From Actinophytocola xanthii (GTDB lineage Bacteria; Actinomycetota; Actinomycetes; Mycobacteriales; Pseudonocardiaceae): a stretch of 64,000 nt of DNA. Every line of letters starts with the position of its first letter. The stretch's first letter is position 1. This document shows positions 1 to 64,000 of this stretch, one piece after another. Both the position numbers and the translations under genes were made by a program. The stretch covers positions 1-64,000 of the forward strand of contig NZ_MSIE01000018.1 in the NCBI RefSeq assembly GCF_001921205.1, read 5' to 3'. Below the pieces are notes generated by a model. That model was not told the origin of the DNA. It did no database searches and saw only the letters and a list, made by a program, of their open reading frames with translations.

Positions 1-977
1 TCGCCCGATTCGGTCCGCCCGAGCAGGTCCGACTTCCCATCGCCGGTCACGTCGCCGAGCAGGACCGCTGTCATGCCGCCCCAGCCGTGGCTGACCTTGG
101 TGTGCGACCGCCAGGTGGCTTCGCCGTTCACGGAGCCGGAGTGCGGGTAGAGCAGCAGATCGCCCGAGGCCGTCCGGCCGACCAGGTCCGGTCGTCCGTC
201 GCCGGTGACGTCGCCGGGCATCATCGCGGTCATGCCGCCCCAGCCGTGGCTGACCTTGGTGTTCGACCGCCAGGTGGCTTCGCCGTTGACCGTGCCGGAG
301 TGCGGGTAGAGCAGCAGATCGCCCGAGGCCGTCCGGCCGACCAGGTCCGGTCGTCCGTCGCCGGTGACGTCGTCGGAGGAGCCGCCCCCGCCGCCGCAGT
401 TCCTGCTCACCACGTTGCGCCACTCGCCGCCGGCGCCGGGGCCGTACGCCACGCCGTTGAACCGGGCCGTCACCCGCTCGGCACCCGCGAAGCCCCAGCT
501 GGCGCTGCCGTCACCGTTGCTGTCGTAGCCCTGCTCGTAGTGCAGGTGGGGAACGCCGTTGGAGGTGGGCCCGGTGTGCCCGACCCGACCGATCCCCTGA
601 CCCTGCGACACCCGGGTGCCGACCCCCACCGAACGGGACTGCAGGTGGATGTAGGTCGTGAAGTGACCGCCACCGTGGTTGATCTGGATCACGTTGCCGG
701 CGTTGCTGTGGTAGAAGGACTGGTTCACCGTGCCCGCCGCGGGCGCGATCAGGGGCTGGCCTTCGGTGTTCGACTGCGGCTCGTGCACCATGTCCAGCGC
801 GGGGGCGTGGCCGCTGTCCCAGGTGTTCAGACGCCACTTGTCGTTGCACTGGAAAGGCAGTTGGAAGTTCGGTGCGGCGGACGCCGTACCAGGGGCGACG
901 ATGGCGATCCCGGCGGCTAAGCCCACGGCCGCGACGGCGCTGCCCACCACCCTCGCGAGCCGAATATTGCGGAACAT
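1..977 (-). CDS. Secreted M23 family metallopeptidase with C-terminal FG-GAP repeats (C-terminus outside window)
   Basis: The reading frame starts at ATG 977 with an AAGGAG ribosome site and runs off the left edge, so the C-terminus is missing. Residues 1-34 form a signal peptide ending TASA. The next ~150 residues carry LytM/M23 zinc-ligand motifs: an HAPALD element and the HLHYEQ motif with the HxH pair. M23 enzymes are zinc endopeptidases that usually cut peptidoglycan cross-links outside the cell. After a Gly/Ser linker come 53-residue FG-GAP/VCBS-type units with the calcium-loop pattern DVTGDGRPDL. These are near-identical at the DNA level. Codon 20, inside the signal peptide, is a rare TTA (918-920 on the plus strand), so translation may depend on the bldA-type tRNA. 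The gene is divergent from the SARP regulator at 1117. The substrate cannot be told from sequence. Confidence 0.9.
   Translation of the reverse strand, partial: MFRNIRLARVVGSAVAAVGLAAGIAIVAPGTASAAPNFQLPFQCNDKWRLNTWDSGHAPALDMVHEPQSNTEGQPLIAPAAGTVNQSFYHSNAGNVIQINHGGGHFTTYIHLQSRSVGVGTRVSQGQGIGRVGHTGPTSNGVPHLHYEQGYDSNGDGSASWGFAGAERVTARFNGVAYGPGAGGEWRNVVSRNCGGGGGSSDDVTGDGRPDLVGRTASGDLLLYPHSGTVNGEATWRSNTKVSHGWGGMTAMMPGDVTGDGRPDLVGRTASGDLLLYPHSGSVNGEATWRSHTKVSHGWGGMTAVLLGDVTGDGKSDLLGRTESG
70..387 (-). repeat. Two near-identical 159-bp tandem repeats encoding FG-GAP units
   Basis: Two consecutive 159-bp units start at about 70 and 229 and differ at only a handful of positions. A third, more diverged unit fills 1-69. 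Each encodes 53 residues of the secreted M23 protein, so the repeat is coding and in frame. High nucleotide identity suggests recent duplication or gene conversion. Confidence 0.85.
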
Positions 978-1116
978 GGCACTCCTTGCAAGAAGTTAAC
1001 CGAACCTGGTTTCTCTAGGTAAGAATCGAACGAGCACAGAGTGGTCTTCGCCGCTGACGGCTCGTTGAACCGGCGCTGACGGCAACGGGTGCGCACCGCT
1101 GTTCGGAGATGAGGAC

Positions 1117-4100
1117 GTGATGCGGTTTCAGGTACTCGGCCCGCTCAGAGTCGCGACCGGCTCCGGCTGGACAGCTGTCCGGGCGCGACAGCAACGCCTC
1201 GTCCTCGCGATCCTGCTGACCGAGTCCGGCAAGGTCGTCAGCACCGATCGGCTGACGACCGAGCTGTGGGGAGATCGTCCGCCATCCTCCGCGCTGAACA
1301 CCGTGCAGGCCTACGTGCTGCGGCTGCGGCGGCTGCTCGGCGACGCCGGCAGTGCGCTGCTGGTGACGGCGGGCAGCGGCTACCAGCTGGTGGCCCCCGA
1401 CGACGAGGTCGACTCCCGCGTGTTCACCCAGCTCGTCCACGATGGACAGCAGAGCCTGGCCGCGGGGCGACTGTCCACAGCGGTCGACCAGCTGGCCAGG
1501 GCGGAAGCCTTGTGGCGTGGCCCCGCGCTGAGCGAGACGGCGGACACCCCAGCCCTGGCTGCGGAGGCCGCCCAACTAGAACGGCTGCGTCTGGTCGCCG
1601 TCGAGACCAGGATGTCGGTCGAGCTCGGGCTCGGTCGGCACGCCGACGTGGTCGGCGAGCTCGCCCGCTTGGTGACCGCCCATCCGCTGGTCGAGGGCCT
1701 GCGCGGCCAGCTGATGCTGGCCCTGGCCAGGTGCGGGCGCCGGTCTGAGGCGCTGACGGCGTACCAGCAGGGGCGCATGGTGCTCGACGACGAGCTGGGC
1801 ATCCCGCCGATGCACGAGCTCGCCGAGCTGCACCGGGCGATCCTGGCCGGTGAGCCGGTACTCGCCAGCCCCTTCGAGCGGTGCACGACCTCGGTGGCGG
1901 CTTCGCCGCCCGACACCGCTCCGGCGCCCAACCAACTTCCGCCGGACATCGGGGACTTCGTCGGCCGCGAGGACGAGGTGGGTGCGGTCGTCGATGCCCT
2001 GACCGGCGGTTTGTCCACCACCGCCACGCCGGTGCTGGCGGTGACCGGGCAGGGCGGGGTCGGCAAGACGACGCTCGCCGTGCACGTTGCCCACCGGCTG
2101 CGGGAGTCCTTTCCAGACGGTCAGCTCCACGCCGACCTGCGCGGCACAGAGCCGGAACCGGCCGACCCGGCACGCGTACTCGCCCAGTTCCTGGTCGCGT
2201 TGGGCATGGACGGTCAGGCGCTGCCGACCGGTGTGGAGGAACGGGCGATCGCCCTGCGCATGCTGCTGGCCGACCGCCGGGTGCTGCTCGTGCTCGACAA
2301 CGCGGCCGGCGAGCAGCAGGTTCGCCCACTCCTACCCGGCAGCGCCACCTGCGCGGTGCTGGTAACAAGCCGCACGACGCTCACCGGGTTGAGCGCTCGG
2401 CAGGTTCCCCTCCTTCCCCTCGACCACGCGGCGGCGGTTCGGCTGCTCGCGACGATCCTCGGAGAGGAACGGGTGGCGGCCCAGCCGGCCGACGCCGCGG
2501 CGATCGTGGCCAGGTGCGACTACCTGCCGCTCGCCGTGCGCATCGTGGGCGCGCGGTTGGCGGCCCGGCCGGCCTGGCCGTTGGCCCGCATGGCGGCCCG
2601 GCTCGACGACGAGGCGCAGCGGCTGGGCGAGCTGGCCACCGGCGACCTCGCCGTCCGGGACAGCATCGAGGCGAGCTACCGGAAGCTCGACCCGGACAGC
2701 CAGCGGGCCCTGCGCATGCTCGCGCTGTTGGAACTGACGGCCTGGCCGACCTGGCTCCTCGCCGCGTTGCTCGATCTCCCGCCGGCCAGGACGGACACCC
2801 TGCTCGAGCGGCTCGTCGACACCCAGCTGCTGGTCGGCACGGCCACTGAGACCGGACATTTCCACTACCGCCTGCACGGCCTGGTCGGTCTCTACGCACG
2901 CGAACGGGCCGAGCACGAGGAGACCGAGCAGGAGCGGGTCGCCGCGCTGACCAGGGCTCTGGACACCCTGCTCGCCGTCGCCGGGGTCGCCGACCGGGCG
3001 CTGGCGGAGCACATCGTCTGGCCGGGTGAGGCGCCCAGCTGGCACCCGGACGAGAACCTGGCCGCCGAGGTGGTCCGCGACCCACTGACCTGGTTCGACA
3101 CCGAGCGCGGCACCCTGGTCGCGGCCGTCCGCCAGGCCGTGCGGTCCGGGCTCACCACCCACGCCTGGAAGATCGCGGTCCAGGTCGTCGACTACTACGC
3201 CCACCGCGGCCACTACGACGACTGGCTGCTCACCCACCAGCTCGCGTCGCGGGCGTGCGTCGAGGCCGGAGACCGCCTCGGTGCGGCCGTCATCACGCGC
3301 AACCTCGGGTACCTGCAGGCCGTCGGCGCGCGGACCCCGCCGCTCGACCTGGAGGCCGCCGAGGCGACCCTTCGCGAGCTCGGCCACCGGCGCGGCGTGG
3401 TGGACGTGTGCGGCCTGCGTGCGCTGGTCAGCCTGCGCCGCGGCGACCTGGCCGAGGCCAACGCCCTCGCCCAGGTCGCGGCGCGGATGGCGGAGGGCCT
3501 CGGCTACGAGTTCGCCCAGGCCCGTCCGTGGCACCTGCGCGCCCTGACCAGCCGCCACCAGGGCCGATACGACGAGGCCACCGGCTGTGCCGAACGCGGC
3601 CTCGAGCTCGCCGAACGCACCGGCAACATGTACGACCGGGTGCTCGCTCTCGTTGAGCTCGCCCGTGCGTGCACGAGCCGGGCCTCGGCCGCGCCAGTAC
3701 TGAGCAGGCTCGACGACGCGGTCGACCGGTACTGCCGGCGGCGCGAGCCGCTGCTCGGGACCTCCCTGATGCTGGCCCGCGCGGAGCTGGCGGTGCGCCT
3801 GGGCCTGGCCGTGAACCGCCGGACGATCGAGCGCTGCATGGCCGTGTTCGACCAGCACGGTGTTCTCTGGGGACAGGCCACGTGCCTGAGGCTGCTGGGA
3901 ACCCTCGAGACCCGGGCCGGGCGGGCGGCCGCCGGCATCGAGCTCCTCACGAGGGCGGTCGAGCTCGCGGAGCGACCGGGCCTCGATCTCGAGCTGGCGC
4001 AGGCCCTCACCGCACTTGGTACTGCCCACCAGGCCGACGGCGACACGGCGCGCGCGGTGCACGCCTTTCACCAGGCCCTCGCTCGCTACGACCACCTGGG

Positions 4101-4167
4101 CAACGAGATCGAGGGCCTGGCCGTGTTGGCCCTGATCCCCGAGGACAGACCCGCTCCGCAGCGGTGA
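1117..4167 (+). CDS. AfsR/SARP family transcriptional regulator (OmpR-like wHTH, BTAD, NB-ARC, TPR)
   Basis: This 1016-residue multidomain regulator is of AfsR type. Residues ~1-95 form an OmpR/SARP winged helix that starts RFQVLGPLRV, and ~96-245 form the bacterial transcriptional activator domain. An NB-ARC ATPase occupies ~275-520, with P-loop GQGGVGKTT near residue 311 and Walker B VLLVLDNA. The last ~350 residues are helical TPR-like repeats. Family members bind direct heptamer repeats upstream of the -35 region and use the ATPase/TPR part for signal sensing. The start is GTG 1117; ATG 1120 is equally possible because both have GGAG/GAGG just upstream. It is divergent from the M23 gene, and no biosynthetic cluster adjoins it, so the target is unknown. 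Confidence 0.92.
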   Translation: MMRFQVLGPLRVATGSGWTAVRARQQRLVLAILLTESGKVVSTDRLTTELWGDRPPSSALNTVQAYVLRLRRLLGDAGSALLVTAGSGYQLVAPDDEVDSRVFTQLVHDGQQSLAAGRLSTAVDQLARAEALWRGPALSETADTPALAAEAAQLERLRLVAVETRMSVELGLGRHADVVGELARLVTAHPLVEGLRGQLMLALARCGRRSEALTAYQQGRMVLDDELGIPPMHELAELHRAILAGEPVLASPFERCTTSVAASPPDTAPAPNQLPPDIGDFVGREDEVGAVVDALTGGLSTTATPVLAVTGQGGVGKTTLAVHVAHRLRESFPDGQLHADLRGTEPEPADPARVLAQFLVALGMDGQALPTGVEERAIALRMLLADRRVLLVLDNAAGEQQVRPLLPGSATCAVLVTSRTTLTGLSARQVPLLPLDHAAAVRLLATILGEERVAAQPADAAAIVARCDYLPLAVRIVGARLAARPAWPLARMAARLDDEAQRLGELATGDLAVRDSIEASYRKLDPDSQRALRMLALLELTAWPTWLLAALLDLPPARTDTLLERLVDTQLLVGTATETGHFHYRLHGLVGLYARERAEHEETEQERVAALTRALDTLLAVAGVADRALAEHIVWPGEAPSWHPDENLAAEVVRDPLTWFDTERGTLVAAVRQAVRSGLTTHAWKIAVQVVDYYAHRGHYDDWLLTHQLASRACVEAGDRLGAAVITRNLGYLQAVGARTPPLDLEAAEATLRELGHRRGVVDVCGLRALVSLRRGDLAEANALAQVAARMAEGLGYEFAQARPWHLRALTSRHQGRYDEATGCAERGLELAERTGNMYDRVLALVELARACTSRASAAPVLSRLDDAVDRYCRRREPLLGTSLMLARAELAVRLGLAVNRRTIERCMAVFDQHGVLWGQATCLRLLGTLETRAGRAAAGIELLTRAVELAERPGLDLELAQALTALGTAHQADGDTARAVHAFHQALARYDHLGNEIEGLAVLALIPEDRPAPQR

Positions 4168-4183
4168 GGCGAGCTCCGGACGC

Positions 4184-4471
4184 CTACCCGTCGTTGCTCG
4201 CGAACGAGACGACATAGGCACCGGTCGCGCTGTCCACCTCGGCCTCGCCGGTCGAGACCCCCCGGCTCTCCCCGGTCGGCAGCTCGATCCGCGTCGCCTC
4301 GCGCGCGCGTTCCCGCTCCTCCTGACCGACGACGATGGTCCCCTCCCACAGACGCTTGCTGGTGCGGATCGTCGCCTGGCCCTCGATCGTCGTCTCGTCG
4401 CGCATGACCAGCGTCGCCTGGCCCTGGTAGCTACCCATTCGGCGATTCCACCACGGCCGTTGCGACCTCAC
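4184..4471 (-). CDS. Small hypothetical beta-rich protein
   Basis: This protein of up to 95 residues contains alternating strands such as YQGQATLVMRDETTIEGQAT and a WEGTIVV strand. It resembles small one-domain beta-barrel proteins fused to or next to oxidoreductases in actinomycetes (DUF4873-like); that comparison is from memory and weak. The GTG at 4471 overlaps the stop of the upstream oxidoreductase gene in a GTGA arrangement, which indicates translational coupling. ATG 4438 (84 residues, beginning MGSYQGQ) is an alternative start. No catalytic motif is seen. Confidence 0.6.
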   Translation of the reverse strand: MRSQRPWWNRRMGSYQGQATLVMRDETTIEGQATIRTSKRLWEGTIVVGQEERERAREATRIELPTGESRGVSTGEAEVDSATGAYVVSFASNDG

Positions 4472-5439
4472 ACCGTGAGCACGACCTTGCCCCTGGCGTG
4501 CTCGTCCTCCAGGTACCGGATCGCGGCGGCCGCGTCGGCCAGGGGGAAGGTCCGGTCGACGACCGGGGTGACCGTGCCGGCGGCCAGCAGGTCACGCAGG
4601 ACCTCGAGGTCGGCCAGGTTGCCCTTGGCCAGCATCGGGGTCAGGGTCTGGCTGCCGAACAGCGACCGCACGGCCAACGTCAGCGGCCCGGTGAGCGGGC
4701 TCACCCACATGCCTTTGATCGGTCCGCCCACCGAGACCAGCACGCCTTTGCGCGTGAGCACCCGCTTGATCTCCGAGGGGGTCCGGCTGCCCGCTATGTC
4801 GATCACGGCGTCGTACCGGGGCTCGCCGGCGGTGAAGTTCTCCGCCGTGTAGTCGACGACGTGGTCGGCGCCGATCGAGCGGACCAGCTCCACGTTCCTG
4901 GTGCTGCACACACCGGTCACTTCGGCGCCGAGCGCCTTGGCGACCTGGACCGTGAAGGTCCCGACGCCCCCCGACGCCCCGTTGACCAGGACGTGCTGGC
5001 CGGCCCGCACCCCTGCCTTCTTCCGCAGCGCCTGCAGGGCGGTGAACGCGGCGATTCCGACCGCACCGGCCTGTTCGAAGGTCAGCCGCTCCGGCTTGGG
5101 CAGCAACACCCCGTCGGCCCGGAGGGCGACGTACTCGGCCCACGTGCCGGTTCCGTAGCCGAACACCTCGTCGCCCGCCCGGTAGGTCGTCACGTTCCGG
5201 CCCACCGCCTCGACGACCCCGGCCAGGTCCGCGCCCAGCCTGCCCGTCCTCGGCCGGGGCAGGCCCATCACCGCCCGGACCAGGTACGGCTCACCGCGCA
5301 TGAGGTGTGCTTCCAGGGGGTTGACCGAGGTTGTCCGTACCCGCACCAGGACGTCGTCGTCGCCCACCGGCGGCGGATCGAGGTCCACGAGCTCGAGGAC
5401 ATCGGGTGGACCGTACCGGCGGTAGTGGATCGCCTTCAT
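4468..5439 (-). CDS. Zinc-free medium-chain quinone oxidoreductase / NAD(P)-dependent alcohol dehydrogenase
   Basis: This 323-residue member of the MDR superfamily is of quinone-oxidoreductase type. The N-terminal GroES-like domain begins MKAIHYRRYGPPDVLEL. The nucleotide-binding Rossmann domain carries NGASGGVGTFTVQVA, and the cysteine/histidine zinc ligands of classical ADHs are absent. Such enzymes reduce quinones or enones with NADPH in the cytoplasm. ATG 5439 is preferred because GGGGAG lies five bases upstream; an in-frame upstream start at 5487 would add 16 unconserved residues. It forms a two-gene unit with the small protein at 4184-4471. The physiological substrate is not evident. 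Confidence 0.88.
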   Translation of the reverse strand: MKAIHYRRYGPPDVLELVDLDPPPVGDDDVLVRVRTTSVNPLEAHLMRGEPYLVRAVMGLPRPRTGRLGADLAGVVEAVGRNVTTYRAGDEVFGYGTGTWAEYVALRADGVLLPKPERLTFEQAGAVGIAAFTALQALRKKAGVRAGQHVLVNGASGGVGTFTVQVAKALGAEVTGVCSTRNVELVRSIGADHVVDYTAENFTAGEPRYDAVIDIAGSRTPSEIKRVLTRKGVLVSVGGPIKGMWVSPLTGPLTLAVRSLFGSQTLTPMLAKGNLADLEVLRDLLAAGTVTPVVDRTFPLADAAAAIRYLEDEHARGKVVLTV

Positions 5440-5587
5440 CGTGCTCCCCAGGAGATGGCGTGGTCCCCGACCGACGTCGGCGATCATCGCAGAGACGCCG
5501 TACGCGAACCATGCTCACAGTTGTCCTGAGCTGCCTGTCTCCGCGCGGAGGCGGCCGAGGAGCTGGCGAAACGCCTGACGGCTGAAA

Positions 5588-5603
5588 TGTGACCTGCATC
5601 ACT
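5588..5603. promoter_or_regulatory. Crp/GlxR-like operator palindrome
   Basis: The motif is TGTGACCTGCATCACT, a GTGA-N6-TCAC dyad that matches the Crp/GlxR consensus. It sits about 20 bp upstream of a possible -35 element of the redox operon, a position compatible with activation. Binding is inferred only. Confidence 0.5.
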
Positions 5604-5622
5604 CCGCGTGGTCGTGATCGCG

Positions 5623-5653
5623 TTGAACGTCGTCCCGTTATCCGCCGTATATA
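5623..5653 (+). promoter_or_regulatory. Candidate sigma-70-like promoter of the redox operon
   Basis: A TTGAAC box (5623-5628) and a TATATA box (5648-5653) are separated by 19 bp, about 40 bp upstream of the small lipoprotein start. The spacing is slightly long, so this is tentative. Confidence 0.4.
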
Positions 5654-5693
5654 GAGGCGTCGACCGGCGACCAGCTCTGGAAGGAGCAGTGAC

Positions 5694-5858
5694 ATGAGGA
5701 CTCGGGTGGTGGGACTGGTGACGGTGACCGCCATGGCCGTGGCCGCGCTCAGCGCCTGCAACCTGCGTGAGGGCACCAGCAGTGAGTACGGGGCGGTGCC
5801 CGGCTCGTCGGTCGACCACCCGACGCACGACATCGTCGGCCAGAACTCCACGAACTAA
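5694..5858 (+). CDS. Small putative lipoprotein (54 aa)
   Basis: ATG 5694 follows AAGGAG with good spacing. The 54-residue product has a hydrophobic N-terminal helix ending in the lipobox LSAC (Cys22), followed by a short hydrophilic tail of about 32 residues. It would be lipid-anchored on the outer face of the membrane. It is the first gene downstream of the Crp-like site and promoter and lies 21 bp before the DUF4142 gene, so it probably belongs to the same operon. No family is recognised, and so small a protein may act as an accessory subunit. Confidence 0.65.
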   Translation: MRTRVVGLVTVTAMAVAALSACNLREGTSSEYGAVPGSSVDHPTHDIVGQNSTN

Positions 5859-5879
5859 ATCGTCGAATTGAGAAACAGA

Positions 5880-6584
5880 ATGCGTCGCGCGGTTATTCGC
5901 TCGGTTGCGGCCGGGGTTCTCGCGATCCTCCTGTCGGCCTTCCCCGCGGCTTGGTTGGCGTTCGCGCAACCAGCCCAGACCAACTCGAAGGAGCTTGACG
6001 CGCGGGACCGGGAGTTCCTCTTCACGATCAAGTTCGCCAACCTCTGGGAAATCCCGATGGGCGACCTCGCGGCAGAGCGCGGCAACTCGGAGAAGGTCAG
6101 GGAGGTCGGCCGGACCCTGTCCACCGACCACAAGCAGCTCGAGGTGCAGATCGCGGAGATCGCGGAGGAGTTCGGGGTCGACCTCCCGGACGCCCCGGGC
6201 TCCAAGCAGCAGCAGTGGATGGACGAGATCTCCGCGGCGTCCGGCGACGACTTCGACCGGGTGTTCGCCAACCGGCTGCGTGCCGCGCACGGTTCCGTCT
6301 TCGGGCTCGTCGCCGAAGTCCGGGCCGGCACGCGCAACGACACCATCCGCGACTTCGCCCAGGCGGCCAACGACATCGTGATGAAGCACATGACGATCCT
6401 CGAGGGGACCGGTCACGTGATGTCCAACGGCCTGTTCGGGGAGGCCTCGGCGCGCTCGCTGGACAACCCCGAGAACCAGCTGGGCGGCAGCGACCTCGCT
6501 CTCGCCGGAATCCTCGGCGTCTTCGCCGTCGGGGCGACCCTCGGCCTGGTGCGGACGTTCAGCGCGCACGGAGCCGAGAGATGA
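5880..6584 (+). CDS. DUF4142 domain protein, secreted or membrane anchored
   Basis: This protein of about 234 residues has an N-terminal signal sequence (cleavage near LAFAQPAQ) followed by the DUF4142 pattern: RDREFLFTIKFANLWEIPMG, then EKVREVGRTLSTDHKQLE, a ferritin-like helical arrangement. A C-terminal hydrophobic helix (LALAGILGVFAVGATLGLV) probably anchors it in the membrane. DUF4142 proteins are predicted extracytoplasmic four-helix proteins of unknown biochemistry. ATG 5880 is chosen; an in-frame TTG at 5868 is possible, and neither has a strong ribosome site. Its stop overlaps the next start in ATGA, so it is coupled to the membrane cytochrome gene. Confidence 0.85.
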   Translation: MRRAVIRSVAAGVLAILLSAFPAAWLAFAQPAQTNSKELDARDREFLFTIKFANLWEIPMGDLAAERGNSEKVREVGRTLSTDHKQLEVQIAEIAEEFGVDLPDAPGSKQQQWMDEISAASGDDFDRVFANRLRAAHGSVFGLVAEVRAGTRNDTIRDFAQAANDIVMKHMTILEGTGHVMSNGLFGEASARSLDNPENQLGGSDLALAGILGVFAVGATLGLVRTFSAHGAER

Positions 6585-7411
6585 CCCTCGAGCTCGCCCT
6601 GCCCGGCCACGACGTCGGGGTGCGCGAAGTCGCCGCCCTCTCCGCCCGGGCCGCCTACGTCCTGATGTGCCTGACCCTCTGCTGGGGCATCTTCACCGCG
6701 ACCGGCTGGATCAAGCGACTGACCGGGTACCAGGCCATCCGCTCCGGGCACATGATCCTGGCCTCGTTCACGCTGGCCGCCGGAACCACGCACGCGATCG
6801 TCTTCCTCCTGCTGCGCGAGCAGGGACTGGACCTGACCGGCATCGCGGTGCCGTTCAGCGGGCTGTTCCGGCACACCCTCGGCATCCTCGGCCTCGAGCT
6901 CATGATGGCGATCGCGATCGCCGTCGGGCTGAAGCGGTTCGTCAACTACCGCCGCTGGCTGCGGTTCCACCAGCTCGCGTACATCGCGGTGGCGATGCTC
7001 GTGCTGCACTCCTGGTTCGGCGCGATCGCCAACGGTCACCTGTCCACTCTCTGGCTGGGCGGGTTCACCGTGCTGGTCCCGGCGGTCACGTTGACCGTGC
7101 TGCGGTGCGTGCCGCCGCGGGTGCTGATCCGCGCCGGTCTGCTCGGAGCCGCCCCGGTCGCCGCCTCTCCCGTGCAGGAGCCCTCGGGAGTCAGCGGAGG
7201 CGCCCGGCAGGTGCGGGTGGCGGTCGACAACCAGCGGTGCAAGCGGTACGGCATCTGCCAGATGGAATCACCAGAACTGTTCACGCTTCTGGAGGACGGA
7301 CGGTTGCGCTACGTCCGCGATCCGGATGACGACAGCCGGGCCGGCGCGCAGGCGGCAGCCCGAGCCTGTCCTATGCGGGCAATCCAGTTGCAGGAGGTAG
7401 GGAGCAAATGA
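6581..7411 (+). CDS. Ferric-reductase-like transmembrane protein fused to a 3-Cys ferredoxin domain
   Basis: The start ATG 6581 overlaps the previous stop (ATGA). Residues ~20-180 contain about five membrane helices typical of ferric-reductase-like/heme-b domains. Histidines are placed as in heme-binding families: SGH, TTH, FRH, and an FHQL/VLHSW pair 13 residues apart. After a linker, residues ~205-275 are a ferredoxin of the P450-partner type with CKRYGIC and a terminal ACPM, three cysteines in all, which predicts a [3Fe-4S] cluster. The fusion would pass electrons between a cytoplasmic ferredoxin and the membrane heme. The downstream gene encodes the matching flavoprotein reductase. The direction of electron flow and the final acceptor are inferred, not seen. 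Confidence 0.85.
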   Translation: MTLELALPGHDVGVREVAALSARAAYVLMCLTLCWGIFTATGWIKRLTGYQAIRSGHMILASFTLAAGTTHAIVFLLLREQGLDLTGIAVPFSGLFRHTLGILGLELMMAIAIAVGLKRFVNYRRWLRFHQLAYIAVAMLVLHSWFGAIANGHLSTLWLGGFTVLVPAVTLTVLRCVPPRVLIRAGLLGAAPVAASPVQEPSGVSGGARQVRVAVDNQRCKRYGICQMESPELFTLLEDGRLRYVRDPDDDSRAGAQAAARACPMRAIQLQEVGSK

Positions 7412-8778
7412 GCCGGCTCGAACGAGTTGTCGTGGTGGGCGCCGGACTGGCAGGCCTGCGCGCGGCGGAGCGGCTCCGAGAACTCGGGTTCAACGGTGAG
7501 CTCATGATCGTGGGATCCGAGGCGACCCCGCCCTATCACCGGCCGGCGCTGTCCAAGCAGCTGCTGACCGGGGCGATGAAGCCCGCGGACCTGATGTTGC
7601 CCGCGTACCGGGAGATCGGTGCGAAGTGGCGGCTCAGCACCCCGGCGGCGTACCTCGTGCCGCAGAAGCGCGTCGTGCGCCTCCCCGGCGGCGAGGACGT
7701 CCAGTACGACGGGCTGGTGATCGCGACCGGCATGGAGGCCAGGCGCATCGCCGGCGTGCCGTACCACGACCCGCGCGTGCTCGGCCTGCGGACGATGCAG
7801 GACGCGCTCGCGATCGAGCGGGCCGTGTCCGCCGGCCGCGGCCCGATCGCGATCATCGGTGGTGGCTTCACCGGGTGCGAGATCGCCTGCAGCCTGCGTC
7901 ACCTCAACCGGGAGGTGACGATCATCGGCCGCGGCCCCAACCTGCTTGGGAACGTGCTCGGCCCGCAGCTGGGCAACTGGATGACCGAGATGCACCGCAA
8001 CCACCACGTCGACCTGGCGATGGAGACGTCGGTGCGGCACTGGGTGCCCCGGCCCGACGGCATCGAGTTGCACCTGAGCGATGGCACGTACATGCTCGCC
8101 TCGTGCGCGATCGTCGCCGCCGGTACGGTCCCGGCGACGTCCTGGCTGCGGGGATCCGGGTTGCCGCTGGACGACGGCGTGGTCTGCGAGCCGACCTGCC
8201 ACGTGGTGGGTGCCGAGGACGTGGTGGCCGCCGGTGACGTCGCGCAGTGGCCGAACCTCCGGTTCGACGACAAGCCGCGGCGCATCGAGCACTGGCTGAA
8301 CGCGGTGGAGATGGGTCGGGCCGCTGCCGAGAGCCTGCTGGCCGGCCGCGCCGCCGCCCGCCCGTTCACGCCGATGCCGAGGTTCTGGACCGAGCAGTTC
8401 GGCGTGCGCATCCAGGCCGCCGGCGTGCCGAAGATGGGTACGGAGACCATCTCGCTCGGTACGCCCGCGGAGGGCAACGGCACGGTCGTCGGGTACGTGA
8501 AGGAAGGCCGCCTGATGGGCGTGATCGGCCTCGACAGCCCGGGCGCCGTGCTGACCTGGACCGAGACCGTGATGCGGCACAACCCCGCCCCCGGCGAGCG
8601 GCCCGTCCCGGTCGACCCGCGCCCGATTCCGGCCGAGGCGATGGCCGCCCGTCAGCCCAACCGCGCCAGGGCGACCGGTCGCCACTCGCTGCCCACGCAG
8701 CGCGACCTGCACAAGGTGGACAGGCCGGCCCAGCGGGCCAACCCCGTCCGCTCCCCGCAGTTCGCCCCGGCCTACTGA
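7408..8778 (+). CDS. FAD-dependent NAD(P)H:ferredoxin-reductase-type oxidoreductase
   Basis: This 456-residue protein has an N-terminal FAD motif VVVGAGLAGLRAAERL and a second nucleotide motif IIGGGFTGCEIA near residue 150. Its GDVAQWPN segment resembles the conserved FAD/ribityl-contact motif, and the layout matches putidaredoxin-reductase/AIF-type enzymes. These oxidise NAD(P)H and reduce [2Fe-2S] or [3Fe-4S] ferredoxins. ATG 7408 overlaps the stop of the ferredoxin-fused membrane protein and has GGAGG upstream, so the two are co-translated and very likely partners. The last ~50 residues are polar and low in complexity. A GC-rich hairpin follows the gene. Confidence 0.9.
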   Translation: MSRLERVVVVGAGLAGLRAAERLRELGFNGELMIVGSEATPPYHRPALSKQLLTGAMKPADLMLPAYREIGAKWRLSTPAAYLVPQKRVVRLPGGEDVQYDGLVIATGMEARRIAGVPYHDPRVLGLRTMQDALAIERAVSAGRGPIAIIGGGFTGCEIACSLRHLNREVTIIGRGPNLLGNVLGPQLGNWMTEMHRNHHVDLAMETSVRHWVPRPDGIELHLSDGTYMLASCAIVAAGTVPATSWLRGSGLPLDDGVVCEPTCHVVGAEDVVAAGDVAQWPNLRFDDKPRRIEHWLNAVEMGRAAAESLLAGRAAARPFTPMPRFWTEQFGVRIQAAGVPKMGTETISLGTPAEGNGTVVGYVKEGRLMGVIGLDSPGAVLTWTETVMRHNPAPGERPVPVDPRPIPAEAMAARQPNRARATGRHSLPTQRDLHKVDRPAQRANPVRSPQFAPAY

Positions 8779-8786
8779 GGGATGGA

Positions 8787-8818
8787 CCCGGCGGGTGGGC
8801 GCGCCCCCGCCCGCCGGG
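8787..8818 (+). terminator. GC-rich hairpin, probable operon terminator
   Basis: CCCGGCGGG (8787-8795) pairs with CCCGCCGGG (8810-8818), with further G/C pairing inside the loop. It starts 9 bp after the reductase stop. No T-tract follows, as is common in actinomycetes. Confidence 0.6.
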
Positions 8819-8949
8819 GACCCTCCTCATCGTCCCAAGTGGACTGGTCCGCCGTTCGTTCCATGCGGACCTGGCAACAGGGGTAACGGATCCCCGTTGT
8901 GGTGAGTTATGGTGCGCCGGCCTCCAATCGAGCCGAAGGAGAGACCGCG

Positions 8950-10392
8950 ATGGACTCCCGCCTGGGCCGGCGTGCGTTTCTGACTGGTGCTGCCGCCGTG
9001 GGGGTGGTCGCGTTCGACCCCGCCGGGACCGGCTGGGTCACCGCCGCCGAGGCCGCGCCGGACGCGGTCCGGCTCCCGGAGCTGGACGGGGAGCTGGTCG
9101 TCGACGAGGCGTCGCTCGCCGAGGCCGCGGACGACTACGGGCACATCGTGCACCGGCGGCCGGTCGCCGTACTGCGGCCGGGTTCAGTTCGGGACATCGT
9201 GCTGGTCGTCCGGTACGCCAACCGGCACGGGCTGCGGGTGGCCATGCGCGGGCAGGGCCACTCGACGTTCGGCCAGGCCCAGGTCCGCGGCGGCGTGGTG
9301 ATCGACTCGCGGACGCTGGCCACGGTGCACCGGGTGGAGGCCGACCACGCGGTCGTGGACGCCGGCGTGCAGTGGCTCGAGCTGGTGCGGGCGTCGCTGC
9401 AGAAGGGGCTCACACCCCCGGTGAACACCGACTACCTCGGTCTCTCGGTGGGCGGCACGCTGTCGATCGGCGGGATCGGCGGCGCCTCCTCGCACTTCGG
9501 CCTGCAGGTGGACAACGTGCTGGCCCTCGAGGTGGTGACCGGTGAGGGCCGACTTCTCCGGTGTTCGCCCACGGAGCGGCCCGACCTGTTCGATGCCGTC
9601 CTGGGCGGCCTCGGCCAGTTCGCGATCATCGTCCGCGCGACCGTACGGCTGGTGCCGGCGGAGACCACCGCGCGCGTCTACAACCTCTTCTACCCCGACC
9701 TCGAGTCGATGACCGCCGCCCAGCGCCGGGCGCTGGCCGACCGCCGGTTCAGCTACCTCGAGGGCCAGCTGCTCCCCGCCGAGGGCGGCGGCTGGCAGTT
9801 CATGCTCGAGGGCGTCGAGTACTACACCCCACCCGCGGCGCCCGACGACGCCGCACTGCTGGCCGGCCTGGACCCGGCGTCGACCCAGGTGTCCGAGGTC
9901 CCGTACTTCGAGTGGCTGAACCGGGTGTACGCGCTGGTCGAGCAGCTCAAGCCGTTACGGCTGCCGGGCCCGTGGATCAACGTGTTCCTACCCGACGGGG
10001 CGGTGGATGCCTACGTCACCGAAGTCCTGGCCGACCTGACCCCAGCCGACACCGGCGGTGTCGTCCTGCTGTACCCGGTGCCACGTGACCTGGCCACGCG
10101 GCCGTTCGTCTCCCTCCCCGACAGCGAGGTGGTGTTCCTGCTGGCCATCCTGCGCACCGTGCCCACGCAGGACGAGGCCGAGGTGCGCCGGCTCCTGGCG
10201 GTCAACCGGACTCTGTACGACCGCGCCCGGGCTGTGGGAGGCACCCACTACCCGGTAGGCGCCATCCCCCTCACCCCAGCGGACTGGCGCGCCCACTACG
10301 GGCCGGACTACGGGCGGTTCGCCCGGGCCAAGCGAACCTACGATCCGCGGCACGTTCTGGCCCCCGGCCAGCGCATCTTCGACCACCGGTGA
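8950..10392 (+). CDS. Tat-exported cytokinin-dehydrogenase-like FAD oxidase
   Basis: The product is 480 residues. A twin-arginine signal (GRRAFLTGAAAVGVVAF) precedes a PCMH-type FAD domain. The GQGHSTFGQAQ segment places His104 where cytokinin dehydrogenases attach FAD covalently. Further family-like stretches are TDYLGLSVGGTLSIGGIGG, AVLGGLGQFAIIVRA and PWINVFLP. Known cytokinin dehydrogenases oxidatively cleave the N6-isoprenoid side chain of cytokinins. Here the enzyme would act outside the cell after folded export. ATG 8950 has AAGGAG upstream. It stands alone between the redox operon and tRNA-Lys, so context does not confirm the substrate; another secreted BBE/CKX-type oxidase is the alternative. 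Confidence 0.82.
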   Translation: MDSRLGRRAFLTGAAAVGVVAFDPAGTGWVTAAEAAPDAVRLPELDGELVVDEASLAEAADDYGHIVHRRPVAVLRPGSVRDIVLVVRYANRHGLRVAMRGQGHSTFGQAQVRGGVVIDSRTLATVHRVEADHAVVDAGVQWLELVRASLQKGLTPPVNTDYLGLSVGGTLSIGGIGGASSHFGLQVDNVLALEVVTGEGRLLRCSPTERPDLFDAVLGGLGQFAIIVRATVRLVPAETTARVYNLFYPDLESMTAAQRRALADRRFSYLEGQLLPAEGGGWQFMLEGVEYYTPPAAPDDAALLAGLDPASTQVSEVPYFEWLNRVYALVEQLKPLRLPGPWINVFLPDGAVDAYVTEVLADLTPADTGGVVLLYPVPRDLATRPFVSLPDSEVVFLLAILRTVPTQDEAEVRRLLAVNRTLYDRARAVGGTHYPVGAIPLTPADWRAHYGPDYGRFARAKRTYDPRHVLAPGQRIFDHR

Positions 10393-10397
10393 GCCAA

Positions 10398-10414
10398 GTC
10401 CGGCCATACCGGAC
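10398..10414 (+). terminator. Short perfect hairpin after the CKX-like gene
   Basis: GTCCGG and CCGGAC form a 6-bp stem with a 5-base loop, 6 bp after the stop codon. It may terminate transcription before the tRNA gene. Confidence 0.45.
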
Positions 10415-10452
10415 ACGCTCCCCAGGACCTCGGTAGCATGACGCCCAAGTAC

Positions 10453-10525
10453 GGGCCGTTAGCTCAATTGGTAGAGCTGCGGACTTTTAATCCGTAGGTT
10501 CTGGGTTCGAGCCCCAGGCGGCCCA
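10453..10525 (+). tRNA. tRNA-Lys (anticodon UUU)
   Basis: A full cloverleaf of 73 nt is present. The acceptor stem GGGCCGT pairs with GCGGCCC plus discriminator A. The D arm GCTC/GAGC, anticodon stem GCGGA/TCCGT with loop CTTTTAA, and T arm CTGGG/CCCAG with TTCGAGC also form. CCA is not encoded. A TAGCAT box at 10434-10439 is a plausible -10. The 3' part from position 40 onward is the attachment site of the integrated element, which restores an intact tRNA at this end. Confidence 0.97.
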
Positions 10526-10530
10526 CTCTT
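10492..10530 (+). repeat. attL: 39-bp attachment repeat overlapping tRNA-Lys 3' end
   Basis: It is identical to 28176-28214. It spans tRNA positions 40-73 plus five bases downstream. Similarity continues after a one-base gap (TGCCTGGTCA in both). Integration here reconstitutes the complete tRNA. Confidence 0.93.
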
Positions 10531-10585
10531 CTGCCTGGTCAACGAGGCTGTTCAGCCGGGAACCTTGATCGACTCCCACCGAAAC

Positions 10586-11764
10586 TCACCTCTTTCCCAG
10601 AGTGGCGTCCAGCGCGTTCGCGCCGTCGCGGCTGGCCGCCTGCCGTCCCATGTACACGTCCTGGGTCATCGACGGGTGTGCGTGGCCCAGGATGTCCGCG
10701 ATCTGGCGTGCCGTCAGCCCCGCGTCGTCGAGCAGGGTCGCCACGGTCTTGCGGAAGGTCCGGAAGGTCACCCACTCGAACCCCGCACGCTGCTTGAACG
10801 GGTTCCACGCCCGGTTACGGACGTTGGTCGCTTCGCGGATCGTGCCGGTCGTGCTCGGGAAGATCGGACCGGACGTCGGCCGCCCGAGCAGCTCGTGCCG
10901 GTCGACGAGCATCGTCACGCACCAGCGCGGGAGCGGGATCGGCCGCTCCGCGTTGTCCGTCTTCCCGCGGTTGACGATCCTGCCCTTCCCCGTCGCCCGA
11001 ATCACATTGCCGGCCATCGTGAGTTCCCCGGCATCAGGGTCGAAGTCGCGCCAGTCGGCGGCGAGCGCTTCGCCGGTCCGCTCACCGGTGGCCAGGAAGA
11101 ACCGCACGAGGTCGGGCAGGTCGGCGGCCACCGCCTTGTCGTCGGTGTCGAGCTTGCCGAACAGCTCCAGCACCTCGGACGTGGTCAGCGCTCGCGGCCG
11201 TTGTGGCCGGTTCCTGGCTTTCTTGGACTCGATGCGGCCGATGTCCCGGGCCGGGTTGGTCTCGAACGCGCCGACCCGGACGCCGAACATGCACACGTTC
11301 CCGATGACCGACTTCACGATCTTGGCCGAACTGGCGCTCATCCTGTCGCGCGTCTTCTGGCACACCTGGTCGAGCACAACGGGAGAGGTCGCGATCTCCC
11401 GAGCCCGCAGTTCGCCGATCTCCGGCAGGACGATCAGCGTCAGCCGGTTCCGGTACGTGTCGACGGAGCCCCACGAGTTGAACCCGCGGCCGGCGTCTCG
11501 CTCGAACTCCGCGAGCCACCCGAGAGCGACATCTCGGAACCGGCTGTCCGGTCCGAACGTGCCTGCTTGTGCGGGCGTCACCCAGTCCCGAATGGCTTCC
11601 TTGAGCCGGTTCACGGCTGCCGTCTCGGAGCCGGCGTCCCGCTGAACCTGGTAGACCTTCCCGTCGTAGTGGCGGTACTTGCACCGCGCACGGAACCGCC
11701 CCGGTGTCACCTCGTTCACCTTGATCTTCCCGTAGGTGCCGAGCGGCATCGGCGGCCGAGGCAT
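10586..11764 (-). CDS. int: Tyrosine site-specific recombinase (AICE integrase)
   Basis: This 392-residue integrase has an N-terminal SAM-like core-binding domain (~70-185) and a C-terminal catalytic domain. Visible catalytic residues are Arg229 in ATGERTGEAL, Arg338 in RTFRKTVATLL, His361 in LGHAHPS and the nucleophile Tyr371 in QDVYMG. The first histidine of the usual HxxR box is an arginine here (R335-T-F-R338). ATG 11764 shares one base with the stop of the excisionase gene. The gene ends 55 bp from attL, the usual AICE arrangement. It should recombine attP with the tRNA-Lys 3' end and, together with Xis, excise the element. Confidence 0.93.
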   Translation of the reverse strand: MPRPPMPLGTYGKIKVNEVTPGRFRARCKYRHYDGKVYQVQRDAGSETAAVNRLKEAIRDWVTPAQAGTFGPDSRFRDVALGWLAEFERDAGRGFNSWGSVDTYRNRLTLIVLPEIGELRAREIATSPVVLDQVCQKTRDRMSASSAKIVKSVIGNVCMFGVRVGAFETNPARDIGRIESKKARNRPQRPRALTTSEVLELFGKLDTDDKAVAADLPDLVRFFLATGERTGEALAADWRDFDPDAGELTMAGNVIRATGKGRIVNRGKTDNAERPIPLPRWCVTMLVDRHELLGRPTSGPIFPSTTGTIREATNVRNRAWNPFKQRAGFEWVTFRTFRKTVATLLDDAGLTARQIADILGHAHPSMTQDVYMGRQAASRDGANALDATLGKR

Positions 11765-11949
11765 CAGGCGACCTCCGCGGGAAGCCTCTCGAACCACTCG
11801 ATCACGTCGGCCGGGCGGAAGCGGACGTACTTGCCGACCCGGCGTCCGGGCGGGCCGTAGCCCTTGGTGCGCCACTGGTAGAGGGTCTGCTCGGGGATTC
11901 CCAGGTACTCCGCGACGTCTTTGATGCCCCAGAGCTTGTTGGTGGTCAT
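11764..11949 (-). CDS. xis: Excisionase-type MerR/HTH_17 DNA-binding protein
   Basis: This 61-residue protein has a winged-helix HTH: WGIKDVAEYLGIPEQTLYQW, followed by the wing (VGKYVRFRPADVIEWFE). It matches small excisionases/recombination directionality factors of AICEs. It overlaps the rep stop by ATGA and the integrase start by one base, so rep-xis-int form a tightly coupled operon. Its role is to bend att-site DNA and favour excision. Confidence 0.9.
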   Translation of the reverse strand: MTTNKLWGIKDVAEYLGIPEQTLYQWRTKGYGPPGRRVGKYVRFRPADVIEWFERLPAEVA

Positions 11950-13295
11950 GCTGCTGGTTCCTGTTCTGCTCTGTGCCTTGTGAGGCGCGATTGCCGGGTG
12001 CGATCGGCGATGGCTGCGGCGAGTTCGCGTTCGGCGTCGTCGGCGTAGCCGGTACCGGTGAACTCCCAGTCGTTGATCACGGTGATGTCGTCGAAGTCCT
12101 CGGCGGGAATGCCCAGGGCGGTCAGGCGCTCGGCGAGCTGGTGCGCTTGTCGATCACCCCGGAGGGCCTTGAAGGTGGTCGAGTAAGCGCGGGACTTGGT
12201 GAGGAAGTGGCCGCGGAAGCCGAGCATGTGCGCCCAGCGCCGCAGGTTCAGGTCCTCGTACCGGTCGAGCCCACCGAGGTTCCACGCGGTTTGGATCATG
12301 CGCCGGTGGTGGTCGGAGACGCGCAGGTGGTCGATGTCCAGTTGGGAGCGGATGGGGCGGTCGGCGGCTTCGGTCTTGCCGGTTCCTTTGGTGGCGTACT
12401 TGGCGATGTAGCCGGCGAGGCGTTTCTCGCTGATCTGCCCGTCGTCGTCCTCGACGTCGTGTTCGCGGGTGATGGGGCGGATGTCGACTTGTGCGCCCCA
12501 CGCGAGCTGGAGAACACCGCCGTCGGGTCGGACGGTCTTGACCTCGGCGGCGGCTGCCGCCGCTCGGATGGAGGTTTCCAGGAGGTCGGTGGTGGCCCAG
12601 GCCGGCGGAGTGTCGGCCGCGCCCTCGGGGCCGTCGAGGCGGACCACGGCATGGAAGTGGACGAGGCCGCGTCGCTGGTACTCGGCCACCTTGCCGTAGG
12701 AGAGGCGGGCGACCTGGGCGAACTCGCGGACGCGGATGCCGGCGCGTTTGGCGATCTCGCGTCGGAGGCGCGTGACGAATCGGTGCCACAGGACGCCGGT
12801 GTGGGCTTGCCAGAGCACCGCGCCGGGGTAGTCGTAGTGGTCAGGGTCCAGCGGTGTGCCGATGCGCGGGTCGTGCTCGTGGTGACGGTCGCCGCAGGGG
12901 CAGCGCAGCGGGCGGCCGGCAGAGCTGAACGCTCGGTTGTGGACCTGTCCGAAAGAGGGCGGGGTGAGGGTGACGAACGCGCGTGGGCGGTCGGTGACCG
13001 ATTCGGGGACGCCTTTGGAGCCACCGGAAAGGCCAGCGCGAACGAGGTGGAAGGCGTCGGCGGCGTAGCGGTCGGAGCAGGTCGGGCAGATCGCGCTGCG
13101 GCGGTTGCCGCAGGGCACCCAGGCCGTTCCCGCGTGCTCGTCGACCAGGGCGCCGGTGGGGGTGTGCACGAGGCGGGAGGAGCCGAGGAGCCGGATCGGT
13201 TTCGCGCATCCGCCGATCGCTTCGACCCGTGTGCGCCAGTCCTGGTAGTCGGCGGCGCGGAGCCGGGCGGCGATTCGATCGTCTGTTGTGAACAG
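11946..13295 (-). CDS. repSA: RepSA-like rolling-circle replication initiator
   Basis: The 449-residue protein has the two signatures of rolling-circle initiators: an HUH motif, VHFHAVV at ~212-218, and the tyrosine motif YIAKYATKGTG at ~296. A cysteine-rich N-terminal region (CGNRRSAICPTC, CPCGDRHH) probably binds zinc. It would nick the element's double-strand origin and start replication of the excised circle. The first ordinary in-frame start is GTG 13169. However, the 42 codons upstream continue the family N-terminus (IAARLRAADYQDW, then EAIGGCAKPIRL), and no ATG/GTG/TTG precedes them before a stop. A CTG at 13295, nine bases after a perfect AGGAGG (13305-13310), is therefore the likely start. 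Confidence 0.88.
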   Translation of the reverse strand: MFTTDDRIAARLRAADYQDWRTRVEAIGGCAKPIRLLGSSRLVHTPTGALVDEHAGTAWVPCGNRRSAICPTCSDRYAADAFHLVRAGLSGGSKGVPESVTDRPRAFVTLTPPSFGQVHNRAFSSAGRPLRCPCGDRHHEHDPRIGTPLDPDHYDYPGAVLWQAHTGVLWHRFVTRLRREIAKRAGIRVREFAQVARLSYGKVAEYQRRGLVHFHAVVRLDGPEGAADTPPAWATTDLLETSIRAAAAAAEVKTVRPDGGVLQLAWGAQVDIRPITREHDVEDDDGQISEKRLAGYIAKYATKGTGKTEAADRPIRSQLDIDHLRVSDHHRRMIQTAWNLGGLDRYEDLNLRRWAHMLGFRGHFLTKSRAYSTTFKALRGDRQAHQLAERLTALGIPAEDFDDITVINDWEFTGTGYADDAERELAAAIADRTRQSRLTRHRAEQEPAA

Positions 13296-13301
13296 AGGGC
13301 A

Positions 13302-13901
13302 TCACCTCCTTGTGTCTGTTGTTTCGAGGACTCGCCGGGCGAGGTCGGCCGGCACACGGGCGAGACGTTGGATGTCCTCGGGGGACGGTTCTCGGCCGTC
13401 CGCTCGTGTTGTCGTGATCGCGGCGTCGATGCGTGCGGTGATGTCCGCTGGGAGCTTGACGCGCGCCGGTGTTGGCTCAGCCGGTGGGAGCGCGGGCGGG
13501 GTTGGCTGAGCGGGAGTGTCTGGTGTGGACGTGTGGGGCATCCGTCGCATGAGGAGCTTGACGACCGCCAGGAAGCCGAGTGCTGGCATGGCGGCGACCA
13601 GCCAGCCCGCCGGGGAGCGTTCGGCCTCGGCGACTTGGGCCGTCATCTGGACCAGGACGCCGAAGACGAGCACCAGCATGGGGAAGGTGAACGGTCGGCC
13701 GGCGGAGCGGTCGTGGTGGATCTCGATACCGGCGACGATCGCGATGCCCTCGATCACGACCGCTGTGGCCCAGGCGAGCCAGCCGGTTTGGCCGTGGTTC
13801 GCGGCCCAGTCGTGGGTGTGGGTGAAGCCGGCCGCCGCGCCGATCCCGCCGAGCACGACCGCGACGCCGATCCGGATCGTGTCGGCGAACCGAGCACGCA
13901 T
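13302..13901 (-). CDS. DUF2637 / SpdB-like membrane protein of the transfer region
   Basis: The 199-residue product starts at ATG 13901 after GGAGGGACC. It has four hydrophobic segments in the first ~130 residues (for example IGVAVVLGGIGAAAGFT and FPMLVLVFGVLVQMTAQVA), then a Pro/Thr-rich linker and a short helical C-terminus rich in basic residues. DUF2637 proteins occur on Streptomyces plasmids and AICEs beside rep or tra genes and are linked to plasmid spread (Spd) between septate compartments. It ends 6 bp before the likely CTG start of rep; its stop (13302-13304) lies beside the rep Shine-Dalgarno, so it is probably coupled to rep. Confidence 0.82.
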   Translation of the reverse strand: MRARFADTIRIGVAVVLGGIGAAAGFTHTHDWAANHGQTGWLAWATAVVIEGIAIVAGIEIHHDRSAGRPFTFPMLVLVFGVLVQMTAQVAEAERSPAGWLVAAMPALGFLAVVKLLMRRMPHTSTPDTPAQPTPPALPPAEPTPARVKLPADITARIDAAITTTRADGREPSPEDIQRLARVPADLARRVLETTDTRR

Positions 13902-13912
13902 GGTCCCTCCAG

Positions 13913-14593
13913 TCAGGTGATGGCGCGTCGCACCGCGGCGACCGCTTCGGCCGGGGTGAGGTCCAGCTCGCCGGCCCAGCTCGTGACGTGCGCCCAGTGG
14001 CGGTGGCCGGGTCCGGTGGCGCCGGCCGCGACGTGTTCGGCGAGCACGAGCGCGGTGGTGGCCTGGTTGTGGGAGACGGTGCGACCCGGCAGCCAGGAGA
14101 CCCGCCACCGCCCGTACGGCTTGTGCTTGTCGACGGCGTGAGCGGTGTGGCCGCTGGTTCCGTGCATGGTCGTCTCGCCGCCGGTGATCTTCATGGGTTT
14201 GGCTGGGGTCAGCGCCTGCCAGCGGTTGAGCAGGGCGTGTCCGCGTCTGGTCAGCCGTAGCGGTGTCACTGGGCGACGGACCGCGCCGTGTCGGCAGGTC
14301 ACGGTGTCCCGGACGGGTCGCCGTTCGATGTAGTCGCCGGCCGTGAGCGAGGCCAACACGTTGTCGTCCGCGGCGAGCCGGACGCGGGTGTCGTCCTCGA
14401 ACACCACGTACCGGTCGCTGTCGTCGAGCATCCCGTAGCGGCCCTGGTGCACCTCGGCGAGGACATCCGCCGCAACCTCTGGCCGCCCCGACGAGCGTGC
14501 TCGACGAGCGCGAGCGGGTGGAGACTGCCGAGTGGAGGTGCCCGACGCCGGCCGGGGTGCGGCGCCGAAGAGGTCGAGCTGGTCGCGGCTCAC
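13913..14593 (-). CDS. AICE-conserved hypothetical protein with winged-helix-like segment
   Basis: The 226-residue product starts at GTG 14593, which overlaps the upstream stop in GTGA. After a Pro/Arg-rich N-terminus, residues ~55-125 resemble a winged helix (YVVFEDDTRVRLAADDNVLA and RRGHALLNRWQAL). The C-terminal ~75 residues form a second compact segment ending in LTPAEAVAAVRRAIT. It has no membrane helix and no catalytic motif. It sits between Spd-like membrane genes and the DUF2637 gene, so a role in transfer or replication control is possible but not shown. Confidence 0.65.
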   Translation of the reverse strand: MSRDQLDLFGAAPRPASGTSTRQSPPARARRARSSGRPEVAADVLAEVHQGRYGMLDDSDRYVVFEDDTRVRLAADDNVLASLTAGDYIERRPVRDTVTCRHGAVRRPVTPLRLTRRGHALLNRWQALTPAKPMKITGGETTMHGTSGHTAHAVDKHKPYGRWRVSWLPGRTVSHNQATTALVLAEHVAAGATGPGHRHWAHVTSWAGELDLTPAEAVAAVRRAIT

Positions 14594-14805
14594 CAGAACC
14601 ACCACCAGTGGCCCCGAGCGTCGAACGCCCACTCGCGCAGCAGCCCACGCACGGCTAGGAGGTCGAGCAGGATCGCGGCGATCACGGCGAGGGTGAAGGG
14701 GTGTGTTCCGGGACTCCAGACCAGTGCCGCGAGGCCGACGAGCGCGGCCAGGATGAGCGTGACCTTGAGCCAGGTCCGCAGGACCCATGCGGTGGTCGAC
14801 CACAT
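14590..14805 (-). CDS. Small membrane protein of transfer region (Spd-like)
   Basis: This 71-residue protein has two membrane helices (VTLILAALVGLAALVW and FTLAVIAAILLDLLAV) and an aromatic C-terminus rich in Trp. ATG 14805 overlaps the stop of the preceding gene (ATGA), and its own stop overlaps the next start (GTGA). Small hydrophobic proteins in this position of AICEs are usually counted as spread (Spd) functions; here that is inferred from position. Confidence 0.72.
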   Translation of the reverse strand: MWSTTAWVLRTWLKVTLILAALVGLAALVWSPGTHPFTLAVIAAILLDLLAVRGLLREWAFDARGHWWWFW

Positions 14806-15032
14806 CACGCGACCTCCCGCCGTACCGCTGGCGCCGGGACGCGGTGGACTGGTTCGGGTGTTTCGAATCGGGTGGTGTGCCAGGCCCAGATCAGCCATCT
14901 GATCCCGCCGAGTCCGGCGAGGACCAGCAGCACGAGCAGCAACAGCGCGACGAGGGGGATGGCCGCGCTCACTGCCCCGAGGACGCAGAAGGCGAGCAGG
15001 GCGCGGGTGACGAGGGTTCGTTCGGTGTGCAT
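14805..15032 (-). CDS. Small membrane protein of transfer region (Spd-like)
   Basis: This 75-residue protein is dominated by hydrophobic residues from ~8 to 52, enough for two membrane-spanning segments, followed by a short polar tail. It begins one base after the TraB-like gene's stop and is coupled by ATGA overlap to the next small membrane gene. It is likely part of the intramycelial spread functions of the element. Confidence 0.72.
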   Translation of the reverse strand: MHTERTLVTRALLAFCVLGAVSAAIPLVALLLLVLLVLAGLGGIRWLIWAWHTTRFETPEPVHRVPAPAVRREVA

Positions 15033-15033
15033 G

Positions 15034-16410
15034 TCAGGCCACCACTTCCAGGTTGGTCCGGCCGGGGTTGCCGGCGCGGACGAAGGTGACGAGCTGGTCG
15101 ATCTCGCGGTCGTCGACGTAGGCGGCGCGAACGCGGACCGGGGTACGGGTCCGGGGGCGCACGACGTAGCCGATGCCCGCGGTTTCGGGGACGTTGGGGA
15201 TCTCGTCGGCGAGCGCGCCGCGCAGTCGGGCGTCCTCGCCGAGCACGCCGTCGACCTGACCGGCCGCGGTGAGACGCAGGCAGACGCGGACGGTGAACAG
15301 GTCCCGAACGGGCACGGTGTCCTTGGTGGGCTCCTGAACGAACCCGACCATGTGATGACCCGACGAGCGGCCCTGAGAGCCGACGAGAGCGAGGTTGCGT
15401 CGGTTCTCCCGGGCGTGGTCGCCGTACGCGAGCAGCGCGCCCAGCTCGTCGGCGATCAGCAGGTTGATCGGGTTCTCCGCACTGACCGAAAGCTTCCGCT
15501 TACCGCGCCCGGCGAGCCGCCGTTGCCCCTCGCCCAGGTCGGTGACGTAGTCGGCGATCAGGTCGGCGCAGTCCTCACCGGTCGCGGCGTAGCGGTGAGC
15601 GATCGGCGCGAGCTTGGCGAACTCCATCTGCTTCGGGTCGCACACCCACAGCCGCACCAGCCCGTCGCGCAGCATCGGCGCGAGCGTCCGCAGCAGCGAC
15701 CACCCGATCGAGTTCTTCCCCGCGCCGGTCGCCCCGGCGACAAACCAGTGGTTGCCGGTCAGCGACTCGCGCCACTCCCCGCCGTACTCGTCGTCACCCA
15801 AGTAGATCGATCCGAGGTCGACGGCGTCGGAGTCGGCCGGCATCTCCGGGGCGTCGATGATCTCGGTGAACGGTTCGGAGTGCTGGACGATCAGCCCGAT
15901 CACCCGCGGCTTGACCTTCTCGACGCCGACCCGCTCGACGTTGAGCGCCGCGCACAGCTCCTCCACGCGGTCGGTGAACGACCGCATCGACTGACCGCGC
16001 GCCAGCTGCACCCACACCGTGTCCACGGTCGGCGAGTGCGCCCGCACCTTCAGCACCCGCGGGAACCGGTCCACTCCGGTCTTGCGGTGGGTGGTGAACA
16101 GCTCGCAGTCCTCCATGGCCCGCCGCCACCGCGCACCCATGTAGGTCCACCATCGGCGCCGCCAGGACCGCAGCTGCGGAGCCACCCACCGGTCGAACGT
16201 GTCGGGGTGAGCCCGGTACCAGGCACCCAGCACCACCGCCGCCGTGCCAGCTCCCGTCCCGACCGCAGCCGGCCCCAGTTCGGCGGTCCCGACCCCGATC
16301 GCTCCCGGCACCGCGAGGCTGCCCGGATGTCGTACCGCCCAGGCCGCCGCACGCCACTCCGCACCCGGCCGGCGCCGCGACTCACCGCCCGCCCTGCTGG
16401 TCTTGCCCAT
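15034..16410 (-). CDS. traB: FtsK/SpoIIIE-like DNA transfer ATPase (TraB/TraSA family)
   Basis: The protein is 458 residues with hydrophobic N-terminal segments (~30-65), then an FtsK-type motor domain. Walker A is GATGAGKNS (226-234), where the usual serine/threonine after the lysine is asparagine followed by serine, as in several TraB proteins. Walker B is LLIADE (317-322). AICE and Streptomyces plasmid TraB proteins form hexameric pores that pump unprocessed double-stranded DNA between mycelia and recognise short clt repeats. It is the only conjugation motor in the element. No relaxase is present, in line with this single-protein transfer mode. The gene heads the run of Spd-like, rep, xis and int genes. 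Confidence 0.9.
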   Translation of the reverse strand: MGKTSRAGGESRRRPGAEWRAAAWAVRHPGSLAVPGAIGVGTAELGPAAVGTGAGTAAVVLGAWYRAHPDTFDRWVAPQLRSWRRRWWTYMGARWRRAMEDCELFTTHRKTGVDRFPRVLKVRAHSPTVDTVWVQLARGQSMRSFTDRVEELCAALNVERVGVEKVKPRVIGLIVQHSEPFTEIIDAPEMPADSDAVDLGSIYLGDDEYGGEWRESLTGNHWFVAGATGAGKNSIGWSLLRTLAPMLRDGLVRLWVCDPKQMEFAKLAPIAHRYAATGEDCADLIADYVTDLGEGQRRLAGRGKRKLSVSAENPINLLIADELGALLAYGDHARENRRNLALVGSQGRSSGHHMVGFVQEPTKDTVPVRDLFTVRVCLRLTAAGQVDGVLGEDARLRGALADEIPNVPETAGIGYVVRPRTRTPVRVRAAYVDDREIDQLVTFVRAGNPGRTNLEVVA

Positions 16411-16492
16411 CTCGTCACCTCACGTGCTCGAGGCAGCAGAAGGCCCCGACCACCACCTGTGGGTGATCGGGGCCGACCGCTGCTCCTGTGTC

Positions 16493-16696
16493 CTACCGCT
16501 TCCGGCGCTTGCCCTCCGACGCGATCACCGACCGCGAGTCCGACAACGCCACCGTCAACTCCGCGACCCGCCGCGCCATCCGGTCGTGGTTCGCCTTGAA
16601 CGCCCGCCGCCGAGCCGGGACCTCCCTGATCGCCTGCCGCAGCTGGGCCATCGCCTTGTCGAGGTCCTCCAACGTCCGGTCCAGCTGGTGCGCCAC
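16493..16696 (-). CDS. Small helical protein of AICE backbone
   Basis: The 67-residue product starts at GTG 16696. It is predicted to be almost entirely helical and coiled-coil-like (heptad-patterned LDRTLEDLDKAMAQLRQAI), with a strongly basic tail ending KRRKR. It begins 1 bp after the stop of the gene at 16698, so the two are in one transcript, and it lies 82 bp upstream of traB. Its function is unknown. Confidence 0.65.
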   Translation of the reverse strand: MAHQLDRTLEDLDKAMAQLRQAIREVPARRRAFKANHDRMARRVAELTVALSDSRSVIASEGKRRKR

Positions 16697-16697
16697 C

Positions 16698-16961
16698 TCA
16701 GAGCCTCCATTCGCGGGAGATCAGCTCCGCCTCGTACTTCTTGCTCTTGCGCCGCAGCCGCTCCAGCTCCTCGAACGCGGCCCGCCGCATCCCGCGCAGC
16801 TCCTCCTTCGTCGCCACCGTCCAGCCCGGCCCGGCCGGCTTGCGCTGTACCTGGTTGATCAGTGCGTTGGTCTCGTCCAGGGCGTGCAGGACCATGTCCA
16901 TCGCGCCCACGAACGTCCCGTACCGCTCCCGGGCACGCCGGTTCAATGCCTCGATCTGCAT
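16698..16961 (-). CDS. Small charged helical protein of AICE backbone
   Basis: This 87-residue protein from ATG 16961 has an N-terminal helical region and a charged C-terminal helix (FEELERLRRKSKKYEAELIS). It has no cysteine motif or membrane helix. It is tightly packed between other small genes of the minus-strand backbone operon, 4 bp after the previous stop. Its function is unknown. Confidence 0.68.
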   Translation of the reverse strand: MQIEALNRRARERYGTFVGAMDMVLHALDETNALINQVQRKPAGPGWTVATKEELRGMRRAAFEELERLRRKSKKYEAELISREWRL

Positions 16962-16965
16962 CGCG

Positions 16966-17139
16966 CTACGCCGCCTTCCGCGAAAGCGTCGAAGCGAACT
17001 CCCCGGCAGTCGTCAAATCCACCGTCAGGAACTTCACCGCGTTACTCACCAAGTCCCGCACCTCACGATCCGGCTCTGTCGCGACGAACTCCCGGTAAGC
17101 CGCATTAGCAACCTCGATGATCTGCTGAATTTCCCGCAT
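16966..17139 (-). CDS. Small hypothetical protein (57 aa)
   Basis: ATG 17139 shares a base with the stop of the upstream small gene (TGATG). The product, starting MREIQQIIEVANAAYREF, is acidic-helical and has no recognised domain. Position and overlap support a real gene in the pra-to-traB stretch of the element. Confidence 0.6.
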   Translation of the reverse strand: MREIQQIIEVANAAYREFVATEPDREVRDLVSNAVKFLTVDLTTAGEFASTLSRKAA

Positions 17140-17306
17140 CACCGACCACCCTCTCGAACGATCACTCGCGCCACCCGCAGACCCGCGAGGTAGCCCTGCC
17201 GCCACCCCACCGGCTCAACTCTTGTTATCTCCACCTGCGCATACTCGCGATCCAGCCGCGCCACGATCCGCGCTCGCAACACCGCCGGCCGCACCCGTCT
17301 CGACAC
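17139..17306 (-). CDS. Small basic hypothetical protein (~55 aa)
   Basis: This is an arginine-rich protein. GTG 17306 has GGAGG nine bases upstream and is preferred; a longer GTG start at 17342 lacks a ribosome site. Its C-terminal part (VGWRQGYLAGLRVARVIV) is well conserved in style with coding DNA around it. The stop overlaps the next gene by one base. Its function is unknown. The ~200 bp between it and the pra-like gene hold no gene that I can support. Confidence 0.5.
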   Translation of the reverse strand: MSRRVRPAVLRARIVARLDREYAQVEITRVEPVGWRQGYLAGLRVARVIVREGGR

Positions 17307-17518
17307 GATCCGTCCACCTCCACTGAGTCGAGGAAACGCCACGAATGCCCCCGCGCGCCCGAATCAAGACGCGCGGGAACAAACGAAACACATCCTCTTC
17401 CGACACCTGTTTCAGCACCGGAAGAAGGCATAGATCGGCCCACTATGGAGTTATCAAGGAACAAGCAGCCGACAACCGGCTTAGAAACTCAAGCGGCGAC
17501 AGAGTCAGCCGCTACGAC

Positions 17519-17872
17519 TCAGGCGACCGGCTTGATACCCGTCGCACGCCACGCGAGGCCCGACATCTGCCGACCGTCGATCTCGTTCTCCCAGTGCGAC
17601 ACCCGAGGGTTGATCAGCTCCACCAGGTCACCCTCGGACACCTCCGCGCCCGGATCGGTCTCCAGCGTGCACTTGATCTCCGCACCCTTACCGGCACGGC
17701 CCTGGTCGTTGGGACGCGGCTTCACGAACAGCACAACCACGTACTGGGTGGCCCCGCTGTAGTCCGTGACGACCTCGGGCTCACCGTTGCGCCCGTCCCG
17801 CATCTTCACGGTCGGAGCCTCGGTCACGAGCACCTTGTGACCGGACAGCTCCACCGGGATGTTCCGCAACAT
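17519..17872 (-). CDS. pra: Pra-like regulator (SCO3933 family; activator of replication, integration and excision)
   Basis: The 117-residue protein starts at ATG 17872 with GGAGG upstream. It opens MLRNIPVELSGHKVLVTEAP, which I recognise from the SCO3933/Pra family found in nearly all pSAM2-like elements. In pSAM2, Pra switches on rep-xis-int and thereby excision and replication. It is transcribed away from a GntR repressor gene across a region with repeated operator boxes, the same arrangement as pSAM2 pra/korSA. It is mainly beta-strand and has no obvious HTH, so its DNA-binding mode is unclear. Confidence 0.82.
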   Translation of the reverse strand: MLRNIPVELSGHKVLVTEAPTVKMRDGRNGEPEVVTDYSGATQYVVVLFVKPRPNDQGRAGKGAEIKCTLETDPGAEVSEGDLVELINPRVSHWENEIDGRQMSGLAWRATGIKPVA

Positions 17873-17895
17873 CGCTGCCTCCAAGCAGGTAGATT

Positions 17896-17986
17896 AGAAC
17901 TATCTCTATAGAACAGCATCGCTCGACAGCTGTCAATAGAACTAGCTCTATAAGGCTGCGGAAGCCGGGTTGCGCAGTAGAGATAG
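17896..17986. promoter_or_regulatory. Three operator-like boxes between pra and the GntR repressor
   Basis: Two direct 16-bp boxes, AGAACTATCTCTATAG (17896-17911) and AGAACTAGCTCTATAA (17938-17953), start exactly 42 bp apart. An inverted copy of the core, TAGAGATAG, lies at 17978-17986 just before the repressor's ribosome site. The shared core is CTAKCTCTA. These AT-rich boxes lie where both divergent promoters must be. They are the best candidates for KorSA-type autoregulation and for repression of pra. Confidence 0.68.
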
Positions 17987-18014
17987 AGTTATCCGCAACC
18001 TGAGGAGGCGACCC

Positions 18015-18779
18015 ATGGGCATCGGCTACCGCGAGCTGGCGTCAGCACTACGCGACGCCATCCAGGCCGGGACCTACCCGGCCGGCAGCACGCTGCCCAA
18101 ACAAGACGAGATCGCTGAGGAACACGGCGTCAACGTCAACACCGTCCGCAAGGCGGTGGGCGTCCTCGAAGCCGAAGGCCTGGTCACCCCGGTCCGCCGC
18201 AAAGGCACCGTCGTCCGCGACCGCCCCCCGATGAGGCGCCTCGGCGTCCAGCGCTACGCCAAGAGCAAATGGAAGTTCGGCCTGGTCGCCTTCGCCGCCG
18301 ACCGCGAGCAGTCCGGCCGCGACTGGAAGCCCACCGACCAGACCAACAAGGTCCAGCGCACCGAGGCCGACGCCCACACAGCCGAGGCCCTCGGTGTCGA
18401 GATCGGAGCACCGGTCTACGAGCGCGCCCGCCTGGTCAAGGACGCCGGCACGCCGACCCACACGCTCACCAGCTACTACCTCCCCGAACACGTGGAAGGC
18501 ACCCCGTTGGTCGACCCGACACCCGGCCCAGCCACCCCCGGTGGCGGTTTCGCCGTCCTCACGATGCAGGGCTACGAGCCAGACCACATGACCGAAACCT
18601 TCCACGCCCGCATGCCCACCCCCGAGGAACTGGCCGAACTCGAACTACCCGCCGGTGAGCCCGTGATGGTCCTCCACCGCACCACATACACCGCCAACGA
18701 CGTGGCGGTGGAGTTCGCCCGAGGCATCCACGCCGCCAGCCGCTTCTCGTGGTCCTACAGCTTCAAACTCCCCGACTGA
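18015..18779 (+). CDS. korSA: KorSA-like GntR/HutC family repressor
   Basis: The 254-residue protein starts at ATG 18015 behind AGGAGG. Residues ~3-70 form a GntR winged helix (LASALRDAIQAGTYPAGSTL, then TVRKAVGVLEAEGLV). Residues ~90-245 form a UTRA ligand-sensing domain (ARLVKDAGTPTHTLTSYYLP). In pSAM2 the homologous KorSA silences pra and its own gene, keeping the element integrated; the operator-like boxes at 17896-17986 fit this. What the UTRA domain senses is unknown. The YdcF gene follows 12 bp later and is probably co-transcribed. Confidence 0.87.
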   Translation: MGIGYRELASALRDAIQAGTYPAGSTLPKQDEIAEEHGVNVNTVRKAVGVLEAEGLVTPVRRKGTVVRDRPPMRRLGVQRYAKSKWKFGLVAFAADREQSGRDWKPTDQTNKVQRTEADAHTAEALGVEIGAPVYERARLVKDAGTPTHTLTSYYLPEHVEGTPLVDPTPGPATPGGGFAVLTMQGYEPDHMTETFHARMPTPEELAELELPAGEPVMVLHRTTYTANDVAVEFARGIHAASRFSWSYSFKLPD

Positions 18780-18791
18780 GAGAGGACGACC

Positions 18792-19457
18792 GTGCCCGAC
18801 ACCATCCCGGCCGAAGTCCGTGCCGACGTCGAGACCCTGTGGAACTACCACCGCCTCAACCACAAGCTCAAGCCCACGGATGTCGGCATCGGCCTAGGCA
18901 GCCACGACATCGGCGTAGCCGACTACACCGCCGAGCTCTACCACCGCGGCCTGTTCCCCCTCATCGTCTTCACCGGCGCCAACGCCCCCACCACCATCGA
19001 CCGCTTCCCCCGCGGCGAAGCCGTCCACTACCGCGAACGCGCACTAGAGCTGGGCGTCCCCGACGAGGCCATCAAGGTCGAACCCCAAGCCCGCAACACC
19101 GGGGAGAACCTCCTCCTCACCCGCGACCTCCTGGCCGCCGAGGGCATCACCCCAGCGTCCATCACCCTCATCTCCCGGCCCTACCAAGAGCGCCGCGCCT
19201 ACGCCACCTGCCGCAAACTCTGGCCCGAAGTAGACGTCACCTGCACCTCCCAACGCATCACCCTCGACGACTACGCCGCCAGCATCGGCGACATCCCCCG
19301 CATGATCAACGTCATGGTCGGCGACACCCAGCGTATCCGCCTTTATGCGGAGAACGGCTACGCCATCCCCCAAGACATCCCCGCCGACGTGCAAACCGCC
19401 TACGATCGTCTCGTTAGTGCCGGTTACAGCTCCCATCTCATACCGGAAGCTGCATAG
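18792..19457 (+). CDS. YdcF/DUF218 family protein
   Basis: This 221-residue protein has the YdcF pattern: an N-terminal strand with DVGIGLGSHD, then LIVFTGANAPTT, a glutamate-containing EPQARNTGENLLL motif and ITLISRPYQERRA. YdcF-like proteins have a Rossmann-like fold and bind S-adenosylmethionine or act on envelope precursors; the physiological role is unsettled. Unlike many members it lacks membrane helices, so it should be cytoplasmic. GTG 18792 has GAGGA upstream. It is co-directional with the repressor, so it may be under the same lysogeny-like control. Confidence 0.82.
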   Translation: MPDTIPAEVRADVETLWNYHRLNHKLKPTDVGIGLGSHDIGVADYTAELYHRGLFPLIVFTGANAPTTIDRFPRGEAVHYRERALELGVPDEAIKVEPQARNTGENLLLTRDLLAAEGITPASITLISRPYQERRAYATCRKLWPEVDVTCTSQRITLDDYAASIGDIPRMINVMVGDTQRIRLYAENGYAIPQDIPADVQTAYDRLVSAGYSSHLIPEAA

Positions 19458-19801
19458 CGCGCGTTCGGACCTACCGCCACGGCCGGGCAATCAGAAACGT
19501 TTAGCGCAGACCGCATCCGTCGCACTCTCATGCCGAAACCAGGCACCCGGCCGCCGCTGCGCGCGCGATCGGATGAGTTCCGACAGCGCTATTCAGCATG
19601 CTAGGAGCTCACATCACCCACCGGTCATCAATCGAGCAGCTCGGCAGGCGCTCAACCGTAGACCATATGCCTGACTGGTCATATCATCAACTATTTGGGT
19701 CGCATCCCAATGTCCGAGTGGTGGAGGACGTTCGACCGCATTTGAAACTCCTCTAATCCTTTGGTAGTTGGACTAGAATCACACGTGCACCAGGCATGAC
19801 G
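19458..19801. other. Intergenic, lower-GC, no gene seen
   Basis: About 340 bp between the converging YdcF and methylase genes. It is noticeably richer in A/T than the backbone, with several short A/T runs. I see no supportable coding frame, tRNA or strong hairpin. It marks the switch from AICE backbone to cargo. Confidence 0.5.
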
Positions 19802-22800
19802 TTACGATCGTCCCCATTCTTGCAGCGTCGTAAAAACAAATTCGCTCTCCAGCTCGTGGCCCCGGTCAAGACTCTTTAGGAGGGCCGTGGACCTCGTCAT
19901 GCGGTCAGGATAGTAAAGCTCTGGTGCCAGGCACGTGGGGCAGTCGCTCAGAAGACAGAACGGTGACAGCGGGAGGGGCATGTCGTGTTGAGTGATGAGG
20001 TAAAGATGGTCGTTTGCCAAAGGACGCGAGGTGTCGAAGGTAAACATTTCGAAGTCAGGGTGATCGCCCATCAGGGCCAGACCCGAAACTCGAAACCTTC
20101 CGGAGGTGGGTAGCCATTGGAGGCGCTCTGTATGAACCCACCGGGTACGGGCGAGGAAGGCGCATCCTGACAGGCTGCTGAGCATCGGCGTTTCAACGCG
20201 CCCAAGGCTCTTTTCCAGCTCTGCCCGTGTCCGAGGGCCCGCGCCGTGCCGAATTTTGTTGCGCAGCTTAACCAGTTGCTCGAGATCGGCGATCAGGCCC
20301 GTGCCGCCCTTCTTGCGGGCGGTCGCCTCGACGAGGCCGACAGCAGGTTCACCGTGCTGCCGGGCATCCTCAGCCACTGCTTTGACCACCGCCAGCCAGT
20401 GTCCGAGGGAGACGCCGCCCTGCTCAACGGACTGACTCCACTGCACGATGGGTGGCAGATCCTGACGACCTCGGTCGGCGGCCACAGCAAGCGCCATGAT
20501 GCCCAAAGAGAGGATCAAAGCCTCGGTACATTGGATCGCCGCCTCGTGCTTCTCGGCCAGGGAGAGAGAGTGCCGGAACTTGCGTACTGCGCGGGCGACC
20601 GCGTAGGGGTATGACTCCTGGAACAGCATGTAAGGATCGTTATGCCGACGCAGGTTCTGCGCTGTCAAGGAACTAATCGCGGCGGCATCATCCAAACGAA
20701 TTCGCCGCGCTGATCCCGACCCACTTTCAAAGATTCGGGTCCGAGCCCGGCGGAGTTCGTCCTGAATGTGCGCGGCTTCCCGTTCCCCTTCCTCGAGCCT
20801 GGCAAGAGAGGCGCGGATCTCTGATGGGTCGCCGTCGCACTTGGGGATCCAAATGTCAGCCATCTCCCGCGCCTTGATGCGCGGGATAGTTCCATACTTA
20901 GGAAACTGCTGTTCAGCCAGCGGGCTGGACAGGTATGCGATCAAGTATTCGAGGGGAAGAACCTCCTGGATAATCCTGATGATAATCAGGCCCTGGCCAG
21001 GCTGTACACCGTCGTACTGGCTTGGGATAGGCGTCCAGTGACGCGCTCCGGCAAGATCTCGCCCGACGATGTCGCCCTGTCGCAACCGGTGCCGAGGATC
21101 ACGCGCGTCTGCACGTACGGGAAGTTCAGCCACGTCCGGCAGCGTGCTGGTCAACAAGGTCGGTGTCAGAACTCGCCTTCGTTCATCCGTATCAGTCGAG
21201 TTCGGCTCCTTGTCCAGGTCGGAACTGCGCACTGCCCCGGAGAAAGTCTCAGCGAAGTCTCCGAGTCGAATACCTTCCTGAGCCACCTGCCGCAACTCAT
21301 GGGTCTGGCGGAAATGCTCTAGCGTCAAATTGTAATTCTCCGCGGCGATCTCCGCTCTGATCACGCAGAAGCTTTGATCGGTCCGAGCGCGCCCACGCTC
21401 GTTGCTGTGTCGCAGCCGCCAACGCCGCAGGAGATCTGGGAGGTTGTTGCGCGCGTGATCGCCAGCATCGAGCGTGCTGTCACGCGACAGCCCGAGCTTG
21501 TTCTCTGCCAGTAGAGGTGCTCGCCGGTTGGCCAAGCTCCATCCGTCTGCCTTGAGTTCGTAGAACCACACGCTGTCTGCCTGTCCTGCATCCTTGATAA
21601 AGAATAGGATCGCACCTGACACTCCCGAGTACGGCTTGAAAGCACCGTTAGGAAGCTTGACCACAGCCTCCAGTCCATGCTCGTCGACAAGCATCCGACG
21701 TAATTCAACGTGAGCAGCACTCGTGCCGAACAGCAGCCCGGCGGGGACAATCACGGCCGCACGTCCCCCTCGCTTCAACAGCCGCAAGATCGCAGCAAGG
21801 TGAAGAAGGTCGGAATTCCTCGTTTGGACCAGTTCCAGCAACTCGGGCGCCACGGCCTTGTAATCGATGTTACCGCCGAACGGCGGATCGGCCAGAACGA
21901 CCGAGTATCGCTCGTCGTCCCCTCCAGGCCTATTCACGAGATTGTCTCGGTGCCGCAGATCGGCACCTTCGCGGCCCTGAAGCATCAACCGCATGCTGCT
22001 CAACCGCAACATGGTCCTGTCGAAGTCGAAGCCATGCAGCCTGCTGCTCACTTCCAAAGCGCTTCGCTGCGAGGTGTTTGGGTCAGACCGGTCCACGAAC
22101 TGAGCCGCAGCGCTCAGCAAACCGCCCATGCCACATGTCGGATCGCACACCTCGTCATCGGGTCCAGGCTCAGCCATAGCCACCATCAGAGCCGCCAGAT
22201 GGCGAGGGGTAAGGAATTGACCCATGGCACCTGCCGTGAGCGCCTTGGCAAGCAGATGCTCATATAGATCGGCCGCGTCGCCGGCCGAGAAACTCTCTTC
22301 GAGCAGGCTGACAGTTTTGGCCAGTAGGCCGGGGGTCGGGATTGTAAAACGAGCGTCCTTGACGTGTTGCGAATACACTACTCCAGCGATCGTGTGACTG
22401 CGTAGCCATGGGAACACCTCGTCGGCCATCGACGTGTACATGCGTTGAGGCGTCAGGCGGAGGAAATGAGACCAGCGAAGGTGCTGGTCGCCTTGGGCAA
22501 AGATCGATCCTCCCTCAGGCATCTCCGACGGCGCGACCCGCTGGTCCCAGTGTTCTTGCAGGCGGTCCAGTTCGCGGAGATACAAGAGGTGGGAGATTTG
22601 TTCCACGGTCTCCACAGGATTGGAGATCCCTGCTGCCCAGAAGGCGTCGAAAAGCCGGGCGGTGAGAGTGCGCGAGAAACCGTCGTTCGTCACGTACTGG
22701 AGACTATCCACCTGCACACGGTTCGACGGCGAACCCCACCGACCTGTCCCGCAGGCGGGGCAAGTGCACGTCTCAGGGAGCCTACAGCCCTTCTCGGTCA

Positions 22801-22867
22801 CGGTCCATCCAAAGTCATGTTGTCCATGATGTCGTCGAGCACGACCAGCGAAGACTAATGTGCTCAT
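19802..22867 (-). CDS. N6-adenine DNA methylase-specificity fusion with C-terminal HEPN-like domain (putative defence protein)
   Basis: This 1021-residue multidomain protein has a cysteine-containing extension at residues ~1-50 (CTCPACGTG), an HsdM-type helical N-domain at ~60-185, and an N6-adenine methyltransferase at ~195-480. The methyltransferase has SAM motif VCDPTCGMGG (240-249) and catalytic ADPPFGG (326-332, the NPPF-type motif). Residues ~530-715 look like a type I target-recognition half-domain followed by a helical spacer (IPRIKAREMADIWIP, LARLEEGEREAAHIQDEL). The last ~300 residues form a separate helical domain with RNKIRH at 869-874, which fits the HEPN RNase motif R-N-x3-H. 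No restriction subunit gene adjoins it. The start (ATG 22867) has no good ribosome site, and a later start near residue 51 is possible. It lies in the cargo of the mobile element with clearly lower GC. Confidence 0.82.
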   Translation of the reverse strand: MSTLVFAGRARRHHGQHDFGWTVTEKGCRLPETCTCPACGTGRWGSPSNRVQVDSLQYVTNDGFSRTLTARLFDAFWAAGISNPVETVEQISHLLYLRELDRLQEHWDQRVAPSEMPEGGSIFAQGDQHLRWSHFLRLTPQRMYTSMADEVFPWLRSHTIAGVVYSQHVKDARFTIPTPGLLAKTVSLLEESFSAGDAADLYEHLLAKALTAGAMGQFLTPRHLAALMVAMAEPGPDDEVCDPTCGMGGLLSAAAQFVDRSDPNTSQRSALEVSSRLHGFDFDRTMLRLSSMRLMLQGREGADLRHRDNLVNRPGGDDERYSVVLADPPFGGNIDYKAVAPELLELVQTRNSDLLHLAAILRLLKRGGRAAVIVPAGLLFGTSAAHVELRRMLVDEHGLEAVVKLPNGAFKPYSGVSGAILFFIKDAGQADSVWFYELKADGWSLANRRAPLLAENKLGLSRDSTLDAGDHARNNLPDLLRRWRLRHSNERGRARTDQSFCVIRAEIAAENYNLTLEHFRQTHELRQVAQEGIRLGDFAETFSGAVRSSDLDKEPNSTDTDERRRVLTPTLLTSTLPDVAELPVRADARDPRHRLRQGDIVGRDLAGARHWTPIPSQYDGVQPGQGLIIIRIIQEVLPLEYLIAYLSSPLAEQQFPKYGTIPRIKAREMADIWIPKCDGDPSEIRASLARLEEGEREAAHIQDELRRARTRIFESGSGSARRIRLDDAAAISSLTAQNLRRHNDPYMLFQESYPYAVARAVRKFRHSLSLAEKHEAAIQCTEALILSLGIMALAVAADRGRQDLPPIVQWSQSVEQGGVSLGHWLAVVKAVAEDARQHGEPAVGLVEATARKKGGTGLIADLEQLVKLRNKIRHGAGPRTRAELEKSLGRVETPMLSSLSGCAFLARTRWVHTERLQWLPTSGRFRVSGLALMGDHPDFEMFTFDTSRPLANDHLYLITQHDMPLPLSPFCLLSDCPTCLAPELYYPDRMTRSTALLKSLDRGHELESEFVFTTLQEWGRS

Positions 22868-23399
22868 GGTAAGCCAGGACAGCAGGATGGTGGCATTGCG
22901 AACAACGTCGCCGCTGTCCGCCCCCTGAAGCGCCGGCCTGGGAGCGGCCTACGCGTACATGGATGAACACGGCTGTCTTCGTCATGCTTACGTGTTCAGA
23001 CTTTCTCTACTTGTTCAAGGCGGGCGCCTTTGGCGCCCGCTGGCCCGCTGTGCCTATGGCCGACGCGGCACTGCGCGCTGGGCGTGCGGCTGCCGCCGGT
23101 CCCAGCGCGCGCTGGTCGGCCGGAGGCGGGCCAGGGGGAGTAGGCCCGCGCGGAACTAGAGAGAAGACGTGTCCTCGCCGGACGGGCAGGCCAGCAGGAT
23201 GGCGAAGCTGCGGTCCTGTTGCGGTTCGTCGGGGGACGTCCTGCCATTCCGTGGACCCCTCAAGGGCTATCGCATCGCGTCAAGGGGGCAGGCCGCGAGG
23301 TGGGTGCTCCTTCGACCCGGCGCGATCGGGCTACGCCAGATCGACGGGATGGCAGGGAAGTCCGCTCCCTGGCGTGGAGGGATACGCCACTACCCTTGA
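22868..23399. other. Non-coding structured region between methylase and membrane-protein genes
   Basis: This 530-bp stretch lies upstream of the methylase and downstream of the two membrane-protein genes (all minus strand). Frames in it have no recognisable protein features. It is dominated by inverted repeats at 23020-23149, and a further hairpin (TGGCGT/ACGCCA, near 23370-23390) may terminate the membrane-protein transcript. A promoter for the methylase should lie near 22870-22960. Confidence 0.5.
23020..23149. repeat. Nested perfect inverted repeats (structured RNA or DNA locus)
   Basis: A 9-bp hairpin with a TTT loop (GCGGGCGCC 23020-23028 with GGCGCCCGC 23032-23040) is followed by three nested perfect stems. 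These are 23040-23048 with 23126-23134 (9 bp), 23058-23064 with 23115-23121 (7 bp), and 23073-23082 with 23101-23110 (10 bp). GGCCCGC at 23143-23149 can compete for 23126-23132, giving two mutually exclusive folds. This could be a structured RNA, an attenuator, or a cis-acting DNA site of the mobile element. Confidence 0.7.
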
Positions 23400-23888
23400 C
23401 TACTTCCTAAATTTCAGGCGTGCGAAGTGAATAGTCAAAAATATCGCGCTCACAATTCCTAGCCCTGCGGCTACGTAACCTTCTGCCGCGCTATGAGGGC
23501 CGGGTGTGAAGGCCAGAGAGTAGGCGGAGGCTAGTGCGCCACCGCCAGTGAGGCCGCCAAGTGTGTTTGTCACCGCTTCGGTAACGCTAGTTCTGTCAGA
23601 GCCAGAAACTAGTCGAGCGTTGGCTTCATTCACGTGATTACGATCAACCGTCGACAGGTTGTGATTTCGGGCGATCGATATGGCAAGCTGTCCGAGGTTG
23701 CCAAGGTATTCGCCGTGAAGCAACTCAAGCTGTTCCCTCGCTTGCGGGCTGAGAGACATTCGTTCTTTGGGCCGGCGTACCAGTTCTTGATTTATGCTTT
23801 GAGCAGCCGCCACTAGGTTCGCAGGGACTTGGGTTGCCTGCCCAGAGGGTTCCCACGTCGCTGGTGATGAATCCTGTGGGTCAGCCAC
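23400..23888 (-). CDS. Cargo membrane protein with two C-terminal helices (unknown function)
   Basis: This 162-residue protein starts at GTG 23888 with GAGGA five bases upstream. The N-terminal ~90 residues are soluble and helical (LSPQAREQLELLHGEYLGNL). Two hydrophobic segments follow near residues ~105-130 and ~135-155, and the tail is basic (ARLKFRK). It overlaps the upstream gene by 8 bp, so the pair is one operon. Base composition is far less GC-rich than the backbone. I recognise no family. The soluble-plus-two-helix layout is seen in membrane effectors of phage-defence systems, but that is only a structural analogy. Confidence 0.7.
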   Translation of the reverse strand: MADPQDSSPATWEPSGQATQVPANLVAAAQSINQELVRRPKERMSLSPQAREQLELLHGEYLGNLGQLAISIARNHNLSTVDRNHVNEANARLVSGSDRTSVTEAVTNTLGGLTGGGALASAYSLAFTPGPHSAAEGYVAAGLGIVSAIFLTIHFARLKFRK

Positions 23889-24342
23889 GTTTCCTCGTCC
23901 TCTGATTTTCTGAGATCAAGTTGTGAAACAGGGCTTGCTGGGTCGCCAGTGAACGAATCATAGCCCGTAGCTCGTGATCTTCGATCCAACGGAGATCGGA
24001 TCGGTCTGCAGTCGATATGTCACGTTTATGGCGTCGGATTGTGCGCTCAAGGAATACAAGTGCCAGTACCATCGAGACGGTCGTGGCTGTTATAAGTGCG
24101 ATCCAAACGCCCGCTTGCTCGACTATGGCACTGGCTGCTATTGTCAGGGCGGCTATATTAAGGAGTAGCGCCGCGAGGGAAGGAAATGCGGTAAGATCTC
24201 TTGTCTTTGCTCTATGTCTTGCGGCGATTGCCACCTCGCGTTCTAGCGAGAATGTAATTGCCGCTCTCGAACTGGGCTCCTCGTGGCTGAGATCGACCAC
24301 GTGGAGTAGCTCGGAATCTCCCTTGTCGTCGTCATCTGACAT
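23881..24342 (-). CDS. Cargo two-helix membrane protein (unknown function)
   Basis: This 153-residue protein starts at ATG 24342, with GGAG six bases upstream. After an acidic N-terminus come a helical segment (ITFSLEREVAIAARHRAKT), two membrane helices (residues ~55-75 and ~83-102) and a charged C-terminal coil (IEDHELRAMIRSLATQQALF). The helix-2TM-helix order recalls 2TM pore-type domains such as SLATT; assignment is not secure. It is paired with the overlapping downstream gene and has the same lower GC content. Confidence 0.7.
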   Translation of the reverse strand: MSDDDDKGDSELLHVVDLSHEEPSSRAAITFSLEREVAIAARHRAKTRDLTAFPSLAALLLNIAALTIAASAIVEQAGVWIALITATTVSMVLALVFLERTIRRHKRDISTADRSDLRWIEDHELRAMIRSLATQQALFHNLISENQRTRKRG

Positions 24343-24881
24343 GCGCCGCTCCGCTGCTTGAGGTCGCCATGGCTGTCAGGATCTTCATCGCTGTCGACGG
24401 CGACATGTTATCGCGCGCGCTCCAATTGATGACAGGCACGGTGAGTCTCCGATGCTGGACGTCTCGTCGCGGTGTGCGCCGGGCCAAGGATGGCGCTCGA
24501 ACAGGGGGCCAGGGTGAGGCTCACCCCTACGCCTGATCGTCGAACAGGGCCACCACGGCATCAAGGACGCTGCGCGCCGCTACGCGGTGACTACGTCATC
24601 CTTGACACCGTGGCAACCCTGCTCAGGATGGCTTGTGTCGGGGTGAGGGAGGTGTAGGCGAAGCGCAGTGTTGCCGATCTATTGCCAACTATCGACGGCA
24701 GACGACCGCAGGCGCCAACCACAGACCGGCGACGCGGAATCCTGTTCGCTCAGATGAAGGCATGTTTCCGCAGGTAACCACGGAGGACGCTGGGCTCCGG
24801 CCCTAGATCAGAAGGCTCTGTAGTCGATCCTTCAATAGAACCTGACAGAAGTAACGCGTCGATCCAGGCTTGAGTTGCGCT
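24343..24881. other. Intergenic cargo region, possible gene remnant
   Basis: There is no intact gene in 540 bp. Around 24533-24600 the plus strand encodes a short HTH-like fragment (EQGHHGIKDAARRYAVTT) without a start and with an early stop, possibly a remnant of a transposase-type or regulatory gene. The rest shows nothing that I can support. Confidence 0.4.
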
Positions 24882-25562
24882 TCACAGCAAATCTTCCAAA
24901 GGGATGACGGTGCAGTCGTGAAACTGGCGCACAAGGTTCATAGCGCGTGCCCAGCGGATGGACGGATCGTCGTAGCGGATGACTGTATCCTCGACGGGCA
25001 TAAGGGTTTTGCCCCAGTTCCGGTAGACCACCGCTCGTACACCAGCGATAGGATAATTCCGGACCCGGAGTGCGACCGCGCCTTGTCGTAGTGCTGGACA
25101 GAGGCGGGTTGCGACATCAACACAGCGGACGCAAACTGGGGGCTCGGTCACAGCCATCTTTTCCGGCCAGGACGGCCACTGGTCGCTTTCGTCTTTGAGT
25201 AGCCATAGGACGCCGTCGTCGTTCACATCGGCTGGTGCGGCGCAGACCTGGCATAGGAGGCGGCGCATGGCGCGGCGTTGGCGCATGGGATGGACGCGAC
25301 CGAAGTCGGGGCGGCCCTGGCGGGGGTGGGAGGGTACTCGGAACCAGAGGACGCCCTTGTCGTCTCGGTCGGTCAGCAGCTCGTCGGTGTAGGCGATGCC
25401 GACGCCGGGGCGTTCCACCAGTGTGGAGGGCGGCTCTGTCTCTGTGGTCCATGCGGTGATGTAGGGCGCGATGACTCGGTTGTCGGGGGCGGGATCTTCG
25501 GGGGCCGGGGCGATGGGAGGCGTTGCGCTCGCGTCGTTGGCCGTCTGTGGGCTGGCGGTCAC
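24882..25562 (-). CDS. Hypothetical protein with two CxxC motifs (Zn-ribbon-like)
   Basis: This 226-residue protein has a Pro/Ala-rich N-terminus followed by a globular part. Four cysteines are arranged as CQVC (near residue 105) and CVRC (near 145), a typical split zinc-ribbon. No enzymatic motif is seen. It starts at GTG 25562 overlapping the stop of the gene upstream (GTGA), so the two are coupled. Similar proteins occur in actinomycete mobile elements and near regulatory genes; no function is known to me. Confidence 0.68.
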   Translation of the reverse strand: MTASPQTANDASATPPIAPAPEDPAPDNRVIAPYITAWTTETEPPSTLVERPGVGIAYTDELLTDRDDKGVLWFRVPSHPRQGRPDFGRVHPMRQRRAMRRLLCQVCAAPADVNDDGVLWLLKDESDQWPSWPEKMAVTEPPVCVRCVDVATRLCPALRQGAVALRVRNYPIAGVRAVVYRNWGKTLMPVEDTVIRYDDPSIRWARAMNLVRQFHDCTVIPLEDLL

Positions 25563-25831
25563 GAGGGCTGGTCGGTGGTTTCGGCGGATAGGAGCTGGGT
25601 GGTGCCGTGTTCGTCTCGTAGGTCGGCGCGGGCGTTCATCGCTTCGGCTACTTCGGTGAGGCGGGACGCCAAGGCTCGTTCCTCGGAGGTGCTCATCGGT
25701 GTTCGGCGGCCGGCGTCGGCGTCGAGGTGGCCGATTACGTATCGGGCTAGCTGGGTGTTTACCTCTGTCACCTCGTGCATGAACAGGCCGTCGAGGTGGG
25801 CTGTCTCATCGGGTGGCGGTACGTCGTTCAT
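25559..25831 (-). CDS. Small acidic hypothetical protein
   Basis: The 90-residue product starts at ATG 25831, four bases after GGGGAG. It is acidic and helical (LFMHEVTEVNTQLARYVIGH, then SEERALASRLTEVAEAMNAR) with no cysteine or membrane helix. It is coupled by GTGA overlap to the Zn-ribbon-like gene downstream, so they likely work together. An in-frame upstream start exists but would cross the poorly coding 25832-25924 stretch. Confidence 0.65.
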   Translation of the reverse strand: MNDVPPPDETAHLDGLFMHEVTEVNTQLARYVIGHLDADAGRRTPMSTSEERALASRLTEVAEAMNARADLRDEHGTTQLLSAETTDQPS

Positions 25832-26016
25832 CTTCTCCCCAGGGCGGGACGCGGGTTGGTCGTGGAGGCACCCGGCGCCGGGGTGGCCGGGGATGACAAC
25901 GGACGATCGGCGTCGGTTGCGCACTCCCTCCCGGCGCCGGGTGCCATGGCTTCAACGCTAGGAAGCAGGTGGGCCCTCAGCCCTGACTGTCAGTCCGGGA
26001 TGACCAGTAGTCCGGG

Positions 26017-27222
26017 TTAGGCGACTGGTGCGCCGAGCCGCGTCGCGAGGTGGGCGGCCCGGCGGGCGATGTCACCGCGGGCGCGTTGCACGACGGTGTT
26101 CAAGGCCGTTCGGGCTGCGGGGCGGTACTTGAGGTCTTCGGGGGCCTCGGTGCTGGCGGCCTGGAGCATGACGAGTGCGCCGGCGTAGTCCTGGCGCTGG
26201 TTGTAGCCCTTTGCCTGATCCAGGCGGAACGCCACTCGTCGCTCGATGGACAACGTCGGTTCGGGTTGGATGCGTTCGGCGAGGCGTAGGCCTTCGGTGG
26301 CGTTGCCAGCTTCAACCTCGACGTTCACGGCGTACATTGCGACGTTGGTCGGGCCGAACGCGGTCCAGCAGACGTTGCGCTCGCCAGTCCGTTCGGCGAT
26401 CGGGACGACTGAGCGGATCCGGTCATGGGCGGTCCACATGTTTCCGAGGCGCATGCTGGCGACGGCGGCCAGCAGGCGCAGGGCACCGAGGAGTGCGAGT
26501 GCGTCCAGGTCTTCGGTGACGTGCCGCTCGACGGCTTCTGCCGCGTGGAGGGCAACGGCTTCGGCGCCTTCGGGTTGGTACTGGGCGAGCAGCACGTGGG
26601 CCAGGTTCCATCGCGCTGATGCCAGCCGGACGGGGTCGTTGGCGGTTTCTGCCGCGGTGATGCCCCGTTCGGCGGCGAGTAGGGCGAGGTCGACTCGGCC
26701 GACTCGTTTGGCGAAGGTGCGCACCAGGCCGTACAGGTCGACGGCACAGGCTTGGGCTGCCTGCTCGCCGGTCGCGTGGTCGGCGCTGCGCAGCTTGCGC
26801 AGCTGCTCAGCGGAGGTGATGAGGGGCGGAAGCTGATCGGCCAGCCGGCTGTAGCGCTGTGCCGAGGTCTGCCAGGTGTGCCACGCGGCGTGGACCTGGT
26901 CGCGGAGCCCGGCGACGTCAACATCCGAGTTCTCCGTCGTGGACGGGTGTGTCAGAGCGCGATGGATGGACTCGCCGGATTCCAGCGGAGGCGTGGTCCT
27001 GGTCGGGGTTGTCTCGCCCAGCAGGTCGGACACCGACACCCCCAGCACGTGAGCCAGCTGCACCACGACTGGCAGTGCTGGGAGCTTCTTTCCCCGTTCG
27101 ATTTGGTAGAGGTAGTCAGCGGTGATGCCGGCCAGGCCGGCGACCACCGTCTGCGACTTGCGGATGGCCTGGCGGGCGAGGCGGACTCGTTCGCCGAAGG
27201 CGGCCGCCAGCTCGTGGCTCAT
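26017..27222 (-). CDS. XRE-family HTH regulator with TPR-like C-terminus
   Basis: This 401-residue protein has an N-terminal XRE/Cro HTH (residues ~8-65: RLARQAIRKSQTVVAGLAGI, then YLYQIERGKKLPAL) and a long helical C-terminal region with TPR-like repeats. This is the layout of actinomycete regulators that respond to peptides or metabolites. ATG 27222 has GGGGAG six bases upstream. It is divergent from the HAD phosphatase gene across ~80 bp. It is the last regulator before attR and may control that phosphatase or the cargo. The ligand is unknown. Confidence 0.85.
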   Translation of the reverse strand: MSHELAAAFGERVRLARQAIRKSQTVVAGLAGITADYLYQIERGKKLPALPVVVQLAHVLGVSVSDLLGETTPTRTTPPLESGESIHRALTHPSTTENSDVDVAGLRDQVHAAWHTWQTSAQRYSRLADQLPPLITSAEQLRKLRSADHATGEQAAQACAVDLYGLVRTFAKRVGRVDLALLAAERGITAAETANDPVRLASARWNLAHVLLAQYQPEGAEAVALHAAEAVERHVTEDLDALALLGALRLLAAVASMRLGNMWTAHDRIRSVVPIAERTGERNVCWTAFGPTNVAMYAVNVEVEAGNATEGLRLAERIQPEPTLSIERRVAFRLDQAKGYNQRQDYAGALVMLQAASTEAPEDLKYRPAARTALNTVVQRARGDIARRAAHLATRLGAPVA

Positions 27223-27301
27223 ATCGATCTCCCCAGACCTCTTGACCAGCACCGATAGTACGCACGCGACTACGAATCAGGAACGATGGCACACTCTGGG
27301 G

Positions 27302-28081
27302 GTGTCACCCAGCGCTCCGGCACGGCCCCGCCTCCTCGTGCTGTGGGACGTCGACCACACCCTGATCGAGACGCGCGGCGTCGGACTTGCCATCTACCGG
27401 CTCGCCTTCCCAGCGGCCACCGGACGTCCGCTCGCGGAGCTGGCCAAGATCTCCGGCCGGACCGAGCTGGACATCATCCGTGAGACGTTGCGGATCAACG
27501 GTGTGGAACCCACGTCCGCCGCGGTCGACCGACTGGCGACAGCGCTCATCCAGGGGTACGAGGACGCTCGTGCCGAGCTGGCCGGCCAGGGGCGGGCCCT
27601 TCCCGGTGCCCATGACGTCCTCACCAGCTTGGGCGCCAACCCGGCGATCTTCCAGACCGTGCTGACAGGCAACCTGCGGGAAGTCGCCCGGATCAAGCTG
27701 GAGGTCTTCGGACTCGACGCCTTCCTTGACCTCGACGCCGGGGCGTACGGCGACGACCACCAGGAGCGCGCCATGCTGGTGGCCCTCGCCCAGGAGCGCG
27801 CCCGCCAGCGCAGCAGGGTTCCGTTCGGCAATGACAGGACGGTGCTCGTTGGGGACACTCCGAACGACGTAGCGGCCGGCTTGACGGCGGGAGCGCGCGT
27901 CCTCGGGATCGCGACCGGGAAGACCAGCCTTGACGAGCTTCGCGACGCGGGGGCGACGTACACGGCCAAGGACCTCGACGAGGCAGCGTCCCTGTTGACC
28001 ACACTCGCCTTCGAGGTGCCTCGCCAGGAAGATCATCCCCACCTTTACCCCAACAAAACCACCACGAATGACGGCGGCTGA
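27302..28081 (+). CDS. HAD superfamily hydrolase (phosphoglycolate-phosphatase-like)
   Basis: The 259-residue protein has HAD motif I WDVDHTL (two catalytic aspartates), a helical cap domain, motif II in VLTGNL and motif IV VGDTPNDVAAG. Such enzymes hydrolyse small phosphate esters in the cytoplasm; the substrate is not predictable. GTG 27302 is the best start: the family N-terminus begins just after it, although no ribosome site is obvious, so a leaderless message is possible. It is the last gene of the element, ending about 95 bp before attR, and is divergent from the XRE-TPR regulator. Confidence 0.85.
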   Translation: MSPSAPARPRLLVLWDVDHTLIETRGVGLAIYRLAFPAATGRPLAELAKISGRTELDIIRETLRINGVEPTSAAVDRLATALIQGYEDARAELAGQGRALPGAHDVLTSLGANPAIFQTVLTGNLREVARIKLEVFGLDAFLDLDAGAYGDDHQERAMLVALAQERARQRSRVPFGNDRTVLVGDTPNDVAAGLTAGARVLGIATGKTSLDELRDAGATYTAKDLDEAASLLTTLAFEVPRQEDHPHLYPNKTTTNDGG

Positions 28082-28175
28082 CCGGGTCCGTCCAGAGGTG
28101 GCCGGGACACGTTCTGCCAGGTCACGAGGGATGTTAGTAGGGGATGACAGACGGCCGATGAGAGCGATCACGAAA

Positions 28176-28214
28176 CCGTAGGTTCTGGGTTCGAGCCCCA
28201 GGCGGCCCACTCTT
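28176..28214 (+). repeat. attR: 39-bp attachment repeat
   Basis: It is an exact copy of 10492-10530, consisting of the 3' third of tRNA-Lys plus five bases. No tRNA 5' part is present here. This marks the distal end of the integrated element. Confidence 0.93.
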
Positions 28215-28658
28215 TGCCTGGTCAGCGGACTCCTCGTCGTTCCGTACGACCACGAAAACCCGTTCCCGTCCACTTTCCGTCCACTTTCGTTCGCGGGTGC
28301 TCGGAGCGAGGGCGGGCGCGCTGAGCGCTCCCCTTGGTCTGCATGCGGCCATCCCCGCTGGCCGGAAGTCGCTCGACCAGCTCGTCGAGTTCCTCGGCCG
28401 AGAAAGAACCCTCCTCGCCGGCTTCGTTGTCGGCGTCCTCGCGGCTGCTGTCGCCCAGTGGGAGTGGGGGCCGCTGGTCCGCATTGACGCACTGCACTAC
28501 GCCGCCGTCGCCGCGCCAATCGTCGAGCTCCCCGCGGCATCACGGCTCAACCGACGGCGCAATGTGCTGAGGTCTACCCGATCGGCCGTCCCGAGAGGCG
28601 ACCTTCATCGGTTTGATCACCTCGGGACCGCCGCTCATCCGCGCGAACGGAGCATCTG
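28215..28658. other. Flank of attR: possible gene remnant on minus strand
   Basis: There is no intact gene. The minus strand has a coding-like stretch (about 28220-28530) with segments such as SFSAEELDELVERLP and SEHPRTKVDGKWTG but no proper start. It ends right at the tRNA 3' flank, where the end of an integrase is normally found. It may be the decayed tail of an earlier element at this site. Confidence 0.4.
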
Positions 28659-28871
28659 GTGAGAGTCACACATCTGGGTACCGTCGACTCTGGCAAGAGC
28701 GGCTCCCCGGCCGCGTTCGCCAGGGACCGAGGGACCTACCTGATCCAGGGCTACAAGAGCACCGACGAGGGGGCGCTAGCCGAGGTACGTTGCCACGGCC
28801 TGCCCGACCACGAGGATGTCGTCGAGGTGTCGCCCAGCGTGCTGCAGTTTCTGACGCGACAGGAGGGGTGA
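28659..28871 (+). CDS. Small hypothetical protein upstream of DUF6879 gene
   Basis: The 70-residue product starts at GTG 28659 with CGGAG upstream. Its sequence (RVTHLGTVDSGKSGSPAAF, ending VSPSVLQFL) is of a type that regularly precedes DUF6879 genes in actinomycetes; this is recalled rather than searched. Its stop shares a base with the following start (TGATG). It appears intact even though the two following genes are broken. Confidence 0.65.
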   Translation: MRVTHLGTVDSGKSGSPAAFARDRGTYLIQGYKSTDEGALAEVRCHGLPDHEDVVEVSPSVLQFLTRQEG

Positions 28872-29388
28872 TGCTTTCGCGCGATGAGTTCGAGCAGCTG
28901 TTCCAGGAGTTCACTGCCTCGGCCTGGCGCCTGGAGATCCAACCGCCTACGACGAGCCGGAGGAGCGCGAGCCGCTCCGACGTTGGCTCGCCGGCGAGCC
29001 GGACGACCTGACGTGGATGGCCGACTGGTGGGAGTGGATCAGCGACGTCCGGGAATCCGGCCGGCAGTTTGGCAGGGTGCGCGTGCTGTACGAGCCGCCG
29101 TCGGACTACCAGCGGTACGAGCTCGAGGTGCTCACCCCGCCGGCGGTCGACGCCGGCGAGGACATCCGTCTGTTGCCCGGGGCGCGTGCTCGCGAGCTGC
29201 GGTTACCGGAACGGGACTTCTGGCTGTTCGACGATGCTCGCGTGGCCGTGATGCACTTCGGTGCGGACGGCGTCCACGGCGCCGAGCTGCTCGACGACCC
29301 GGCCGCGGTGGCACCGTTCCGCGCTGCACGAGCTCGTGCATGGGACGCTTCGATCCCGTACCGCGAATGGGCCGCCAACGCCCCATGA
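28871..29388 (+). pseudogene. DUF6879 family gene with a one-base frameshift
   Basis: The frame starts at ATG 28871 (MLSRDEFEQLFQEFTASAW) and breaks near 28945. The family sequence then continues in another frame (AYDEPEEREPLRRWL) to the stop at 29386-29388. The whole interval is 518 bp, one short of a complete 173-codon gene, and a single missing G in the CCGCC at about 28945 would restore it. DUF6879 proteins are small and usually sit beside XRE regulators. It could be real inactivation or a base-call error. Confidence 0.75.
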
Positions 29389-29598
29389 CCTTGACGCGGC
29401 GGCTGCGGCTCGGAGACGAGCTGGCCGCCCTGCGCAACGCCGCCGCCCTGCAGGCGAAAGACCTTGCCGCCGCGCTCGGCTGGGACGCATCCAAGGTGAG
29501 CAAACTCGAGCGCGGCAAGCAGCTGGCCAGCGACGGCGACCTCGTCGCCTGCGCGTGCGGTCGGCGGCGAGGACCAGCTCGAGTCGATGCGCGAGTAG
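29385..29598 (+). pseudogene. Truncated XRE-family regulator
   Basis: This starts in ATGA overlap with the DUF6879 frame and encodes an XRE HTH (LGDELAALRNAAALQAKDLA and ASKVSKLERGKQ). Near 29550 the frame shifts; the family sequence continues as AVGGEDQLESMRE and hits a TAG at 29596-29598. The rest (a DUF5753-type sensing domain in intact relatives) is missing. With the broken DUF6879 gene this indicates a decaying regulatory cluster. Confidence 0.7.
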
Positions 29599-29649
29599 CT
29601 CCGGGAACCGCGCATCCCGACCGCTCACTTCCCTGACCAGCCGCCGGTC

Positions 29650-30132
29650 CTACGGTGTCGACAACCGCCGGGCCTGCTCGTTGCCCACCTCGGTCGTGCG
29701 CCGCAGGTACCGCTCGATCACCGCGAGCTCGTCGTCGCCGAAGTCCTGGAGGGCTTCGGTGAACGCGCCGCCGGGTGAGGCCCAGGCGGTGTTGATCTCC
29801 GCGCCGCGCTGGGTCGCGAGTGACACCAGCGCTTTGCGGCGATCCCGCGGATCGGGTACGCGCGTCACCAGACCAGCCTCCTCCAGTCTGTCCACGAGCC
29901 GAGTCGCCGAACCAGAGGTCAGGCCGAGCAGCTTCGCGATCTCGCCGGTGGACAGCGGTTCGGGCTCGAGGTCGAGCAGGCTCACGCACTGGAGGTCCGT
30001 CGGATGCAGCCCGAGGCGGTTGGCGAGCGCCTGGTTGAACAGCGCGTAGGCGGCGTAGTGCCGCCGGCCGGCCACGGCGATGGCCGCGAGGAGCTCCGCG
30101 CGATCCCGGTTTGACACGTCTGTTCCATCCAT
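29650..30132 (-). CDS. MarR family transcriptional regulator
   Basis: This 160-residue winged-helix protein has a recognition region (LSTGEIAKLLGLTSGSATRL), a wing (DPRDRRKALVSL) and flanking dimerisation helices. MarR proteins are dimeric repressors, usually relieved by small phenolic ligands or oxidants. It is divergent from the SnoaL-like gene, with a palindromic operator candidate between them, so it likely controls both. ATG 30132 has a weak ribosome site; GTG 30117 is an alternative start. Confidence 0.87.
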   Translation of the reverse strand: MDGTDVSNRDRAELLAAIAVAGRRHYAAYALFNQALANRLGLHPTDLQCVSLLDLEPEPLSTGEIAKLLGLTSGSATRLVDRLEEAGLVTRVPDPRDRRKALVSLATQRGAEINTAWASPGGAFTEALQDFGDDELAVIERYLRRTTEVGNEQARRLSTP

Positions 30133-30142
30133 CCTAAAGTAT

Positions 30143-30173
30143 CTGCGTCACGCAGTTATTGCGCCATGCAGAT
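30143..30173. promoter_or_regulatory. Palindromic operator candidate for the MarR regulator
   Basis: CTGCGT-C-ACGCAG (30143-30155) is a perfect 6+6 dyad just upstream of the marR start. The half-site ATCTGC recurs inverted as GCAGAT at 30168-30173 on the SnoaL side. The spacing fits a divergent operator. Confidence 0.55.
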
Positions 30174-30198
30174 ATATGTCCACAACAGGAGTAGCACC

Positions 30199-30663
30199 AT
30201 GAACACCTTGCCCGACAGCAGGCTTCGCGATCTCTACGGGCGCTGGTCCGACCTGTGGCGCGGCGACTTCAGCCAGGCTGAGGACATCCTCGACCCGACC
30301 TTTGTCGTGCACCAGGCACGGCCGGACGGCAGCGACTCGGAAGCCACGACGGGACCGGCGCGACTGCTCCCGGAGATCGAGCAGACCATGGCGGTCTTCG
30401 GCGACATCACCATCACGGTCGACCTCGGCCCCATCATCGACGGCGATATGATCGCGGCGAGGTGGACCATGAGCGCCACCTACGAGGGCGGCCTCCCCGG
30501 CGCCACAGCACCCGCCGGCACGAAGATCGCTTTCAGCGGCCACGACATCCTGCGCGTGTCCAACGACAAGTTCGTCGAATACTGGACCTGCACCGACATC
30601 CTCGACGGCCTCGCCCAACTTGGCGCCGTCTCCGGCCCCAACGGACCCGGTCGTAGCCACTAG
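30199..30663 (+). CDS. SnoaL-like / ester-cyclase family protein
   Basis: This 154-residue protein of the NTF2-like alpha+beta barrel fold has SnoaL-like features: LYGRWSDLWRGDFSQAEDIL, FVVHQARPDG, IAARWTMSATYEG and FSGHDILRVSNDKFVEYW. Some members are aldol cyclases of polyketide tailoring; many are of unknown function. ATG 30199 follows AGGAG. It is divergent from the MarR gene and probably its target. No polyketide genes adjoin it, so a general detoxification or lyase role is as likely. Confidence 0.8.
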   Translation: MNTLPDSRLRDLYGRWSDLWRGDFSQAEDILDPTFVVHQARPDGSDSEATTGPARLLPEIEQTMAVFGDITITVDLGPIIDGDMIAARWTMSATYEGGLPGATAPAGTKIAFSGHDILRVSNDKFVEYWTCTDILDGLAQLGAVSGPNGPGRSH

Positions 30664-30783
30664 CGAGACCAAACGGGTTCGCACCTGAGCCTGCGAACGG
30701 GGACTACGGCCTGGCAGTGGGCTTGACACCCCCGGGTGCGGAATCGGTTTGCCTCCCCGGCCTTGGCCTGGGAGCCTCGCCCG

Positions 30784-31899
30784 GTGTCGTCCTCCCTGCT
30801 GGTCAACTTCGTCTACTGTCACCCGATCGGGCACGTCGTCGAGGCGTTGCACTACGCCAACGGCTACCGGGCGGCTGACCCGGGGCAGCGGGTGTCGGTG
30901 GCGCTCAACGAGAACACGGCCACCGAGCTGGCCGACCACGTGTCGTTCGTGGAGGGGGTCTATTCGGTCCCCATGGACGTCTTCGACGGCGCCGCCGACC
31001 ACTCCGCCACCCTCTCCGCGCTGCCGTCCGCATGGGACGTCGTGGTCTCGGACTTCCGCGGCTACGACCCCACCCAGCGGAGCCTGTTCCCCGGCATCGC
31101 GTCCTGGTTCGACGCCAGCACGGCCTACTTCTCCGGGCAGAAGGGCTTCGCCGGCTTTCCCAAGCCCGTTCCCTACTCGCCCGGGGAGCACTGGCGGTTG
31201 TCGATACCGCCGGCCGACGCGCGTTTCTCCGGGGACGGGCCGCGGATCGCCGTGCTGCCGGGCGGAAGCGCGCCCCGCTCGTTCTACCCGTCGACCCGTT
31301 CGTGGGAGCTGGTCGTCGACGCGCTCGCCAAGCAGTTCCCCACCGCCACCTTCTGCCTCGTCGGCAAGCTGCGTGCGGACACCCGGACCTCGACCACCTT
31401 CACGGCCGAGGAGATGGACCGCATCCGCGCCGCCATGCCCCGCCGCGTCGACGTCGTGGACGAGCCGCTGCTCGACCAACTCGCCGCGGTGGCCGCCTGT
31501 GACGTGCTGGTCTCCCCGCACACCGGGTTCGGCATGGTCGCGCTCGCCGCCGGGACCCCGTGGCTGACGATCGGCGGCAACCGTTGGCCGGAGTACTTCT
31601 TCAACGGCGTGCCCTTCTACACGGTCATCCCGGACGTGTCCCGCTTCCCCGCCTACACGATGATGTCGGCCAACCCGCCGATGGTCGACGACGACGGGGA
31701 ACGCTCGCCCAGCATGTCCCGCACCCGGATCGAGGCCGATCTCGACGAGCTGGTCGAGGCCGCCGCCACGTTGGTGTCCGGCGGGCTGGACTACGACACG
31801 GCCCTGCGTGCTCACGCGACGCGGATGCTCCCGGTCGTCGGCGGCGACCCGGCCCAACTGTGGTCCATCGACAACGTGCTCGCCGCCTCGCTCGCCTGA
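30784..31899 (+). CDS. GT9-like (heptosyltransferase-fold) glycosyltransferase
   Basis: This protein of about 371 residues has a two-domain GT-B layout. The second half shows IAVLPGGSAPRSFYPSTRSWE, ATFCLVGKL and CDVLVSPHTGFGMVALAAGTPW, close to the glycosyltransferase-9/ADP-heptose transferase pattern for donor binding. It has no signal peptide or membrane helix. GTG 30784 is preferred with GGGAG ~9 bases upstream; GTG 30736 would add 16 unconserved residues. No sugar-biosynthesis genes adjoin it, so donor and acceptor are unknown. Confidence 0.75.
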   Translation: MSSSLLVNFVYCHPIGHVVEALHYANGYRAADPGQRVSVALNENTATELADHVSFVEGVYSVPMDVFDGAADHSATLSALPSAWDVVVSDFRGYDPTQRSLFPGIASWFDASTAYFSGQKGFAGFPKPVPYSPGEHWRLSIPPADARFSGDGPRIAVLPGGSAPRSFYPSTRSWELVVDALAKQFPTATFCLVGKLRADTRTSTTFTAEEMDRIRAAMPRRVDVVDEPLLDQLAAVAACDVLVSPHTGFGMVALAAGTPWLTIGGNRWPEYFFNGVPFYTVIPDVSRFPAYTMMSANPPMVDDDGERSPSMSRTRIEADLDELVEAAATLVSGGLDYDTALRAHATRMLPVVGGDPAQLWSIDNVLAASLA

Positions 31900-31906
31900 C
31901 CGGGCG

Positions 31907-32455
31907 TCACCGCAGCAGGGCGGGGAGCTTCAGGAGCGCCTCGGTGATCTGCCATGGCTGGAGGCCCCTCTCCTCGCGCTGGTAGGTGTAGACCTCGGGA
32001 GCCAGCGGCGCCAACAGAATTTCCACCAGGGCCTCGACCTCCTTCACCTCCGCGGCCAGCAGGAGCGAGCGGACGTGGGCGCGCCAGAAGCCGTACGCCC
32101 CGGTCTCGAACCGTGAGCGGCCGACCTCACTCCCGAGGACCAGGTGCCGGTGTCGCTCCAGCAACTCCACCATCGCCCCATAGAAAGCGGCGAGGCGGTC
32201 GGCGGGAGCGGCGCCGGGGCCAAGCGGTGGAGCTCCGCGCAGCATCCGCTCCTGCAACTCCCGTTCGTGCTCGTCGAGCAGGGCCACGGCAATGGAGGCC
32301 CGGTCGGGGTATCGGCGGTAGAGCGTGCCCCTCCCCACGCCCGCCGCCCGGGCGATGTCCTCCATCGTCACCTCGTGGGGCGGGCGCGCGGCGAACAGGT
32401 CGGCTGCGGCCGTCAGGATGCGCGCCCGGTTGCGTGCGGCGTCTGCCCTCTCCAC
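31907..32455 (-). CDS. TetR family transcriptional repressor
   Basis: The 182-residue protein has an N-terminal TetR HTH (ARILTAAADLFAARPPHEVT, then DIARAAGVGRGTLYRRY) and a helical ligand-binding C-terminal domain. GTG 32455 is the start. It is divergent from the azoreductase-SMR operon, and a 9-bp inverted repeat spans the intergenic region, so it most likely represses that operon and itself until an inducer such as a quinone or cationic compound binds. Confidence 0.88.
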   Translation of the reverse strand: MERADAARNRARILTAAADLFAARPPHEVTMEDIARAAGVGRGTLYRRYPDRASIAVALLDEHERELQERMLRGAPPLGPGAAPADRLAAFYGAMVELLERHRHLVLGSEVGRSRFETGAYGFWRAHVRSLLLAAEVKEVEALVEILLAPLAPEVYTYQREERGLQPWQITEALLKLPALLR

Positions 32456-32466
32456 GGACGCAGTCT

Positions 32467-32516
32467 AACTGGACACGCCGTCCGGCTCCGTGATTAAGTG
32501 GACGCCATGTCCAGTT
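32467..32516. promoter_or_regulatory. Inverted repeat, candidate TetR operator
   Basis: AACTGGACA (32467-32475) and TGTCCAGTT (32508-32516) form a perfect 9-bp dyad with a 32-bp spacer. The right arm overlaps the azoreductase start codon. Two dimers may bind, or the arms may be separate half-operators. Confidence 0.5.
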
Positions 32517-33136
32517 TGCTGCATCTCGACGCCAGCGCCCGTCGTGCGTCCTTCTCGCGCAGGCTGTCCCACGGCTATGCGCAGGCGTGGCGGGCCAGGA
32601 ATCCAGGCGGGCGGTACGTCTACCGCGACCTCGCTGCCGACCCCGTTCCGCACATCGGCGAAGGGTGGACGGAGCTGTGCGACCACGTGCTGCGCCACCA
32701 GATCACCGAGATCCGCCGATACCGCGAAGCCGTGCGGACCCAGCGGCAACGGGAGGCGTGGGACGTCCTCGAGCCGCTGCTCGATGAGGTCGTCGACGCC
32801 GACGAGGTGCTGATCGGCACGCCGATGTACAACTTCTCGATCCCCTCGGCCCTGAAGGCGTGGATCGACCAGATCACGTTCCCGCGGATGTCCCTCGCGG
32901 GGCGCTCCTTCGTCGTGACGTCCGCTCGTGGCGGTGCTTACGGCCCCGGCACCCCGCGCGAGGCCGTCGACCACCAGGAGCGCTATCTGCGTGACTTCCT
33001 CAAGGGACACTTCGATGTCGAGGACGTGCGGTTCATCACCGTCGAGCTGGTCAACGCCACGCTCGACCCCGCGTTGGCCCATCTTCGGGAACAGCACACC
33101 GCATCACTGGCGGCGGCCATGCGGGAACTGCGATGA
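32507..33136 (+). CDS. FMN-dependent NADH-azoreductase / quinone reductase
   Basis: This 209-residue flavodoxin-fold protein has N-terminal SSLLHLDASARRASFSRRLS (FMN phosphate loop), then TPMYNFSIPSALKAWIDQIT and VVTSARGGAYGPG, diagnostic for AzoR-type enzymes. These homodimeric FMN enzymes reduce quinones and azo dyes with NAD(P)H in the cytoplasm. ATG 32507 is chosen; an in-frame GTG lies at 32498. It is coupled by ATGA overlap to an SMR transporter and divergent from a TetR gene. Confidence 0.9.
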   Translation: MSSLLHLDASARRASFSRRLSHGYAQAWRARNPGGRYVYRDLAADPVPHIGEGWTELCDHVLRHQITEIRRYREAVRTQRQREAWDVLEPLLDEVVDADEVLIGTPMYNFSIPSALKAWIDQITFPRMSLAGRSFVVTSARGGAYGPGTPREAVDHQERYLRDFLKGHFDVEDVRFITVELVNATLDPALAHLREQHTASLAAAMRELR

Positions 33137-33447
33137 GCTGGCTCGTCCTGACAGCGGCCGGACTGGTGGAGGTCGCCTGGGCCCAGAGCATCAAGCCGAC
33201 GCAGAACTTCACCCGGCCGCTGCCGACATTGCTCTGCCTGCTGCTCATGGTCGTCGCGGTCCTGCTGCTCTCGCTGGCGATGAACTCCATTCCGGTCGGG
33301 ACCGCGTACGCGGTCTTCACCGGGATCGGTGCGGTGGGGGCGATCGCGGTGGGCATCCTGTTGCACGACGACCCCGTCACCACGGGCAGGATCATCGCGC
33401 TCACGTTGATCACCGGCGGAACGGTCCTGGCTCACGTCACCGGATAG
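33133..33447 (+). CDS. Small multidrug resistance (SMR) family transporter, SugE/Gdx-like
   Basis: This 104-residue protein has four transmembrane helices and the invariant membrane glutamate Glu13 in LVEVAWA. Its GTAYAVFTGIGAVGA segment in helix 3 is typical of SMR proteins. SMR dimers exchange protons for small cations; Gdx subtypes export guanidinium, Qac subtypes export quaternary ammonium compounds. The sequence around Glu13 and helix 3 leans to Gdx/SugE, but no guanidine riboswitch is visible. Control by the TetR repressor suggests a drug or cation response instead. It overlaps the azoreductase stop in ATGA. Confidence 0.88.
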   Translation: MSWLVLTAAGLVEVAWAQSIKPTQNFTRPLPTLLCLLLMVVAVLLLSLAMNSIPVGTAYAVFTGIGAVGAIAVGILLHDDPVTTGRIIALTLITGGTVLAHVTG

Positions 33448-33478
33448 CGCGTGGATTTCGTCGAACCGGCTGCGGCGG

Positions 33479-33805
33479 GTGGTCACGAGCGGAACACTGG
33501 GCGGCGTGGAGACCTGGCGGGAGCACCAGTGCGACAAGCGACACGACACCTTCCGATCCTTTGCGAAATGCGCCTGGTGGAAGAGCGGGATATCCCTCCA
33601 GGTGCTCGGGAACGGCGAGTACGCCTCGCTGAACCTCTGTCGGGACACCGACGGCATTCCCCGCCGCCAGCGGGAGATCTCCGCCTACCTGTACCCCTCC
33701 CCGGAGGCGGCGGAGCACGCCAAGGCGTTCATCGACTCCCGCACCTGCGGCACACTCTGCCGGCGCAGGCACGAGATCGTTCGGCTCGAGCTGCCGGCGG
33801 GGTGA
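33479..33805 (+). CDS. Small Cys/Trp-rich hypothetical protein
   Basis: This protein has 108 residues from GTG 33479 (99 from GTG 33506, which begins METWREHQC). It has five cysteines (in HQCDK, AKCAWW, NLCRD, RTCGTLCRRRH) and a conserved-looking core (GNGEYASLNLCR). Such small proteins are common in actinomycetes and have no known function. It ends directly against the stop of the convergent response-regulator gene. Confidence 0.6.
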   Translation: MVTSGTLGGVETWREHQCDKRHDTFRSFAKCAWWKSGISLQVLGNGEYASLNLCRDTDGIPRRQREISAYLYPSPEAAEHAKAFIDSRTCGTLCRRRHEIVRLELPAG

Positions 33806-34468
33806 TCACTGGCCGGCCGGCGCAACGATCTGGTGCTCCCAGGCCCAGGCGGCGACCTCCACCCGGTTGCGCAGCCCCAGCTTCGCCTGGATGCCCGACA
33901 CGTGCGTCTTCACCGTGCTCACCGAGATGAACAGCTCCGACCCGATCTCCTGGTTCGTCCGGCCCCGCGCGAGCGCCCGCACCACCTCCAGCTCCCGGTC
34001 GGACAGCGGCCGCGCCGGCTCGCGGCCGGCCGGGCGGCCGCCGGTGGTCAGGCGGCGCAACAGGCGCACGGTCACGGACGGCGAGACGAGCGCGTCGCCG
34101 GCGTTCGCCGCGCGGACGGCCTCGGCCAGCAGAGCAGGCCCCGCGTCCTTCAGCACGAAGCCGACGGCGCCACCGCGCAGGGCGCCGTAGACGTACTCGT
34201 CGTGGTCGAAGGTCGTCACCACCACGACGCGCAGCGGGTCGTGGACACCCGGCCCGGCGAGGGCCCGCGTGACCTCGAGGCCGTCCAGGCGCGGCATCCG
34301 AATGTCCACCAGGCACACGTCCGGGCGCAGCCGGCGCGCGAGCGACACCGCCTCCACGCCGTCCGCCGCCTCCGCGACCACCCGGATGTCGGGCTCGTCC
34401 TCGAGCAGGAGCCGCATTCCGCCGCGGACGATCGCCTGGTCGTCGGCGAGCAGGACGCTGATCGTCAT
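33806..34468 (-). CDS. NarL/LuxR-type response regulator
   Basis: This 220-residue protein has a receiver domain beginning ISVLLADDQAIVRGGM, with phospho-acceptor Asp in VCLVDIRMPRLDG. Thr-rich VVVTTFDHDEYVYGAL and the VLKDAG lysine complete the site. A LuxR-type HTH follows (LSDRELEVVRALARGRTNQE, then VSTVKTHVSGIQAKL). ATG 34468 overlaps the stop of the partner kinase gene by ATGA. It is a cognate pair whose target is unknown. Confidence 0.93.
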   Translation of the reverse strand: MTISVLLADDQAIVRGGMRLLLEDEPDIRVVAEAADGVEAVSLARRLRPDVCLVDIRMPRLDGLEVTRALAGPGVHDPLRVVVVTTFDHDEYVYGALRGGAVGFVLKDAGPALLAEAVRAANAGDALVSPSVTVRLLRRLTTGGRPAGREPARPLSDRELEVVRALARGRTNQEIGSELFISVSTVKTHVSGIQAKLGLRNRVEVAAWAWEHQIVAPAGQ

Positions 34469-35598
34469 CGGACCTCCGGGAGCCGGACGGGCAGGGTGGC
34501 CCGGACGCGCCAACCGGCGCCCGACCGCGGGCCGACGTCGAGCCGGCCGCCGAGTGCCTCGACCCGCTCGCCCATCCCGACCAGGCCGAAACCGGCCCGC
34601 GTGGTGTGCCGCGCCGGTCTCCCGTCGTCGAGCACCTCGACCGTGACCGCCCGCTCGTCCTGGGTCACGCTGATCGTCACCGAGCCCGCGTGCGGGGCAT
34701 GGCGCACGACGTTGGTCAGCGACTCCTGGACGACCCGGTAGACGGTGCTGCCCACCTCCGGCGGCCACGCCGGTTCGCCGTCCGGCAGGTGCAGCCGCAC
34801 CGCGGGGCCGTGCGCGTCGAACCGCCGGACGAGGTCGTCGAGCCGCTCGGGCGCCGGGCTCGCGGAGACGGCGTCGTCGGTGTCGCGCAGCAGGCCGACC
34901 ACGCGGCGCATCGCGTCCATGGCGCTCGTGCCGGCGGCCTCGATGCCGGCCAGCGACTCCTCCAGCCGCTCCGGGCACCGGCGGCGGACGACCCGCGCGG
35001 CCTGGGCCTGGAGCACGATCCCGGTGACGTGGTGCGCCACGACGTCGTGCAGCTCCCTCGCCAGCTCCGCCCGCTCCTCGTGGCGCACCCGCTCGGCCAC
35101 CGCCTGCTGGCGGGCGTCGACCAGCCGCAGGCCCAACCCGACCGCCACGGCGGTGAACCACCCCAGGCCGTTCAGCACGGTCACCCCGGGCAGGCCCGGT
35201 GCCGCCGGCGCGAGGAACGCCGTGGCGACGACGACCGCCGCCCCGCCCCCGGCGACCGCGCTGGCCGTGCGGGCGGGGAGCCGGCGGACCGAGGCGCCGA
35301 CGAGCACGGACAACCCCAGCAACGTCGCCGGTCCGGGTTCGCTCGGCAGCTCGGCCGCTCGGGCGACCACCGTCGCGCCCGCGGCGACGGCGAGCCCGGC
35401 CCAGGCGGCCCCGGCGCCGATCCGTCCGCGGAACTCGGCGAGCACCCACACCACGAGGCCAGCGGCGCAGCCGAACCACCAGTAGCGGCCGCCCCAGCTG
35501 GTCGCGACCGCGACCGCCTGGAGCACGAGGGCGACGGCGAACCCGACGCCGGCCCCGACCCGGACGGCGATTCTCGCCGGTCGTCTCCCGATCTCCAC
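34465..35598 (-). CDS. NarL-family sensor histidine kinase
   Basis: This 377-residue membrane kinase has about six hydrophobic segments in residues ~10-165 with short loops. A HisKA_3 dimerisation domain follows with phospho-acceptor His in ARELHDVVAHHVTG, and a HATPase_c domain (VVQESLTNVVRHAPHA, then GFGLVGMGERVEALGG). With little extracytoplasmic sequence, the signal is probably sensed within the membrane, as in envelope- or antibiotic-stress kinases. It is co-translated with the response regulator. Confidence 0.92.
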   Translation of the reverse strand: MEIGRRPARIAVRVGAGVGFAVALVLQAVAVATSWGGRYWWFGCAAGLVVWVLAEFRGRIGAGAAWAGLAVAAGATVVARAAELPSEPGPATLLGLSVLVGASVRRLPARTASAVAGGGAAVVVATAFLAPAAPGLPGVTVLNGLGWFTAVAVGLGLRLVDARQQAVAERVRHEERAELARELHDVVAHHVTGIVLQAQAARVVRRRCPERLEESLAGIEAAGTSAMDAMRRVVGLLRDTDDAVSASPAPERLDDLVRRFDAHGPAVRLHLPDGEPAWPPEVGSTVYRVVQESLTNVVRHAPHAGSVTISVTQDERAVTVEVLDDGRPARHTTRAGFGLVGMGERVEALGGRLDVGPRSGAGWRVRATLPVRLPEVR

Positions 35599-35708
35599 GG
35601 ACAGAGGCTAGGAACCGTCACCCGCCCACCGAATCGGCCGAAAGTACGGTTGCCGCTCGGGTCGAACCGTGCCACGGGCCGATGCCGGCCCCGCGGTCGC
35701 TGGAAACC

Positions 35709-36917
35709 ATGGCCGACATGTCATCCATCCCCATGCGGTACCGCCTGATTGCCGCGCTGCTCGCCCTCGCCAGCTGCTCGCCGGTCGCGGCGGCAGCTGA
35801 GACGGCGACCAAGACGGCGGCCGAGGCAGCGGCCAAGACGGAGCCCACCGACACCCCTCACCTGCCCGCGCCGACCGGCCCCCACCCGGTCGGCACCACC
35901 TCCCTGCACCTGGTCGACACCGCGCGCCAGGACCCCTGGGTGCCCGAGGCCGGCGCCCGGGAGCTGATGGTCTCCCTCTGGTTCCCGGCGACCGCCTCGG
36001 GGACGCGCCGCGCGCCGTACCTGACGCCGACCGAGTCGCGGCTGCTCCTCGAGGGCACCGGGATCACCGGCGTGCCCTCCGACGTCTTCAGCCGCACCAG
36101 GACCAACGCCTTCACCGACGTGCGACCGGCCCGTACCCGCCGCGGCCTGCCGCTCGTCGTGCTCTCGCCCGGGTTCACCTGGTCCAGGAGCTCGCTCACG
36201 GCACTCGCCGAGGAGCTCGCGAGCCGGGGCTACGTCGTGGCCGGAATCGACCACACCTACGAGACGTTCGCCACGACCTTCCCGGACGGACGGGTCACCA
36301 CCTGCGAGGCCTGTCGGCTGGAGGACGTCGCCGACTTCGGCGCGACGGCGGTGCGGAGCAGGGCGGCCGACGTGTCGTTCGTCCTCGACGAGCTGACCGG
36401 GCGGCGGCCGGCCTGGCGGGGTGGACCGCTCCTCGACCGGTCGAGGATCGCGATGGTGGGCAGCTCGCTCGGCGGTGCGAGCGCGGGCGAGACCATGCTC
36501 CGGGACCCGCGGGTGCTGGCCGGAGCCAACCTGGACGGGACGATGTTCGCGCCGCTGCCGGAAAGCGGGCTGTCGCGGCCGTTCCTGTTCCTCGGCCAGC
36601 AGGCGCACAGCCCGGGCAGCGTCGAGGACCCCAGCTGGGACCGGGACTGGCGGCGCCTCACCGGGTGGAAGCGCTGGCTGGTGGTGGCCGGCTCGGTGCA
36701 CGCCTCCTTCACCGACTACGACCTGCTGGCCGCCCAGGTCGGCGTCGACCTGGGCAGCGGTCTCGCCGACACCCGGTCGGTGGAGATCACCCGCGAGTAC
36801 GTCCGCGCCTTCGTCGACCTGCACCTTCGGCACACGCCGCAGCCCCTGCTGGACGGTCCGTCCACCCGCTACCCCGAGGTCCGGTTCTGCGCTCCGCCCG
36901 CCGCGACCTGCGGTTGA
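35709..36917 (+). CDS. Putative lipoprotein alpha/beta hydrolase (PAF-acetylhydrolase-like)
   Basis: This protein of about 402 residues has a hydrophobic N-terminal segment ending in the lipobox-like LASC (in ALLALASCSPVAA), so it is probably exported and lipid-anchored. The hydrolase core shows LVVLSPGFTWSRSS, nucleophile elbow VGSSLGGAS and an aspartate in NLDGTM. Its catalytic His lies in SVHASFTDYD. This order and context match PAF-acetylhydrolase/dienelactone-hydrolase-type enzymes that cleave short ester chains. ATG 35709 is chosen; ATGs at 35718 and 35733 are alternatives. It stands alone between the kinase and a divergent lipoprotein. Confidence 0.82.
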   Translation: MADMSSIPMRYRLIAALLALASCSPVAAAAETATKTAAEAAAKTEPTDTPHLPAPTGPHPVGTTSLHLVDTARQDPWVPEAGARELMVSLWFPATASGTRRAPYLTPTESRLLLEGTGITGVPSDVFSRTRTNAFTDVRPARTRRGLPLVVLSPGFTWSRSSLTALAEELASRGYVVAGIDHTYETFATTFPDGRVTTCEACRLEDVADFGATAVRSRAADVSFVLDELTGRRPAWRGGPLLDRSRIAMVGSSLGGASAGETMLRDPRVLAGANLDGTMFAPLPESGLSRPFLFLGQQAHSPGSVEDPSWDRDWRRLTGWKRWLVVAGSVHASFTDYDLLAAQVGVDLGSGLADTRSVEITREYVRAFVDLHLRHTPQPLLDGPSTRYPEVRFCAPPAATCG

Positions 36918-36929
36918 CGCCTGGCGGGA

Positions 36930-38066
36930 TCAGTCGAGTGCGCCCACGTCGACGTACCAGAGACCGTCGTCGGTCAGCACGTAGAGGGTGCGGCCGACCG
37001 TGGCCGTCGCGCTGACCTGCCCCGTCGGGCCGTTGGCGCGGGTCGTCGTCCACGGCGCGCCGTCCGTCCACCGCAGCACGGTCACCTCGTCGCCCTCCGT
37101 CACGACCGCGGTCAGCTGACCGTCGATCTCGGCGGGGGCGGCGAGGTCCGCGTCGTCGGGCACCCGGATGTCGGGAACGCCCTTGATCCGGCGCCACGCG
37201 CCGTCGCGCAGCTCCCAGAAGGCCAGGGTGCCGTCCGAGCGCCCGGCCACGGCGCAGCTGGACTCCCAGCAGCGGATCGCCACCGCCGCGGCCGCCCGAC
37301 CCCCGCCGGGCAGCCGGGTCATCGTCCAGTCGCTGTCGCCGAACCCCGAGTGCCAGACGACCGGGTGCTGGCGGCTCCCGTCGCCCGCCTTCGCGAGCTC
37401 CCAGCCGGCCACGGCGACCCCCTGGCGCAGTACGGTCGCCGCCATCGGGAACCGCAGCGACTCCCGCGAGTTCTCCAGGGCGGTTCCGGCCGAGCTGCGT
37501 CGTACCCAGGTGGCCCCCTCCGGCGTCCACACCGCCGTGTCCAGGCCGGCGCGCGCGCTCTGCCAGGTGCCGACCAGGGCGGGGCCGGCAGGCGTGATGA
37601 CCGCGTCGATCAGGTCCCCGGCGCCCAGCCCGCCGAAGGTGTTGAACGTCTGCGGCTGCTCGTTGATCCCGGCGTCGGTACCCGACCACACGCTCCACCG
37701 GACGTTGCCGTGCGCCCCACCCCGCCGCCCGCCGACGGCGACGATCCGGCCCCCGTCGGTCGCGAGCGACTCCCACTCGGCCTGCCGGCCGTAGGGCTCG
37801 GCCGGGTGCACCGCGACCTCGGCCACCTCACCGTCCGGCCCGCGGCGGAGCAGGCCGGGCACCACCGGCGCGTCGTCCCGGCGCACGCCGATCAGCAGGG
37901 CGTCGTCCATCGCCGCCAGCGCGACCGGCACGCCCCCGGCCGGCAGGTCCAGCCGGGTGAAGGGCACCGCGCCGGATGGCTCAGCGGGTTCCTCGGCTCC
38001 GCACCCGGCCAGGGCGACCAGCGCCACGGCCAGCGCCACCAGGAGCGGAGCCGAACGTCTGTGCAT
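36930..38066 (-). CDS. Lipoprotein with predicted beta-propeller
   Basis: This 378-residue protein has a clear lipoprotein signal (ALVALAGCG, lipidated Cys near residue 21). The rest is repeated beta-strand blocks with W-rich turns (WSVWSGTDAG, AVWTPEGATW, PVVWHSGFGD, LAFWELRDGAW), suggesting a five- to seven-blade propeller. It would sit on the outer membrane face. No catalytic residues are evident; a binding or scaffold role is likely. It converges with the hydrolase gene 12 bp away. Confidence 0.75.
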   Translation of the reverse strand: MHRRSAPLLVALAVALVALAGCGAEEPAEPSGAVPFTRLDLPAGGVPVALAAMDDALLIGVRRDDAPVVPGLLRRGPDGEVAEVAVHPAEPYGRQAEWESLATDGGRIVAVGGRRGGAHGNVRWSVWSGTDAGINEQPQTFNTFGGLGAGDLIDAVITPAGPALVGTWQSARAGLDTAVWTPEGATWVRRSSAGTALENSRESLRFPMAATVLRQGVAVAGWELAKAGDGSRQHPVVWHSGFGDSDWTMTRLPGGGRAAAAVAIRCWESSCAVAGRSDGTLAFWELRDGAWRRIKGVPDIRVPDDADLAAPAEIDGQLTAVVTEGDEVTVLRWTDGAPWTTTRANGPTGQVSATATVGRTLYVLTDDGLWYVDVGALD

Positions 38067-38219
38067 GCAGACAGTATCCATGCGATCACACAACGCCCAC
38101 CATCGTTGCGGGGGAGAGATCTCGCACGGCTGGCGGCCCCGGATCACACACACGGGTGGGAAGCCGAGCATGAGCGGCGGGTTTGCCCTATCTGCCAAGG
38201 AAAAATCTCGCTCCGGTGA

Positions 38220-38233
38220 CGGAGCCGGCTCCG
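38220..38233. promoter_or_regulatory. 14-bp perfect palindrome upstream of the GH1 operon
   Basis: CGGAGCCGGCTCCG lies 100 bp upstream of the beta-glucosidase start, in the otherwise gene-free 38067-38332 stretch. It could be the operator of a sugar-responsive repressor encoded elsewhere. No LacI gene adjoins it. Confidence 0.35.
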
Positions 38234-38332
38234 CCGGGCCAAGGTCACGAATGGAGTATTGACCAGCCCCGCGGCACGGTCCAGGCTGCCTGAGCCCGGT
38301 TCACCCCACTGCTCCCGGAGGACCGCACCGCG

Positions 38333-39706
38333 ATGACGACTCCCGCCATCCCCGAGTTCCCGGACGGGTTCCTGTGGGGGGTCGCCACCTCGGCCTATCA
38401 GATCGAGGGCGGGGTCGACGCCGACGGCCGCGGGCCATCTACATGGGACACGTTCTGCGCCAGGCCGGGCAGCGTGCTCGGGGGCGACACCGCCGCCGTC
38501 GCGACCGACCACTACCACCGCCACGACGAGGACGTCGCCCTGATGACCGAGCTGGGCCTCGGCGCCTACCGGTTCTCGATCTCCTGGCCGCGGGTGCTGC
38601 CGGCTGGCTGGGGCGAGGTCAACCAGGCGGGGCTGGACTTCTACGACCGGCTGGTCGACGAGCTGTGCGCGGCGGACATCGCCCCAGCCGTCACCCTGTT
38701 CCACTGGGACACCCCCCAGGTCATGGAGGACGCGGGCGGCTGGCTGGCCCGCGACACGGCCAACCGGTTCGCCGACTACGCGGCGCTGGTCGGCGGGCGG
38801 CTCGGGGACCGGGTGAAGCTGTGGATGCCGCTCAACGAGCCGATGGTGCTCACCCTGTTCGGCTACGCCCTCGGCGTGCACGCGCCCGGCTGGCAGCTCA
38901 TGTTCAAGGCGCTTCCGGTGGCCCACCACCAACTCCTCGGCCACGGCCTCGCGACCCAGGCCCTGCGCGCCGCCGGCGCGAGCGGCATCGGGATCGCCAA
39001 CCACCACACGCCGGTCTGGCCGGCCTCCGCGGCGCCGGCGGACCAGGAGGCGGCTCGCGCCTACGACGCCCTCGTCAACGAGCTGTTCGCCGCGCCGGTG
39101 CTGCTCGGCGAGTACCCGACGGCCGAGCTCGCGGCCGCGATGCCCGGGCCGGTCGCCGACGACCTGTTGGTCATCTCCACGCCCCTGGACTGGTACGGGG
39201 TGAACTACTACCAGCCGAGCCGGGTCGGCGCGCCGCGCGCGGGCGCGGGCGCCGCGGTCGTCGACGGGAGCACGATGCCCGACGGGCTCCCGTTCGACCT
39301 TCCCGCGATCGAGGGCTACCCGCTCACCGACTTCGGGTGGCCGGTCGTGCCCGACGGGCTGCGCGAGGTGCTGGTGACCCTGCGCTCCCGGTATGGCGCC
39401 GCGCTGCCGCCGGTGTACGTCACCGAGAACGGCTGCGCCTACGGGGAGCAGCCGGACGGCGAGGGCAGGGTCGGTGACGCCAGGCGCATCGAGTTCCTCG
39501 CCGGGCACCTCCACGCCGCGCGGCAGGCCATCGACGAGGGTGTGGACCTGCGCGGGTACTTCGTCTGGTCCTTGCTGGACAACTTCGAGTGGGCGGCGGG
39601 CTACTCGCAGCGCTTCGGCTTGGTGCACGTGGACTACGAGACGTTGGTACGCACCCCCAAGGACTCGTTCCACTGGTACCGAGAGCTGATCCGGACGCGG
39701 CGTTGA
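38333..39706 (+). CDS. GH1 beta-glucosidase
   Basis: This 457-residue protein has the complete GH1 signature: N-terminal FPDGFLWGVATSAYQIEGG, the acid/base Glu169 in LNEP and the nucleophile Glu365 in TENG. Cytoplasmic GH1 enzymes hydrolyse beta-glucosides such as cellobiose with retention. No signal peptide is present. The downstream MFS gene overlaps in TTGA, suggesting uptake of the disaccharide followed by intracellular hydrolysis. Confidence 0.95.
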   Translation: MTTPAIPEFPDGFLWGVATSAYQIEGGVDADGRGPSTWDTFCARPGSVLGGDTAAVATDHYHRHDEDVALMTELGLGAYRFSISWPRVLPAGWGEVNQAGLDFYDRLVDELCAADIAPAVTLFHWDTPQVMEDAGGWLARDTANRFADYAALVGGRLGDRVKLWMPLNEPMVLTLFGYALGVHAPGWQLMFKALPVAHHQLLGHGLATQALRAAGASGIGIANHHTPVWPASAAPADQEAARAYDALVNELFAAPVLLGEYPTAELAAAMPGPVADDLLVISTPLDWYGVNYYQPSRVGAPRAGAGAAVVDGSTMPDGLPFDLPAIEGYPLTDFGWPVVPDGLREVLVTLRSRYGAALPPVYVTENGCAYGEQPDGEGRVGDARRIEFLAGHLHAARQAIDEGVDLRGYFVWSLLDNFEWAAGYSQRFGLVHVDYETLVRTPKDSFHWYRELIRTRR

Positions 39707-40914
39707 CGCTCACGGCCGAGCCGACCGAGCGCGTCCCCGCCCGCTGGACAGCGCTGGTCTCGCTCGCCACCGTCGGCCTGTTCACCGCGCTCTACGGCCC
39801 GATCCAGGTTCTGCTCGGCCAGCAGGCGCAGGCGCTCGCCCCGGAGGACAAGGAACTCGCGCTCGGGGTCGTCGTCGGCCTCGGTGCCGCCGTGTCGGTC
39901 GTGGTCAACCCGCTGTTCGGCGCCGTGTCCGACCGGACGACGTGGCGGGCGGGCCGGCGTCTGCCGTGGACGGCGATCGGCGCCGCCGGCGGGGCGGTCA
40001 GCCTCGTGCTGCTGCCGTTGGCGCCGAGCGTCCTGACGATGGCGCTGGCGTGGTGCCTGGCCCAGCTGACGCTCAACGTCATGAACGCCGCCGTGACGGC
40101 GGCCGTGCCGGACCACGTTCCCCTCCGCCAGCGCGGTGTCGTCGGCGGCTGGCTCGGTGCGGGGCAGACCGTCGGCATCGTGCTCGGGGCCGGCCTCGCC
40201 GCTGCGACCGGCGGGCTCACCGCCGGCTACCTGGCGTGCGCCGCGTTCCTGCTCGTCGCGACCGTGCCGTACCTGTTGCTGCGCCGGGACACCGTGCTCG
40301 ACGGGGAACCGCCGCCGCTGTCCTGGCGCGGCTTCTGGATCAGCCCGAGGCGCCACCCCGACTTCGGCTGGGCCTGGCTGACCCGCTTCCTGATGAACCT
40401 CGGCAACAGCATCGCGATCGTGTACCTGTTGTACTTCCTGCAGGACGCGGTCGGTCACGACGACCCGGACGGCGGCGTGTTCGTGCTGACCTCGATCTAC
40501 GCGGCGACCCTGTTGTCCACAGTGGTTGTCGGCGGCCTGTGGTCGGACCGCGCCGGACGACGCCGCGTGTTCGTCTGCTGGTCGGGTTGTGTGATGGCGA
40601 TGGCGGCCGCGCTGCTCGCCCTGTGGCCGACCTGGCCCGGCGCGGTCCTCGCCGCGGCGGTGCTCGGCCTCGGCTTCGGCGTCTACACCTCGGTGGACTT
40701 CGCCCTGATGACCGAGGTCCTGCCGAACGCGGCCGACCGCGGCAAGGATCTCGGGATCGTCAACGTCGCCAACACCCTGCCCCAGGTGCTGGCGCCGGCA
40801 CTCGCCGCCCCGGTCGTGACCCACCTCGGCGGCTACCCGGTGCTCTACGGGCTGGCCGCGGCGGTAGGACTGGCCGGCGCGGTGCTCGTCTACCGCATCC
40901 GTTCCGTCGAGTAG
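39703..40914 (+). CDS. MFS transporter, probably glycoside/sugar uptake
   Basis: This protein of about 403 residues has 12 predicted membrane helices and MFS loop motifs such as SDRTTWRAGRRLPW between helices 2 and 3, the DRxxxRxGRR-type motif. TTG 39703 overlaps the stop of the GH1 gene, the only start that avoids a long unlikely N-terminal extension. Its coupling to a beta-glucosidase suggests beta-glucoside transport; drug efflux is the alternative for this superfamily. Confidence 0.88.
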   Translation: MTLTAEPTERVPARWTALVSLATVGLFTALYGPIQVLLGQQAQALAPEDKELALGVVVGLGAAVSVVVNPLFGAVSDRTTWRAGRRLPWTAIGAAGGAVSLVLLPLAPSVLTMALAWCLAQLTLNVMNAAVTAAVPDHVPLRQRGVVGGWLGAGQTVGIVLGAGLAAATGGLTAGYLACAAFLLVATVPYLLLRRDTVLDGEPPPLSWRGFWISPRRHPDFGWAWLTRFLMNLGNSIAIVYLLYFLQDAVGHDDPDGGVFVLTSIYAATLLSTVVVGGLWSDRAGRRRVFVCWSGCVMAMAAALLALWPTWPGAVLAAAVLGLGFGVYTSVDFALMTEVLPNAADRGKDLGIVNVANTLPQVLAPALAAPVVTHLGGYPVLYGLAAAVGLAGAVLVYRIRSVE

Positions 40915-40964
40915 GTTCACTGGCATTCCATCTGTTGTTCACTCGCTGTTAGAGTTCCCGGACC

Positions 40965-42536
40965 ATGGCTGCATCCGAGTCCGCAACCGACAGTGCCGCG
41001 AGCGTCGATCGGGACGGTGTTCTCGTCGCCGGCGACCAGCAGGCGGTCATCGACGTGTCGTTCGGGGGCCAGTGGGTCTGGTCCTTCCATGCCGGTCGCG
41101 ACACCAGGCCGGAGGCGGGACGGGCTCGCGCGCCCTGGCCGGTGAACCTGCGGCCCTTCCTGCGTGGCACCGGGCACGTGACCGTCCGGGAGCGGTTCGG
41201 CGACCGCGTGCTGTTCGACGGCGAGTACGCCTTCGACGGCAGCGACCACCGGGTGGCGGTGGTGGACGGGCAGGGACGGCCGCTGATCGTGGACAAGGCC
41301 GGCGACCTGCAGTGCGGCTTCTCCGAACGCGGTGAGCCGACCGTCCAGGCGTTGCTCGACGCCATCGAGGACGTGCTCGGCCGGCTACGTGACGAGGGCG
41401 GTGTGGACGCCTTCCTGGCCTTCGGCGCGCTGCTCGGCGCGGTCCGGGACGGGAGGTTCATCCCGCACGACTCCGATGCCGACGTCGCGTACCTGAGCCG
41501 GCACACGAGCCCGGTCGACGTCGCCCGCGAGTCCTACGAGCTCGAGCGGGTGATGATCCGCGCCGGCTACTGGACCTGGCGGTTCTCCTCGGCCGACTTC
41601 AAGGTGATCGTGCCGGACCCCGAAGGCGGGCGGGCGATCGACGTCTTCGCCGGCTTCGTCGTCGAGGGCACCTTCTACCTGATGCCCGAGGTGCACGCGC
41701 CGAACTTCGACACCGCCGTGATCCTGCCGCTCGGTGAGGTCGAGCTGGAAGGCCGGCGGATCACCGCGCCGGCCGATCCCGAGGCGCTGCTCGAGATCAC
41801 CTACGGCCCACACTGGCGAATTCCGGACCCGTCGTTCAAGTTCGAGACGCCGCACCCGGTGCGCCGCCGCCTGGACGGCTGGACCCGCGGCAACAACACC
41901 GCTCGCGGGCACTGGTGGCCGTTCTACTTCGGACGCTCGAGCTCGACAGTCTCCGAGCGGCCGTCGCCGTTCGCGGAATGGGTGCACCTCCGCGAGTCTG
42001 CCGATGTGTCTATAGTGGACATTGGCTCGGGTACTGGGCGGGACTCGCTGTGGTTCGCCAGGCAGGGACACGAGGTACTGGGGCTGGACTACATCCCGGC
42101 GGCGACCGACCGAGCTGGCAAAGTCGCGGCGGCGGAGGGTATCCCGGCGCGGTTCAAGACCCTCAACCTGTACGACCTGCGGCAGGTGCTCGGTATGGGC
42201 GGGGAGCTGGCGCACCGGTCGGAACCACCGGTCCTCTACGGGCGGTTCCTGATCCACGCGCTCGAGGACGTCGGCAGACACAATCTCTGGCGCATCGCGG
42301 GTATGTGCCTGCGCCGCGGCGGTCGGTTCTACGTCGAGTTCCGCACCGGTCTCGACGCGGGCGTGGAGAAGGAGTTCGGCGAGCACTTCCGCAAGTACCT
42401 CGACCCGGAGGTCGTGGTCGCGGAGATCGAGGCGCGCGGCGGACAGATCGAGCACCGCGAGGCCGGCTACGGTCTCGCGGTCTACAAGAACGAGGACCCA
42501 CACGTATGCAGGCTGGTGGCCACATGGAAACGGTGA
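40965..42536 (+). CDS. LicD-like nucleotidyltransferase fused to class I methyltransferase
   Basis: The protein is 523 residues. After an N-terminal beta-rich segment (~1-120), residues ~135-300 carry the LicD pattern: FGALLGAVRDGRFIPHDSDA, with the metal-binding aspartates. Residues ~340-515 are a SAM-dependent methyltransferase with motif I VDIGSGTGRDSLWFARQG. LicD proteins transfer phosphocholine-like groups to teichoic acids or glycans; the fused methyltransferase could methylate the same glycan or its substituent. The pair with the coiled-coil protein downstream suggests a cell-surface glycan role. The order of action and the substrate are inferred. Confidence 0.83.
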   Translation: MAASESATDSAASVDRDGVLVAGDQQAVIDVSFGGQWVWSFHAGRDTRPEAGRARAPWPVNLRPFLRGTGHVTVRERFGDRVLFDGEYAFDGSDHRVAVVDGQGRPLIVDKAGDLQCGFSERGEPTVQALLDAIEDVLGRLRDEGGVDAFLAFGALLGAVRDGRFIPHDSDADVAYLSRHTSPVDVARESYELERVMIRAGYWTWRFSSADFKVIVPDPEGGRAIDVFAGFVVEGTFYLMPEVHAPNFDTAVILPLGEVELEGRRITAPADPEALLEITYGPHWRIPDPSFKFETPHPVRRRLDGWTRGNNTARGHWWPFYFGRSSSTVSERPSPFAEWVHLRESADVSIVDIGSGTGRDSLWFARQGHEVLGLDYIPAATDRAGKVAAAEGIPARFKTLNLYDLRQVLGMGGELAHRSEPPVLYGRFLIHALEDVGRHNLWRIAGMCLRRGGRFYVEFRTGLDAGVEKEFGEHFRKYLDPEVVVAEIEARGGQIEHREAGYGLAVYKNEDPHVCRLVATWKR

Positions 42537-42787
42537 AGACGAAGCTGCGCACCGGCAGCCGCGAGGTCGTCAGGCGGCTGGCCAGGGTCAGCGGCGTGGA
42601 CGACGAGCTGCGCCGGCTCCGTGACCGGGTCGCCGAGCTCGAGCGTGAGGTGCAGGAGAGCCGCCGCCTGCACCAGCGGCTCGCCGAGCTCACCGACGTG
42701 GTGACCGAGGTTCTCGTCCCGGCGGCCGACCGCGAGGACGAGAAGATCCGCGCGATCCTGGCGACCTACAACCGCGAGTCGTTCTAG
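42524..42787 (+). CDS. Coiled-coil protein (DUF6752-like)
   Basis: The 87-residue product is a basic N-terminal stretch followed by a long heptad coiled coil (ELRRLRDRVAELEREVQESR) and a short helical end. It overlaps the LicD-methyltransferase gene in another frame by 13 bp, so the two are coupled. ATG 42506 is an alternative start. Small coiled coils of this type accompany glycan-modification genes in actinomycetes. A scaffold for the fusion enzyme is plausible. Confidence 0.7.
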   Translation: METVKTKLRTGSREVVRRLARVSGVDDELRRLRDRVAELEREVQESRRLHQRLAELTDVVTEVLVPAADREDEKIRAILATYNRESF

Positions 42788-42799
42788 GACCTAGCCGCC

Positions 42800-43504
42800 T
42801 CAGCTGCCGTTCCGCAGGTCGTGCAGGCGCTCGCCGGTGAACTGGATGTCGTCGAAGGTGACGGCGCAGCCATCGCCGGTCGGCGACTGGGCTTCGAAGC
42901 CGATCGAGGCGGGCGTGGTCGTGGCGTCGATGGTGAAACAGCGGATCATCCGCCAGGTCCTGCCGTCGAGGGAGGCGTGGTAGGCGAAGACGCGGTCGAT
43001 CCGGGAGACCCGCAGCCACACCGTCCGGCCGTCGACCACGAAGGCGTTGGCGTCGTCCGCGACCCCGCGGGCGACGACGGAGACGATCATAGGTTCGCCG
43101 TCCGGGGAGTACTCGAAGCAGAGTTTGCCCCAGTGTCGCTCATCGATCCACAGGAGCAGCACGCCAGCGTCGAAAGTGGACTGGAAGTCGACGGTGACGC
43201 GGGCGCTGAACTGGAAGTCGCCGTCCGGGGGGACGCCGAGAAGGGTCGCGGCGTTGAGCATCGACTCCGCGTTGAGCTGGGAGTCCGCGCCGGGGTCGAT
43301 GAAGATGTCGCTCCGGGCGGTCGCGGTGACGGCCACCGTGGCGGTGTCCTCGTCGATGGTCCACGCCCCGCCGGGCGACGGCGTGAGGGTGAAGGGCAGC
43401 CCCGGCACGGTGCGGGCGATGGTCACGGCGTTTCCCTCCTGACAGGGTCCGCTGTCCGCCCAAAGCTCGGCGTCGAGCGCTCCGCCCACCGTAGCGGTGC
43501 TCAC
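42800..43504 (-). CDS. DUF1349 (concanavalin-like) protein
   Basis: The 234-residue protein starts at GTG 43504, overlapping the carbonic-anhydrase stop (GTGA). It is an all-beta jelly-roll protein with DUF1349 features: DIFIDPGADSQLNAESMLNA, FDAGVLLLWIDERHWGKLCF and RVFAYHASLDGRTWRMIRCF. Proteins of this family may bind carbohydrates; no enzyme activity is established. No signal peptide is seen, so it is probably cytoplasmic. Confidence 0.83.
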   Translation of the reverse strand: MSTATVGGALDAELWADSGPCQEGNAVTIARTVPGLPFTLTPSPGGAWTIDEDTATVAVTATARSDIFIDPGADSQLNAESMLNAATLLGVPPDGDFQFSARVTVDFQSTFDAGVLLLWIDERHWGKLCFEYSPDGEPMIVSVVARGVADDANAFVVDGRTVWLRVSRIDRVFAYHASLDGRTWRMIRCFTIDATTTPASIGFEAQSPTGDGCAVTFDDIQFTGERLHDLRNGS

Positions 43505-43989
43505 TCCACCTCGGTGAGTCGTCCGGTCGCCACGTCGAAGACGAAGCCGCGGATCGAGTCCTTCCTGGGGATGAACGGGCTGGTACGGATCCGGGCGATG
43601 GACTGCCGGACGTCGGTCTCCAGGTCCGCGAACGCCTCGGCCGCCCAGGTCGGCTTCACCCCGACCTCGTCCTGGATCGCCTGCCTGAACTGGTCGTCGG
43701 TGAAGGTGAGCATGCCGCAGTCGGTGTGGTGGATGAGGATGATCTCCTCGGTGCCGAGCAGGCGCTGGCTGATCGTGAGCGACCGGATCTCGTCCTCGGT
43801 GACCACGCCCCCGGCGTTGCGGATGACGTGGGCGTCCCCCTCCTGGAGCCCGAGCACCCCGTAGACGTTGATCCGGGCGTCCATGCACGCCACGACGGCG
43901 ACGTGCTTGGCGGGTGGGAGCGGCAGCGGGCCGGTGAAGCGTTCGGCGTAGGCGGCGTTGTTGGCGAGCAGCTCGTCGGTGACAGACAT
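43501..43989 (-). CDS. Beta-class carbonic anhydrase
   Basis: The 162-residue enzyme carries the beta-class zinc ligands Cys35 in CMDAR, His88 and Cys91 in HHTDCG, and the Asp37-Arg39 dyad. It interconverts CO2 and bicarbonate in the cytoplasm. ATG 43989 follows TGAGG. It is co-translated with the DUF1349 gene downstream, an unexplained but tight link. Confidence 0.94.
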   Translation of the reverse strand: MSVTDELLANNAAYAERFTGPLPLPPAKHVAVVACMDARINVYGVLGLQEGDAHVIRNAGGVVTEDEIRSLTISQRLLGTEEIILIHHTDCGMLTFTDDQFRQAIQDEVGVKPTWAAEAFADLETDVRQSIARIRTSPFIPRKDSIRGFVFDVATGRLTEVE

Positions 43990-44203
43990 GCCTCAAGTCG
44001 AGCCCTGACCGACCTCTTGCGCAATCAGCGTCCAGATCGTGGACACCGGCCCACGCCGTCCCGGTGTTCCCGGTCGGGCAGGGACCGGAGACCCGTGACC
44101 GTGGGACGACGCTGGCTCGACACTGAGGAAAGTCGAAATTTCTTCGCATCGCTGGGTCGGCACCCCGCGCGCCGGACGAGCGTCGGATCAGGGAGTGAAC
44201 CAG

Positions 44204-45463
44204 ATGCACACGAGCGAGAGTCGAAAAACCGCCGTTCTGCGGTTCTCTCCACTGCTGCTCATCCCGCTGGCCGTCGGCCTGGCGGTGGTCGCCCGGCTGT
44301 GGATCGCGGCCGGGCGGTGGACGATGATCGACCTGAAGATCTTCCAGTACTCCGGCCTGGCCACCTGGACCGGCGCCGACCCATACCACCTTGGCATGGA
44401 GGGCGTCCAGTACAGCATGACCTACCCGCCGTTCGCCGGTGTCCTTCTCGGACCACTGGCACCGTTGCCGGAGGAGGTGGCGCGGATCCTCTGGCTCACC
44501 GGGATCTTCCTGGCCCTACAGGCGACGGTCTGGCTGGTGGCCCGCCGGCTCGGCGTGGCGCCCGGCACGAGGCTGCTGCTGGTCGTCGCTGCCGCGTCGG
44601 CGGCGCTGTTGCTGTTCGACCCCGTCTGGAGTGAGCTGTTCGCCGGCCAGGTCAACACGTTCCTGATGCTGGTGATCCTCGCGGACCTGTGCCGGCGGTC
44701 GGGGTCGCGGTGGCGAGGGGTGGGGATCGGCCTGGCGACCGGGTTCAAGCTCATCCCGGGCCTGTTCATCGTCTACTTCGCCGTCACCAGGCAGTTCCGG
44801 GAGATGTGGACCGCCCTCGCCGCCTTCGCCGCGACCGTGGCGGTCGGGTTCGTCGCGATGCCCGGGCACGCCTGGTCGTACTGGACGGAGTACGTGTGGC
44901 AGACCGACCGCATGATGTGGTTCTTCGGCACGCCCCGCAACCAGAGCCTGCGCGCCACCCTCGAGCGCTTCGGTCTGGGCGCGGGGGTCTGGCTGGTGGT
45001 CGCCGCGGTGGTGCTGGTCCTCGGCATGCTCCTGTGCGTGCGCCTGTACCGGCGGGGCTGGGAGCTGGAGTCCGGGCTGGCGTGCGCACTGCTGATGCTG
45101 CTGGTGTCGCCGGTCTCCTGGGTCGAGTACTGGGTGTGGCTGGTGCCGGTGCTGACCCTGGCCGCCGTGTACGCCGTGCGGAGCCGGGCCTGGCCCTGGG
45201 CGGCCGTGTGGGTGGTGATCGCGGCGGCCGGCGTGGTCGCCCCCTACACGTGGCTCGACTTCAACGCCCTACCGGACGACCTGCTGTCCCACCTGCAGGC
45301 CGACACGTTGGTGCTGCTCGGTGTCGGCCTGCTGGCCGCCGCGGCGGCGCTGGGTACCCGGCCGCCGACCGCCGCGACGGCGTCGTGCGCTCCGGCTAGA
45401 CCTTGGCCAGCGCGCGACCGAGGTCCTCGACCAGGTCGTCGGAGTGCTCGATCCCGCAGCTGA
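44204..45463 (+). CDS. GT87-type membrane glycosyltransferase (DUF2029, mannosyltransferase-like)
   Basis: The product is ~419 residues with about ten membrane helices. The early YSGLATWTGADPYHLGMEG loop carries polyprenol-phosphate-sugar transferase features, with acidic catalytic residues preceding it (TMIDLKIFQY). GT87 enzymes such as PimE transfer mannose from polyprenyl-phosphate-mannose to lipoglycans on the outer membrane face. ATG 44204 has GGGAG eight bases upstream. The last ~25 residues are Arg/Pro-rich and lie antisense to the 3' end of the PLP-enzyme gene (68-bp convergent overlap). Confidence 0.82.
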   Translation: MHTSESRKTAVLRFSPLLLIPLAVGLAVVARLWIAAGRWTMIDLKIFQYSGLATWTGADPYHLGMEGVQYSMTYPPFAGVLLGPLAPLPEEVARILWLTGIFLALQATVWLVARRLGVAPGTRLLLVVAAASAALLLFDPVWSELFAGQVNTFLMLVILADLCRRSGSRWRGVGIGLATGFKLIPGLFIVYFAVTRQFREMWTALAAFAATVAVGFVAMPGHAWSYWTEYVWQTDRMMWFFGTPRNQSLRATLERFGLGAGVWLVVAAVVLVLGMLLCVRLYRRGWELESGLACALLMLLVSPVSWVEYWVWLVPVLTLAAVYAVRSRAWPWAAVWVVIAAAGVVAPYTWLDFNALPDDLLSHLQADTLVLLGVGLLAAAAALGTRPPTAATASCAPARPWPARDRGPRPGRRSARSRS

Positions 45464-46553
45464 AGCGGACCAGGTCGTCGTGGACACCCGCCCGCTCGCG
45501 GTCCGCCGGGCTCATGCCCGCGTGCGAGGTCAACGACGGGCGGGTGACCAGCGACTCGATGCCGCCCAGCGACGGGGCGACTGCGGGCAGGCTGAGCGCC
45601 TCGAGGAACGCCTCGGTCGCGTCCACGCCGCCGCGGAGGCGGAAGCTCAGCATGCCGCCGAACCCGGACAGCAGGCGGCTGGCATGGGCGTGGTCGGGGT
45701 GATCGGGCAGGCCGGGGTAGTTCACCGCCAAGACCGCCTCGTGCCCGGTCAGGAACTCGGCAAGGGCCTGGGCGTTCGCGTTCTGCGCCCGGACCCGCAG
45801 GGCGAGCGTCTTCAGGCCCCTGGCCAGCAGATACCCGGCGTGCGGGTCGAGGCTGCCACCGTAGAGGTTGAGCGTGCGCCGGACGCGGTCGACGAGCTCG
45901 GCCGAGCCGGCGACCGATCCGGCCACCAGGTCCGAGTGGCCGTTGAGGTACTTCGTCGCGCTGTGGAACACCAGGTCGAAACCCGCCTCGACCGGGCGGA
46001 AGTTGACCGGGCTGGCGAAGGTGTTGTCGATCACGCTGACCAGGCCCTCGGCCTTGGCGAAGGTCACCACCTCGGCCAGCTCGCCGACCCGCATCAGGGG
46101 GTTGGTGATCGTCTCGACAAGGAACGCCCTGGTGTTCGGCTGCCTGGCCGCTGCCCAGCTCGAGGGGTCGTGCGGGTCGACGAACGTGTAGCTCCAGCCG
46201 AGCCGTTGCGCGTGCTGGGTGAGCAGGTTGTGCGTCCCGCCGTAGAGCACGTCACCGACCAGCAGGTGGTCCCCGGCACCGAGCAGCGCGTGCAGGATGG
46301 TCGTGATCGCCGCCATCCCGGACGACGTCGCGAGCGCGGCCTCCGCGCCCTCCAGGGCGGCCAACTTGTCGTGCAGATAGGACTGCGACGGGGTCGAGTT
46401 GAGCCGCAGGTACTTGATGTCGTGGTAGCTCTCGCCGGGCTCGGAGCGGTAGACGGTTCCCTGGAAGATCGGGAACACCACCGAGCCCTCGGGCCCGGGG
46501 GTCCGCTCCCCGGCGTGGACGGCGAGCGTCTCGATCCGTGCGTCGTCGTGCAC
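45396..46553 (-). CDS. Cys/Met metabolism PLP-dependent enzyme (cystathionine gamma-synthase/lyase family)
   Basis: This 385-residue protein has family features ETLAVHAGE, ATSSGMAAI, DNTFASPVNFRP and the PLP-lysine motif HSATKYLNGH. The C-terminal SLGGIESLVTRPSLTSHAGM is typical of trans-sulfuration enzymes. The GTG at 46553 has GAGGAGG upstream and is better placed than the far start at 46604. It could be a synthase or a lyase (cystathionine/methionine gamma-lyase); residues alone do not decide. It converges with and overlaps the GT87 gene. Confidence 0.88.
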   Translation of the reverse strand: MHDDARIETLAVHAGERTPGPEGSVVFPIFQGTVYRSEPGESYHDIKYLRLNSTPSQSYLHDKLAALEGAEAALATSSGMAAITTILHALLGAGDHLLVGDVLYGGTHNLLTQHAQRLGWSYTFVDPHDPSSWAAARQPNTRAFLVETITNPLMRVGELAEVVTFAKAEGLVSVIDNTFASPVNFRPVEAGFDLVFHSATKYLNGHSDLVAGSVAGSAELVDRVRRTLNLYGGSLDPHAGYLLARGLKTLALRVRAQNANAQALAEFLTGHEAVLAVNYPGLPDHPDHAHASRLLSGFGGMLSFRLRGGVDATEAFLEALSLPAVAPSLGGIESLVTRPSLTSHAGMSPADRERAGVHDDLVRFSCGIEHSDDLVEDLGRALAKV

Positions 46554-46630
46554 GAAGACCTCCTCAAGCAGTACGTCAGCCCAGCGTACGTGGGGTGCTG
46601 ACACCTGTCTGACGGGTTGTGGCCCGAGGC

Positions 46631-46649
46631 GGTCGAGCGTTGCTCGACC
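46631..46649. promoter_or_regulatory. Perfect hairpin upstream of the E1-alpha operon
   Basis: GGTCGAGC (46631-46638) and GCTCGACC (46642-46649) form an 8-bp dyad with a 3-base loop in the ~180-bp region between the divergent PLP-enzyme and E1-alpha genes. It may be an operator or a 5'-leader hairpin. Confidence 0.4.
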
Positions 46650-46733
46650 TTCGAGGGGAACTTGCGCAAATCGCCCTAGCCTCGAATTCGGGCTTCACCA
46701 CGACCGCCGGAAATTCGGGAAAGGAACCGTCCC

Positions 46734-47711
46734 ATGGCGACAGAATCCGCCGGGTCACTCGGCCGCGAGGAACTGATCGAAGCGTACCGGGTGATGCGGA
46801 CCATTCGCGCTTTCGAGGAGCGGGTTCACACCGAGTTCGCGAGCGGCGAGCTGCCCGGCGCGGTGCACCTCTACGCCGGCCAGGAGGCCGTCGCCGCCGG
46901 GGTCTGCGGCGCGCTCGTCGAGGGCGACTACATCGCCAGCACCCACCGCGGCCACGGGCACGCGATCGCGAAGGGCTGTGACATCGGCGCGATGATGCGG
47001 GAGCTGTACGGCAAGGCGGGTGGCTCCTGCAACGGCAAGGGCGGCTCGATGCACATCGCCGACTTCGAGCGCGGCATGCTCGGTGCCAACGGTGTCGCGG
47101 CCGGTGGAGCCCCGCTGGCCTGCGGCTCGGCGCTGTCGGCGAAGGTGCTCGGCAAGTCGCACGTCTCGGTGGCCTTCGTCGGTGACGGTGCCGCCAACCA
47201 GGGCTCCTTCTCCGAGAGCCTGAACCTGGCCACGGTCTGGCAGCTCCCGGTCGTCTTCGTGGTCGAGGACAACTTCTACGCGCAGGCCACCGGTACCCGC
47301 TACCACCTGCGTGGCCTGGACGTCGCCCGTCGGGCCGAGGCCTTCGGCATGCCGGCGGTCACTGTGGACGGTACCGACTACTTCGCGGTCCGTGACGCCG
47401 CGGCGACCGCCGTCGAGCGTGCGCGCAGTGGCGGTGGCCCCTCGCTGGTCGAGTGCAAGGCCGGCCGGTTCTTCGGCCACATGGAGGGCTTCGACCAGCA
47501 GGGCTACCGCGGCGCCGGCGAGGTCGACCGCCTGCGTGCGGAGCAGGACTGCCTGGTGAAGTTCGTCACGGCCGCCGGCCTGTCCACGTCGGAGACCGCA
47601 GACGTCGACGTGACCGTCGACGCCGCGGTCGAGGTGGCCGTTGCCGAGGCGAAGGCCGCTCCCTCGCCCGAGCTCACCGAGCTCCTCACCGACGTCTACG
47701 TGTCCTACTGA
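46734..47711 (+). CDS. Thiamine-diphosphate-dependent dehydrogenase E1 alpha subunit
   Basis: This 325-residue protein has the TPP motif VGDGAANQGSF with the EDN magnesium-binding end (VFVVEDNFYAQ) and the E1-alpha opening AYRVMRTIRAFEERVH. It most resembles alpha subunits of acetoin/pyruvate-type dehydrogenases. ATG 46734 follows AAGGAA. The beta-subunit gene follows 25 bp later, but no E2 or E3 gene exists nearby. The pair may therefore act alone as a TPP acyl-transfer enzyme, as known for E1-like pairs in some sugar-branching antibiotic pathways. It is the first gene of the right-hand biosynthetic cluster. Confidence 0.92.
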   Translation: MATESAGSLGREELIEAYRVMRTIRAFEERVHTEFASGELPGAVHLYAGQEAVAAGVCGALVEGDYIASTHRGHGHAIAKGCDIGAMMRELYGKAGGSCNGKGGSMHIADFERGMLGANGVAAGGAPLACGSALSAKVLGKSHVSVAFVGDGAANQGSFSESLNLATVWQLPVVFVVEDNFYAQATGTRYHLRGLDVARRAEAFGMPAVTVDGTDYFAVRDAAATAVERARSGGGPSLVECKAGRFFGHMEGFDQQGYRGAGEVDRLRAEQDCLVKFVTAAGLSTSETADVDVTVDAAVEVAVAEAKAAPSPELTELLTDVYVSY

Positions 47712-47736
47712 GACCCACCCAGGAGAGAGAGCAGAG

Positions 47737-48765
47737 ATGACTCAGCCGCAACGAGTGCTGTCCTACCTGGAGGCACTGAACGAGGCGCTCGCGCAGGAGA
47801 TGGCGGCCGACCCCTCGGTCGTGGTGTTCGGTGAGGACAACATCGGTGGGACCGGTTGCGACGGCACGCTCGGCCACGCCTGGGGGCCGACCCGCGGCCT
47901 GCACAACCAGTTCCCGGACAAGGTGTTCGACGCCCCGATCACTGAGGCCGCGTTCGTCGGCGCGGCCGTGGGTGCCGCCGCGACCGGCCTGCGTCCGGTC
48001 GCCGACCTGCTCTTCGTCGACTTCGCCGGGGTCTGCTTCGACCAGATCCTCAACCAGGCGGCCAAGCTGCGCTACATGGTCGGCGGCAAGGCGAAGGTCC
48101 CGATGGTGCTGCGGGCCATGTGGGGCACGGGAATGCGCCGCGGTGCGCAGCACTCCCAGGCGCTTTACTCGATGTTCACCCACATCCCCGGCCTGAAGGT
48201 GGTCGCGCCGTCCAACCCCGTGGACGCCAAGGGCCTGATGGCATCGGCCATCCAGGACGACGACCCCGTGATCTTCTTCGAGCACAAGCTGCTCTACTTC
48301 GGCAGCCGCGGCGTCGTGCCCGAGGAGCGCTACACGATCCCGCTCGGCGAGGCGAAGGTCGTCCGGGAGGGCGGCGATGTCACGATCGTCGCGATCGGAC
48401 GGATGGTCAACGAGGCGCTGGCCGCCGCCGAGCAGTTGGCCGCGGACGGTGTCGAGGCCGAGGTCATCGACCCGCGCACGCTCTCGCCGTTCGACTTCGA
48501 CGCGGTCTACACGAGCGTGGAGAAGACCAGCCGGCTCGTGGTGGTCGACGAGTCCAACCCCCGCTGCTCGATCGCCACCGACATCGCCGGGAACGTCGCG
48601 GAGAACCGGTTCTCCGCGTTGTCCTCCGCCGTGCGGACGGTCACCTCCCCGCACGCGCCGGTGCCGTTCAGCCCGGCGCTCGAGGACGCCTTCCCGCCCA
48701 ACGCCGGCAAGATCGTCGACGCGGTGCGCTCCACCCTCGCCGCCTCCCTGTCGAAAGCGTCCTGA
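47737..48765 (+). CDS. Thiamine-diphosphate-dependent dehydrogenase E1 beta subunit
   Basis: The 342-residue partner of the E1-alpha gene starts at ATG 47737 after AGGAGAGAG. It has the E1-beta pattern: LNEALAQEMAADPSVVVFGE, FDAPITEAAFVGAAVGAA, and the C-terminal transketolase domain with AIGRMVNEALAAAE and RTLSPFDFDAV. Alpha and beta form an alpha2beta2 enzyme that decarboxylates a 2-oxo acid or acetoin. The E2 partner is absent in the window. Confidence 0.92.
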   Translation: MTQPQRVLSYLEALNEALAQEMAADPSVVVFGEDNIGGTGCDGTLGHAWGPTRGLHNQFPDKVFDAPITEAAFVGAAVGAAATGLRPVADLLFVDFAGVCFDQILNQAAKLRYMVGGKAKVPMVLRAMWGTGMRRGAQHSQALYSMFTHIPGLKVVAPSNPVDAKGLMASAIQDDDPVIFFEHKLLYFGSRGVVPEERYTIPLGEAKVVREGGDVTIVAIGRMVNEALAAAEQLAADGVEAEVIDPRTLSPFDFDAVYTSVEKTSRLVVVDESNPRCSIATDIAGNVAENRFSALSSAVRTVTSPHAPVPFSPALEDAFPPNAGKIVDAVRSTLAASLSKAS

Positions 48766-48788
48766 CCCCTCAGTAAGGAGACGAACAC

Positions 48789-49184
48789 ATGTCCGACCAC
48801 CCGAACGTCCAGCTGATGGAGAAGGTGTACGCGTCCTTCGGCGCCGGCGACGTCGAGACCGCGGGGACCTACTGGCACGAGGACTCCGTGCACCACTACC
48901 CGGGTCGCAACCCGCTCTCCGGTGAGCACGTGGGTATCAAGGACTCCACCGCTTTCGCCAACAAGATGTGGGAGCTGACCAACGGCAACCTCCACATGGA
49001 GGTCAAGGAGATCGGCGCGAGCGACAACCACGCCTTCGCCATCCTGCACACCCGCTACGAGCGCAAGGGTCTCGTGCTGGAGATGCCGTTCATCAACGTG
49101 GCCAGGATCGTCGACGGGAAGATCAAGGAGTTCTGGACCTACCCGAACGACGTCTACGCCGTCGACGAGTTCTGGAACGCGTGA
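48789..49184 (+). CDS. SnoaL-like (NTF2-fold) protein
   Basis: The 131-residue NTF2-fold protein has SnoaL-like features VYASFGAGDVETAGTYWHED, EHVGIKDSTAFANKMWEL and a C-terminal VDGKIKEFWTYPND. In aromatic polyketide pathways such proteins are cyclases, hydroxylases or lyases. ATG 48789 follows AAGGAG. It is coupled by GTGA overlap to the FAD monooxygenase gene, so the two probably act on the same intermediate. Confidence 0.87.
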   Translation: MSDHPNVQLMEKVYASFGAGDVETAGTYWHEDSVHHYPGRNPLSGEHVGIKDSTAFANKMWELTNGNLHMEVKEIGASDNHAFAILHTRYERKGLVLEMPFINVARIVDGKIKEFWTYPNDVYAVDEFWNA

Positions 49185-50626
49185 CGCACATGAAGATCAT
49201 CGCTGTTGGCGCGAGCGTCACCGGCCTCGCGGCGGCCGCCGCGCTGGCCGACGCCGGCCACGAGGTGCTCCTGGTGGAGCGGGAGGCCGTCGATCCGCCG
49301 TCCACCCTGGACGAGGCGGCTGACGGGTGGGCCAGGCCGACCGTGCCCCAGGCCGCGCACTCCCACGCCTTCGGGTCGCGGGGGACCAACCTGCTGCGCG
49401 ACCGGCTGTCCGACGTGTACGAGGCGCTGCTCGCGGCAGGTGCGGGCACGGTCAACCTGGCCGACTACCCGCCGCCGATGCTCGGCGACTTCGAGCGCAA
49501 GCCCGAGGACGACGACCTCAACATGCTCACCGTGCGCCGCTCGGTGTTCGAGTGGGTGCTGCGGGAGCGGGCCCTGTCCCGGCCCGGGGTGTCGGTCCGC
49601 AGCGGCGCCACCGTGCGCGGCCTGCTCACCGACGGCGGTTCGGTCACCGGCGTTCGGCTGGCCGACGGCGCCGAGCTGACCGCCGACCTGGTACTGGACA
49701 CCAGTGGGCGCAAGAGCTCGGCACACCAGTGGCTCGCCGCGGCCGGTCTGCCGGTGCCCGAGCAGACCAGCGAGAGCTGCCGCATCACCTACTACACCCG
49801 CTACTACCGCCGGCTCACCCCCGCGCCGCCCGGCCCACTCAACCGCGGGTTCGGCGCGGGCGGGCTGTGGGACAGCTACACGGCGGTGCTGTTCCTCGGT
49901 GACAAGGACACCTTCTCCATCTCGCTCGGCGTGCTGCCGGACGACAAGGAGATGAAGGCGCTGCGCACCGAGGAAGCGTTCACCGCGGCCATCCGGGCCA
50001 CCCCGCTGCTGGCGGGCTGGGTCGCACCGGGGAACTCCGAGCCGATCTCCCCCGTGTACGCCATGGGTGGGCTGGACAACAGCTCGCGGCTGGCCGACCC
50101 GGGCGGCGACCTGCCGGTGGGCTTCTACGGCCTCGGTGACGCCGTGTGCACGACCAACCCGGCCTACGGCCGGGGCGTGTCGCTCGCGCTGGCACACGTC
50201 TTCGAGTTGGTCGACCTGCTCGCGGCACACCCGGCGGTGGACCGCGGCCAGGCGGCGAAGTTCGCGGGCGCCAGCAAGGCGCTGCTCGCGCCGTGGCTCG
50301 GCGAGTCGATCGCCAACGACCGCGGCCGGGCCGGGCTGTGGGAGGCGACGGTCGCCGGCGAGCGTCCGCAGCAGCCCCCGCCGGGCGTGGTGACCTTCGG
50401 CGCCGTCGTCGCGGCGTCCACGAAGGACGCCGAGATCTGGCGGCGGGTGGCGCAGGTGATGATGTCGCTGGTGTCGCCGGCGGAGCTGTACGCCAACGAC
50501 GAGATCAAGCAACGGGTCGGCAGGGCGCTGGCCGGCGGTCCGCCGCCGCAGCTGCCCGGGGCGAGCCGGGCGGACCTGGTCGCGGCGGTGCGGGCCGCGG
50601 GCGGGGCCACCGAGCAGGCCGCCTGA
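49181..50626 (+). CDS. FAD-dependent monooxygenase (aromatic hydroxylase/epoxidase-like)
   Basis: The protein is ~481 residues. Its FAD dinucleotide motif is slightly unusual (AVGASVTGLAAAAAL, with serine where the second glycine is usual). The conserved GD motif is GLGDAVCTTNPAYGRGVSLA. Mid-region TSGRKSSAHQWL is typical of group A flavoprotein monooxygenases. These insert one oxygen atom using NAD(P)H and O2. GTG 49181 overlaps the SnoaL stop; ATG 49190 is an alternative. A strong terminator follows, closing the E1-to-monooxygenase operon. Confidence 0.86.
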   Translation: MTHMKIIAVGASVTGLAAAAALADAGHEVLLVEREAVDPPSTLDEAADGWARPTVPQAAHSHAFGSRGTNLLRDRLSDVYEALLAAGAGTVNLADYPPPMLGDFERKPEDDDLNMLTVRRSVFEWVLRERALSRPGVSVRSGATVRGLLTDGGSVTGVRLADGAELTADLVLDTSGRKSSAHQWLAAAGLPVPEQTSESCRITYYTRYYRRLTPAPPGPLNRGFGAGGLWDSYTAVLFLGDKDTFSISLGVLPDDKEMKALRTEEAFTAAIRATPLLAGWVAPGNSEPISPVYAMGGLDNSSRLADPGGDLPVGFYGLGDAVCTTNPAYGRGVSLALAHVFELVDLLAAHPAVDRGQAAKFAGASKALLAPWLGESIANDRGRAGLWEATVAGERPQQPPPGVVTFGAVVAASTKDAEIWRRVAQVMMSLVSPAELYANDEIKQRVGRALAGGPPPQLPGASRADLVAAVRAAGGATEQAA

Positions 50627-50634
50627 CCCCCGCT

Positions 50635-50670
50635 GTCCGTGGCACCGCCGGCTCCGGCGGTGCCACGGGC
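50635..50670 (+). terminator. Strong hairpin terminator after the monooxygenase gene
   Basis: GTGGCACCGCCG (50639-50650) pairs perfectly with CGGCGGTGCCAC (50655-50666) around a 4-base loop, extended by further flanking pairs. It is 9 bp after the stop codon and is one of the strongest hairpins in the window. Confidence 0.8.
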
Positions 50671-50693
50671 ACCTCACGAGGAGGAGACTTCCC

Positions 50694-51329
50694 ATGCGGC
50701 TGGCCGTGTTCGGGGCGACCGGGGGCACTGGGCGAAGCGTGATCGCGCAGGCCCTCGCGGCGGGTGACAAGGTGACGGCGCTGGCCCGCGACCCGTCCGC
50801 GCTCGCCGAGTTCGGCGATCGGATCACGGTCGTCGGCGGGGACGTGCTCGACCCGGCGGCCGTGGCCGCGGTCGTGGCCGGCTCGGAGGCGGTCGTCTCC
50901 GCGCTGGGGATCGGCATGCACCGGCACGCCACGACCGTGTACTCCGTGGGCACCGGCAACATCCTGGACGCGATGGCGGCCGAGGGCACGAGCAGGCTGC
51001 TCGTCGTGTCGACGACGTCGCTGGAGATCCCGTCGAGGCGGCAGTTCGCCGAGTGGTTCCTGGCGAGGTTCCTGCTGCACAAGATCCTGGCCAAGCCCTA
51101 CGCGGACATGGCGGAGATGGAGCGGCGGGTGCGGGCCAGCGACCTCGACTGGACCCTGGTGCGGGCGGCCCGGCTCACCACGGGCCCGGCCACCGGCCGC
51201 TACCGCACCGCGCTCGGCGAGAAGCTGCGCGGGTGCTGGTCGATCTCCCGCGCCGACGTGGCCCACTACCTGCTGGCCCACGTCGGCGACGCCTCGACCT
51301 TCCGCACCACCGCCGAGATCGCCTACTAG
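50694..51329 (+). CDS. NAD(P)-binding protein (atypical SDR / NmrA-like)
   Basis: The 211-residue Rossmann protein begins MRLAVFGATGGTGRSVIAQA with the GxxGxxG NADP motif. It continues VSALGIGMHRHATTVYSVGT and LLVVSTTSLEIPSRRQ. It belongs to the NAD(P)H-binding group near biliverdin-IXb reductase/NmrA, which contains reductases and regulatory members. ATG 50694 follows GAGGAGGAG. It lies just beyond the terminator of the E1 operon, so it needs its own promoter or read-through. It converges with the membrane-protein pseudogene. Confidence 0.82.
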   Translation: MRLAVFGATGGTGRSVIAQALAAGDKVTALARDPSALAEFGDRITVVGGDVLDPAAVAAVVAGSEAVVSALGIGMHRHATTVYSVGTGNILDAMAAEGTSRLLVVSTTSLEIPSRRQFAEWFLARFLLHKILAKPYADMAEMERRVRASDLDWTLVRAARLTTGPATGRYRTALGEKLRGCWSISRADVAHYLLAHVGDASTFRTTAEIAY

Positions 51330-52476
51330 TCACGCTGGTCACGCTGCCCATGGGCGAACACGCCGGCCAGCAGCCAGACCGGGGCCAGGCTGGCGGCCAG
51401 CAGGGCGACCGAGAGGTGCTTGGTGGTCTCGTTGCCCTCGCCGAACACCGCGGTGAGGTACTGGACGACGGTGACGCCGACGAGCGCGATCGTGACCAGG
51501 GCGAAGCCGCGCCGGAGGGTGCCGGGTTTCGAGCGGCGGGCCAGCACCACCGCGGCGGCGAGGCAGCCCAGCCAGTAGGCGGCCACGCCGGGGAACCCGG
51601 TCCAGGCGAGTGAGTGGGAGACGGTCGGCAGCAGGCACAGGCGGCATTCCTGGCTGCCCGGTGGCCGACCGGAGAACTCTCCGTAGCTGCCCAGGTAGTC
51701 GGGGCGGAAGGTGAAGTAGTCGTTGGCACCGGCGACGATGATCCGGACGACCATGCGCGGGTGGTCGAGCAGGTAGTCGCGCAGGTTCTCCCGGGTGATC
51801 AGGTCCTCGTGCTCGGCGAAGCGCGGGTCGCCGCGCATTGGTCGAGGGCTCCACCAGTGGGGTGCCGCTGTAGCGCCCGAAGTCCTCCGGCAGGCCCAGG
51901 TCAGCGGCGGCCCGCGCCGGGTCGCCGCCGAGGTGAGCGAGACCAGGGCCACCGCCGGCAGCAGCAGGATCGAAGCCCTGGCACGCCCCGTGGGCAACCG
52001 GCGGGTCAGCAGGAAGATCGCGAGCGGCGCCACCAGCGTGATCGTGGACAGCTTGGCTGTGACGGCCAGTGCCGCGCCCGCCGTGGCGACCAGGAACGCC
52101 GTCCGCAGGTGCTCGCCACGACCGCGGCCACCCCGGCGAGCGCGAACGTGACCAGCCCGATGAACGCGGCCGGCTCGGTGTACGGCGACGCCGCAGGCAC
52201 CGCGTGCCCTCCGGCACCTCGGTGTACACGAAATCGACGAAGTCCCACCGGGCCGATCCCGCAGGCGGGGCGCCGCTGTCGGCGCCGAGCCTGCACATCA
52301 GCGGGAGGCGTCGCCGTTGTTGGCATTCCCACCGGCGTCACGGCCAGCTGCCGCACGGTCATCAGCGCGGCGGCGAGCACGGCCGCGAGCCCGTGCCACG
52401 TTCGGGGCGCCGTCACCGGTTCGGCGGGCGCCCCGACAGGCTGCTGTTCTTCTCGAAGCCCCCCGGAAGTTCCCAT
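51326..52476 (-). pseudogene. Frameshifted polytopic membrane protein (WsfD-like glycan hexose transferase)
   Basis: Coding-quality segments of one protein lie in different frames. An N-terminal part from ATG 52476 has a membrane helix (AAVLAAALMTVRQLAVTPVG). Then come ARWDFVDFVYTEVPEG, TEPAAFIGLVTFALAGVAAV, VATAGAALAVTAKLSTITLV, ADLGLPEDFGRYSGTPLVEP and the in-frame end (EHEDLITRENLRDYLLDHP, then FRPDYLGSYGEFSGRPPGSQ). At least four frame changes occur between ~51850 and 52300. The conserved end recalls WsfD-type glycan transferases from memory. The gene is clearly dead, or this stretch is poorly sequenced. Confidence 0.75.
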
Positions 52477-52528
52477 CACCCGTATTCGTCGACCGACCTG
52501 GTCGTCCGTTACAGGTGTCGGAAGAGTG

Positions 52529-52915
52529 TCAGCCCTTGGGGGGACGGCCGGGCGGTGGGCCGAGCGGGCCGGACAGGTGGCAGTGCGCGAGCGCCCAGCC
52601 CTCGCCCTGCCGGGACAGCACCAGCGTGGCGCGGAACTCCCCGGTGGCCGGGTGGCCGTTGTAGCTGCCCTCCTGGCGCTGGACGGCCACCACGACGGCG
52701 GTGTCACCGAACTCGCGAACCTCCGGGTCGCGCAGCTCGAAGGCGGTCGGCACCAGCGCGCCGGACCGGTAACGGTCGATCCACTGGTCCTTGGTGAGCA
52801 CGAAACCCAGTGGCCCGACGCCACGGAAATCGGCAGCGAGGATTCTCTCCAACGCCTCGGTGTCGGCCTTGAGCTCGGCGGTGGCGAACTGCTCGATCGT
52901 GGCGGTAACACTCAT
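52529..52915 (-). CDS. NTF2-like / DUF4440-type small protein
   Basis: The 128-residue protein from ATG 52915 has an NTF2 fold pattern: IEQFATAELKADTEALERIL, DFRGVGPLGFVLTKDQWIDR, then beta strands VVVAVQRQEGSYNGHPATGE and GWALAHCHLSG. Members include steroid-isomerase-like enzymes and polyketide tailoring proteins, and others of unknown role. It lies between the pseudogene and a divergent membrane-protein gene in the biosynthetic region. Confidence 0.8.
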   Translation of the reverse strand: MSVTATIEQFATAELKADTEALERILAADFRGVGPLGFVLTKDQWIDRYRSGALVPTAFELRDPEVREFGDTAVVVAVQRQEGSYNGHPATGEFRATLVLSRQGEGWALAHCHLSGPLGPPPGRPPKG

Positions 52916-53007
52916 GACCCGACCATACTGCCGATTCTCTCGAGGGCCGCTCGATGGGCGATCAGGAACTCTCGCCGGGAATTCCGCCGCGAACCTACGC
53001 TCTGCCA

Positions 53008-53712
53008 ATGACGTCAACGGTTCCGCGGGAAACGCACACGTCCACCGAAGCCGGTTCCTCGGTCGCCGTCCCGGCCGTCGTCACCGTCGGGCTGTTCCTG
53101 GCGAGCCTGGTGGCCGGGCTGGTGTCCGCCGGTGCCGTGTACACCTCGCCGTTCGTCGACGACGGCGACATCGGCGAGTTCTACGCCGAGCACACCTCGC
53201 TGGTCGCCTGGGTCGGCCTCCTCCAGTTCGCGGCCGGGCTCGCGCTGGCCGTCTGCACCGCCACCCTGGTCACCCGGCTGCGCCTGCTCGCTCCGGAGGC
53301 CGCGGCGCGCACCGCCACGGCCTTCGCCGGCGGGCTGCTCGCCGGCGCGTTCCTCGCGCTCAACGGCCTCGTCCAGTGGGTCATGGCACACCCGGGCGTC
53401 ACCGCGGAACCCGCCGTGCGCCGGGCCATGCACTACCTGTACTTCGGGCTCGGCGGGTTCGCCCACGTGGCCGCTGGTGCCGTGCTGGTCGGTGCGGTCG
53501 CGCTGGTCGCCCGTCGGTCCCGGCTCCTGCCGGTGTGGCTGACCGCGACCGGGCTGGCGATCGCCGTGGTGTCGCTCGCGTCCGGCCTCACCTTCGTCAC
53601 CGAGGCGGCCACCACGTTGATCCCGATCGGACGGTTCGCCGCGCTGTTGTGGCTGGTGGCGGTCGGCTTCCTGCTGCCGAGGCAGCGCCGGGAGGTTCCT
53701 CGCCGGGTGTGA
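53008..53712 (+). CDS. Six-helix membrane protein (DUF4386-like)
   Basis: The 234-residue protein starts at ATG 53008 with six predicted membrane helices, for example VVTVGLFLASLVAGLVSAGA, FAAGLALAVCTATLVTRLRL and FAGGLLAGAFLALNGLVQW. It has no transport or catalytic motif. Its layout fits DUF4386/DUF998-like small membrane proteins. It lies 45 bp upstream of the PKS gene on the same strand and could be co-transcribed; a role in export or immunity is speculative. Confidence 0.7.
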   Translation: MTSTVPRETHTSTEAGSSVAVPAVVTVGLFLASLVAGLVSAGAVYTSPFVDDGDIGEFYAEHTSLVAWVGLLQFAAGLALAVCTATLVTRLRLLAPEAAARTATAFAGGLLAGAFLALNGLVQWVMAHPGVTAEPAVRRAMHYLYFGLGGFAHVAAGAVLVGAVALVARRSRLLPVWLTATGLAIAVVSLASGLTFVTEAATTLIPIGRFAALLWLVAVGFLLPRQRREVPRRV

Positions 53713-53757
53713 CTGCGGACCGATGCGGACGGGACGGCCCGGTCGGATGATCGAAGC

Positions 53758-56700
53758 GTGGAGACCTCCCGCGACGACATCGCGATCATCGGCATGGGCT
53801 GCCGCCTGCCCGGCGACATCACCTCGCCGGAGGCGTTCTGGAACTCGTTGGCCGGGAGTGTGGACGCGATCGGCGAGGTGCCGGCCGAGCGGTGGGCGCA
53901 CTACCGGGAGGTCAGCCAGGAGAACGCCGCGGCGTTGCGCAAGACCACCGGCCTCGGCGGCTTTCTGTCCGATGTAGACGGCTTCGATGCCACGTTCTTC
54001 GGCATCTCCCCGCGCGAGGCCGCCCTGATGGACCCGCAGCAGCGGATGGCGCTCGAGGTCTCCTGGGAGGCGCTGGAACACGCCGGCATCGTGCCCGGTT
54101 CGCTCGCCGGGTCGGACACCGGCGTGTTCATCGGGGTGAACAGCGACGACCACGGGCGCAGGCTGCTGGAGGACCTGCCGCGGATCGAGGCCTGGACCGG
54201 GATCGGCTCCTCGATGTGTGCGGTCGCCAACCGGATCTCCTACGTGCTCGACCTGCACGGCCCCAGCATGGCGGTGGACACGGCCTGCTCGTCCTCGCTG
54301 GTCGCGCTGCACCTGGCGGCGCAGAGCCTGCGCACGGGCGAGACGCCGGTCGCGATAGCCGGCGGGGTCATGCTGATGGTGGCGCCCGGCCTGACCATGG
54401 TGATGGACGCCGCGGGCGCGCTCGCTCCCGACGGGCGGTCCAAGTCCTTCGACGCCGCCGCGGACGGCTACGGCCGCGGCGAGGGCTGCGGCATCGTGGT
54501 GCTCAAGCGGCTGGCCGACGCGCGCCGCGACGGTGACCGGGTGCTCGCGGTGGTCCGCGGTAGCGCGGTCAACCAGGACGGGCGCACCAACGGGATCATG
54601 GCGCCGAGCCGGGACGCGCAGGAGTACGTGTTGCGCCAGGCCTGCCGGCAGGCAGGCGTGGCGCCGGAGTCGGTGGACTACGTCGAGGCGCACGGCACCG
54701 GCACCCGCGCGGGCGACCCCATCGAGGCCGGTGCGATCGCCGCGGTCTACGGCACCGGCCGGCCCACCGACCGCCCGTGCCTGATCGGTTCGGTGAAGTC
54801 CAACATCGGCCACCTGGAGGCCGCCTCGGGCATCGCCGGGGTGATCAAGGCCGTACTGGCCATCGAGCGGGCGGCCATCCCGCCCAGCATCAACTTCACC
54901 AGGCCGAACCCGGACATCCCCTGGGACGGCTCGGGTCTGCGGGTGGTCACCGAGCTCACGCCGTGGCCGAGCACGGGCGGGCCACGCCGGGCCGGGGTGT
55001 CCGGCTACGGCTACGGCGGCACGATCGCGCACCTGGTCCTCGAGCAGGCGCGCGGGCAGGACGTCGTGCGCCCGGCTCCGGACCGGGGTACCGCGCTGCG
55101 GGTGTACCCGCTGTCCGGCGCCTCCCCGGAGTCCGTGCGCGACTACGCGGGCTCGCTGGCCGACTGGCTCGTCGCCGAGGGCACCGAGACCGCCGACGTC
55201 GCGCACACCCTGACCAGGCGCCGCGCCCACCTCGGCCACCGCACGGCCGTGCTCGCCGCCGGCCGCGAGGAGCTGGTGGGCCGGCTGCGCCAGGTGCCGC
55301 TCGGCGAACCACGCGACGGTCTGGTCTCCGGGCGGGTCCTGCCCGGCGCGGAGCGCGGCGCGGTCTGGGTGTTCTCCGGCCACGGCTCGCAGTGGATCGG
55401 GATGGGGCGGGAGCTGCTCGCGACCGAGCCGGCGTTCGGTGCCGCGCTCGACGAGCTGGAGGCCATCTGCCTCGCCGAGATGGGTGTGTCCCCGCGCAGG
55501 GCGTTGCTCGAGGGCGACCTCCTGCACACCGACCGGATCCAACTGCTGATCTTCGCCGTGCAGGTCGGGCTGGCCAGGGTCTGGGCGGCCCGGGGGCTCG
55601 CCCCGGCCGCGGTGCTCGGCCACTCGGTCGGTGAGATCGCCGCCGCGGTGGTCGCCGGCGTACTCGACATGGCCGACGGCGCCCGGCTGATCTGCCGGCG
55701 GTCCACGTTGCTGCGCCGGGTGGCCGGCCGCGGCGCGATGGCGATGGTGGACCTGTCCTTCGCCGAGGCGCAGGCACGGCTGGCGGCCGTGGACGGGGTG
55801 TCCGCGGCGATCGCCGCCGCACCCTCGTCCACCGTGATCGCCGGGGACACCGCCGTGCTGGAGGTGGTGGTCAAGCAGTGGACCGCGGACGGCCTGCACG
55901 TCCAGCGGGTCAACTCCGACGTCGCGTTCCACAGCCACCACATGGACCCGCTCGTCGACGAGCTGGCCGACGCCGTGCGGGACCTGTCGCCGAGGGCGGG
56001 TGCGGTGCCGGTGTACTCCACATCGCTGGCCGACCCGCGGGGCGAGGATCCGCGCGACGGGGCCTACTGGGCGGGGAACCTGCGCAACCCGGTGCGGTTC
56101 GCCGACGCCGTTCGGGCAGCGCTGGCGGACGGGTTCCGCGCGTTCGTGGAGATCGCGCCGCACCCGGTGGTGTCGTACTCGATCAACGAGGTGCTCACCG
56201 CCGAGGGGATCGCCGACGCCGTGGTCGCGCACACGCTGCGCCGCAACCGGCCGGAGCAGGCGAGCCTGCTGACCAACCTCGCGGTGTTGCACTGCCACGG
56301 GGTCCCGGTGGACTGGTCGGCCGGCGAGCACGGCGGCGGGCTGGTCGACCTGCCGGTGACCGCCTGGCAGCATCGCGCGCACCGGATGGAGCGACCCAGC
56401 CGTGGTTCTGTCTACACGAGACTGCACGATGTGGACAGCCACACCCTGCTCGGCGCGTCGCTGATCGTGCACGGCACCTCCTCGGTCCGGGTCTGGCAGA
56501 CCTGGCTCGACCACGGCAGCCGGCCCTACCCGGGCGACCACCCGGTCCAGGGAACCGAGATCGTGCCGGCGGCGGTGCTGCTCAACACGTTCTTCGCGGC
56601 GGCGGGCGGGCACACGCTCACCGACGTGTCGCTGCGGGTGCCGGTCTCGCTCGCCGCCGCGCGGGAGCTGCAGATCGTGCACATGGACGGCACGCTGCGG

Positions 56701-58941
56701 CTGTGCTCCCGGCTACCCGGCGAAGCGGGCCAGGGCGAGGCCGGTTCGGAGGAGGCCGACGCGGGCTGGCTCACCCACACCACCGCCGCGGTACCCGCGG
56801 TGGCCGAGGTCCCGGAGCTGGCCGCGCTGCCGCTAGCCGAGCTGCGCAGCCGGTGCACCGAGCGCCTGGACCCGAACTTCGTGACCGACCGGCTGGCCTC
56901 GATCGGGGTCGCGGCAATGGGCTTCCCCTGGCGCATCGAGCGGATCCGGCGCGGGCCCGGCGAGCTCTTCGTGCGCGTGCTGGCCGACCCGGACGGGGTG
57001 CTCCCACCGACCTGGGCCTCCATCCTGGACGCCGCGCTCTCGGCGGCGTCGGTGGTCTTCGAGGGCCCGGCGACGCTGCGGATGCCAGCCCACATCCGGC
57101 GGATCGCCGTCGGCGGGCGTGCCCCCACCGAGGCCGTGCTGAGCGTGCGGGTGCGCCCCAGCTCGACCGACACCGTCGACGTGGTGGTCGCCTCCTCGGA
57201 CGGTTCGGTCGTCGCCACGCTCGCCGGGTTGCGCTATGGCGTGCTGGACGGTGACGTCGGCGCGGCCGCGAGCCCCCGGCGGCTCGTGCACCGGATCGCC
57301 TGGCGGCCGTTCGAGCCGGCCAGCAGGCCGCTGGCGCCGCTGGAGCAGGTGGTGCTCGTCGGGGACACCGGCCTGGCCCGCGACCTCGCCGGGGCCTGGC
57401 TGGCCGCCGCCGACGCCACCGAGCTGGACGCCCTGCGTGACCGGGTCGCCCCCGGCGCCGCGGTGCTGGTCGCCCCGAGGCCCGGCGGGGACGCGGCGGC
57501 CGCCGCCTGGCTGTTGGCCGCCACCGCACGGGTGCTGGCCGGGTGGACCGACCCACCCACGCTCTGGTGCCTGACCAGAGGCGTCCGCGAGGCGGCGACG
57601 CTGGACGCGGTCGCCGAGTCGGCGCTGTGGGGGCTCGGTCGGATCATCGGCGGCGAGTACCCGGCGCTCTGGGGTGGCATCGTCGACCTGCCGGCGACCG
57701 ACCCGCTCGCGTCGGCCGGCCTGGTGCGCCGGGTACTCGCCGCCCGGCCGGGCGAGGACGTGATCACGGTGCGGCACACCGAGCTGGCCGTCGCCCGGCT
57801 CGAGCCGCTGCACGGCGCGCCCACCCGGACCCCGGTCAGCTGCCGGCCGGGGAGCACCTACCTCGTCACCGGCGGCCTCGGCGCCCTCGGCCTGGAGGTC
57901 GCCGCCTGGCTCGCCGGGCGCGGCGCCCGCCGCCTGGTGCTCGCCGGCCGCACCGCGCTACCGCCGCGCACCGGCTGGGACCGGGTCGAGGACCCCGAGG
58001 TCGCCCGCCGGATCGAGGCGGTCCGCGCGCTCGAGGCCACCGGGGTGACGGTGCGCACCGTCGCGCTCGACATCGCCGACCCGGCTCAGGCGGCCCGCGA
58101 GCTGTCCGCGGCGTCGCTGGGCCTGCCGCCGATCCGCGGTGTCGTGCACGCCGCCGGCGTCGTCGACAACCGCCTGCTGCCCGACGTGGACGAGACCTCG
58201 TTCGAGGCCGTGCTGCGCCCGAAGGTCGGCGGCGCGCTGGTCCTGCACGAGCTGTTCCCGCCGGGCAGCCTCGACTTCCTCGCCCTGTTCTCCTCGGCAG
58301 GGCAGCTGCTCGGGCTGCCGGGACAGGCCGGCTACGCCGCGGCCAACGCCGTGCTCGACGCGCTGGCGACCCATCGGGGTGACGCGCTGAGCCTGGGCTG
58401 GACCTCCTGGCGCGGCCTCGGCATGTCGACCTCGTCGGCCGCGATCGACGCCGAGCTGGCCGCCCGAGGCACCGGCGACATCACCGCCGCCGAGGCCTTC
58501 CGGTCCTGGGAGTACGCCGAGCGGTACCCCGTCAACCACGTCGCCGTGCTGCGGACGATCCCGAGGCTGCCCGGCATGCGCCGCCCACCGCTGCTCGCCG
58601 AGCTGGGTGTGGAGGAGCCGCAGGTCCAGGTCGCCGCCGAGACGCCCTGGGCCGGCCTGCGCGACGCGGAGCTGCGCGAGTACCTCGTGCACGAGGTGGC
58701 CACCCAGGTGGCGGCGGAGATGAAGCTCGCCCTCGACGAGCTCGACGTACGCCGGCCGCTGGTCGAGATGGGACTGGACTCGGTGATGACCCAGGTCATC
58801 CGCGGCCGGCTCGAACGCCAGTTCCGGGTCAGCCTGCCGGCCACGCTGCTGTGGAACAAACCCACCGTCCAGGCGATCAGCGACTTCCTCGCCGAGCTGC
58901 TGGCCGGCGAGACGCCACTGCCCCCAGCGGTCGCGGCATAA
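53758..58941 (+). CDS. Iterative type I polyketide synthase, 6-methylsalicylate-synthase type (KS-AT-DH-KR-ACP)
   Basis: This 1727-residue single-module PKS has KS at ~5-430 with Cys177 in DTACSSS, EAHGTGT and KSNIGH histidines. AT at ~530-830 has Ser623 in GHSVGE and VAFHSHH, the malonyl-CoA type. The DH-like domain at ~880-1170 has His928 in HPVQGTEIVP, a perfect HxxxGxxxxP motif. KR at ~1360-1550 has TGGLGALG at ~1370 and Tyr1526 in GYAAAN. ACP at ~1640-1710 has Ser1675 in GLDSVM. Size and order match bacterial 6-methylsalicylate/naphthoate synthases (ChlB1, NcsB, AziB, MdpB group), which act iteratively to make a reduced, cyclised aromatic acid without a thioesterase domain. GTG 53758 is the start; the ribosome site is poor. 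The aryl-acid ligase gene follows 12 bp later. Confidence 0.93.
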   Translation: METSRDDIAIIGMGCRLPGDITSPEAFWNSLAGSVDAIGEVPAERWAHYREVSQENAAALRKTTGLGGFLSDVDGFDATFFGISPREAALMDPQQRMALEVSWEALEHAGIVPGSLAGSDTGVFIGVNSDDHGRRLLEDLPRIEAWTGIGSSMCAVANRISYVLDLHGPSMAVDTACSSSLVALHLAAQSLRTGETPVAIAGGVMLMVAPGLTMVMDAAGALAPDGRSKSFDAAADGYGRGEGCGIVVLKRLADARRDGDRVLAVVRGSAVNQDGRTNGIMAPSRDAQEYVLRQACRQAGVAPESVDYVEAHGTGTRAGDPIEAGAIAAVYGTGRPTDRPCLIGSVKSNIGHLEAASGIAGVIKAVLAIERAAIPPSINFTRPNPDIPWDGSGLRVVTELTPWPSTGGPRRAGVSGYGYGGTIAHLVLEQARGQDVVRPAPDRGTALRVYPLSGASPESVRDYAGSLADWLVAEGTETADVAHTLTRRRAHLGHRTAVLAAGREELVGRLRQVPLGEPRDGLVSGRVLPGAERGAVWVFSGHGSQWIGMGRELLATEPAFGAALDELEAICLAEMGVSPRRALLEGDLLHTDRIQLLIFAVQVGLARVWAARGLAPAAVLGHSVGEIAAAVVAGVLDMADGARLICRRSTLLRRVAGRGAMAMVDLSFAEAQARLAAVDGVSAAIAAAPSSTVIAGDTAVLEVVVKQWTADGLHVQRVNSDVAFHSHHMDPLVDELADAVRDLSPRAGAVPVYSTSLADPRGEDPRDGAYWAGNLRNPVRFADAVRAALADGFRAFVEIAPHPVVSYSINEVLTAEGIADAVVAHTLRRNRPEQASLLTNLAVLHCHGVPVDWSAGEHGGGLVDLPVTAWQHRAHRMERPSRGSVYTRLHDVDSHTLLGASLIVHGTSSVRVWQTWLDHGSRPYPGDHPVQGTEIVPAAVLLNTFFAAAGGHTLTDVSLRVPVSLAAARELQIVHMDGTLRLCSRLPGEAGQGEAGSEEADAGWLTHTTAAVPAVAEVPELAALPLAELRSRCTERLDPNFVTDRLASIGVAAMGFPWRIERIRRGPGELFVRVLADPDGVLPPTWASILDAALSAASVVFEGPATLRMPAHIRRIAVGGRAPTEAVLSVRVRPSSTDTVDVVVASSDGSVVATLAGLRYGVLDGDVGAAASPRRLVHRIAWRPFEPASRPLAPLEQVVLVGDTGLARDLAGAWLAAADATELDALRDRVAPGAAVLVAPRPGGDAAAAAWLLAATARVLAGWTDPPTLWCLTRGVREAATLDAVAESALWGLGRIIGGEYPALWGGIVDLPATDPLASAGLVRRVLAARPGEDVITVRHTELAVARLEPLHGAPTRTPVSCRPGSTYLVTGGLGALGLEVAAWLAGRGARRLVLAGRTALPPRTGWDRVEDPEVARRIEAVRALEATGVTVRTVALDIADPAQAARELSAASLGLPPIRGVVHAAGVVDNRLLPDVDETSFEAVLRPKVGGALVLHELFPPGSLDFLALFSSAGQLLGLPGQAGYAAANAVLDALATHRGDALSLGWTSWRGLGMSTSSAAIDAELAARGTGDITAAEAFRSWEYAERYPVNHVAVLRTIPRLPGMRRPPLLAELGVEEPQVQVAAETPWAGLRDAELREYLVHEVATQVAAEMKLALDELDVRRPLVEMGLDSVMTQVIRGRLERQFRVSLPATLLWNKPTVQAISDFLAELLAGETPLPPAVAA

Positions 58942-58953
58942 GGAGGACCAGAG

Positions 58954-60609
58954 ATGAAGCGTGACGGGTTTACCCCGTGGCCCATCGAGTTCGTCGAGCG
59001 GTACACCGCGGCCGGCCATTGGCGGGGCAAGCCGCTCGGCCACTGGACGTGGTCCTGGGCGCAAGAGTACGGCGAGCGCACGGCCATCGTCGACGGCGAG
59101 GTGCGCCTGTCCTACCGGGACCTGGCCGAGCACGTGGACGCGCTCGCCGACAGCCTGCTCGACCTCGGCCTGCGCGACGGGGACAACATCCTTGTGCAGC
59201 TGCCGAACAGCTGGGAGTTCGTCGCGCTGTTCCTCGCCTGCCAGCGCATCGGTGTCGCGCCGGTGCTCGCGCTGCTCGCCCACCGCGAGCACGAGCTGGC
59301 CTACCTCGCCGACCTGGCCGACGTCCGCGCGATCGTCGTCCCGGACACCTGGCAGGGCTTCGACCACCAGGGGCTGGCGGGTGAGCTGGCCGCCTCCCTG
59401 CCACAGCGGTGCGGTGTGTTCGTCCTCGGGGACGACGTCTCGAAGTCCAACGTGGACCTGCGCTCGCTGCTGGAGCGGTGGCAGGACCCGGCCCGGTTGC
59501 GCGCCCGGCTGGACGCCACCGCGCCGGACCCCGGCGAGATCGCGCTGTTCCTGCTGTCCGGCGGGACGACCGGAACACCGAAGATCATCGCCCGGACCCA
59601 CCAGGACTACGAGTACAACGCCCGGCAGAGCGGGGCGGTGTGCGGGTTCGACGCCGGCACCGTCTACCTGGTCACGCTGCCCATGGGGCACAACTTTCCG
59701 CTGGGTTCGCCCGGCATCCTCGCCACGCTGATCCAGGGGGGCCGGGTGGTGATGATTCGCTCGCCGAAGCCCGAGGTGGCGTTCCCGGTCATCGAGCGCG
59801 AGGGGGTCACGGTCACCTCGCTGGTCCCCGCGATCGCGCAGCGGTGGGTGGAGGCGGTGGCCACCACCGAGCACGACCTCTCCACGCTGGAGCTCGTGCA
59901 GGTGGGCGGTTCGGTCCTGGACCCCGCGTTCGCCGCGCGGATCGGCCCGGCACTGGGCTGCACGCTCCAGCAGGTCTACGGGATGGCCGAGGGCCTGCTG
60001 AACTACACCCGGCGCGACGATCCGGCGTCGGTCACCAACCACACGCAGGGCCGCCCGATCAGCGAGGACGACGAGATCCTGATCGTCGACGAGGAGGGCT
60101 CGCCGGTGCCCCTCGGTGGCACCGGCGAGCTCCTCACCCGCGGCCCGTACACCCCTCGCGGCTACTTCCGCGCCCCCGAGCACAACGCCAGGGCGTTCAG
60201 CCCGGACGGCTGGTACCGGACCGGGGACCTGGTTCGCTGGCACGAAAGCGGCAACTTCGTCGTCGAAGGCCGAGTCAAGGACCTGATCAACCGCGGCGGC
60301 GAGAAGATCTCCGCCCCGGAGGTGGAGGCCGTCGTCGACACGCTCCCCGCCGTGCGTCGGGTCGCGGCGATCCCGCTACCGGATCCCGAGTACGGTGAGC
60401 TGGTCTGCGTGTGCGTCGTGCTCCAGCCCGGGCGGTCGTTGACACTCGAGGAGGTCCGCGACCTGTTCGCCGCCGAGGGCGTGGCCAAGTTCAAGCACCC
60501 CCAGCAGTTGGAGATCGTCGCCGACTTCCCGCTGACCGCGGTCGGCAAGGTCGACAAGAAGGCCCTGCGCCAGCAGATCCTCACCCGTAGCGAGGAGCAG
60601 GCCGCGTAG
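58954..60609 (+). CDS. Aryl-acid AMP ligase (DhbE/EntE family)
   Basis: The 551-residue adenylate-forming enzyme opens RDGFTPWPIEFVERYTAAGH as in 2,3-dihydroxybenzoate-AMP ligases. It has core motif A3 LLSGGTTGTPKIIARTH, the aryl-pocket segment LPMGHNFPLGSPG, A5 YGMAEGLLNYTR and hinge/catalytic-lysine region KVDKKAL. It activates an aromatic carboxylic acid as the acyl-AMP and loads it onto a carrier or CoA. In clusters with iterative aromatic PKSs (NcsB2, MdpB2 types) it activates the PKS product, and that is the expected job here. ATG 58954 follows AAGGAGG. The carrier protein or transferase that accepts the acyl group is not in the window. Confidence 0.93.
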   Translation: MKRDGFTPWPIEFVERYTAAGHWRGKPLGHWTWSWAQEYGERTAIVDGEVRLSYRDLAEHVDALADSLLDLGLRDGDNILVQLPNSWEFVALFLACQRIGVAPVLALLAHREHELAYLADLADVRAIVVPDTWQGFDHQGLAGELAASLPQRCGVFVLGDDVSKSNVDLRSLLERWQDPARLRARLDATAPDPGEIALFLLSGGTTGTPKIIARTHQDYEYNARQSGAVCGFDAGTVYLVTLPMGHNFPLGSPGILATLIQGGRVVMIRSPKPEVAFPVIEREGVTVTSLVPAIAQRWVEAVATTEHDLSTLELVQVGGSVLDPAFAARIGPALGCTLQQVYGMAEGLLNYTRRDDPASVTNHTQGRPISEDDEILIVDEEGSPVPLGGTGELLTRGPYTPRGYFRAPEHNARAFSPDGWYRTGDLVRWHESGNFVVEGRVKDLINRGGEKISAPEVEAVVDTLPAVRRVAAIPLPDPEYGELVCVCVVLQPGRSLTLEEVRDLFAAEGVAKFKHPQQLEIVADFPLTAVGKVDKKALRQQILTRSEEQAA

Positions 60610-60635
60610 GCCGCCCGCGCCGGCGGCCCACGCGG

Positions 60636-61211
60636 TCAACGGCGAGAGGCGTCGGTCTCGCTCAGGTAGATGGTCCGGCTTCCGCCCCCGCCGGCGTACG
60701 CGACGCCGCCGGCCGGCTCGAGCTCTCCCGCCAGCACCGGTGCGGTGCTGGCGGGAAGCGCCGCGTCGAGCCGGTGGACGAGCCCGTCCACGTCGGCGGC
60801 GAAGGTCTGGTGGCGGATCCGCCAGTAGTTGGACAGGCTCAGCAGCCGGATGTCGTGCGGGAGCTGGTTCTGCCGCGGTAACGGCGTCTCGTCGAGCAGG
60901 ACCGGGATCACCGGCACGTCGTGCTCGAACGCCAGGCGCAGCTCGGTGCGCACCCAGTCCCTCGGATCGTCGATGCGTCGGTGCCCTCGGCCGTCCCCGG
61001 CGGACAGCCAGTGCGGCCCGATGATCGCGAGCATCTGGTCGGAGCTCCGGACGGCCGCCCGGATCTTCCGCGGGTAGATCGCGCCGGGCGCCAGGGAGTC
61101 CTGGTCCCGGAAGACGGCGGATCGTCCGAAATGGAGGGCCAGCCGCTCCGAGATGACCATCGTGGCGTGCACGCTGTCGTCGGTGCGGTAGCTCAGGAAA
61201 AAGCCGGTCAT
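60636..61211 (-). CDS. Stand-alone TIR-domain protein
   Basis: The 191-residue protein starts at ATG 61211 with GAGGAG upstream. Residues ~1-155 form a TIR domain: GFFLSYRTDD (beta-A), SAVFRDQDSLAPGA, LAIIGPHWLS, then DWVRTELRLAFEHDVPVIPV. The catalytic glutamate of NAD-cleaving TIRs would be Glu90 in the WxxxEL motif. The C-terminal ~35 residues are Gly/Ala-rich and unstructured. Bacterial TIR proteins act as NADases in phage defence, as scaffolds or in nucleotide-signal synthesis. This one has no partner gene (no STING, Thoeris or SIR2-like gene). It sits between two biosynthetic operons, convergent with the AMP-ligase gene. Confidence 0.87.
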   Translation of the reverse strand: MTGFFLSYRTDDSVHATMVISERLALHFGRSAVFRDQDSLAPGAIYPRKIRAAVRSSDQMLAIIGPHWLSAGDGRGHRRIDDPRDWVRTELRLAFEHDVPVIPVLLDETPLPRQNQLPHDIRLLSLSNYWRIRHQTFAADVDGLVHRLDAALPASTAPVLAGELEPAGGVAYAGGGGSRTIYLSETDASRR

Positions 61212-61649
61212 CTGTGTACTCCTCAGAATCTCACCCCGGATTGCTAACCACTAGATCGCGGGGTGGGCGCCTGGATTACACAACGCCGGTTGAGAAATAT
61301 TTCCTGTTGAGGAAACGGCGGACCACGGCCGCGTCCCCTTTTTGTCAGAAGCCGATGAGGGGTGGGAGATCATCCCTCGGTGCAAAGCGTTGCGGCCAAA
61401 GGACTTCCACGATCCAGAGAGGACACCGGTGGCCATTCGGCCCAGCGGACGGAGGCCAGTTGGGGGCGGCGAACACTCTCCGCAACCGGCCGGAACTCCT
61501 CCACGCGGAGGAGGAACGACGGGTCGCCCGTCCCTCCGGCGTGCGTTTCTCGGCGGCACCATCAGGCATCCGTTGGGGCAAAGCGGATGGCGGACGTGAC
61601 TCGGCGGCCACACTCCGTCCGGGAGTGCGGCCGCCGAGCAGTGGTGTAG
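61212..61649. other. Intergenic region with promoter-like AT-rich palindrome and hairpin
   Basis: There is no convincing gene in 438 bp. The left part, upstream of the TIR gene, contains the AT-rich palindrome GAAATATTTC (61294-61303) between two GTTGAG copies, a likely promoter/operator zone. The right part holds the hairpin at 61600-61638 downstream of the LLM gene. Confidence 0.5.
61600..61638 (-). terminator. Hairpin terminator of the LLM/SDR/amidohydrolase operon
   Basis: CTCGGCGGCC and GGCCGCCGAG form a 10-bp stem, continued inside by CACTCC/GGAGTG across single unpaired bases. It starts 11 bp after the LLM-gene stop on the minus strand. Confidence 0.75.
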
Positions 61650-62510
61650 TTACTTGCCCAATACCGTGCGTAGCTCCTTGAGCTGGTCGAGCCCGGACCC
61701 GCACGGGGCCAGCAACACCTCGTCGCAGCCGATCTCGGTCAGCCGGTCGAGGGTCTCGCGCACCTTGGCCTCGCCGACCGCGGCGTTGCGCAGCACGAGC
61801 TGGGCATAGGGCGGAGCGAAACCGTAGTAGTCGCTGAGGTACTGGTCGGCCAGCTCCTCGGCCCGCGGCCCGAGCGCGAAGTAGGTCAGCGAGACGACCT
61901 TCGGCGTGCCCTCGCGGCCCGCCTCCCGCCACGCTGCCCGCAGGGCCTGGACCCCGTGAGCGAACATGTCGACGCCGCCACCGCCGGAGATCCACCCGTC
62001 GGCCAGCCGGGCGGTTCGGGCCAGGGCGGCCGGCGAGTGGCCGCCCATCAGGATCGGCGGTGCCGCAGGGATCGAGGGACCGATTCCGCCGGCGAACCCG
62101 CGCCGCTCCCCGGACCAGATCGCCCGAAGCTCCGCGACCTGCGCCTCGATCCGCTTGCCGCGGCCGGCCATCTCGACGCCGCTTGCCCGGAAGTCGTCCG
62201 GGCGCGAACCGGCGGCGAGGCCGAGCACCAGGCGCCCGCCCGACAGCCGGTCGATCGTCGCCGCCTGCTTGGCGAACAGCGCGGTGTTGGTCTGCAGCGG
62301 CGAGATCAGGATCGACGTGGTCAGCCGCACCTGCTCGGTCACCGCCGCGGCGGCGGCCAGCGTGGTGAGGCTCTCGTAGTTGTCGTAGACCAGGCGGTCC
62401 AGCGTGGCGAGGCTGGAGAACCCGGCCCGGTCCGCCTCGGCAGCCCACTCCAGCACCGTGTCCCCGGACACGTCCCGGATGACGCTGGGCAGCCCGACAC
62501 CGACGTCCAT
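61650..62510 (-). CDS. LLM-class (luciferase-like, F420/FMN) flavin oxidoreductase
   Basis: The 286-residue TIM-barrel protein has luciferase-family elements: an N-terminal strand GVGLPSVIRD, SILISPLQTNTALFAKQAAT, GRLVLGLAAGSRPDDF and PPILMGGHSPAALARTARLA. Such enzymes use F420 or FMN to reduce, or FMNH2 to hydroxylate, small molecules; many tailor natural products. ATG 62510 shares a base with the stop of the SchA/CurD gene. It is the last gene of the minus-strand operon and precedes a terminator hairpin. Confidence 0.86.
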   Translation of the reverse strand: MDVGVGLPSVIRDVSGDTVLEWAAEADRAGFSSLATLDRLVYDNYESLTTLAAAAAVTEQVRLTTSILISPLQTNTALFAKQAATIDRLSGGRLVLGLAAGSRPDDFRASGVEMAGRGKRIEAQVAELRAIWSGERRGFAGGIGPSIPAAPPILMGGHSPAALARTARLADGWISGGGGVDMFAHGVQALRAAWREAGREGTPKVVSLTYFALGPRAEELADQYLSDYYGFAPPYAQLVLRNAAVGEAKVRETLDRLTEIGCDEVLLAPCGSGLDQLKELRTVLGK

Positions 62511-62890
62511 CAGGCCGCCGCCTCGTGGCCCGGTGCCCGGCGGTTGAGCACGTTCTCCATGCCCGCCTTCTGGAAGAACGCGCGGGCGCCCTCCGGGGTG
62601 AGCATGTCGCGGCCCTCGGTCAGGTGCTCCTCGAGCTGCCGCTCGAACTCCTTGACCTCGGGCTGGCGGCTCATGTGCGCGGCCACCAGCGGCAGCGGCC
62701 CCTCGACCTCGATGACCCGGATCGCCGAGCCCTCGCCGACGAAGGCCATCGTGGCAAGCAGGCGGCCGACGACCTTGCCGTCCGGCGAGGTGATCTCGAA
62801 GTTGGGCCGGCCGCTGTTGCGGAACAGCTCCTTGACGGCCTCCTCGCTGCCCGGCTTGATCGGGTAGTGCAGCGCGTGCCAGGTGGACAT
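62510..62890 (-). CDS. SchA/CurD-like domain protein
   Basis: This 126-residue protein has the SchA/CurD opening WHALHYPIKPGSEEAVKELF followed by a second dimeric alpha/beta-barrel half (RLLATMAFVGEGSAIRVIEV). The family was first seen in spore-pigment (whiE/sch/cur) polyketide clusters, where it is thought to act on polyketide intermediates as a cyclase or monooxygenase helper. ATG 62890 is the start. Its presence supports an aromatic polyketide pathway for this region. Confidence 0.82.
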   Translation of the reverse strand: MSTWHALHYPIKPGSEEAVKELFRNSGRPNFEITSPDGKVVGRLLATMAFVGEGSAIRVIEVEGPLPLVAAHMSRQPEVKEFERQLEEHLTEGRDMLTPEGARAFFQKAGMENVLNRRAPGHEAAA

Positions 62891-62914
62891 CCTTACCTCC
62901 GTAACAAGGGGTTT

Positions 62915-63667
62915 TCAGTGGCTGGCGGTGACGCCGCCGTCGACGTAGATGACCTGGCCGTTGACGAACCTGGCGAGTGGCGAGGCGAGGTAGGTCACCG
63001 CGCTCGCCACCTCGTCCGGCTCGGCGAACCGGCCGATCGGGATCCGTTGCTGCAGGCGCGCCACGAACTGCTGGTTCTGCTGCGCGGCCTCCACGAAGTC
63101 GGTTCGCATGAACCCGGGGGCCACCGCGTTCACCGTGACACCGCGCCCGCCCCACTCCGTCGCCAGCTGCTTGACCAGGAGGTTCACCCCGGCCTTGCTC
63201 GCCCCGTAGGCGGAGAAGCCCATCCGCCCGCCCGCGTCGCCGCGGACCGAGGAGAGGTGGATGATCCGCCCGCCACCCCGCGCGAGCATGTGCCGGCCGA
63301 CCCCCTGGGACAGCAGGAACGCCCCGACCAGGTTCGCCTGGACGACCTCGACCCACTGCCGCTCGTCGAAGTGCTCGGCAGGCACCGTGATCAGCTTGCT
63401 CGCCGAGTTGACCAGGACGTCCACGCCGCCCCAGGTGCTCTCCAGCTCGGACACCGCGGCGGCGATGCTCGCCGAGTTGACCACGTCGATGGCGAGCGGC
63501 AGCGCGGTACCACCGTTCGCGGTCAGCTTCTCGGCGAGCTCACCCGCCTTCTCCCCGGACCGGCCGGCGACCGCGACGTGCGCGCCCTGCTGGGCGAACT
63601 GCTCGCAGATCACCGCGCCGAGCCCGCCGTACCCGCCGACGACGAGCACCCGCTGGCTCTCGCTCAT
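62915..63667 (-). CDS. Short-chain dehydrogenase/reductase (FabG-like)
   Basis: The 250-residue classical SDR has cofactor motif VVGGYGGLGAVICEQ (one extra substitution in the usual TGxxxGxG), NSASK (NAG-type) and catalytic Ser-Tyr-Lys in HLSSVRGDAGGRMGFSAYGA with SKAG. The C-terminus is YVDGGVT. It should reduce a ketone or oxidise an alcohol of the pathway intermediate with NAD(P)(H). It overlaps the amidohydrolase stop by ATGA. Confidence 0.92.
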   Translation of the reverse strand: MSESQRVLVVGGYGGLGAVICEQFAQQGAHVAVAGRSGEKAGELAEKLTANGGTALPLAIDVVNSASIAAAVSELESTWGGVDVLVNSASKLITVPAEHFDERQWVEVVQANLVGAFLLSQGVGRHMLARGGGRIIHLSSVRGDAGGRMGFSAYGASKAGVNLLVKQLATEWGGRGVTVNAVAPGFMRTDFVEAAQQNQQFVARLQQRIPIGRFAEPDEVASAVTYLASPLARFVNGQVIYVDGGVTASH

Positions 63668-64000
63668 GACGCCCTCCTCAGCTCGTTCGCGCTGTCCAAC
63701 CCGAACAGCTGCTCGGCGTTCCCGCGCAGCACCTTGGCGGTGTCCTCATCGGACAGACCGAGGGCGGCGATCGCGCCGAGAGCCGCGTCGAGCGGGGTGG
63801 CAAGCGGCGGGGAGTCGGTGCCGAACAACATCCGATCCGGCCCGAACACCTCCGCGGCGGCACGCAACGCGGTAACCGACGGTGTTCCGGTGTCCACATA
63901 GATCTGACGCAGCTGGGCGGAGACCGGTGGTCCCTCGACGCCGTCCCGGCGTTGGGCCATGTCCAACTTCTCCGCCAGCAGCGCGAGCGCGCCGCCCGCG
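63664..64000 (-). CDS. Amidohydrolase-2 family protein (N-terminus outside window)
   Basis: Only the last ~112 residues are in the window and the frame is open to the edge. The visible part has the family's C-terminal pattern: YVDTGTPSVTALRAAAEVFG, then RMLFGTDSPPLATPLDAAL with the metal-binding Asp, and VLRGNAEQLFGL. This group contains ACMS decarboxylase and non-oxidative aromatic-acid decarboxylases, including 6-methylsalicylate decarboxylase in fungi. Next to a 6-MSA-type PKS, a decarboxylase or hydrolase acting on the aromatic acid is a reasonable guess. It heads the minus-strand operon within this window. Confidence 0.85.
   Translation of the reverse strand, partial: AGGALALLAEKLDMAQRRDGVEGPPVSAQLRQIYVDTGTPSVTALRAAAEVFGPDRMLFGTDSPPLATPLDAALGAIAALGLSDEDTAKVLRGNAEQLFGLDSANELRRAS

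Follow-up and report, generated by a model that had tools for sequence, protein, structure and literature searches.

Can a single bacterial gene link the recognition of a DNA target with an RNase-type effector? This question is raised by a gene in the window (the whole stretch of DNA that was analysed, 64,000 nucleotides from Actinophytocola xanthii), in which the first-pass annotation saw an N6-adenine methyltransferase, a type I-like target-recognition region and a C-terminal domain, read by inference as a HEPN ribonuclease, in one chain. If this reading is true, the protein has an architecture whose absence was given as a rule, since the 2013 survey of HEPN domains stated that those associated with R-M systems do not fuse to methylases. 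It would also be a compact test case for how the state of DNA keeps abortive RNases silent, and the catalogue of bacterial immunity would gain a branch of HEPN proteins in which the sensor has been exchanged many times.

The ORF is uninterrupted and has a single match in its own genome. Its start codon is uncertain, since in two relatives (L003 and L004) the ORF starts only at about residue 47 or 59 of the window protein. The gene and its parts are as follows.

19802..22867, minus strand: gene for the M-S-HEPN fusion, 1021 aa, start codon uncertain
22307..22651, minus strand: HsdM N-terminal domain, residues 73-187 (Pfam PF12161, E 4.3e-6)
21293..22273, minus strand: N6-adenine methylase domain, residues 199-525 (Pfam PF02384, E 1.5e-42)
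22121..22144, minus strand: SAM-binding motif DPTCGMGG, residues 242-249 (from the sequence; kept in relatives)
21878..21889, minus strand: catalytic motif IV, here DPPF, residues 327-330 (NPPF, NPPL or HPPF in close relatives)
20714..21286, minus strand: single HsdS-type target-recognition region (TRD), residues 528-718 (hhalign to Methylase_S, 93.4%, 166 columns)
20126..20635, minus strand: predicted HEPN-like domain, residues 745-914 (AlphaFold models; HEPN structures are the top VIA-align rows)
20246..20263, minus strand: RN-x3-H motif RNKIRH, residues 869-874 (N and H in 24 of 25 representatives)
19805..20125, minus strand: C-terminal region with GDHP, P969, CxxC (976/979) and H1004 (conserved among relatives; pLDDT mostly below 50)

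The front half is the more easily assigned. The methyltransferase had been proposed from VCDPTCGMGG (residues 240-249) and ADPPFGG (326-332), and the Pfam matches to HsdM_N and N6_Mtase, together with these motifs, bear the proposal out. Pfam makes no call for the TRD; the hhalign match to Methylase_S, set against 0.1-6.6% for four reversed decoys, upholds what had been inferred. Pfam shows no nuclease domain in the chain, in which residues 1-60 and 915-1021 lie outside domain calls; a Type IIG restriction enzyme with PD-(D/E)xK in the same chain is therefore less likely.

The C-terminal module, of about 280 residues, has RNKIRH where the first-pass annotation placed it. Pfam calls no HEPN domain in the window protein, and the module has no clear match in Pfam, NCBIfam or PADLOC; "not covered" is thus relative to the family libraries scanned, and so is any statement on whether the module belongs to one of the 38 HEPN families that the 2013 survey lists. 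With the caveat that a VIA-align Z below 13 may reflect merely a common helical arrangement, one AlphaFold model gave 8xeh as the top row (Z 11.7, rmsd 2.5, 120 aligned of 124), followed by 1jog (10.3), 6m6w (10.3), 2hsb (9.7) and 2q00 (8.2), the first unrelated row being talin (Z 8.2). For a second, full-length model, rows 1-7 were all HEPN and represent four different proteins; the best had Z 11.1 (rmsd 2.6, 126 aligned of 130), against Z 7.7 for the first unrelated row. Both models draw on the same five species' sequences, a shallow alignment, and have mean pLDDT of 56 and 35, the full-length model being poor outside the HEPN part. Foldseek alone gave no match at E <=0.001 and no HEPN among the 50 matches listed (best E 0.33).

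None of the searches run reached significance for HEPN by sequence alone. Profile comparisons by hhalign with known HEPN families were weak (HepT 9-18%, RiboL-PSP 13-23%, DUF4145 <1%). Pfam searches of 20 members gave RiboL-PSP in one (E 0.068), alongside the unrelated Sigma70_r3 (0.039) and CDC48_N (0.05), and PADLOC searches of 20 members gave RTasHEPN in two (best E 0.014), alongside the unrelated TniQ (E 0.0023). A further family-library scan returned the unrelated PurZ at E 0.018, and sequence searches of the PDB had as their best hits a CRISPR-associated protein (E 0.71) and a chemotaxis protein (E 0.47).

RNKIRH fits the Rx4-6H signature of the HEPN superfamily, in which R is followed by a polar residue. 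As a bare pattern the motif is weak: when the whole protein is shuffled, R[NDH]x3H arises in 32% of cases, and in 10% when residues 690-1021 are (RNx3H in 7% and 1.2%, respectively), and a second R[NDH]x3H match occurs at residue 12. RNKIRH is meaningful because it is conserved in relatives of 20-37% identity. Among 25 chosen representatives, a set that omits the near-duplicates L004, L005, L058 and L062, fragmentary or split copies (L029, L057 and the matches in G018, G623 and G642) and plasmid matches H4-H6, N and H are present in 24, R in 19 and K in 5 (L052-L056); E782 is present in all 25, and the motif is lost in a member with a CHAT front end (L148). A profile alignment places the RN-x3-H of the module and that of HepT in register. 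In the HepT rows of VIA-align, which give range ends only, three of five are in exact register if gapless past the motif and two are off by 3 residues. In Shewanella HepT, whose motif is RNIAVH, R97 and H102 mutants are non-toxic and N98 is implicated (PMC4621449).

The models thus support a HEPN-like assignment for residues ~745-905, whose predicted structure is closest to HEPN/HepT by VIA-align, and the motif is kept in distant homologues, so that the HEPN reading withstands the refuting condition that the first-pass annotation had set for it. The first-pass interpretation as a whole is partly supported: the predicted fold and the conserved motif speak for its HEPN reading, on which neither Foldseek by itself nor the sequence profiles are decisive. 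The likeness to HepT (SO_3166, PDB 5yep, 6m6w) lies in the predicted helical fold and in the position of RN-x3-H at a helix end. Unlike HepT, the window protein has a fused methylase and TRD, has no Y two residues after the motif's H, and has an extra Cys-pair region: its last ~110 residues, judged from conservation, are a further conserved region that accompanies the HEPN part. A HEPN-MNT toxin-antitoxin pair was rejected, because Pfam finds no MNT antitoxin domain in ten neighbouring proteins, including the nearest genes on both sides.

The gene's location in low-GC AICE cargo, also suggested earlier, is well founded. The AICE is real and carries the fusion gene; it spans 17.7 kb, is bounded by 42-nt att repeats, and contains the following.

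10489..10530, plus strand: att repeat, 3' end of tRNA-Lys, at one AICE end
10586..11875, minus strand: AICE integrase (Pfam PF00589)
11946..13169, minus strand: AICE replication initiator RepSA (Pfam PF20199)
15034..16410, minus strand: AICE FtsK/SpoIIIE-like transfer protein (Pfam PF01580)
17970..18779, plus strand: GntR-UTRA regulator of the AICE (Pfam)
28173..28214, plus strand: att repeat copy, 98% identical, at the other AICE end

GC content is 0.59-0.61 across about 19-25 kb and about 0.7 in the surroundings. The proposal that no restriction endonuclease, helicase or second specificity gene is adjacent agrees with a Pfam scan of ten neighbouring gene products (two of which have no match, and which leave out several smaller AICE ORFs): it finds no restriction nuclease, HsdR, helicase or specificity subunit. 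As to an adjacent nuclease subunit, the most that any neighbour, of whatever kind, is shared by is two of the eight close loci, in a comparison by a rough purpose-made gene caller that misses some genes. Two relatives (L003 and L034) have type I R-M genes beside them, and a third (L035) adjoins such genes. These names, like those of the R-M, helicase, PLD and CD-NTase-like neighbours of L003, L005, L025, L030, L034 and L035, were given by eye rather than by a family scan.

Several known systems resemble the protein in part. It shares HsdM_N, N6_Mtase and one Methylase_S-type TRD with the HsdM/HsdS subunits of type I R-M, but is one fused chain with a single TRD and no adjoining HsdR found. The PrrC/RloC anticodon nucleases likewise couple a HEPN effector to a DNA- or R-M-sensing part, which there is an ABC ATPase and here a methylase-TRD; as Pfam finds no ABC ATPase in the chain, we rejected membership. 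The DUF499-centred, BREX-related (Hma) systems also pair an N6-methylase with HEPN for defence, but there HEPN is fused to an ATPase, and methylase and helicase are separate genes. BREX PglX and MADS MAD2 are N6-methylases with weak family matches; the window protein differs in its HEPN tail, and no other genes of these systems were found. BREX/Pgl was rejected at 13.6 bits for NCBIfam PglX (cut-off 500), with no PglZ or PglY/BrxC among the ten products scanned, and MADS at 66.6 bits for the MAD2 equivalog (cut-off 720).

The module recurs fused to methylases and also behind other front ends. Its partners in Actinomycetota and Chloroflexota are methylase-TRD, TRD, ResIII/DEAD helicase, membrane, cNMP-binding and CHAT fronts, so the window gene is one architecture within a wider module family and no lone oddity. 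Homologues were found in 0 of 50,697 phage records, in no viral contigs by a peptide-pattern search, and in 0 of 299 from the phylum of G843 (an alphaproteobacterial MAG), where an empty answer carries no weight for lack of a positive control.

We propose, with moderate confidence, that the protein is a single-chain DNA-sensing front end controlling an abortive RNase-type effector. The front would be the HsdM-like methylase with one HsdS-type TRD, and the back the HepT-like HEPN domain with the conserved C-terminal Cys-pair region. While the front end sits on host DNA that is modified or undisturbed, the HEPN domain would be kept silent. Invading DNA without the mark, or anything that disturbs the front end on its DNA, would release it, and the freed domain would cut RNA, stopping the cell ahead of phage spread. 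Carriage on an AICE and on plasmids, the type I R-M genes named by eye beside L003, L034 and L035, and the sister proteins with the module behind a ResIII/DEAD helicase, cNMP-binding and CHAT domains also speak for this reading. Somewhat more tentatively, we suggest that HEPN plus the Cys-pair region may form an effector module that Actinomycetota and Chloroflexota combine with interchangeable sensors; in the methylase version, a type I M-S unit would have turned into a one-gene, DNA-reading trigger of RNA cleavage for which methylation is optional.

That methylation might be optional is suggested by the methylase itself. In six genes (15 pairs), dN/dS is 0.31 for the N-terminal part, 0.22 for the methylase, 0.15 for the TRD, 0.095 for HEPN and 0.12 for the C-tail; constraint is thus greatest in the HEPN part, whereas the N-terminal part and the methylase, which together make up the HsdM-like half, vary most. 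Pfam finds N6_Mtase in 9 of 12 members of group A1 and no methylase in L025 or L059, and the fronts of L025, L028 and L059, which by eye resemble methylase remnants, reach at most 1.4% with hhalign, so that we dropped this idea. Because the HsdM-like half is the most variable and its methylase is not recognisable in some members, marking DNA may be dispensable. Motif IV departs from NPPF (DPPF, NPPL or HPPF) in four of seven close members, so that there may be no protective mark; it does so in none of the 11 relatives whose match is confined to the methylase part. Two members, L030 and L060 (the latter judged from length only), have a TRD without a methylase; since no methylation is possible there, self/non-self control must differ. 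The TRDs of L059 and L060 are assigned through their likeness to L028 and L030, and that of the trd2 group (L026, L027, L035), at 1.0% against Methylase_S, is assumed from position only.

The same facts invite another reading, which we consider unlikely: the HsdM/TRD face may serve as a decoy for the DNA-mimic proteins with which phages inhibit type I enzymes, so that inhibitor binding rather than the DNA state triggers HEPN and methylation is unneeded. The altered motif IV, the weaker constraint on the methylase than on TRD or HEPN, and the fronts with no recognisable methylase would all fit. So would the TRD, which is well kept among close members (mean identity 82.5%), though in R-M systems it is normally the fast-changing part. 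A precedent is DndH, a restriction effector that contains an inactive methylase with a TRD (PMC10853773). However, motif I is intact, other fused members have NPPF, NPPY, SPPF or NPPW, and DPPF may be active. These intact motifs would suit, instead, an orphan modification enzyme that methylates one host motif, its HEPN-like domain being a non-catalytic dimerisation or RNA-binding part, as the K for R in 5 of 25 representatives and the lost motif of L148 might also suggest. We find this improbable, as conservation is strongest in the HEPN part, while it is the methylase that is altered or missing, and a mere dimerisation bundle has no need of RN-x3-H.

Very improbable, in our view, is a protein that guards a type I R-M enzyme of the same cell and is freed once a phage disables that enzyme, on the model of PrrC with PrrI (PMC3710099). 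The type I R-M genes seen by eye beside L003, L034 and L035 are what would be expected of it. However, Methylase_S finds no match in the window's genome (although divergent specificity subunits, like the protein's own TRD, would escape), no R-M gene occurs among the scanned AICE products, and none is annotated beside L058, L061 or L062, where gene tables are incomplete.

Relatives of the fusion are also plasmid-borne, with eight Streptomyces plasmid matches. Seven of these eight are annotated merely as "N-6 DNA methylase" or "restriction endonuclease"; if the proposed DNA-sensing effector is real, those seven proteins would be re-read as candidate effectors.

We consider the fusion of methylase, target-recognition region (TRD) and HEPN-like domain to be real, conserved and mobile, with a HEPN effector probable and a role in defence putative; as such, it is worth a test at the bench. 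The reading frame at 19802-22867 on the reverse strand is open over 1021 codons, and its product has a single match within its own genome. All motifs quoted in the first-pass annotation were found at the positions given there. Pfam recognizes HsdM_N (residues 73-187) and N6_Mtase (199-525) and no domain further on. The type I-like TRD that had been proposed was borne out by profile comparison: residues 528-718 of the close group gave 93.4% against Methylase_S (built from 18 loci) over 166 columns, and the L028/L030 group of homologous loci gave 89.1%, versus at most 6.6% and 0.6%, respectively, for reversed-profile decoys. The L026/L027/L035 group had no match (1.0%), and Pfam found no Methylase_S match in the 12 aligned members.

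As a bare motif, RNKIRH is not impressive evidence for a HEPN domain; when the whole protein is shuffled, R[NDH]x3H arises in 32% of cases and RNx3H in 7%, and when residues 690-1021 are shuffled, RNx3H arises in 1.2%. Sequence profiles are suggestive only. Pfam's RiboL-PSP matched one member (E 0.068-0.22), and PADLOC's RTasHEPN reached E 0.014 at best and 0.04 for the window protein, in scans where unrelated models had similar or better E-values. With hhalign, HepT scored 9-18% and RiboL-PSP 13-23% (reversed decoys at most 2.5%), and the HepT alignment covers 107 columns with the RN-x3-H motifs in register.

The predicted fold offers better evidence than the sequence. We compared AlphaFold models using VIA-align, in which helical bundles can reach Z 13 without kinship. 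The model of residues 690-1021 was made from five sequences and has a mean pLDDT of 56 (52-86 per ten-residue block in the HEPN part). Its first five matches are HEPN structures (8xeh, Z 11.7; 1jog, 10.3; 6m6w, 10.3; 2hsb, 9.7; 2q00, 8.2), talin also scores 8.2, and 4nqf, Csm6 8jbb and 1o3u lie further down, for 8 HEPN rows among the 50 listed. For the full-length model, the first seven rows are all HEPN structures, with 8xeh at Z 11.1 and a single HepT accounting for four of them; HEPN makes up 11 of the 50 rows listed, and the first unrelated row has Z 7.7. The structures 1jog, 1wwp and 2q00 are classed as HEPN in Table 1 of a 2013 survey (PMC3710099). The HEPN reading of the first-pass annotation thus stands on the predicted fold and on an RN-x3-H motif kept in relatives, although sequence profiles do not settle it and Foldseek alone returned nothing at E ≤0.001 and no HEPN among the matches listed. 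On balance, we regard it as very likely that the HEPN-like domain, which together with its tail makes up the C-terminal module, adopts a HEPN fold.

The RNKIRH motif proved to be conserved among 25 representatives of the module: N870 and H874 occur in 24, and R869 in 19, with K replacing it in five (L052-L056). E782 is present in all 25. The motif is lost in L148 and is one residue longer (Rx5H) in L027. It is of the same kind as RNIAVH in the HepT protein SO_3166, where mutation showed toxicity to depend on R97 and H102 and implicated N98 (PMC4621449); a predicted structure puts that motif at a helix end.

The module occurs in the following architectures.

Methylase-TRD-module: the window, L002-L006, L026, L027, L034, L035, L058, L061, L062
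Module and TRD, methylase not recognizable: L025, L028, L059
The same, with a very short front: L030, L060
Module after a ResIII/DEAD helicase protein of ~1300 residues: L052 (Pfam), L054 and L055 (by likeness)
Shorter reading frame of the same kind as these helicase fusions: L056
Module after stretches that by eye seem membrane-spanning: L051, L053
Chloroflexota, module after cNMP-binding domains: L146, L149
Chloroflexota, module after a CHAT domain: L148
Chloroflexota, module ahead of a RecG-C-like domain: L145
Chloroflexota, module protein without any Pfam domain: L147

The Chloroflexota fusions may be further candidates for signalling or effector proteins. In a tree of the 25 modules, the helicase fusions group together (support 97/98), as do the cNMP fusions (100/99) and the methylase fusions (91/86 for ten, 96/89 for the inner six), with L025 nested inside the last; deep forks are unsure because branches are long. 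Two of the methylase fusions are interrupted. In L034, which is 54% identical to the window protein across residues 367-1018, a frameshift (~7464-7510) splits the methylase region, and the TRD, HEPN part and C-tail are still open. In L005 (Nocardia vaccinii), a frameshift at ~10448-10469 falls just ahead of the RN-x3-H motif, and the remaining HEPN part and C-tail run on in another frame; this may be a sequencing error, inactivation or frameshifting.

Searching genome contigs with the window protein found 16 loci, of which five (L002-L006, from Actinomadura, two Nocardia and two Streptomyces) match over nearly the full length at 70-79% identity and eleven (L007-L017) only in the methylase part. 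When the C-terminal part, or a profile of it, served as query, matches (the source genome included each time) came from 7 of 394 genomes in the class, 3 of 100 relatives and 12 of 396 genomes in the phylum. The same queries matched 5 of 251 genomes from the phylum of an Ardenticatenaceae MAG, which we take to be Chloroflexota, none of 299 in the phylum of an alphaproteobacterial MAG (a search without positive control), 8 of 72,556 plasmids, every one from Streptomyces, and none of 50,697 phages.

Among six close genes (15 pairs), dN/dS is 0.31 for residues 60-198, 0.22 for the methylase, 0.15 for the TRD, 0.095 for the HEPN part and 0.12 for the C-tail. Each of the 11 relatives whose match is confined to the methylase part has NPPF as motif IV, as do three of seven close fused members (L003, L005, L058), the rest having DPPF, NPPL, HPPF and HPPF. 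Judging from these values, the conserved RN-x3-H motif and the changes in motif IV, the constant function looks like the effector end, not methylation. The reading that we favour, though it may equally well be wrong, is that the front end would sense DNA and keep a putative HEPN RNase restrained, and that foreign DNA would release it. Members with a TRD and no methylase cannot mark DNA, so this reading needs another control there. The relaxed methylase is well accounted for if the protein is a decoy for anti-restriction inhibitors, which we nevertheless think unlikely. Less likely readings are an orphan methylase whose HEPN part is not catalytic, which we doubt slightly more than the decoy, and a PrrC-like guard, which we regard as very improbable; type I restriction-modification genes (named by eye) adjoin L003, L034 and L035, and the source genome gave no match to Methylase_S.

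Fusions of related kinds are on record. Despite the survey's rule that HEPN domains associated with restriction-modification do not fuse to methylases, its Table 1 has HEPN-M (DUF86) occasionally fused to nucleic acid methylase domains. HEPN domains fused to EcoEI-like SF-II helicases are also recorded in the survey, and our helicase group (L052, L054-L056) resembles these. PMC12839542 describes HEPN fused to the DUF499 ATPase, with methylase and helicase separate. No description of a single methylase-TRD-HEPN chain was found in the non-subscription literature searched.

Around eight close loci (the window, L002-L006, L034, L058), no neighbour was common to more than two (blastp E ≤1e-6, rough gene calls). 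The plasmid copies L061 and L062 are surrounded by transposases and mostly hypothetical genes, and upstream of L058 an HNH endonuclease gene is annotated, with genes for SIR2 and ATP-binding proteins at greater distance. At L025, the stretch 10380-15379 next to the module gene holds, by eye, a large gene for an SNF2-like helicase and one resembling a PLD nuclease, possibly another multi-gene defence locus. Nucleotidyltransferase genes near L005 (11763-12710) and L030 (10964-11935) are 35% identical and CD-NTase-like by eye.

The setting in an integrated mobile element (AICE) with low-GC cargo was recognized correctly at first pass: integrase, RepSA, FtsK-like and GntR-UTRA genes are present, and GC drops to ~0.6 across the cargo. 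The borders are 42-nt direct repeats of the tRNA-Lys 3' end (10489-10530 and 28173-28214; 98% identical). Immediately after the GntR regulator is a DUF218 (YdcF-like) gene (18792-19457). Upstream of the fusion gene, at 23400-24342, two small genes overlap, whose products of 162 and 153 aa look by eye like membrane proteins; the 153-aa product has a below-threshold match to Cpta_toxin (E 0.0037), and its gene has no homologue at the other loci compared, where the 162-aa gene was not called. ARAGORN calls a tRNA-Leu(gag) at 28128-28210 that contains the tRNA-Lys att repeat and is probably a remnant at the far end of the element, not a true tRNA-Leu.
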